Shown here: piece after piece, positions 1 through 23,480 of the stretch | How positions within the stretch are numbered: the first letter of the stretch is position 1 | How the letters are laid out: each line of letters begins with the position of its first letter | Source: Brucellaceae bacterium | Lineage (GTDB): Bacteria > Pseudomonadota > Alphaproteobacteria > Rhizobiales > Rhizobiaceae | DNA: 23,480 nucleotides | Direction of reading: 5' to 3' | Assembly (NCBI GenBank): GCA_031253705.1 | Contig: JAIRVW010000339.1 | Location: 1-23,480 of the forward strand | Notes under the pieces: generated by a model | The model's input: only the letters and a program-made list of their open reading frames with translations | Databases searched by the model: none | What the model was told of the DNA's origin: nothing | Program-made: the position numbers and the translations under genes

Positions 1-1
1 T

Positions 2-400
2 CTGATCGTCAACGGCCATGGCGGCAATGCGCCTGCCGGTACTGTTGTGTCTGAGTGGCTGAACCGCAACCGCGATGCCAGCGTCAAAATGCACGATTGG
101 TGGCGCGCACCACAAACCATGGGTAAGGTACTGGAAATTGACAGCCGCGCCTCGCATGCTTCGTGGATGGAAAACTTTCCGTGGACACGACTTGCTGGCG
201 TTCAGCAGCCGGAACATGCGGTAGAGCGCATTGATTTCGGCGCTATGGCACGCGTTGATGCCGGTCGTAAACGTGCGCTCTTGGAGAGCTGCGAAGGCAA
301 TTATCACGGTCTTTTTGAACGCCCGGACGCAGACATGCTGGCGATCTGGGATGTTGCTGTGCGTGAAACCCGCTTTGAACTCGAAAACGGCTGGCACTGA
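2..400 (+). CDS. Creatininase-family amidohydrolase, 3' part
   Basis: The reading frame is open from the first bases of the window, so the gene begins upstream and only its last 132 codons are present. The visible protein opens with LIVNGHGGN, the metal-binding Asn-Gly-His-Gly-Gly-Asn signature of the creatininase (creatinine amidohydrolase) family, whose members are mostly cytoplasmic metal-dependent amidohydrolases acting on cyclic or linear amides. After it come SRASHASWMENFPWTR and a C-terminal acidic/aromatic tail ending in ENGWH. The substrate cannot be told from this fragment. A peptide-type ABC importer starts 107 bases downstream on the same strand, so the enzyme may process an imported amide or lactam. 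A GTG at 47 is an internal codon, not the start, because the metal motif lies before it. Confidence 0.85.
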   Translation: MIVNGHGGNAPAGTVVSEWLNRNRDASVKMHDWWRAPQTMGKVLEIDSRASHASWMENFPWTRLAGVQQPEHAVERIDFGAMARVDAGRKRALLESCEGNYHGLFERPDADMLAIWDVAVRETRFELENGWH

Positions 401-413
401 TAATCAGAAATTT

Positions 414-437
414 CCGGACAGGAGAAATCCCGTCCGG
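414..437 (+). other. Small hairpin with GAAA tetraloop
   Basis: CCGGAC (414-419) pairs with GTCCGG (432-437). Inside it GGA pairs with TCC around a GAAA loop, with one A/C mismatch between the two stems. It starts 14 bases after the creatininase stop codon. There is no T run after it, so it may stop or stabilise the upstream transcript rather than act as a classical intrinsic terminator. Confidence 0.5.
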
Positions 438-451
438 CATTAGAAATAGTT

Positions 452-492
452 AAGCGGATACGGCGGGAGGAAACTGTCCGTTATCCGCTTTT
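452..492 (+). promoter_or_regulatory. Hairpin abutting the permease ribosome-binding site
   Basis: AAGCGGATACGG (452-463) pairs with CCGTTATCCGCTT (478-490) with one bulged base, and a short TTTT run spans 489-492. The Shine-Dalgarno sequence GGGGGAG (493-499) for the permease at 508 begins right after it. The structure could be a weak terminator or attenuator between the creatininase gene and the transporter, or could affect access to the ribosome-binding site. Base pairing is visible; the role is inference. Confidence 0.45.
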
Positions 493-507
493 GGGGGAGC
501 ATAGCTG

Positions 508-1482
508 ATGATTGCATTTATTGTCAGACGCTTATGGCAGGCAGCATTGGTGATGCTTGTCATGTCGCTATTGGTGTTTATGGGGGTCTTTGTCATCGGC
601 AATCCTGTCGATGTGCTGATCTCACCGGATGCGACACAGGAAATCCGTGACAGGGTGATCGCCCAATACGGGCTCGACCTGCCGGTATGGCAGCAATATC
701 TGCAATTCATGAGCAATCTGTTTCACGGCGATTTGGGGCGTTCGTTCGTCTATAATATGCCTGTTTCCGAGCTGATTGCATCACGGCTTCCCGCCACCGC
801 AGAACTGGCTCTGACAGCCGTGTTCATGGCCAGTCTCATCGGCATTCCGCTTGGTATTTATGCCGGTTACAAGCCGGACAGCTGGGCATCCAAAATCATT
901 ATGGCACTGTCTATTCTCGGTTTTTCCGTTCCGACCTTCTGGATCGGGCTGATGCTGATTATGGTTTTTGCCGTGCAGCTTGGCATCATGCCGGCAGGCG
1001 GACGCGGTGCCACGGTTTCCGTGCTGGGCGTTCCTGTCAGCTTCCTCACCCTTGACGGTCTGCATCATCTGGCACTGCCCGCCATCAACCTCTCACTGTT
1101 CAAATTATCGCTGATGATCCGTCTTGCCGCATCCGGCACGCGTGAAATCATGCTGACCGATACGATCAAATTTGCCCGTGCCGCCGGTATTAACGAGCGC
1201 ACAATCCTGCGCCGTCATGTGCTGCGCCTCATCTCCATTCCGCTTGTGACCGTATTCGGTCTGGAACTCGGCTCAACCGTTGCTTTCGCCGTTGTCACCG
1301 AGACGATCTATTCATGGCCGGGTCTTGGCAAGCTGATCATTGACAGTATCACCTCGCTCGACCGTCCGGTGATGGTCGCCTATCTGATGCTGGTTTCTCT
1401 GCTTTTCATCACGATTAATCTGATTGTGGATCTGTCCTATGCCGTGCTTGATCCGCGCATGCGTCAGGGAGGTGGCAAATAA
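508..1482 (+). CDS. Peptide-type ABC transporter permease (DppB/OppB family)
   Basis: This 324-residue inner-membrane protein is the first of two permease subunits of an oligopeptide/nickel-class ABC importer. It has an N-terminal helix (about residues 9-30), an extracytoplasmic region with the family's typical QYGLDLP..QQY pattern, and then a block of five hydrophobic segments from about residue 100. The EAA loop that docks on the ATPase is visible as ARAAGINERTILRRHVLR. The C-terminus DLSYAVLDPRMR is the usual DppB ending. The ATG is set by GGGGGAG eight bases upstream. The stop overlaps the next start (TAATG), so the genes are translationally coupled. Substrate is unknown; peptides, opines or glutathione-like molecules are all handled by this family. 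No solute-binding protein gene follows, so it probably lies upstream of the window. Confidence 0.93.
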   Translation: MIAFIVRRLWQAALVMLVMSLLVFMGVFVIGNPVDVLISPDATQEIRDRVIAQYGLDLPVWQQYLQFMSNLFHGDLGRSFVYNMPVSELIASRLPATAELALTAVFMASLIGIPLGIYAGYKPDSWASKIIMALSILGFSVPTFWIGLMLIMVFAVQLGIMPAGGRGATVSVLGVPVSFLTLDGLHHLALPAINLSLFKLSLMIRLAASGTREIMLTDTIKFARAAGINERTILRRHVLRLISIPLVTVFGLELGSTVAFAVVTETIYSWPGLGKLIIDSITSLDRPVMVAYLMLVSLLFITINLIVDLSYAVLDPRMRQGGGK

Positions 1483-2363
1483 TGTCATTGCTCAACAGCA
1501 GATCATTACAATTCTGGTCAGAATTCAAACGCCATCCGGTACCGGTTATTGCCGCTCTCGTGGTGCTGATCATTATCTTGCTGGCCGTCTTTGCACCGCT
1601 GATTGCACCGCAGGATCCTTATGATCTTTCCAGCCTTGTGCTGAGAGACGGACGCCGTGCACCCGGTTATATCGGTCAGGGCGGCTATACCCATATTCTG
1701 GGAACCGACGGACAAGGGCGCGATCTCTTCTCCGCCATTCTGTATGGCTTGCGCATTTCGCTGGAAATGGGCTTGCTCGCCGGTGCGATTGCCTTTGCCA
1801 TTGGCGCATTGGTCGGCTCAACGGCAGCCTATGTCGGCGGTCGTTTTGAAGCTTTCATCATGCGCGTCATCGACCTTCAGCTCTCCTTTCCGGCCATTCT
1901 GCTGGCCTTTGTGGTCGCAGCTTTGCTCGGACAAGGCAAAAGCCAGCTGATTATCGCTCTGGTCTTTTCGCAATATGCCTATTTTGTGCGCACTGCTCAT
2001 GGTGCGGCGGCAGCCGAGCGCAACAAAGACTATGTGGAAGCAGCCCTTTCCGTACCGATGAGCGGCTGGTTCATTGTCACCCGCCACATCCTGCCAAATG
2101 CTCTGCCGCCGCTGATCGTGGTTGCAACCATGCAGGTCGCCTCGGCAATTTCTCTGGAAGCAACGCTGTCTTTCTTAGGCGTTGGCCTGCCGCCGACAGA
2201 ACCGTCACTCGGCATGCTCATCTCCAACGGCTTTCAGTATTTGCTGTCCGGCCGTTACTGGATTTCGATTTATCCGGGCGTTGCACTGATCATTCTCATC
2301 ATGGCGATCAATCTTGTTGGTGATCAGATCCGCGACCAGCTTAATCCGAGGTTGAACAAATGA
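1482..2363 (+). CDS. Peptide-type ABC transporter permease (DppC/OppC family)
   Basis: This is the second permease of the same importer, 293 residues. It has the family's N-terminal membrane helix (about residues 20-42) followed by the GTDGQGRDLFSAILYGLR motif that marks the OppC/DppC N-terminal domain boundary, then five further hydrophobic segments. The cytoplasmic EAA loop reads EAALSVPMSGWFIVTRHILP, followed by the typical EATLSFLGVGLPP. The C-terminus GDQIRDQLNPRL is also typical. The ATG overlaps the previous stop by one base and its own stop overlaps the next ATG by four bases, which points to a single transcript and fixed subunit ratios. Confidence 0.93.
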   Translation: MSLLNSRSLQFWSEFKRHPVPVIAALVVLIIILLAVFAPLIAPQDPYDLSSLVLRDGRRAPGYIGQGGYTHILGTDGQGRDLFSAILYGLRISLEMGLLAGAIAFAIGALVGSTAAYVGGRFEAFIMRVIDLQLSFPAILLAFVVAALLGQGKSQLIIALVFSQYAYFVRTAHGAAAAERNKDYVEAALSVPMSGWFIVTRHILPNALPPLIVVATMQVASAISLEATLSFLGVGLPPTEPSLGMLISNGFQYLLSGRYWISIYPGVALIILIMAINLVGDQIRDQLNPRLNK

Positions 2364-4039
2364 CAGCTCATCTTCTTGAAGTCACCGATCTGCACACGCA
2401 TTTCGAAGCCCGCGCCGGTACGGTCAAATCTGTCGATGGTGTTTCCTTTTATCTCGACCGTGGCGAAATTCTGGGGCTGGTCGGGGAATCCGGTTCCGGC
2501 AAATCCATCACCGGTTTTTCCCTGATTGGTCTGATCGACAAACCGGGGCGCATCGTGCAAGGCTCTGTCAAACTGGAAGGCCATGAACTTGTCGGTTTGA
2601 GTGAAAGCGAGTTGCGCAAATTGCGCGGCCGTGAAATCTCGATGGTCTTTCAGGACCCGATGATGACGCTCAATCCGGTGCTCACCGTTCTCGACCAGAT
2701 GACACTGGCACTGCGCGCGCATGAGACCATCTCGGACAGCGATGCCCGTAAACGTTGCGTGGAAGCGCTTCGCCGTGTGCGCATTGTTGATCCGGAGCAT
2801 AAGGTTGATTTCTATCCGCATCAGTTTTCCGGTGGTATGCGCCAGCGCGTGGCGATTGCTATTGCCCTGCTGCACAATCCGAAAGTAGTGATTGCGGATG
2901 AACCGACCACAGCGCTTGACGTATCCGTACAGGCAGAAATTCTGACCGAAGTAAAAGCACTGGTCGCCGAGCTCGGCATTTCGATGATCTGGATCAGCCA
3001 TGATCTGGCAACCGTTGCCTCGATTTCAAAACGTATCGCCGTGATGAAGTCGGGCAAGATTGTCGAAACCGGCCCCGCTTCCGAAGTGCTGAAAGCACCG
3101 AGCCATCCTTATACACAAGGTCTGCTTGATGCCCTGCCGTCCCGCTCCAAGCCGGGGCAGATGCTGGGTAAACCATCTGCTGAAGAAGAAGTCTCTTTCA
3201 GTGATGCTGCACCGGCAACTGAATCCGTGCCGGACTTTGTAACCGTGCGAAATGCGGTCAAACGTTTTGAATGGAAAAGCGATGTCTGGAGCAGGCTCGG
3301 CCAGAAAATCGGTCTGCTCAAACCACGCAAACCGGTCATTGCTGTCAATCACGTCAATCTGACCATCGCCCGAGGGGAGGCGCTAGGGCTGGTCGGAGAA
3401 TCCGGATCAGGTAAATCAACGCTCGGCCGCATGGTCTGCGGGATTTATCAGCCGACTGAGGGGGAGATCCGTCTATCCGGCCAGCCTGTCATGTCTGACT
3501 ATGTGCACGGGCGCAAACTGACAACCAAAATCCAGATGATTTTTCAGGACCCGTTTGCGTCACTTGATCCGCGCCGTACCATCGGCCAGTCCATTGCAGA
3601 AGGGCCGATTGCCCATGGTCTGACCGGCAAAAGCGAAGCCCGTGCCTATGTGTCACACTGGCTGAAAGCGGTGAGCCTTGATCCGGCTTTTGCTGATCGT
3701 TATCCGCACCAGTTTTCCGGTGGTCAGCGTCAGCGTATCGCCATTGCCCGTGCATTGGCGATGAAACCGGAGGTGATTGTTTGCGATGAACCGGTGGCCT
3801 CGCTTGATGTATCCATTCAGGCGCAAATTCTCAATTTGCTGCTGCGGTTGCGCAAAGAACTGAATCTGACATTGCTGTTCATCAGCCATGATCTGTCGGT
3901 TGTGCGCCATCTCTGTGACCGCATTATCGTTATGCATCACGGCAAAATTGTTGAAGAAGGCATGGCTGAAACCATTTTTGAAGCGCCACAGCAGCCCTAT
4001 ACAAAAATGCTGCTGGATGCCATTCCGAAACTGGCTTAA
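2360..4039 (+). CDS. Dual-domain ABC ATPase (DppD-DppF type fusion)
   Basis: At 559 residues this polypeptide carries both nucleotide-binding domains of the importer. Domain 1 has Walker A GESGSGKS (42-49), signature FSGGMRQR (156-163) and Walker [10 protein letters not shown] (179-187). Domain 2 has Walker A at about 346-353, FSGGQRQR (452-459) and CDEPVASLD (475-483). A Ser/Glu/Ala/Pro-rich linker of about 30 residues (262-292) separates the halves. All catalytic motifs look intact in both. The C-terminal cysteine-rich tail found in many separate DppD/DppF proteins is absent from both halves, unlike the two ATPases encoded at 6101-8087. The ATG overlaps the permease stop (ATGA). A strong hairpin 18 bases after the stop probably ends the transcript. 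Confidence 0.94.
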   Translation: MTAHLLEVTDLHTHFEARAGTVKSVDGVSFYLDRGEILGLVGESGSGKSITGFSLIGLIDKPGRIVQGSVKLEGHELVGLSESELRKLRGREISMVFQDPMMTLNPVLTVLDQMTLALRAHETISDSDARKRCVEALRRVRIVDPEHKVDFYPHQFSGGMRQRVAIAIALLHNPKVVIADEPTTALDVSVQAEILTEVKALVAELGISMIWISHDLATVASISKRIAVMKSGKIVETGPASEVLKAPSHPYTQGLLDALPSRSKPGQMLGKPSAEEEVSFSDAAPATESVPDFVTVRNAVKRFEWKSDVWSRLGQKIGLLKPRKPVIAVNHVNLTIARGEALGLVGESGSGKSTLGRMVCGIYQPTEGEIRLSGQPVMSDYVHGRKLTTKIQMIFQDPFASLDPRRTIGQSIAEGPIAHGLTGKSEARAYVSHWLKAVSLDPAFADRYPHQFSGGQRQRIAIARALAMKPEVIVCDEPVASLDVSIQAQILNLLLRLRKELNLTLLFISHDLSVVRHLCDRIIVMHHGKIVEEGMAETIFEAPQQPYTKMLLDAIPKLA

Positions 4040-4057
4040 GCGCAGAATACCTGCCAC

Positions 4058-4095
4058 TTTATACAGCGCGACACGTTAAAGCCGCGCTGTATAAA
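4058..4095 (+). terminator. 13-bp hairpin after the first transporter operon
   Basis: TTTATACAGCGCG (4058-4070) is perfectly complementary to CGCGCTGTATAAA (4083-4095) around a 12-base loop. It lies 18 bases after the dual-ATPase stop. There is no clean T run 3' of it, but the position and stem strength make transcript end or 3' protection the likely role. Confidence 0.65.
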
Positions 4096-4145
4096 TAACC
4101 AGTAAAAACGGCTGATGCTGTATTGTGATCGTAAAGGAGATGCCT

Positions 4146-4448
4146 TTGAAAAATCTGATGTTTTTCAGTCTTCTGACCTTCTTTGTACTCGTCACCGGCT
4201 TTTTCAACCTGCTGCTGAATCCTGCGCCTTCGCAATATCCGTCCATCGGCGGCGGTGGTTATGATCTGTCCGGCTTTGTCTATACGCTGTGTCTGCTGCT
4301 GTTTACCTGTCTCTGGTCAATCATCCTGCTGATTGCCAGCCAGCTTGTCAAAAAACCGGTAACAGCGCGCCAGCTCTTCACGCTGGCCATGATCAGCGCA
4401 GTGACATTTATCATCTCGCTGCTGCTCTATCGCGATCATCTGCAATAA
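4146..4448 (+). CDS. Small three-helix membrane protein of unknown function
   Basis: I do not recognise this 100-residue protein. It is strongly hydrophobic with three probable membrane helices (about residues 5-24, 45-67 and 75-95), a Gly-rich stretch IGGGGYD after the first helix, a KKPVTARQ loop that suggests a cytoplasmic side, and a short charged tail YRDHLQ. The start is best placed at a TTG (4146), because AAAGGAG (4133-4139) sits six bases before it. A GTG at 4125 and an ATG at 4140 in the same frame lie before or on that site. It stands alone between two hairpins, so it is probably transcribed separately from the transporter genes on either side. No function is assigned. Confidence 0.6.
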   Translation: MKNLMFFSLLTFFVLVTGFFNLLLNPAPSQYPSIGGGGYDLSGFVYTLCLLLFTCLWSIILLIASQLVKKPVTARQLFTLAMISAVTFIISLLLYRDHLQ

Positions 4449-4450
4449 AG

Positions 4451-4489
4451 TTCTTGCGCGCCTGTGCGACAAACAAAGGCGCGCAAGAA
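4451..4489. terminator. Bidirectional terminator between convergent genes
   Basis: TTCTTGCGCGCCT (4451-4463) is perfectly complementary to AGGCGCGCAAGAA (4477-4489) around a 13-base loop. It sits between the stop of the small membrane protein (4448) and the stop of the minus-strand fusion enzyme (4497). T-rich DNA follows on each strand (ATTTTA on +, CTTTATT on -), so it can serve both genes. Confidence 0.75.
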
Positions 4490-4496
4490 TTACATT

Positions 4497-6044
4497 TTAG
4501 TCTAAACGTGTGCTGACTTTGCACAGGAAGCACAATTCAGTATGCGCCGGAGAGGTCAGGCTGGCGAAAATAATCGCACCGTCATAAGGCATCACAATAT
4601 CGCGGCCATCCGCACGCTTGCCGATCACTTCACCCTGTTTCACAGCCTCGCCGGTAACAAAGCGCTTCACCAGCTGATCCTCATCATGATCGGCCAGAAT
4701 AGCATCGCAGATTTCCAGAACACGCGGAGCTTGCGGTTTCTGCGCTGTATTTTTGATCATGCCAAGCGCGGCCAGGCCATTGATCACGCAATCATAACCA
4801 ACCTGCGGACCGTTCGGATCAAGATGCTGGCCGCATTCAACGGTCACACCATAACCACCGGCAAAACGCATATATTCCGTGGTGCCGATGCCGTGCAGCG
4901 AGGACAGGCCTTCGGTTACACCAGCTTCACGTTTCTGCTTCAAAGCCTTCTCGTGGGCAGGCAGCCAGCCATGTACCAGCAACGACAAGTTCAGTGCCTT
5001 TGCCAGCTTACTTTCTGCAGTTTCATGGGCAAAGGGTTCCAGTGCTCCGTGATTATCCTGCGGACCGAACAGAGCAAAAGCCTCGCCTTCCGAGCCAAAA
5101 GAATGCAGATCAATCAGCACATCATGGGCACGGAGCAGCGGGCAAATGACATTAGCAACACGGTCTTCATTATCCTGCGGGATCGCGCTTTCCGAAAGAT
5201 TGCGGTTGAAGTTGCGGTCACCGATACGGGTATTGTTGCGGAAGGCCAGACCATTGACCACGGGCACAAACGTCACCTGACCGCATTCCAGCTCGCGCTG
5301 GCCGCTGCGGAATTCACTGATCAGACGACTGATCGCATAAGGGCCTGACGGCTCATTGCCATGCACCGAACCGGTAACGATCAGGCGCGGGCCCGGTTTC
5401 AGACCATGGAATGTAACGGTCTCAATAGATTTGGGCGGATTGGTCACCAATGGCGCCAATGGTTTCACCACATCATTGATCGAAGAAATATCAATCACCA
5501 TCCCCGGACGGACACGACGTGCCAGTTCCATCAGATGTTCATGAGCGACCACCACACAGCCCGCAGTGCCGCTATAATCCGGCCGTGCCGTATGCATGAA
5601 AATGGCCGAACCACCGCTTGCATCCGGCAGAGCATCATTCCAGCCAACCGGAATAATCAGATCAAACAGGCGCTCGCCGCGACGTGACGGTTGCGTTTCG
5701 TCGGTTTCAAACACCAACTGATTATAGAAAGGGCTGTCCGTATCTTCCACCCAGCGGTAATTTTCCGGCTTTGGCAAAAACGGAAAGTCAAAGCCGCGTG
5801 GTTCATCGCCAAAAACCTCAGGATCATAGAAACCATAGCGCAGCGGATGACGTCCGCGCGGGGTTTTGCCGTCCCCTTCCCGCTTCAGTTGCGGATCAAC
5901 CAGACCATTGCGGCCAATCGCACATTTGACTGTCCAGTCATCAATGGTCAGCAAACCAATATGCGGATTTTGCGGGTCTTGTCCGGTGCGCACAACAATT
6001 GTCGGCTGCTCAAGGGTTCCGACCATAAACGGATTTTGGCTCAT
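4497..6044 (-). CDS. YkuD L,D-transpeptidase-fold / M14 aspartoacylase-type fusion hydrolase
   Basis: This 515-residue protein joins two enzyme modules. Residues about 12-187 resemble the cytosolic-looking YkuD (L,D-transpeptidase-fold) group, with KREGDGKTPRG and then GSAIFMHTARPDYSGTAGCV; the presumed catalytic residues are His151, Ser158 and Cys163. Residues about 205-435 form an M14 zinc hydrolase of the AstE/aspartoacylase type: the HGNE zinc motif gives His228 and Glu231, DLH gives His314, VECG gives Glu403, and DRNFNR is the substrate-binding stretch. The last 75 residues resemble the beta-rich C-terminal tail of that family. There is no signal peptide, so it should act in the cytoplasm on imported peptides. 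The ATG at 6044 is chosen, with CAGG nine bases before it; an in-frame ATG at 6128 would add 28 unconserved-looking residues and overlap the ATPase gene. It is the last gene of the LysR-flanked transporter operon. Reaction specificity is inference. Confidence 0.85.
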   Translation of the reverse strand: MSQNPFMVGTLEQPTIVVRTGQDPQNPHIGLLTIDDWTVKCAIGRNGLVDPQLKREGDGKTPRGRHPLRYGFYDPEVFGDEPRGFDFPFLPKPENYRWVEDTDSPFYNQLVFETDETQPSRRGERLFDLIIPVGWNDALPDASGGSAIFMHTARPDYSGTAGCVVVAHEHLMELARRVRPGMVIDISSINDVVKPLAPLVTNPPKSIETVTFHGLKPGPRLIVTGSVHGNEPSGPYAISRLISEFRSGQRELECGQVTFVPVVNGLAFRNNTRIGDRNFNRNLSESAIPQDNEDRVANVICPLLRAHDVLIDLHSFGSEGEAFALFGPQDNHGALEPFAHETAESKLAKALNLSLLVHGWLPAHEKALKQKREAGVTEGLSSLHGIGTTEYMRFAGGYGVTVECGQHLDPNGPQVGYDCVINGLAALGMIKNTAQKPQAPRVLEICDAILADHDEDQLVKRFVTGEAVKQGEVIGKRADGRDIVMPYDGAIIFASLTSPAHTELCFLCKVSTRLD

Positions 6045-6100
6045 TCTGTTTAACCTGTTCTGAGGTTTATAAGGAATTACGGAGGTGCGTTCCTGCGGGA

Positions 6101-7114
6101 TCAGAAAGCGCTCTCCAGCAAATGACAACGGGCACGATGCGACGGTTCTGTTCCTGCTCTGGTAAAGTCAGGAATATCGCCCTGACGGCAGGCATCAAAA
6201 GCGGAAGGGCAGCGCGGATTAAAGGCACAACCCAACGGCGGTTTGAGCGGTGACGGGGCTTCTCCCTGCATCCGGCGCGGCTTTCTTTCCGCCGCCAGCG
6301 GATCGGGAATAGAAGCGATCAGCGCCTGCGTATAGGGATGCAGCGGATTGGTGAAAATATCACTCCATATCCCCTCTTCCACAATTCGTCCCAGATACAT
6401 CACGGCAATGCGGTCGCTCATATGTTCAACCACGCCCAGATCATGAGAGATCATCAACAGCGCAATGCCCAGCTCATCTTTGAGCTCCAGCAGCAGATTG
6501 ATAATCTGCGCGCGGATCGACACATCAAGCGCGGAAACCGGCTCGTCACAGACCAGCAGTTTCGGCTCAACGATCAGGGCACGGGCAATGCAGATGCGCT
6601 GGCGCTGTCCGCCGGAAAATTCGTGCGGTTTACGGTCGGCCGCTTCCGGTTTCATGCCAACCTTGGTCAGCATATCAACCACACGCGCTTCGATCTCCGC
6701 TTTATCCTTCATGCCATGCAAACGCAAAGGCGCCGCCAGTGCATCGCGCACGGAACGGCGCGGATTGAGCGAAGCAAACGGATCCTGAAACACCATCTGC
6801 ACATTGCGCGCCTGAGCGAGCGGATCATTTTTCACTGCGCTCGGCACATCCTGCCCAGCCACATGGACTGAGCCGGATGTATAAGGCACCAGCCCCATAA
6901 TCGCGCTGGCCAGTGTTGATTTTCCGCAACCGCTTTCACCGACAAGGCCGAGGCACTCACCGGCGCGGATGGACAGGTCAACGCCGTTCACCGCTTTCAG
7001 GGTCTTTTTCCGGAAGCCCTCACGCACCGTATAATGAATTTTCAGGTCGCGCACGGCCAGCACTTCATCCGTGTGCGCTTCCTGTGCACAAGCAAAAGAA
7101 ACCTGTTCAGTCAT
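6101..7114 (-). CDS. Peptide ABC transporter ATPase (DppF/OppF family)
   Basis: This 337-residue cytoplasmic ATPase energises the importer encoded at 8096-9908. It shows Walker A GESGCGKS (59-66), signature FSGGQRQR (166-173), Walker B with CDEPVSALD (189-197) and the switch histidine in MISHDLGVVEH. The C-terminal oligopeptide-transporter extension is complete, with four cysteines in CAFNPRCPSAFDAC and a later ARCHL; in some Opp/Dpp ATPases such cysteines hold an iron-sulfur cluster. The start at 7114 overlaps the upstream ATPase stop by eight bases. The fusion hydrolase begins 56 bases after its stop. Confidence 0.93.
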   Translation of the reverse strand: MTEQVSFACAQEAHTDEVLAVRDLKIHYTVREGFRKKTLKAVNGVDLSIRAGECLGLVGESGCGKSTLASAIMGLVPYTSGSVHVAGQDVPSAVKNDPLAQARNVQMVFQDPFASLNPRRSVRDALAAPLRLHGMKDKAEIEARVVDMLTKVGMKPEAADRKPHEFSGGQRQRICIARALIVEPKLLVCDEPVSALDVSIRAQIINLLLELKDELGIALLMISHDLGVVEHMSDRIAVMYLGRIVEEGIWSDIFTNPLHPYTQALIASIPDPLAAERKPRRMQGEAPSPLKPPLGCAFNPRCPSAFDACRQGDIPDFTRAGTEPSHRARCHLLESAF

Positions 7115-8087
7115 GATGATAGCACCTGATTGTACTTGAACCTTCCAGCGCGGTTACCGGCGGCATAAGTGTTCTGCATTCATCCGTGGCACGCGGACAA
7201 CGCGAGGCGAAACCACAGGCATTGTCGCGCTCCAGCAAGCCCGGCACCACACCTTTGATCTCGGTCAGCTTTTTGCGTCCTTCCTGCAAACGCCGTCCGA
7301 GAAGCGGCAGAGACGCCACCAGCCCGCGCGTATAAGGATGGCGCGGATCGGTGAAAATCTGCGAAGCCGGACGCTGTTCTACAATATGACCCGCATACAT
7401 CACCGCCACACGGTCACACATGCGTGCAACCAGTCCCAGATCATGGCTGATCATCAGCACTGCCGTCCCGCGAGCTTTACACAGCTCCAAAATCAGCTCG
7501 ACAATCTCCGCCTGAATGGTCACATCCAGCGCCGTTGTCGGCTCATCGGCAATCAGCAGCGCCGGATCGCAGGCCAGCGCAATGGCAATCATCACACGCT
7601 GGCGCATACCGCCGGACAACTGGTGCGGATAATCTTTGATGCGCCGCTCAGGGCTCGGCACCTGCACCTGTTCCAGTGCTTCAATGGCTTTCAGCCGTGC
7701 CTGTCGCACCGACATGCCTTTATGCAGCACAAACATTTCGCCGATCTGATCACCGATGGTCATCAGCGGGTTGAGCGAGGTCATCGGCTCCTGAAAAATC
7801 ATCGCCACGCGGTCACCGCGCAGACGCCGCATATCTCTGTTAGAAAGCCGGTTAATATCCTGCCCTTCCAGCAGCACCTGCCCCTGCGTCACATGCAAAG
7901 GCGGCCGCAGCAATCCCGCAATGGTCAGGGCGCTCAGGCTTTTGCCGCAGCCGGATTCCCCCACCAGACCGAAGACTTCACCGGCCTGAATAGAGAAGTT
8001 CATCTGACTGACGGCGGGATAATTCTGCTCTTTATGCCGCAAAGCGATGGAAAGATTATCCAGTTGCAAAATCGGTTGATCAGACAT
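7107..8087 (-). CDS. Peptide ABC transporter ATPase (DppD/OppD family)
   Basis: This is the second ATPase subunit, 326 residues, forming a heterodimer with the product of 6101-7114. Motifs in order are Walker A GESGCGKS (43-50), [11 protein letters not shown]-loop, signature LSGGMRQR (157-164), Walker [13 protein letters not shown] (177-188) and [11 protein letters not shown]. The C-terminal tail carries the four-cysteine pattern [15 protein letters not shown] plus IRCYHH. GGGAGG precedes the ATG. The gene starts nine bases after the DppC-type permease stop and overlaps the next ATPase, so the transporter genes form one tight unit. Confidence 0.93.
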
Positions 8088-8095
8088 CAGCGTTT

Positions 8096-8902
8096 TTACC
8101 TCCCGTGCGGGTCGAGCAGATCGCGCAGGCCGTCACCCAGCATGTTAAAACCAAGCACAGTGATAAACAGTGCCAGCCCCGGAAAAATCGCAACCCAAGG
8201 CGCAACCATCAGCTGCTCACGGGCACGCGCCAGCATGCCGCCCCAGCTTGGTGCCGGCGGCACAACGCCAAGGCCGAGGAAGGACAACGAGGCTTCCGCC
8301 ATAATTGCCGAGCCGATACCCATGGTTGCCACAACGATCAGCGGCCCGCCGATATTCGGCAGAATTTCGCGCAGCATAATATAGAACCGGCCAAAACCGA
8401 GTGTACGCGCGGCCTGCACATAGTTCTGGGATTTCTGGGTCAGCACCTGCGCACGCGAGATGCGGCAGCTATAGGCCCAGTCGGTCAGGCCAAGCGCAAT
8501 CAAAAGGCTCAGCAAACCTGGTCCGAGAACAGCCATTAATGCCAATGCAAAAACGATGGTCGGAATTGCCAGCATCAGATTGGTCAGGCCTTGCACAAAC
8601 TCATCCCACCAGCCGCCGATATAACCGGCAGAAAGCCCGAGCAACACGCCGATACAGGTATTCATCGTCTGAATGGCAAGGCCGATCAGCAGCGAAATCC
8701 GTGCACCGTAAACAATACGCGAGAAGATATCGCGTCCCTGTTCATCGGTACCGAACCAGAATTGCGCACTCGGCGGCTCTTCCGCATACATCAGATTGGA
8801 ATGGCCGACAGGATCATAGGGTGCAATCCATGGCGCAAATAATGCCACCAGAGCAACAGCCGCAAAGATAATGAGACCGATGATAAGATTGGAGCGTAAC
8901 AT
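8096..8902 (-). CDS. Peptide ABC transporter permease (DppC/OppC family)
   Basis: This 268-residue inner-membrane permease has an N-terminal helix (about 6-26), the FGTDEQGRDIFSRIVYGAR motif typical of the DppC family, five more hydrophobic segments, an EAA loop reading QAARTLGFGRFYIMLREILP, then EASLSFLGLGVVPP. The C-terminus GDGLRDLLDPHGR is typical. The ATG at 8902 is the only usable start: an in-frame TGA lies seven codons upstream. It overlaps by one base the stop of an 18-codon mini-ORF (TAATG) that begins just after the DppB-type permease gene. It is slightly shorter than many DppC proteins because its N-terminal cytoplasmic arm is short. Confidence 0.92.
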   Translation of the reverse strand: MLRSNLIIGLIIFAAVALVALFAPWIAPYDPVGHSNLMYAEEPPSAQFWFGTDEQGRDIFSRIVYGARISLLIGLAIQTMNTCIGVLLGLSAGYIGGWWDEFVQGLTNLMLAIPTIVFALALMAVLGPGLLSLLIALGLTDWAYSCRISRAQVLTQKSQNYVQAARTLGFGRFYIMLREILPNIGGPLIVVATMGIGSAIMAEASLSFLGLGVVPPAPSWGGMLARAREQLMVAPWVAIFPGLALFITVLGFNMLGDGLRDLLDPHGR

Positions 8903-8963
8903 TAAATCTGCCTGCCCTGTTCAAAAATGTCGTGAGGTTTCAGAAGGTGCTTTTTCATGACGC

Positions 8964-9908
8964 TTAACCGTAGCGGATGCGCGGATCGATCATCAGATAG
9001 GCGATATCGACAAGCGTATTGATGACGAGGAAAAACAGCACAATCACGAGAATACAGCCCTGAACCGTCGGAATATCGCGCATCGAGACGGACTGGATCA
9101 GCAGCGATCCGATACCCGGCCATGCGAACAGGTTTTCAATCACCACGGAACCGCCGAGCATGGAGCCGAATTGCAGACCGATGGTTGTCAGCACCAGCAC
9201 AAACGCATTACGCGCCATATGTTTAGTGGCAATGCGGAATTCCGAATTGCCTTTAGAGCGGGCAGTGCGCACAAAATCCGCATTCATCGTCTCCAGCACG
9301 GCCGCACGGGTGGTACGCGCCAGCAGCGCCATGGGGCCGATGCCCAGCGTGATTGCAGGCAAAATGAGATTTTTGATACTGCCATTGCCATAGCCGAAGG
9401 TGGGCAGCAGCCCCAGTTGCAGAGACACGAAATACATCGCAATCAAGCCGAACCAGAAGCTTGGCAGCGACAGGCCGGACACGGCCGTAATCATCGCTGT
9501 GGTATCCAGCCATGTGCCTTGCCGCACCGCCGCGAGAAAGCCAAGCGGCAGGCCGATCAGCACCGCAAAGATGATCGCGGCAACTGCCAGTCTGAAAGAC
9601 GCGACAATGCGGGTCGACAACATATCCGTGACCGGACGCTGCGTGGCAAAAGAGGTGCCCAGATCAGCAGTTGCAAGACCGGCAATATAGCGGCCGAAAC
9701 GCTGCGGCAGCGGATCATTCAGCCCGAGCTCTTTTTCGATCCGCTCAATCACCGCCGGATCAATGTCACGTTTATCGCCGGAAATCGCCGATACGAATGT
9801 GCCGGGCATCACACTGAACAGAAAGAAGATCAATGTGATTGCCGCAAAGACTGTAACGAGGGACTGCAGCAGACGCCTGCCAACCACCATCAGCATAGGA
9901 ATATCCAT
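8964..9908 (-). CDS. Peptide ABC transporter permease (DppB/OppB family)
   Basis: This is the first permease of the minus-strand importer, about 314 residues from the chosen ATG at 9908. A TTG one codon earlier and ATGs at 9896 and 9887 are alternatives, and no ribosome-binding site is strong enough to decide. It has an N-terminal helix (VVGRRLLQSLVTVFAAITLI), the ELGLNDPLPQRFGRYI region seen in DppB proteins, a block of five membrane segments, an EAA loop FVRTARSKGNSEFRIATKHM, and the typical ending DIAYLMIDPRIRYG. It follows the binding-protein gene by about 140 bases containing two hairpins. Confidence 0.92.
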   Translation of the reverse strand: MDIPMLMVVGRRLLQSLVTVFAAITLIFFLFSVMPGTFVSAISGDKRDIDPAVIERIEKELGLNDPLPQRFGRYIAGLATADLGTSFATQRPVTDMLSTRIVASFRLAVAAIIFAVLIGLPLGFLAAVRQGTWLDTTAMITAVSGLSLPSFWFGLIAMYFVSLQLGLLPTFGYGNGSIKNLILPAITLGIGPMALLARTTRAAVLETMNADFVRTARSKGNSEFRIATKHMARNAFVLVLTTIGLQFGSMLGGSVVIENLFAWPGIGSLLIQSVSMRDIPTVQGCILVIVLFFLVINTLVDIAYLMIDPRIRYG

Positions 9909-9920
9909 CAATTATGCAGG

Positions 9921-9943
9921 AAAAACCGGCAGCAAGCCTGCCG
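9921..9943 (-). terminator. Hairpin plus T5, upstream of the permease gene
   Basis: Read on the minus strand, CGGCAG and CTGCCG pair around a five-base loop (9927-9943) and are followed by GTTTTT (T run at 9921-9925). This is the form of a weak intrinsic terminator. It lies only about 13 bases before the permease start, so it is better read as an attenuator lowering expression of the downstream transporter genes. Confidence 0.5.
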
Positions 9944-9983
9944 CCATATCAACCTTGCCCGAAGCCGGACAAAGGGGCTGCCA

Positions 9984-10016
9984 CAGGTCTGCGCGGTTTA
10001 ACAACGCGCAGACCTG
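9984..10016 (-). promoter_or_regulatory. 12-bp hairpin after the solute-binding-protein gene
   Basis: CAGGTCTGCGCG (9984-9995) is perfectly complementary to CGCGCAGACCTG (10005-10016) around a nine-base loop. It starts about 31 bases after the binding-protein stop and has no T run on the minus strand. In many ABC importer operons such a structure protects the binding-protein message and makes it more abundant than the permease message. Confidence 0.6.
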
Positions 10017-10047
10017 CAACATTTTCTGCTTATGCAGTGGCTGTGTC

Positions 10048-11652
10048 TTACTGACGGCCGGGGGCATTATCATCGAGCCAGAGTGAATCCACCTCGATAA
10101 TCGCGGCTTCTGTCACATTGGCATCAACGCCGTGAATCCATGGCTGGGTCGCAACAACGGCTTTGTTGTAATTGTTGAACCAGACTGGAGCCTTGTCGAA
10201 AATATAACCGTCGGCTTTTTTCAGAAGCTCAGTCCGTTTTGCCGGATCAGTTTCTGCCGCTGCTTCATCCAGCATCGCATCATAGGCAGGGTCTTTGAAC
10301 GCACTGCGGTTACAGGCCGGACGGCTCACACGGCTGTCAAAGCAGCGCAAAGTTGTCAGCGGATCAGGTCCTGTACCGGCCGAGCGAAACCATGCAGCGG
10401 CAAGCCCCTGATTCATCTCATCGACCAATGTGTTGGAATCCACAACTTTGGCCTTAGCAGTAATGCCGACTTCTTTCAGGAACGGCATCATCGCTTCCAG
10501 TGTGCCGAGACTGTTATTGCCTTCTGTCACAGTTGCGGTGAATTCAAAACCATCCGGATAGCCTGCTGCTGCCAGCAATTCTTTGGCTTTAGCCGGATCA
10601 TAGGCATAAGGCGCACGATCCTTGTCAAAAGCCGGAGAAGTCGCAGGCAGCCAGCCGGTTGCCTTATAGGCTTTCTCTTTCAGGAGCTTGCGGATGATAA
10701 TATCACGGTCAACCGCATAGTTGATTGCCTGACGCACACGCGCATCATCAAATGGTTTCTTCTCGGTATTGAAGCCCATATGACGGGTGAAAACCTCGGA
10801 AACCTCGATCAGACCTTTGGAGAGCTCCGGATCGGCCTTATACATCGTATAGGCATTTTCTGACAACACTGTCGCATCCAGTTCACCGGCGCGGAAGGCC
10901 ATATCCAGCGCACTGTTATCGCCGGAAATGGTGAAATCCACCGCATCGGCATAAGGCTTGTTGGCCTTGTAATATTTATCAAATTTCTTACCGGAGATTT
11001 TTGAACCTTCAACATGGTTCTCAAACACAAAAGGCCCGAGACCCACCGGCTTGGAGAGGAAATTACCGCCTTCAACTTCTTCTTTCGGCAGGATCGCAGT
11101 GATCGCTTCAAAGAACTGGGTGCCCGGATCGGTCAGCTCTTTAAAGGTCAGCGAAAATGTATTGTCATCAATCTTTTTGATGCCGCTGATGTCTTTGGCT
11201 TCACCTTTGCCATATTCCTGCGCACCCACAAGTGTGCCGACCTGCACCGCACCCGGATAGCCCTTAGCCGGATCCATGATACGGGTATAAGACCAGATCA
11301 CATCATCAACCGTCAGCTTGCGATCGTTATGGAAATAAATATTGTCGAACAGCTTATAGGTGTAAGTCTTGCCGTCTTCACTTGTTGTTACGGATTCTGC
11401 CAGATCAAGCGCAGGCGCGTTTTTGGCTGAATCCCATGAATAAAGCGAGCGGTGGAAGGCTTTTGAAACAGCCATATCCTGCGAATTATAGGTCACATGC
11501 GGATCAAGGCTTTTCAGCGCTGCGCCATAAGGGGCAGCCAGATGCAATGTGCCGCCGGATTTGGCTTCATCCGCCCAGACAGAGGCGGACGGCAGAGCGA
11601 CGGACAATGCCGCAGCGAAAAATGTGGTTTTCAGTACAGACCGGTAGTTCAT
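10048..11652 (-). CDS. Periplasmic peptide-binding protein (SBP family 5)
   Basis: This 534-residue protein is the substrate-capturing subunit of the minus-strand importer. A Sec signal peptide spans residues 1-27 (basic MNYRSVLK, hydrophobic core, cut after SVWA). The mature part shows the usual family-5 landmarks: GGTLHLA, LDPHVTYNSQD, LAESVTTSEDGKTYTYKL, the VDDVIWSYTRIMDP stretch, GLGPFVF, VRQAINYAVDRD and YDPAKAKELLAAAGYPDG. No lipobox is present, so it should be free in the periplasm. AAAGGGG (11658-11664) is a good ribosome-binding site for the ATG at 11652. The beta-lactamase-fold gene ends 38 bases upstream. The ligand cannot be read from sequence; a peptide is most likely for the family. 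Confidence 0.93.
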   Translation of the reverse strand: MNYRSVLKTTFFAAALSVALPSASVWADEAKSGGTLHLAAPYGAALKSLDPHVTYNSQDMAVSKAFHRSLYSWDSAKNAPALDLAESVTTSEDGKTYTYKLFDNIYFHNDRKLTVDDVIWSYTRIMDPAKGYPGAVQVGTLVGAQEYGKGEAKDISGIKKIDDNTFSLTFKELTDPGTQFFEAITAILPKEEVEGGNFLSKPVGLGPFVFENHVEGSKISGKKFDKYYKANKPYADAVDFTISGDNSALDMAFRAGELDATVLSENAYTMYKADPELSKGLIEVSEVFTRHMGFNTEKKPFDDARVRQAINYAVDRDIIIRKLLKEKAYKATGWLPATSPAFDKDRAPYAYDPAKAKELLAAAGYPDGFEFTATVTEGNNSLGTLEAMMPFLKEVGITAKAKVVDSNTLVDEMNQGLAAAWFRSAGTGPDPLTTLRCFDSRVSRPACNRSAFKDPAYDAMLDEAAAETDPAKRTELLKKADGYIFDKAPVWFNNYNKAVVATQPWIHGVDANVTEAAIIEVDSLWLDDNAPGRQ

Positions 11653-11690
11653 ATGTTCCCCTTTGCATTTATTGCTTGATCAGAACCCGA

Positions 11691-12602
11691 TTACGCTGCC
11701 TTTTCACCAAAGGCGTAATCATAGAAATATTTGCCGAAATCCGGCAAAAAGCTTTTATCCTGTGCAGGCCACGTGCCGTCACACATCACACAGAGCACAA
11801 AACTGCGCCCGTCCGGTGTTTCTCCGTAAACCACATCATGCCGTGTCCATGAGGTGTGGCCTGCTTTTGACCATGTGCGGACTGTGCGCGGCAGACCTTC
11901 AACCAGAAAACCGGTGACCTGATCACCATCCGCTTCCAGATCCTGCTGACCACGCTGAAACTCGCGATCCATCAGACGCATCATCCAGTCCGAACGAACC
12001 CGTGCGCCACGCGCAATATCATGCATCAGAGCTGCAGCGGATAATGCGGTCAGGAGATTGCCGTTTTCACCGGTGCGGATTTGCTTGGCGCGGCCATAGG
12101 GACTGTCATGATAGGTGCCGTGCAGGACATTGATACCGGCAAATTCAGGGCGGTTTTGCGCGTCATACCAGTGCTGAACACGGCGGCGCGCCGCACACCA
12201 TGCCTGCAAAGCCTCGCCTTGCAGAGGAGCGCCATCATCCGCACCGGTCAAACGACCAACAAGATAAACCGTCGCTTCATTGGAGGAAATCACCATCATC
12301 TGGGCGGCAGCACGTTCATCCTCATCATTGTCTTCAAGCTGCCCCTGCTCGCGAAAGGCTGCCAAAGCATCAAGGAAAAACATCTTCACAACACTGGCAG
12401 GATAAAGCGGCTTATCCGCCTGATGGGAAAACCAGTCCAGCCCGATCATCGCACCGGGGTCAGTGTGCCGCAAAGGCGCATCATAAAGACAGGCCGCAAC
12501 GCAGACATCCTCCTTACGCAGGCCGCCATTGGTCATGGACAATGCCTGTTCCAAAGCACGCGCCGCCGGATGCTGATGCGGATTATGAGCCTGAACACTC
12601 AT
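11691..12602 (-). CDS. Leaderless class A beta-lactamase-fold serine hydrolase
   Basis: This 303-residue protein carries the three motifs of the serine beta-lactamase/DD-peptidase fold: SVVK (Ser70-Lys73), SSN (106-108) at the SDN position, and KAG (246-248) in the KTG position. Residue numbers happen to match class A lactamase numbering. I cannot find the omega-loop Glu-x-x-Leu-Asn motif of true class A lactamases; the equivalent region reads GINVLHGTYHDSPYG. There is no signal peptide, so it should be cytoplasmic and is more likely an amidase, esterase or peptidase than a resistance enzyme. AAGGGGAAT precedes the ATG. It is the first gene of the minus-strand operon and faces the divergent LysR gene. 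Confidence 0.8.
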   Translation of the reverse strand: MSVQAHNPHQHPAARALEQALSMTNGGLRKEDVCVAACLYDAPLRHTDPGAMIGLDWFSHQADKPLYPASVVKMFFLDALAAFREQGQLEDNDEDERAAAQMMVISSNEATVYLVGRLTGADDGAPLQGEALQAWCAARRRVQHWYDAQNRPEFAGINVLHGTYHDSPYGRAKQIRTGENGNLLTALSAAALMHDIARGARVRSDWMMRLMDREFQRGQQDLEADGDQVTGFLVEGLPRTVRTWSKAGHTSWTRHDVVYGETPDGRSFVLCVMCDGTWPAQDKSFLPDFGKYFYDYAFGEKAA

Positions 12603-12731
12603 TTTATTCCCCTTTTTGGAGATGAGTTAGCCACGAAACTCTGTGCTTTGATATAGAAATATCATTGGAACTTTATTCATAAAAGATATTAAGTGGTAAC
12701 ATGGCACCTTAAATTTGGGAGGATGAGAGCC
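12603..12731. promoter_or_regulatory. Divergent promoter region with LysR-type dyad
   Basis: These 129 AT-rich bases separate the LysR gene from the operon it probably controls. TGATATAGAAATATCA (12649-12664) is a 16-base dyad with TGATAT and ATATCA arms and a four-base centre; it also contains a T-N11-A pattern, the core of LysR-type binding sites. A second AT-rich stretch (12670-12691) has no clear symmetry. Exact promoters cannot be fixed by eye. Confidence 0.5.
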
Positions 12732-13667
12732 ATGTTGCGCAAAAATCATATCAATCTGCGACAGGTAGAAATTTTCAGGGCAACAATGAAATTCGGTACT
12801 GTGACGGCAGCAGCCGCAGCACTTGGTTCCTCGCAGCCGACAATCACCCGTGAATTGTCCAGACTGGAAGAACATATCGGTTTCCGGCTGTTTGAGCGCC
12901 GCCTGCAACGGCTGATACCAACGGCCAGAGCGCTCAAATTATTTGAGGAAGTGCAGGCCTCTTTCATCGGTCTCGACCGGATTAACGGTTTTATCGACCG
13001 GCTGCGTGATGCATCAGAGGAAGTGCTGACCGTGGCCTCCCTGCCCGCATTTGCGCAAACCATTCTGCCCGACGCGATTGCCCGTCTGAGCAAAACCCAT
13101 CCCGATCTGACCCTGCAGATCAGCACCGTCGATCCGCGCAACCAGTCGAGCATTTCCGGCTTTAACTTTGATATCGGGCTGATTGAGGATTTTTACACAC
13201 AAAGAGACGCGGAAGTACGCGTACTCCGGGTATTTAAACTCGTCGCGGTCATGCCGCCGGATCACCCGCTGGCACAGCGCGATTATCTGGAGCCGCAGGA
13301 TTTTGAAGGACAGAATTTTATCAGTCTCGGCTCACAAGACCCCTATCGGCTGAGCGTAGAGCGTATTTTTGACATGGCAGGCACGGAAAGACGGCTGTTT
13401 CTCTCCTCACAATCCGCGAATAGCGTGTGTGAACTGGTGTTGCGGGGGCTGGGCGTTTCTATCGTCAATCCGCTGACAGCACTGAGTTATGAAAAACAAG
13501 GGCTGGTGCTGAAGCCCTTTATACCCGCGCAGGACTTTGTGCTGTCAGCCTTACGCCCGCTGAACCGGCCGGTCGTTGCCAGCTCCGAAGCCCTGCTCGC
13601 GCATTTATCCGAAATATGTGCGGAAACGCACGGGATTTTAGAACAAAAATTCTCCGGCTATCTGTAA
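12732..13667 (+). CDS. LysR-family transcriptional regulator
   Basis: This 311-residue regulator has an N-terminal winged helix-turn-helix at about residues 7-66 (LRQVEIFRATMKFGTVTAAA, then GSSQPTITRELSRLEEHIGFRLFERR), a linker helix, and a two-lobed periplasmic-binding-fold effector domain from about residue 90 (VASLPAFAQTILPDAIARL). The ATG at 12732 is chosen because GGGAGG (12717-12722) is nine bases before it; upstream in-frame GTG and ATG codons at 12693 and 12723 lie before or on that site. It is divergent from the hydrolase-transporter operon, the usual layout for a LysR activator whose effector is the transported compound or a breakdown product. Confidence 0.93.
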   Translation: MLRKNHINLRQVEIFRATMKFGTVTAAAAALGSSQPTITRELSRLEEHIGFRLFERRLQRLIPTARALKLFEEVQASFIGLDRINGFIDRLRDASEEVLTVASLPAFAQTILPDAIARLSKTHPDLTLQISTVDPRNQSSISGFNFDIGLIEDFYTQRDAEVRVLRVFKLVAVMPPDHPLAQRDYLEPQDFEGQNFISLGSQDPYRLSVERIFDMAGTERRLFLSSQSANSVCELVLRGLGVSIVNPLTALSYEKQGLVLKPFIPAQDFVLSALRPLNRPVVASSEALLAHLSEICAETHGILEQKFSGYL

Positions 13668-13804
13668 ACGGGGTTCACACACACGCGTAGAATCGGTACA
13701 AATATTTAATTTTAGCAATACCTTTATTATTTAAAGGATCAGGCTTTTTACAACGCCCCGTTAATCAATTGTAAACCATAAAATTTTAATAATTCCAAGG
13801 ACTA

Positions 13805-13852
13805 GAGCGGATCGCATCTACTGAAATTCATAGAGCCCGCTCCGGATTTTTT
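13805..13852 (+). terminator. Long imperfect hairpin with T6 run
   Basis: GAGCGG (13805-13810) pairs with CCGCTC (13837-13842). Inside, TCTA pairs with TAGA and TGAA with TTCA. TTTTTT follows at 13847-13852. It could end the LysR transcript, whose stop is about 140 bases upstream. The AGAGCGGATCGCATCT wording also recalls short palindromic intergenic repeats common in Hyphomicrobiales genomes, so it may be a repeat copy. Confidence 0.45.
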
Positions 13853-13874
13853 AATAGTCGCATGTTCGTGGGAG

Positions 13875-13894
13875 CTCAAATGAATCCATTTGAG
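13875..13894. promoter_or_regulatory. Perfect 20-bp dyad, possible operator
   Basis: CTCAAATG (13875-13882) and CATTTGAG (13887-13894) are exact inverted repeats around AATC. It lies 108 bases before the bcsN start, a normal distance for a regulator site. The binding protein is unknown. Confidence 0.45.
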
Positions 13895-14001
13895 ACGGGT
13901 ATGCTTTAGGGTTCAATTCACGTGCACGCAATTGCAGCTATAACAGTCTGTTTTATTGCCTGCTCATCATTGTAGATACAACAATAAGGGGTGCAAAATT
14001 G

Positions 14002-15129
14002 ATGGTTTGGCGTCCCTGCCTGTCAGTCCTGTCCCTGTTGCTCCTGACAGCCTGTGCCACCAAGGATCCGGCCAGCCTTACCTATGGTAAGCGCGACATC
14101 GGCATCGATGATGCTTTTGTCCTGCCGTCCAACCGTTCCGTTGTCGGCATTACACAGGAGCGCGCCAGCAATGCCGTCACCCAGACGATTGCACTCAGCA
14201 CGAATTCCGGTCATTCCGGTGCCAATTATTTCCGCGTCACATTTTTCGGCCCCGTCAATTCAGAAGGTGCCAGCGAAAACACATTATCATATCTGCCGCT
14301 CACCGAAGGGCGCATTTCACGGGAACTGCGCACAGAACTCGCAGGCGTTCCGATGGTACGCTCGCCTTATTATGTGCAGAACAATTACGGTCCGTTCAGC
14401 TATGCAACCGGCAAAACCGCAGGTGGCGACAGCTGTATTTATGCATGGCAGCAAATCCGCTCTCCGGCATATGCGCAACAGTTTTTCCAGAACCGTGGCC
14501 GCATAGACCTGCGCTTGCGTCTGTGTGAAACCGGTGCCAGTCAGGAAAAGCTGTTGGCCTCTATGTATGAATTTACCATCAATGCAACTATCGCAGCCAG
14601 CGGCTGGAACCCCTACGGAGAACCGGCAGGTCCTTCGCCGGATATCGGCCGTATGGGCAGCCCGCTGATGGCTCCTGCCGTACAAAGCAATCTGAGCGGT
14701 GCTTTTCCGGCCAGTGATCTGAATACCGACCGTCTCAATACCAGCCTGTCAAAGGCAGAAGCGCCAGCCCGTATTTCCGCGCCGGTACAAAAGCGCAGTC
14801 CTGTGGCACAGCCGCGGCAAGAGAGCGGTTATTATCCGCCAGCCGGCTCTGCTTACGGATCAGCCGCTTATCCGCAGGCCCCAGTTCCAAATCCTGTTAT
14901 TGTACCTGCACCTCAGCAGGCCGCTTCAATGCCCGTGCGGCAGGTCGCTGTACCGGCAGCACCTGTCTATACCGCACCACAGGCACAACAGGTTCAGGTA
15001 CCACTACCAACAACGATGACACTGCCGCAACCCGCAGCCGCAGCCTCTGTTGTCGTGCCTTCGCCTTGCAGATTACCAGCCAGTTCACAATCCGGCGCTG
15101 CCGGAAATAACACGATGATATGTCCCTGA
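14002..15129 (+). CDS. bcsN: Cellulose biosynthesis lipoprotein BcsN
   Basis: This 375-residue protein is the first gene of the cellulose operon. A lipoprotein signal peptide ends in L-T-A-C with Cys18 as the lipidated residue. Residues about 25-215 carry a conserved-looking domain (IGIDDAFVLPSNRSVVGITQ, RVTFFGP, CIYAWQQI) of the type known as BcsN in rhizobial and agrobacterial cellulose operons. Residues about 216-375 are a Pro/Ala/Gln-rich, probably disordered tail with two late cysteines and a C-terminal ICP. AAGGGG (13986-13991) precedes the ATG at 14002; a TTG one codon earlier is an alternative. The molecular role of BcsN is not established; anchoring in an envelope membrane is expected. 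bcsA starts 45 bases downstream. Confidence 0.8.
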   Translation: MVWRPCLSVLSLLLLTACATKDPASLTYGKRDIGIDDAFVLPSNRSVVGITQERASNAVTQTIALSTNSGHSGANYFRVTFFGPVNSEGASENTLSYLPLTEGRISRELRTELAGVPMVRSPYYVQNNYGPFSYATGKTAGGDSCIYAWQQIRSPAYAQQFFQNRGRIDLRLRLCETGASQEKLLASMYEFTINATIAASGWNPYGEPAGPSPDIGRMGSPLMAPAVQSNLSGAFPASDLNTDRLNTSLSKAEAPARISAPVQKRSPVAQPRQESGYYPPAGSAYGSAAYPQAPVPNPVIVPAPQQAASMPVRQVAVPAAPVYTAPQAQQVQVPLPTTMTLPQPAAAASVVVPSPCRLPASSQSGAAGNNTMICP

Positions 15130-15174
15130 TGATCATGAAAACAAACAAGACACATAGTAAAACAGGAGGTTCCG

Positions 15175-17367
15175 GTGCATAAAATCGGTATTTTCTTCTG
15201 GTGGCTGCTCTCGGCAGCCTGTGTGCTGTTACTCACTTTCACGCCGATTAATCTGGCGACACAGCTGACACTGGGCATCAGTGTGCTGATTGTCATGGCC
15301 GTGTTTAAGCATTTCCGCGTCGGCGGTAACTGGCGGCTGGTCGTACTGGCAATCGGTACGTCAATTGTGTTGCGCTATGTCTATTGGCGCACAACGCAGA
15401 CCATCCCGCCTGTCAGTCAGCTGCAAAACTTCATTCCGGGGATTATTCTGTATCTTGCGGAAATGTACAGCGTCATGATGCTGGCGCTTTCGATGTTTGT
15501 TGTGTCGTTTCCGCGCGTGTCACCTGCCCCTGTTATCCTGCGGGCAGAGGAAATGCCCGCGGTCGATGTGTTCATTCCGACCTATAATGAAGATGCCGGT
15601 CTGCTCGCCAATACGCTGGGCGCAGCGGTGAATATGGATTACCCCGCCGATAAACTGACCATTTGGCTGCTGGATGACGGCGGTACGGATCAGAAATGCA
15701 ATTCCGCCAATTTGCTGGAAAGCCGCAGAGCAACCGAACGCCGTGCAGAATTGCAGGCGCTATGTGCGGATTTCGGCGTCAATTACCTGACCCGTGCCCG
15801 TAATGAGCACGCAAAAGCCGGTAACCTCAACAATGGCCTTGCCCATTCCAAAGGTCAGCTGGTTGCTGTTTTTGATGCTGATCACGCGCCTGCACGTAAT
15901 TTTCTGACAGAAACCGTCGGCTATTTCCGCGATAATGCCAAATTATTTCTGGTGCAGACCCCGCATTTCTTCATCAATCCTGACCCCGTTGAACGGAATT
16001 TACGCACATTCAACCAGATGCCGAGCGAGAACGAAATGTTCTACGGCATGATCCAGCGCGGGCTGGATAAATGGAATGCTGCATTCTTCTGCGGTTCTGC
16101 CGCCTTGCTCAGTCGTGAAGCGCTGGCGACAACCAACGGTTTCAGCGGTGTCAGCATTACGGAAGACTGCGAAACGGCGGTTAACCTGCACGCACAAGGC
16201 TGGGACAGTGTCTATATTGACCGTCCGCTGATTGCCGGTCTGCAACCGGCGACATTTGCCAGTTTTATCGGCCAGCGCAGCCGCTGGGCGCAGGGCATGA
16301 TGCAGATCCTGCGGTTCCGCTTTCCGCCTCTGATGGCAGGGTTAAGCCTGCCGCAGCGCCTGTGCTATATGTCCTCGACATTGTTCTGGCTGTTTCCTTT
16401 TGCGCGCATGACATTCCTCGTCGCGCCGCTGTTTTATCTGTTCTTTGATCTGCAGATTTTCGTGGCTTCCGGCGGGGAGTTTCTGGCCTATACGCTGATC
16501 TATCTCTGCGTAAACCTGATGCTGCAGAATTATCTCTACGGTTCTTATCGCTGGCCGTGGATTTCCGAGCTCTATGAATATGTGCAGTCGGTTCATTTGC
16601 TGCCTGCGATTATTTCGGTCATTCTCAATCCGCGCAAACCGACTTTCAACGTAACAGCAAAAGACGAATCCATTCTTGTCGCCCGTCTTTCGGAAATTGC
16701 CCGTCCGTTTTTTATCATTTTTATCATTCTGGTTCTGGCGCTTCTGATCGCTGCCTATCGCATCTATACAGAGCCTTATAAGGCCGATGTTTTGCTGGTT
16801 GTCGGCGGCTGGACATTGCTCAATCTGATTATGGCAGGTTGTGCGCTGGGTGTTGTCTCCGAGCGCGGCGAACGCTCCTCATCCGTGCGCGTTAAAGTCA
16901 CCCGCCGCTGTGAAGTCCTGATTGACGGCCAGTGGCATACCGCCACCATTGATGATGTCTCCGCTAATGGTATGCATCTGATGATCTATGCCGGAGATAT
17001 TGCAGCACTCAATATCGGCAGTGAAATCTCCGCCCGCTTCATCACACTTGCAGACGAACAAAGCGGCGATCTGCCGGTTGAAATCCGTAATGTTGCGCGT
17101 GAAGGCGACCTGATCTCTGTCGGCTGTCTGTATAAGCCCAGCAAAGCCGCGCATCACCGGCTGGTTGCCGATCTGATTTTTGCCAATGCCGGACGCTGGG
17201 GAGAAATGCAGCGGGAACGCCGCACCAATCCGGGCGTGCTGCGGGCAACATTATGGTTCTTCAGTCTGTCGCTCTATCAGACCGGTCGCGGACTGGCCTA
17301 TTTCCTCGGTCTGAAACAATATTCGGCTAAGCTGAAAGAAAAATCCGGCAAAGGGGAGAAAACATGA
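15175..17367 (+). CDS. bcsA: Cellulose synthase catalytic subunit with PilZ domain
   Basis: BcsA polymerises UDP-glucose into beta-1,4-glucan and pushes the chain through the inner membrane. The 730-residue length matches agrobacterial CelA. Four N-terminal helices lie before residue 112. The GT2 domain shows DDG (167-169), DAD (234-236), FFCGS (304-308), TED (329-331) and the QRSRW acceptor motif (367-371), all intact, so it should be active. Further helices lie at about 398-560. A C-terminal PilZ domain (about 563-680) has the DVSANG box (594-599), but the paired arginines are spaced R-x4-R (567, 572) instead of the usual R-x3-R. Activation by cyclic di-GMP is expected for the family. The start is a GTG with AGGAGG (15164-15169) five bases before it. 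It overlaps bcsB by four bases. Confidence 0.96.
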   Translation: MHKIGIFFWWLLSAACVLLLTFTPINLATQLTLGISVLIVMAVFKHFRVGGNWRLVVLAIGTSIVLRYVYWRTTQTIPPVSQLQNFIPGIILYLAEMYSVMMLALSMFVVSFPRVSPAPVILRAEEMPAVDVFIPTYNEDAGLLANTLGAAVNMDYPADKLTIWLLDDGGTDQKCNSANLLESRRATERRAELQALCADFGVNYLTRARNEHAKAGNLNNGLAHSKGQLVAVFDADHAPARNFLTETVGYFRDNAKLFLVQTPHFFINPDPVERNLRTFNQMPSENEMFYGMIQRGLDKWNAAFFCGSAALLSREALATTNGFSGVSITEDCETAVNLHAQGWDSVYIDRPLIAGLQPATFASFIGQRSRWAQGMMQILRFRFPPLMAGLSLPQRLCYMSSTLFWLFPFARMTFLVAPLFYLFFDLQIFVASGGEFLAYTLIYLCVNLMLQNYLYGSYRWPWISELYEYVQSVHLLPAIISVILNPRKPTFNVTAKDESILVARLSEIARPFFIIFIILVLALLIAAYRIYTEPYKADVLLVVGGWTLLNLIMAGCALGVVSERGERSSSVRVKVTRRCEVLIDGQWHTATIDDVSANGMHLMIYAGDIAALNIGSEISARFITLADEQSGDLPVEIRNVAREGDLISVGCLYKPSKAAHHRLVADLIFANAGRWGEMQRERRTNPGVLRATLWFFSLSLYQTGRGLAYFLGLKQYSAKLKEKSGKGEKT

Positions 17368-19808
17368 CACTGCTCTCCGCCTCTGTCCTGCCTGCCCGCC
17401 GCTCTCTCTTCGCCGCCCTGTGCCTGTTATGTTTGTCCGGCACTGCACTGGCACAGGCCGACGCACCAAAACCTTTTGATATGGCACCGGAAACCGGCAC
17501 GACCGCAAAACCGGCAGACACCGTACCTGCGCAAACGGCTCCGATGAACCAGCCGGTACCGGCCAGCACGCCTGCACCGACACAGACAAAATTACCGTGG
17601 CGGCGTTATATTGTTCCTGCGGAGAGCCTGACGCTGAACGGAGAGCAATATCAGCGAAGCTGGAATATTGCACTGACCGAAGAAGAAGCACGGGCACCGG
17701 CACAACTTAATCTGGGCTATCAGAGTGCCATTCTCGTTGCGCCGGAAAGCTCGGATTTCATTGTCAGCATCAATAATGCCGAGTTGCTGCAGCAACCGAT
17801 CCGCTCCGCCGATCAGATGTCGGAAGTGATGGTCGATATTCCTGCCGGTCTGTTACAAACCGGCGCCAATACGCTGACCATCCGTGCACAGCAGCGTCAT
17901 CGGACTGACTGCACGATTGAATCCACCTATGAATTATGGACCAATATTGATCCGGCAAAAACCTATTTCGCCTTTGATTTCAATCGCGAAGCAAATGGCA
18001 CACAGCCGCAGCACGGACGTTTTACCAGTGGCGAGGATATTATTGCCATCGGTGTGAATGCCAAAGGCAATACGCAGTTTAATATCATCGCACCGGCACT
18101 GGGCAACGGCGAGCACGGCATCAGCCTGCTGGATCTGTCACAAGCGCTGGCAATTCTGGGTGGGATGCCGAACCAGAGTTTTTCCGTCGAAAAATCACTT
18201 GATCCAGCACTCATCCATACGGACGGCGCTCATTCCGGTGAACTGACCGTGCTGGTCGGCACACAGACAGAACTCGCTGATGTTTTCGACACGCTGCATA
18301 TTACCGGCAATGATGCCGGTCACAGTGCAGGTTCCATGCATTTTGTTGCCAATGCGCAGACCGGCGAACAATTTCTGCTGATATCCGGTGAAAACTGGCG
18401 CGAGATCAACAGGAACATTGACCGTCTGGTGGCCATGACAGAGCGTCCGGCTAATACATTGCGCAGCTCCCTGCAAACCCAGAACTGGAACCTGCCGGAT
18501 GCACAGGTTCTGCGCGGTGCGAGAACGCTGTCCTTTGCGGAACTGGGCATTGCAACGCAGCAATTCAGCGGTCGCCGGTTGCGCAATCAGTTTACTTTCG
18601 CTGTGCCGCCGGATTTCTATGCCAATGCCTATGGTACGGCAACGGTTCTGCTGGATGCCGCCTATTCCGCAGAAGTACTGCCGGGCAGCCATATTGATAT
18701 TTATGTCAACGGCAATATTGCCACGACAATTCCGATCACCAATACCGGCGGCGGCGTGATGAAACAGCTGCCGATCCGTGTTGAAATGCGTCATTTCCGG
18801 CCCGGACTGAATGTGGTGACCATTGAGGCCGCGCTCATGACCGAGACGGATACGTTCTGTGCAACCGGCACGGCATCATCAGAAATGCCGCGTTTTGCGT
18901 TGTTTGACACGTCCAAATTCAGCATGCCGGATTTCGGCCGCATCGGGCAGACGCCTAATCTCGCGGCCTTGGCTGGTATGGCTTATCCCTATACTTATAC
19001 CACAGACGAACTGGCGCTCGTCGCCAATCTCGGCGATTACAATGTGCTGTCGGCCTCAGCCACCCTTATGGGTAATCTCGCAATCGCCGCAGGGCGCCCG
19101 CTGAAAATGAAGCCGGTACAGTCTGAAAATGATCTGAAATCCGGCAATGCGCTTTTTGTCAGCCCGATTACCAATCTGCCGGATATGGTGCTGGCACAGA
19201 CGGGCATTAATCCCAGGGCCAAAGCTGTATGGAGTGATGATGACGCTCTGTCACCTTCACAAGCGTCCTCACGGAATAATGTCAATTTCACCCTGAACCA
19301 ATGGCAGGAGCAACTGCAAACCGGCTGGTACGGCTGGCTGCAAAATACCTATAACAATTTGATTGAGGCCATCAGCGCTTCGGACAGCCTGCGACTTTTT
19401 CCGGGCAAAGATACGCAATTTATCCCGTCCAAAGATGTTTCCGTGCTCGCGGCACAAGGTGCCAGTCCTGCAAAAACAGGCGCATGGACAATTGTGACGG
19501 CACCGGATGCCATTATGCTGCGGCAGGGTGCGGAGCGCCTGACACACCAGACCAGCTGGAGCAAGATCGACGGACGACTTGCCGCCTATAATCGTGAGAA
19601 ACAGGCGGTTGAAACCTTGCCCGTACAGAATATTGAATTTTTGACAACACAGCCTCTGTCATTTTCCAATATACGCCTGATTACAACCAACTGGTTGTCC
19701 AGCAATGCCCTGTCCTATGTTGTGGCTTTGCTGGTAGCGCTGGTTGCGCTCGGCCTGTCCACCTCTTTGCTGCTTTCACGTTTCGGGAGACGGGACGATG
19801 AAAACTAG
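17364..19808 (+). CDS. bcsB: Cellulose synthase periplasmic subunit BcsB
   Basis: BcsB guides the growing glucan through the periplasm and is needed for BcsA activity through its C-terminal membrane anchor. The 814-residue protein has a signal peptide (1-30, cut after GTALA), a Pro/Thr/Ala-rich stretch (31-75), then a long beta-rich region with repeated carbohydrate-binding and flavodoxin-like modules (for example QRSWNIALTEEEA, QHRTDCTIESTYELWTNIDP, SHIDIYVNGNI). A single helix at about 783-806 ends in SRFGRRDDEN, which places the C-terminus in the cytoplasm. The ATG overlaps bcsA (ATGA) and AGGGGAG (17352-17358) precedes it. Its end overlaps bcsZ by 11 bases, so BcsA and BcsB are probably made in equal amounts. 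Confidence 0.95.
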   Translation: MTLLSASVLPARRSLFAALCLLCLSGTALAQADAPKPFDMAPETGTTAKPADTVPAQTAPMNQPVPASTPAPTQTKLPWRRYIVPAESLTLNGEQYQRSWNIALTEEEARAPAQLNLGYQSAILVAPESSDFIVSINNAELLQQPIRSADQMSEVMVDIPAGLLQTGANTLTIRAQQRHRTDCTIESTYELWTNIDPAKTYFAFDFNREANGTQPQHGRFTSGEDIIAIGVNAKGNTQFNIIAPALGNGEHGISLLDLSQALAILGGMPNQSFSVEKSLDPALIHTDGAHSGELTVLVGTQTELADVFDTLHITGNDAGHSAGSMHFVANAQTGEQFLLISGENWREINRNIDRLVAMTERPANTLRSSLQTQNWNLPDAQVLRGARTLSFAELGIATQQFSGRRLRNQFTFAVPPDFYANAYGTATVLLDAAYSAEVLPGSHIDIYVNGNIATTIPITNTGGGVMKQLPIRVEMRHFRPGLNVVTIEAALMTETDTFCATGTASSEMPRFALFDTSKFSMPDFGRIGQTPNLAALAGMAYPYTYTTDELALVANLGDYNVLSASATLMGNLAIAAGRPLKMKPVQSENDLKSGNALFVSPITNLPDMVLAQTGINPRAKAVWSDDDALSPSQASSRNNVNFTLNQWQEQLQTGWYGWLQNTYNNLIEAISASDSLRLFPGKDTQFIPSKDVSVLAAQGASPAKTGAWTIVTAPDAIMLRQGAERLTHQTSWSKIDGRLAAYNREKQAVETLPVQNIEFLTTQPLSFSNIRLITTNWLSSNALSYVVALLVALVALGLSTSLLLSRFGRRDDEN

Positions 19809-20880
19809 ACAGATCACTCAAAGGTTTCTTGCCTGTGCACTGGCTGTTTTTATGGCCGGTGCTTTTGTGCCGGATACACAGGCACAAACAGCAATGGCAA
19901 CAAACACACCAATGATCAGCGCTGCAGACTGGAACGCCTATAGTGAGAAGTTCCTCACCAAAGAAGGTCGTATTACCGACGATGCCAATGGCAATATCAG
20001 CCATAGCGAAGGTCAGGGTTACGGCTTGCTGCTCGCTTATATGGCGGATCGTCCCGCAGATTTTGAGCTGATCTGGAGTTTTACCCGCACAGAAATGCTG
20101 ATCCGCAATGATGGCCTGTCAGTCTGGAAATGGGATCCGGCCGTTCGCCCGCATATTACCGACACCAATAATGCCTCAGACGGGGATATTCTGATTGCCT
20201 ATGCACTGGCACTGGCAGCGCAAAAATGGAGCAATGCGGATTATCGCAACAGTGCCGCCACCATTGCCGCCAGCCTGCTGAAAAAACAAGTCACCAGACA
20301 CAATGACGACACTATTCTGCTGCCTGCCATTCGCGGATTTTCTGCCAAAGAACGCGCAGACGGCCCCGTTATCAACCTGTCCTACTGGGTCTTTGAAGCT
20401 TTGCCGGTGATGAATGAGCTTGCCCCTTCGCCCGCATGGGCTGAACTGGCGGAGAGCGGTACGCGGCTTCTCGAAAAGAGCCGTTTTGGCACTGCACAAT
20501 TACCGTCGGACTGGATCAGCCTGTACGGGAATTCTGAACCGGCTCAGAATTTTACGCCTGAATTCGGCTATAATAACCTGCGGATCGTGTTATATCTTTC
20601 CCGTGCAGGATTGGGAAAACAAGAGATTACACAGCAACTTGCAAAAGCCATGACCGGAGAAAACGGCAATATTCATCTGGTGAATGTCACAACCGGAGCG
20701 ACAATCACATCGCTCAGCGAGGCGGGATATCGCATTATTCCGCAGCTGGCAGCCTGTATCGCTAATGGCACAAAATTATCTCAGGATGTAAGCCGCTTCA
20801 CACCGACACAATATTATCCGTCGACCCTGCATCTGCTGGCACTGGCTTATACTGCACAAAATCATCCGGAGTGCCTATGA
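19798..20880 (+). CDS. bcsZ: Periplasmic endo-beta-1,4-glucanase BcsZ (GH8)
   Basis: This is the cellulase that accompanies bacterial cellulose synthesis and trims or edits the nascent glucan. The 360-residue protein has a signal peptide (about 1-29, cut near TQAQ), then a GH8 domain. SHSEGQGYGLLLA places the catalytic acid at Glu71, and NNASDGDILIAYAL (127-130) supplies the conserved aspartates; DGLSVWKWDP and the late RFTPTQYYPSTLHLLALA stretch are also typical. The start is the ATG at 19798 inside the end of bcsB, because it gives an intact signal peptide and follows GGGAGACGGGACG; earlier in-frame codons would add bcsB-derived sequence. The stop overlaps the TPR gene by four bases. Confidence 0.94.
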   Translation: MKTRQITQRFLACALAVFMAGAFVPDTQAQTAMATNTPMISAADWNAYSEKFLTKEGRITDDANGNISHSEGQGYGLLLAYMADRPADFELIWSFTRTEMLIRNDGLSVWKWDPAVRPHITDTNNASDGDILIAYALALAAQKWSNADYRNSAATIAASLLKKQVTRHNDDTILLPAIRGFSAKERADGPVINLSYWVFEALPVMNELAPSPAWAELAESGTRLLEKSRFGTAQLPSDWISLYGNSEPAQNFTPEFGYNNLRIVLYLSRAGLGKQEITQQLAKAMTGENGNIHLVNVTTGATITSLSEAGYRIIPQLAACIANGTKLSQDVSRFTPTQYYPSTLHLLALAYTAQNHPECL

Positions 20881-22994
20881 AAAAGCTATTTATCATAGTG
20901 CTTTTGGCCTCCACCGCCGGTGCAGGCATGTATGTCTATTCCAACCGCACAGGCAGTGCACCGGATATGCACGCCATTTCCGGCAGCGGCATGTTGCCTG
21001 TCTCTGCCTCTGCACAACAACGTAGCACACAGGCAGGACAGACAAATCTGTCTCAAGACAGCATGCCGGAGGTTGACGAAAGCGCTTTGCGCTATTTTGC
21101 CCTGAAGGGCGATAAAGTCCGGCTGCAGGCGGAAATTGAACGGCTGAAAGCGCTTTATCCGTACTGGACACCACCGGAAAATCCGCTGGCTCCGGTGCAA
21201 ATCCGCGATACAAAGCTCGATCAGATGTGGAAGCTCTTTGCAGACGGGCAATATGCCGAGCTGCGTAAAGCCATTGCCACGCGCAAATTGCAGGAACCGG
21301 AATGGATTGCACCGGTCGATCTGCTGACCAAACTTAATCTTGCGGAAGCCCGCCAGAGGCTGATCAACGCCTCTGACAATAAACAATATGACATGGTGGT
21401 CAGTCTGGCCGCCCAGTCCCCGCAGCTTCTCACCTGCGATGAGGTGGATGTGTTGTGGCGGCTATCTGAAGCCTTTGCCAAGCAGGATAAAGCCGACCGC
21501 GCCCGCGACGGTTATCTCTATATTCTGAAAAACTGCACTAAACCGGAAGAACGGCTGGTCACCGTGCAGAAAGCCCTGAGCAATCTGCCTTACGAGCAGG
21601 CACAACAGGTGCTGGCACAGCAAAAAACCGGTGCGGACGGCAAAGGTGAGTTTACCGCGATCAATGAGGAAATCTCCCGCCATTTTGTGGCAAATGCTGC
21701 GGAAAATCCTGAACTGAAAATCGACAATTCCTATCTCTCCGCACTGGCCGCAATTGCACAGGAAAACGGCAATGCAGCGGATGCGGAAATGCTCGGCTGG
21801 TATTATCTGCGCCGGAATGATCTCTCCGCAGCGGAAAAATGGTTTCTGCAGGCAAAAACCAAAGATGACAGTGTAACGGTCTCGCAAGGTCTGGCTCTGA
21901 TCCTCAACGGTCGCGGAGATTTTGCGCAGGCTGAAAATACAATGTATCCGTGGCGCGATCAGTCACCGGAAGCTGCTGCAGTCTATTTTGCAGCAACGGC
22001 CAATTTGCTGGCCAGCGATCCGCCTGCACGTATGCCTGCAACAATTGCACAAGACGTGATGAGCCGCATTGCTGCGACGGTTCTCGCGGCAAAAAATGTC
22101 AGTACCGCAGAGCAACTGGGCTGGTATGCCCGTGCAATGGGGCAGAACCCGACAGCCATTCAGTGGTTTCAGACTGCACTTTCATGGGACAATTCCAGCG
22201 AGCCTTCGGCCTATGGTCTGGGAGTGAGCCTGTTTACAACCGGTGACAAAGCCGGACTGGAGCAGGTCAAACGTGTCTGGAGCACACATTCGCAGCGTAT
22301 TGCCGACATCGGCACTGTGCGGGATAGATACAGCCGCACGACTGTGCCGCAAGCGACCATCCCTGCCGGTACAGTGGTTCAAAACACGATGCTCCAGCCG
22401 CAATATGACGACAGGCCGGTACGGCAAAAACCGGCACCACGTCCGCGCGCTGCCCCGGCAACAAATACCGGCAATACTGCGCGTAATTGCCGTCAGACCG
22501 TGGAGGGCCCTGTGCCAACCGGCGGTAATGCCGTTGCCCATGGCTGGTGCCTGATGGAACTGAACCGTCCGCTGGAAGCGGTCAAAAGCTTTGAATCCGC
22601 CCTGAATACCGGCTCGGCGCAGGATCGCTCCGAGGCAGCTTACGGACAGAGCCTTGCCTATCTCCGTGTTGGTCTGGTTGATAAAGCCGCAGTATCAGCA
22701 ATCAAAGCGCCAATGAGTGATGCACGGCAAAAGGAATTGCGCGTTGCTATTCTTTCCGATCGTGCTGTGGCTGCCTATCAGGCCGGACAATTCCGTGAGA
22801 CCCTGTTTATTTTGCAGCAACGCTCCCAGCTTGCACCACCGCGCAAGGATCTGATGTCTTTGCAGGCGGCCTCCTATCTCAAATTGCGCCGCTATGATGA
22901 TGCCCGCGTCATTTATGAGGCACTGGCTGCCACCGGCGACCGTGAGGGTATTCGCGGCATGGCTGCCATCAGGGATATTCAGGGCTTTAACTGA
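20877..22994 (+). CDS. Anchored TPR protein of the cellulose operon (BcsK / BcsC N-terminal type)
   Basis: This 705-residue protein begins with a membrane anchor or uncut signal (MKKLFIIVLLASTAGAGMYV). It is otherwise largely alpha-helical with degenerate tetratricopeptide-like repeats, for example at about 297-328 (NGNAADAEMLGWYYLRRNDL), 408-436 and 553-580. A basic, Pro-rich linker (about 485-537) splits the repeat array and is followed by two cysteines (538, 558). It has the position of BcsC but only the TPR half; no outer-membrane beta-barrel follows. The ATG overlaps the bcsZ stop (ATGA); a GTG two codons earlier is not needed. It may scaffold the periplasmic part of the synthase. The name BcsK is used for such proteins in rhizobial operons, as I recall it, so no symbol is given. 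Confidence 0.8.
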   Translation: MKKLFIIVLLASTAGAGMYVYSNRTGSAPDMHAISGSGMLPVSASAQQRSTQAGQTNLSQDSMPEVDESALRYFALKGDKVRLQAEIERLKALYPYWTPPENPLAPVQIRDTKLDQMWKLFADGQYAELRKAIATRKLQEPEWIAPVDLLTKLNLAEARQRLINASDNKQYDMVVSLAAQSPQLLTCDEVDVLWRLSEAFAKQDKADRARDGYLYILKNCTKPEERLVTVQKALSNLPYEQAQQVLAQQKTGADGKGEFTAINEEISRHFVANAAENPELKIDNSYLSALAAIAQENGNAADAEMLGWYYLRRNDLSAAEKWFLQAKTKDDSVTVSQGLALILNGRGDFAQAENTMYPWRDQSPEAAAVYFAATANLLASDPPARMPATIAQDVMSRIAATVLAAKNVSTAEQLGWYARAMGQNPTAIQWFQTALSWDNSSEPSAYGLGVSLFTTGDKAGLEQVKRVWSTHSQRIADIGTVRDRYSRTTVPQATIPAGTVVQNTMLQPQYDDRPVRQKPAPRPRAAPATNTGNTARNCRQTVEGPVPTGGNAVAHGWCLMELNRPLEAVKSFESALNTGSAQDRSEAAYGQSLAYLRVGLVDKAAVSAIKAPMSDARQKELRVAILSDRAVAAYQAGQFRETLFILQQRSQLAPPRKDLMSLQAASYLKLRRYDDARVIYEALAATGDREGIRGMAAIRDIQGFN

Positions 22995-23008
22995 TTGTTC
23001 TTACACAT

Positions 23009-23033
23009 TGAAACGGCATTCTATGCCGTTTCA
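23009..23033 (+). terminator. 11-bp hairpin after the cellulose operon
   Basis: TGAAACGGCAT (23009-23019) is perfectly complementary to ATGCCGTTTCA (23023-23033) around a three-base loop, 14 bases after the TPR-gene stop. There is no long T run after it (GAAAAGA), so termination may depend on other factors. Confidence 0.65.
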
Positions 23034-23105
23034 GAAAAGACTGATTAGATAATTTATTAATCATTCTTCGTTAACCATAAAGCTTAACAGAGATCTGTCC
23101 GGCTT
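23034..23105 (+). promoter_or_regulatory. AT-rich leader of the adhesin gene with TTAACCATAAA
   Basis: This leader of about 70 bases holds TTAA at 23057-23060, TTAACCATAAA at 23071-23081 and TTAAC at 23084-23088, all within 50 bases of the probable ATG at 23106. A closely similar arrangement lies at 13761-13783. The promoter itself cannot be fixed by eye. Confidence 0.35.
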
Positions 23106-23480
23106 ATGATGGTTATCAAACGCACCCGAGAAAAATACAGCACATATACGGCGCTTTGTCTCAGCGCCGCTTGTCTGCTATCGGGTATGAATGCCGCCCG
23201 CAGTGCTGAACCGTTTCAGATTTTAGATACCGATCTTGCAACTGCCAAATCATCAGCACCTGCCAGTCCGATGCCGTTTCAAATGCTGGCCAGCGATGTT
23301 GCAAGCGGCAAAACCACAATTTATCAGGGCACAGACTCCGCCGGTAATGCCGAAATCACCAATAATACGGATGAAGCACTGTATTTTAACGATCAAAGCA
23401 CTGCCTCTTCCGCCACAATCATCAATAATACCGGCGGCACCACAGTTTTTAACGACCAGTCCACTGCAGCCAGTGCTTTC
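23106..23480 (+). CDS. Secreted repeat protein, likely autotransporter adhesin, 5' part
   Basis: The frame is open for 125 codons to the end of the window. A basic N-terminus (MMVIKRTREKYSTYT) and hydrophobic core lead to a probable signal-peptide cut near NAARSA (about residue 35). From about residue 75 the protein becomes repetitive: three units share a pattern of F-N-D-Q-S-T-A, then A-x-I-x-N-N-T, then F, with about 21 residues per unit. This Ser/Thr/Asn-rich, Lys-poor pattern is typical of beta-helical passenger domains of type V autotransporter adhesins; the C-terminal barrel would lie outside the window. The start may be 23106 or the next codon, as no strong ribosome-binding site is visible. 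Its place after the cellulose genes suggests a role in surface attachment. Confidence 0.7.
   Translation, partial: MMVIKRTREKYSTYTALCLSAACLLSGMNAARSAEPFQILDTDLATAKSSAPASPMPFQMLASDVASGKTTIYQGTDSAGNAEITNNTDEALYFNDQSTASSATIINNTGGTTVFNDQSTAASAF

Follow-up and report, generated by a model that had tools for sequence, protein, structure and literature searches.

The window, the whole 23,480-nucleotide stretch analysed here (contig JAIRVW010000339.1 of a Brucellaceae bacterium MAG), holds a minus-strand operon and a LysR gene divergent from it. The operon runs from a serine hydrolase gene through those for a solute-binding protein (SBP), DppB, DppC, DppD and DppF to a two-domain fusion gene in last position, with gaps of at most 136 bp.

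4497..6044, minus strand: YkuD-M14 fusion protein, 515 aa, ATG start; YkuD at residues 37-186, M14 at 217-318 and on
6101..7114, minus strand: DppF-like ATPase of peptide importer (ABC_tran + oligo_HPY)
7107..8087, minus strand: DppD-like ATPase (ABC_tran + oligo_HPY)
8096..8902, minus strand: DppC-like permease
8964..9911, minus strand: DppB-like permease
10048..11652, minus strand: SBP (SBP_bac_5)
11691..12602, minus strand: beta-lactamase-fold serine hydrolase (PF13354) without evident leader
12673..12689, minus strand: predicted LysR operator ATATCNNNNNTGMATRA, 70 bp upstream of the operon's first gene
12732..13667, plus strand: LysR-type regulator, E. coli LysR family (NF008239); ATG 12732 follows GGAGG (start GTG 12693 in the ORF list)

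Beside the operon, on the plus strand, lies a second oligopeptide-type ABC cassette (508-4039) of two permeases and one double ATPase, all differing from the Dpp set. Beyond the LysR gene (13999-22994) there is what appears by eye to be a cellulose synthesis cluster with BcsA/BcsB-like and glycosidase-like proteins and a TPR protein.

As the original prediction held, a single chain carries both a YkuD domain (PF03734, residues 37-186, 44.1 bits against a cut-off of 23.4) and an M14 domain (PF24827 AstE_AspA_cat, residues 217-318, 51.4 bits against a cut-off of 25), with the named residues of both sites in place. These are the catalytic His151 and Cys163 with Ser158 in the YkuD half, which in its predicted model has the fold of solved YkuD enzymes, and His228, Glu231, His314 and Glu403 in the M14 half, which also has Arg273, Asn280 and Arg281 and shows the above-cut-off profile score, HxxE...H metal site and catalytic Glu of AstE/AspA proteins. 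A homologue search with the fusion (8000 candidates scored) returned 1288 matches at E <= 0.001, and residue conservation was read over the best 120 of these, 4 of which are gapped at the YkuD columns. In this set, His151, Gly162 and Cys163 are kept in 116/116 rows with the column, and His228, Glu231, Arg273, Arg277, Asn278, Asn280, Arg281, His314 and Glu403 in 120/120; Ser158 is more variable (82 Ser, 21 Thr, 8 Arg, 3 Pro and 1 Ala among the commonest states, and 4 gaps). Because 115 of the best 120 homologues bear the Pfam labels of both domains in the database, a frameshift or assembly error joining two genes, the caveat attached to the original prediction, is ruled out. Paenochrobactrum gallinarii has the halves as separate neighbouring ORFs, with a single in-frame stop between them and the motif kept in each. 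The predicted model of the whole fusion has a mean pLDDT of 85.8 and a pTM of 0.63, and the YkuD part alone reaches 89.8 and 0.86.

The expected lack of a signal peptide agrees with the hydropathy of the first 60 residues, where the top 15-residue Kyte-Doolittle mean is 1.07 (1.77 for the SBP of the operon); by this measure the fusion lacks the export signal of canonical exported L,D-transpeptidases. An alternative TTG start would give 543 aa, still without a leader. Means above 1.6 were found in 11/114 fused homologues (P0198-P0201 left out of the count), and for most of these 11 the stretch falls within the YkuD domain.

Fold comparison of the predicted model placed the YkuD half nearest to the solved L,D-carboxypeptidases Pgp2 and Csd6. 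Two features at the catalytic Cys that had seemed odd turned out to be ordinary. The first was TAGC: Ala occupies position 161 in 104/116 homologues (best 120 of 1288 matches), and TAGC also occurs in 4/17 stand-alone YkuD frames read (L064, L078, L082 and L086). The second was the missing Arg two residues after Cys163, where the fusion has V165 and the homologues have Ala, Val, Gly, Thr or Cys (best 120 of 1288 matches), Val and Ala being usual in the group. An Arg occurs there in many transpeptidases, and the hydrolytic DpaA has Ala145 at this place, no Arg (PMC10653827; the papers cited by PMC number were available in part, and statements about them refer to those parts). The YkuD domain might instead be an L,D-endopeptidase or amidase, for example on the 3-3 cross-linked peptides abundant in the order, or a transpeptidase or exchanger, so that only one of two proposed cuts would be right. 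We hold this to be quite improbable: the nearest YkuD folds are carboxypeptidases, a fusion without evident leader has no sacculus to cross-link, and the aromatic Phe149, two residues before the catalytic His, is placed like the D-Ala-pocket residues Trp158 and His160 of Csd6, by motif counting only. L,D-carboxypeptidase activity is the preferred prediction for this half.

In the predicted model, the M14 half has a fold near DoeB and, less closely, Csd4; DoeB, 3cdx and 2qj8 are its closest folds and sequence matches. These relatives, together with an N2-acyl diamino acid as DoeB substrate (from the model name), favour an N-acyl-amino-acid deacylase of DoeB or aspartoacylase type, acting for example on N-acyl-DAP, N-acyl-lysine or N-succinyl-DAP, in an operon that scavenges acylated diamino acids and not murein peptides; the diaminopimelate (DAP)-type LysR described below would fit equally. 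We nevertheless consider this unlikely, since the fusion scores far below the NCBIfam equivalog or subfamily cut-offs of the three models compared (DoeB 30.8 against 402.7, aspartoacylase 26.4 against 180, AstE 16.9 against 170), and since it leaves unexplained both an intact-site YkuD domain with Pgp2 and Csd6 as nearest folds and a serine hydrolase of D-peptidase/beta-lactamase fold. A murein-peptide amidase remains the preferred reading of the M14 half. Arg273, Asn280 and Arg281 (spaced R-x6-N-R) and Glu403, candidate residues for the C-terminal carboxylate and the oxyanion in the pattern of Csd4, are present in 120/120 best matches, a pattern expected in other M14 enzymes too.

The regulator scores 292 bits on NF008239 (PRK11013), narrowly above the cut-off of 288 (E. 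coli LysR, 590.7), and is 43% identical to E. coli LysR over 287 residues. The LysRs of the sister operons described below score 300.9 and 297.3, and a congener LysR adjoining lysA-dapF has NF008239 as its best model at 263.3, which is below the cut-off. E. coli LysR activates lysA with DAP (PMC6254735, PMC5002191), and DAP is the expected co-inducer of the window LysR, from regulator family and operator. Measured to the likely LysR ATG, the predicted operator ATATCNNNNNTGMATRA lies 42 bp upstream. The motif ATATC-N5-TGMAT was derived from the aligned promoters themselves and is exact in 18/20 promoter regions, including the E. coli lysR-lysA region, or in 15/17 when L070, L071 and L074, judged duplicates of L011, L014 and L019, are removed; the L012 and L013 promoters have one mismatch. 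Outside promoters it matched once in 385 kb, plus once each in L080 and L124. As the motif was read from the same promoters, its presence there is partly circular, and the held-out checks matter. It lies between lysR and lysA-dapF in 3/3 held-out congeners and likewise in congener G886, where lysA and dapF score above cut-offs, and it is present in 3/3 held-out plasmid operons. The held-out scan of seven genomes gave 11 matches, 8 without evident link, with three genomes lacking a match and 1 match for the reversed control. A scan of eight genomes gave 15 matches, 5 linked to these operons or lysA-dapF and 10 without evident link, with two genomes lacking a match and 2 for the reversed-pattern control. 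No link between motif and lysA was found in G741 or G644. In the 2.6-Mb MAG, ATATCNNNNNTGMATRA occurs three times (the fusion operon, the operon on contig C259 and contig C191), and the reversed-pattern control 0 times.

The C191 copy lies 143 bp upstream of a PF00144 serine hydrolase gene (L092:6972-8420, MAG). A 75% homologue of this hydrolase ends an SBP-DppBCDF operon with the motif in congener G886 (L106:6365-7798). One motif copy in G741 (L093; G741:C11:265558) is identical to the G741 operon site, and its neighbouring genes have no evident link to DAP. For the published E. coli palindrome ATATC-n5-GATAT the window shows no enrichment, 9 matches at <=2 mismatches standing against 6.66 expected.

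All eight genes, LysR to fusion, keep the same order in 12/18 loci (L009-L016, L019, L020, L022 and L023). Of the others, L025 has the eight genes in broken frames, L017 is cut by the contig end, L021, L024 and L026 differ, and in L018 (Mesorhizobium soli NHI-8) the operon is reduced to the DppF end and the fusion. Among plasmid records with a match, 3/5 also carry the operon, and the more distant fusions L058, L075 and L122 have neither importer nor LysR alongside. Sister operons vary in their last gene. M. soli (L026) has a lysA gene, scoring 421.4 bits against a diaminopimelate decarboxylase cut-off of 297.9, followed by SBP, importer and a lone YkuD, next to LysR; MAG contig C259 has SBP, DppBCDF and a lone YkuD next to LysR; and G114 has SBP, DppBCDF and M14 alone. 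The last position of such operons is taken by YkuD, by M14 or by both, which would be expected of two domains serving a single pathway. Decarboxylase genes adjoining M14-only genes were dropped as DAP evidence because the one in L066 scores 248 on lysA (cut-off 298) and that in L065 is nearest nspC. Neighbours of the fusion gene in M. soli (L018, L073 and L074) encode a PF00144 serine hydrolase, a PLP aminotransferase-fold enzyme and an M55 D-aminopeptidase.

Ser70-x-x-Lys73, Ser106-x-Asn108 and Lys246-x-Gly248 are invariant in 31 aligned sequences of the serine hydrolase, for which no sequence relative at E <= 1 is in the PDB. These SxxK, SxN and KxG motifs, together with an annotated 6-aminopenicillanic acid acyltransferase gene close to the operon on one plasmid, would suit an operon for the uptake of beta-lactams or other peptide antibiotics and their cytosolic degradation. 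That reading is very improbable: the beta-lactamase-fold protein has no evident leader, whereas beta-lactams act outside the cytosol, and both the LysR and its predicted site belong to the DAP/lysA type, with lysA in a sister operon. In the Rhizobium sp. ACO-34A plasmid (L121, 15841-20405), the annotated acyltransferase gene and another peptide ABC set are found downstream of the operon.

Murein recycling enzymes were surveyed in eleven genomes with a fusion, a split pair or an M14 relative, nine of which satisfy the completeness filter (62% completeness for the MAG). No S66 LdcA was found (0/11, with a positive E. coli control) and no Mpl above cut-off (0/11); weaker Mpl-model matches in 11/11 we take to be other Mur ligases. 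LdcA and Mpl are likewise missing in Agrobacterium and Caulobacter, where degradation of recovered cell-wall peptides has been suggested (PMC9790009, PMC11980594, PMC13046382); an L,D-carboxypeptidase for this is not named in the available parts of these studies (PMC9790009, PMC13046382). No cytosolic L,D-carboxypeptidase activity on muropeptides is seen in Agrobacterium, although two of its YkuD proteins lack a signal peptide (PMC9790009, PMC11527210), and Caulobacter data also argue against a cytosolic L,D-carboxypeptidase (PMC13046382). A leaderless YkuD alone therefore proves nothing.

We conclude that the fusion is probably the cytosolic end of a DAP-inducible operon for uptake and dismantling of murein peptides, with two predicted cuts in order. 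SBP-DppBCDF would bring in cell-wall peptides, from which the beta-lactamase-fold enzyme may take off D-Ala5, the weakest step of the scheme. The YkuD domain would act as an L,D-carboxypeptidase that cleaves D-Ala4 from mDAP, and loss of D-Ala4 would expose the mDAP carboxylate, the expected ligand of the invariant Asn280-Arg281 pair in the M14 domain. This second domain would next cleave the gamma-D-Glu-mDAP bond to give mDAP and L-Ala-D-Glu. As the expected LysR co-inducer, mDAP would activate the operon in a feed-forward loop, as suggested by the regulator family and, by comparison, the shared operator. The fusion would join in one chain two cuts of obligatory order. The earlier proposal of two consecutive cuts on one murein peptide was thus right in direction and is the best reading of the fused intact sites, as a predicted activity, because the YkuD half folds nearest Pgp2 and Csd6 and because operon, regulator, operator and lysA-bearing sister operon point to DAP peptides.

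The same succession of a YkuD L,D-carboxypeptidase and an M14 D,L-carboxypeptidase is known from Csd6 and Csd4 in Helicobacter pylori and Pgp2 and Pgp1 in Campylobacter jejuni (PMC4599014, PMC4220969, PMC10653827), where Pgp2 'provides the substrate' for Pgp1, in the words of a paper title in a reference list. The fusion has an equal fold pair and, if the prediction is right, would make equal cuts, D-Ala4 off and then mDAP off. Those enzymes, however, are separate and outside the cytosol, trimming wall murein and setting cell shape, whereas the fusion is one chain without evident leader within a peptide-import operon; unlike the QxxE-type Csd4, its M14 half is AstE/AspA (PF24827) with HxxE. 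DoeB (EutE; N2-acetyl-diaminobutyrate deacetylase) and CphZ (cyanophycin dipeptide hydrolase) are both without a YkuD domain, unlike the fusion. In the Bacillus subtilis dpp-ykf region, a peptide importer likewise adjoins murein-peptide hydrolases, but enzyme families and regulation differ. The comparison first drawn with ElsL of Acinetobacter baumannii, a leaderless YkuD proposed as a cytosolic L,D-carboxypeptidase for recycling where LdcA is missing, stands as a functional analogy; ElsL orthologues are restricted to 105-200 aa, so the 515-aa fusion falls outside that class (PMC8649774). ElsL is a single domain serving peptide re-use, and the available part of that paper describes no M14 half, importer or DAP-type LysR. 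With E. coli LysR-lysA (PMC5002191, PMC6254735) the window shares regulator family, divergent layout and an ATATC half-site motif in the promoter, but E. coli LysR controls lysA whereas the window LysR precedes importer and hydrolases. The YejBEF-YepA muropeptide importer of Rhizobiales (PMC9790009) is similar in ABC import of wall fragments where AmpG and LdcA are lacking; its genes are different, and the available part of that paper neither describes a DAP-LysR link nor identifies the peptide enzymes.

More broadly, and tentatively, Alphaproteobacteria without LdcA and Mpl may possess a DAP-inducible regulon of paralogous LysRs and one operator type. Imported murein peptides would be cut stepwise in the cytosol by serine D-peptidases of beta-lactamase fold and by a YkuD L,D-carboxypeptidase fused to an AstE/AspA-family gamma-D-Glu-mDAP amidase, a one-chain Csd6-Csd4 whose first cut would produce what the second acts on, with DAP serving as nutrient, inducer and LysA substrate. 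As a candidate route of peptide degradation, the operon comes with a regulator, a predicted operator and named substrates, and the question is directly testable. If the reading is true, murein would be a substrate of an enzyme family otherwise known chiefly for N-acyl amino acids, and a two-domain enzyme would make by its first cut the group required by the second. No functional paper on a YkuD-M14 fusion was found in the open-licence PMC literature searched by title and abstract start, nor any open-licence PMC literature joining YkuD, aspartoacylase and peptidoglycan; some public protein names already combine the two halves, as 'L,D-peptidoglycan transpeptidase YkuD / predicted deacylase'.

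The fusion profile was run over 249 genomes of the order with <=6 candidates scored per genome, and 203 matched. By best score per genome, a full-length match was found in two genomes (the MAG and G135) and an M14-only match in three (G114, G187 and G238); the remaining listed matches are a YkuD domain. A short YkuD protein without evident leader is present in 14 genomes read (L076-L089; by eye, starts uncertain). The M14 half matched at E <= 1e-30 in 6/387 genomes of the class, five at 33-36% in frames of ~300 aa, and in 7/297 genomes of the family, six in frames of 519-556 aa and G702 in one of 317 aa (the split form). From these counts, the fusion is a scattered accessory gene. Entries for ubiquitin among the database matches were low-scoring repeats and were disregarded. 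A record titled Bacillus subtilis SK6B4 (L009) contains the operon with a fusion 93% identical to that of the window; its title looks wrong or the assembly contaminated. On pT173a, a conjugative plasmid of Ensifer canadensis (L122), a fusion of 42% identity adjoins a GntR regulator gene, and both importer and motif are missing. On a Sulfuriferula nivalis plasmid (L124), an M14-only relative (38%) lies among ATP-grasp, argH, cysteine-synthase, PhzF and MFS genes in a cluster that adjoins an acyl-homoserine-lactone synthase gene, and this M14 family may therefore also serve a biosynthetic pathway.
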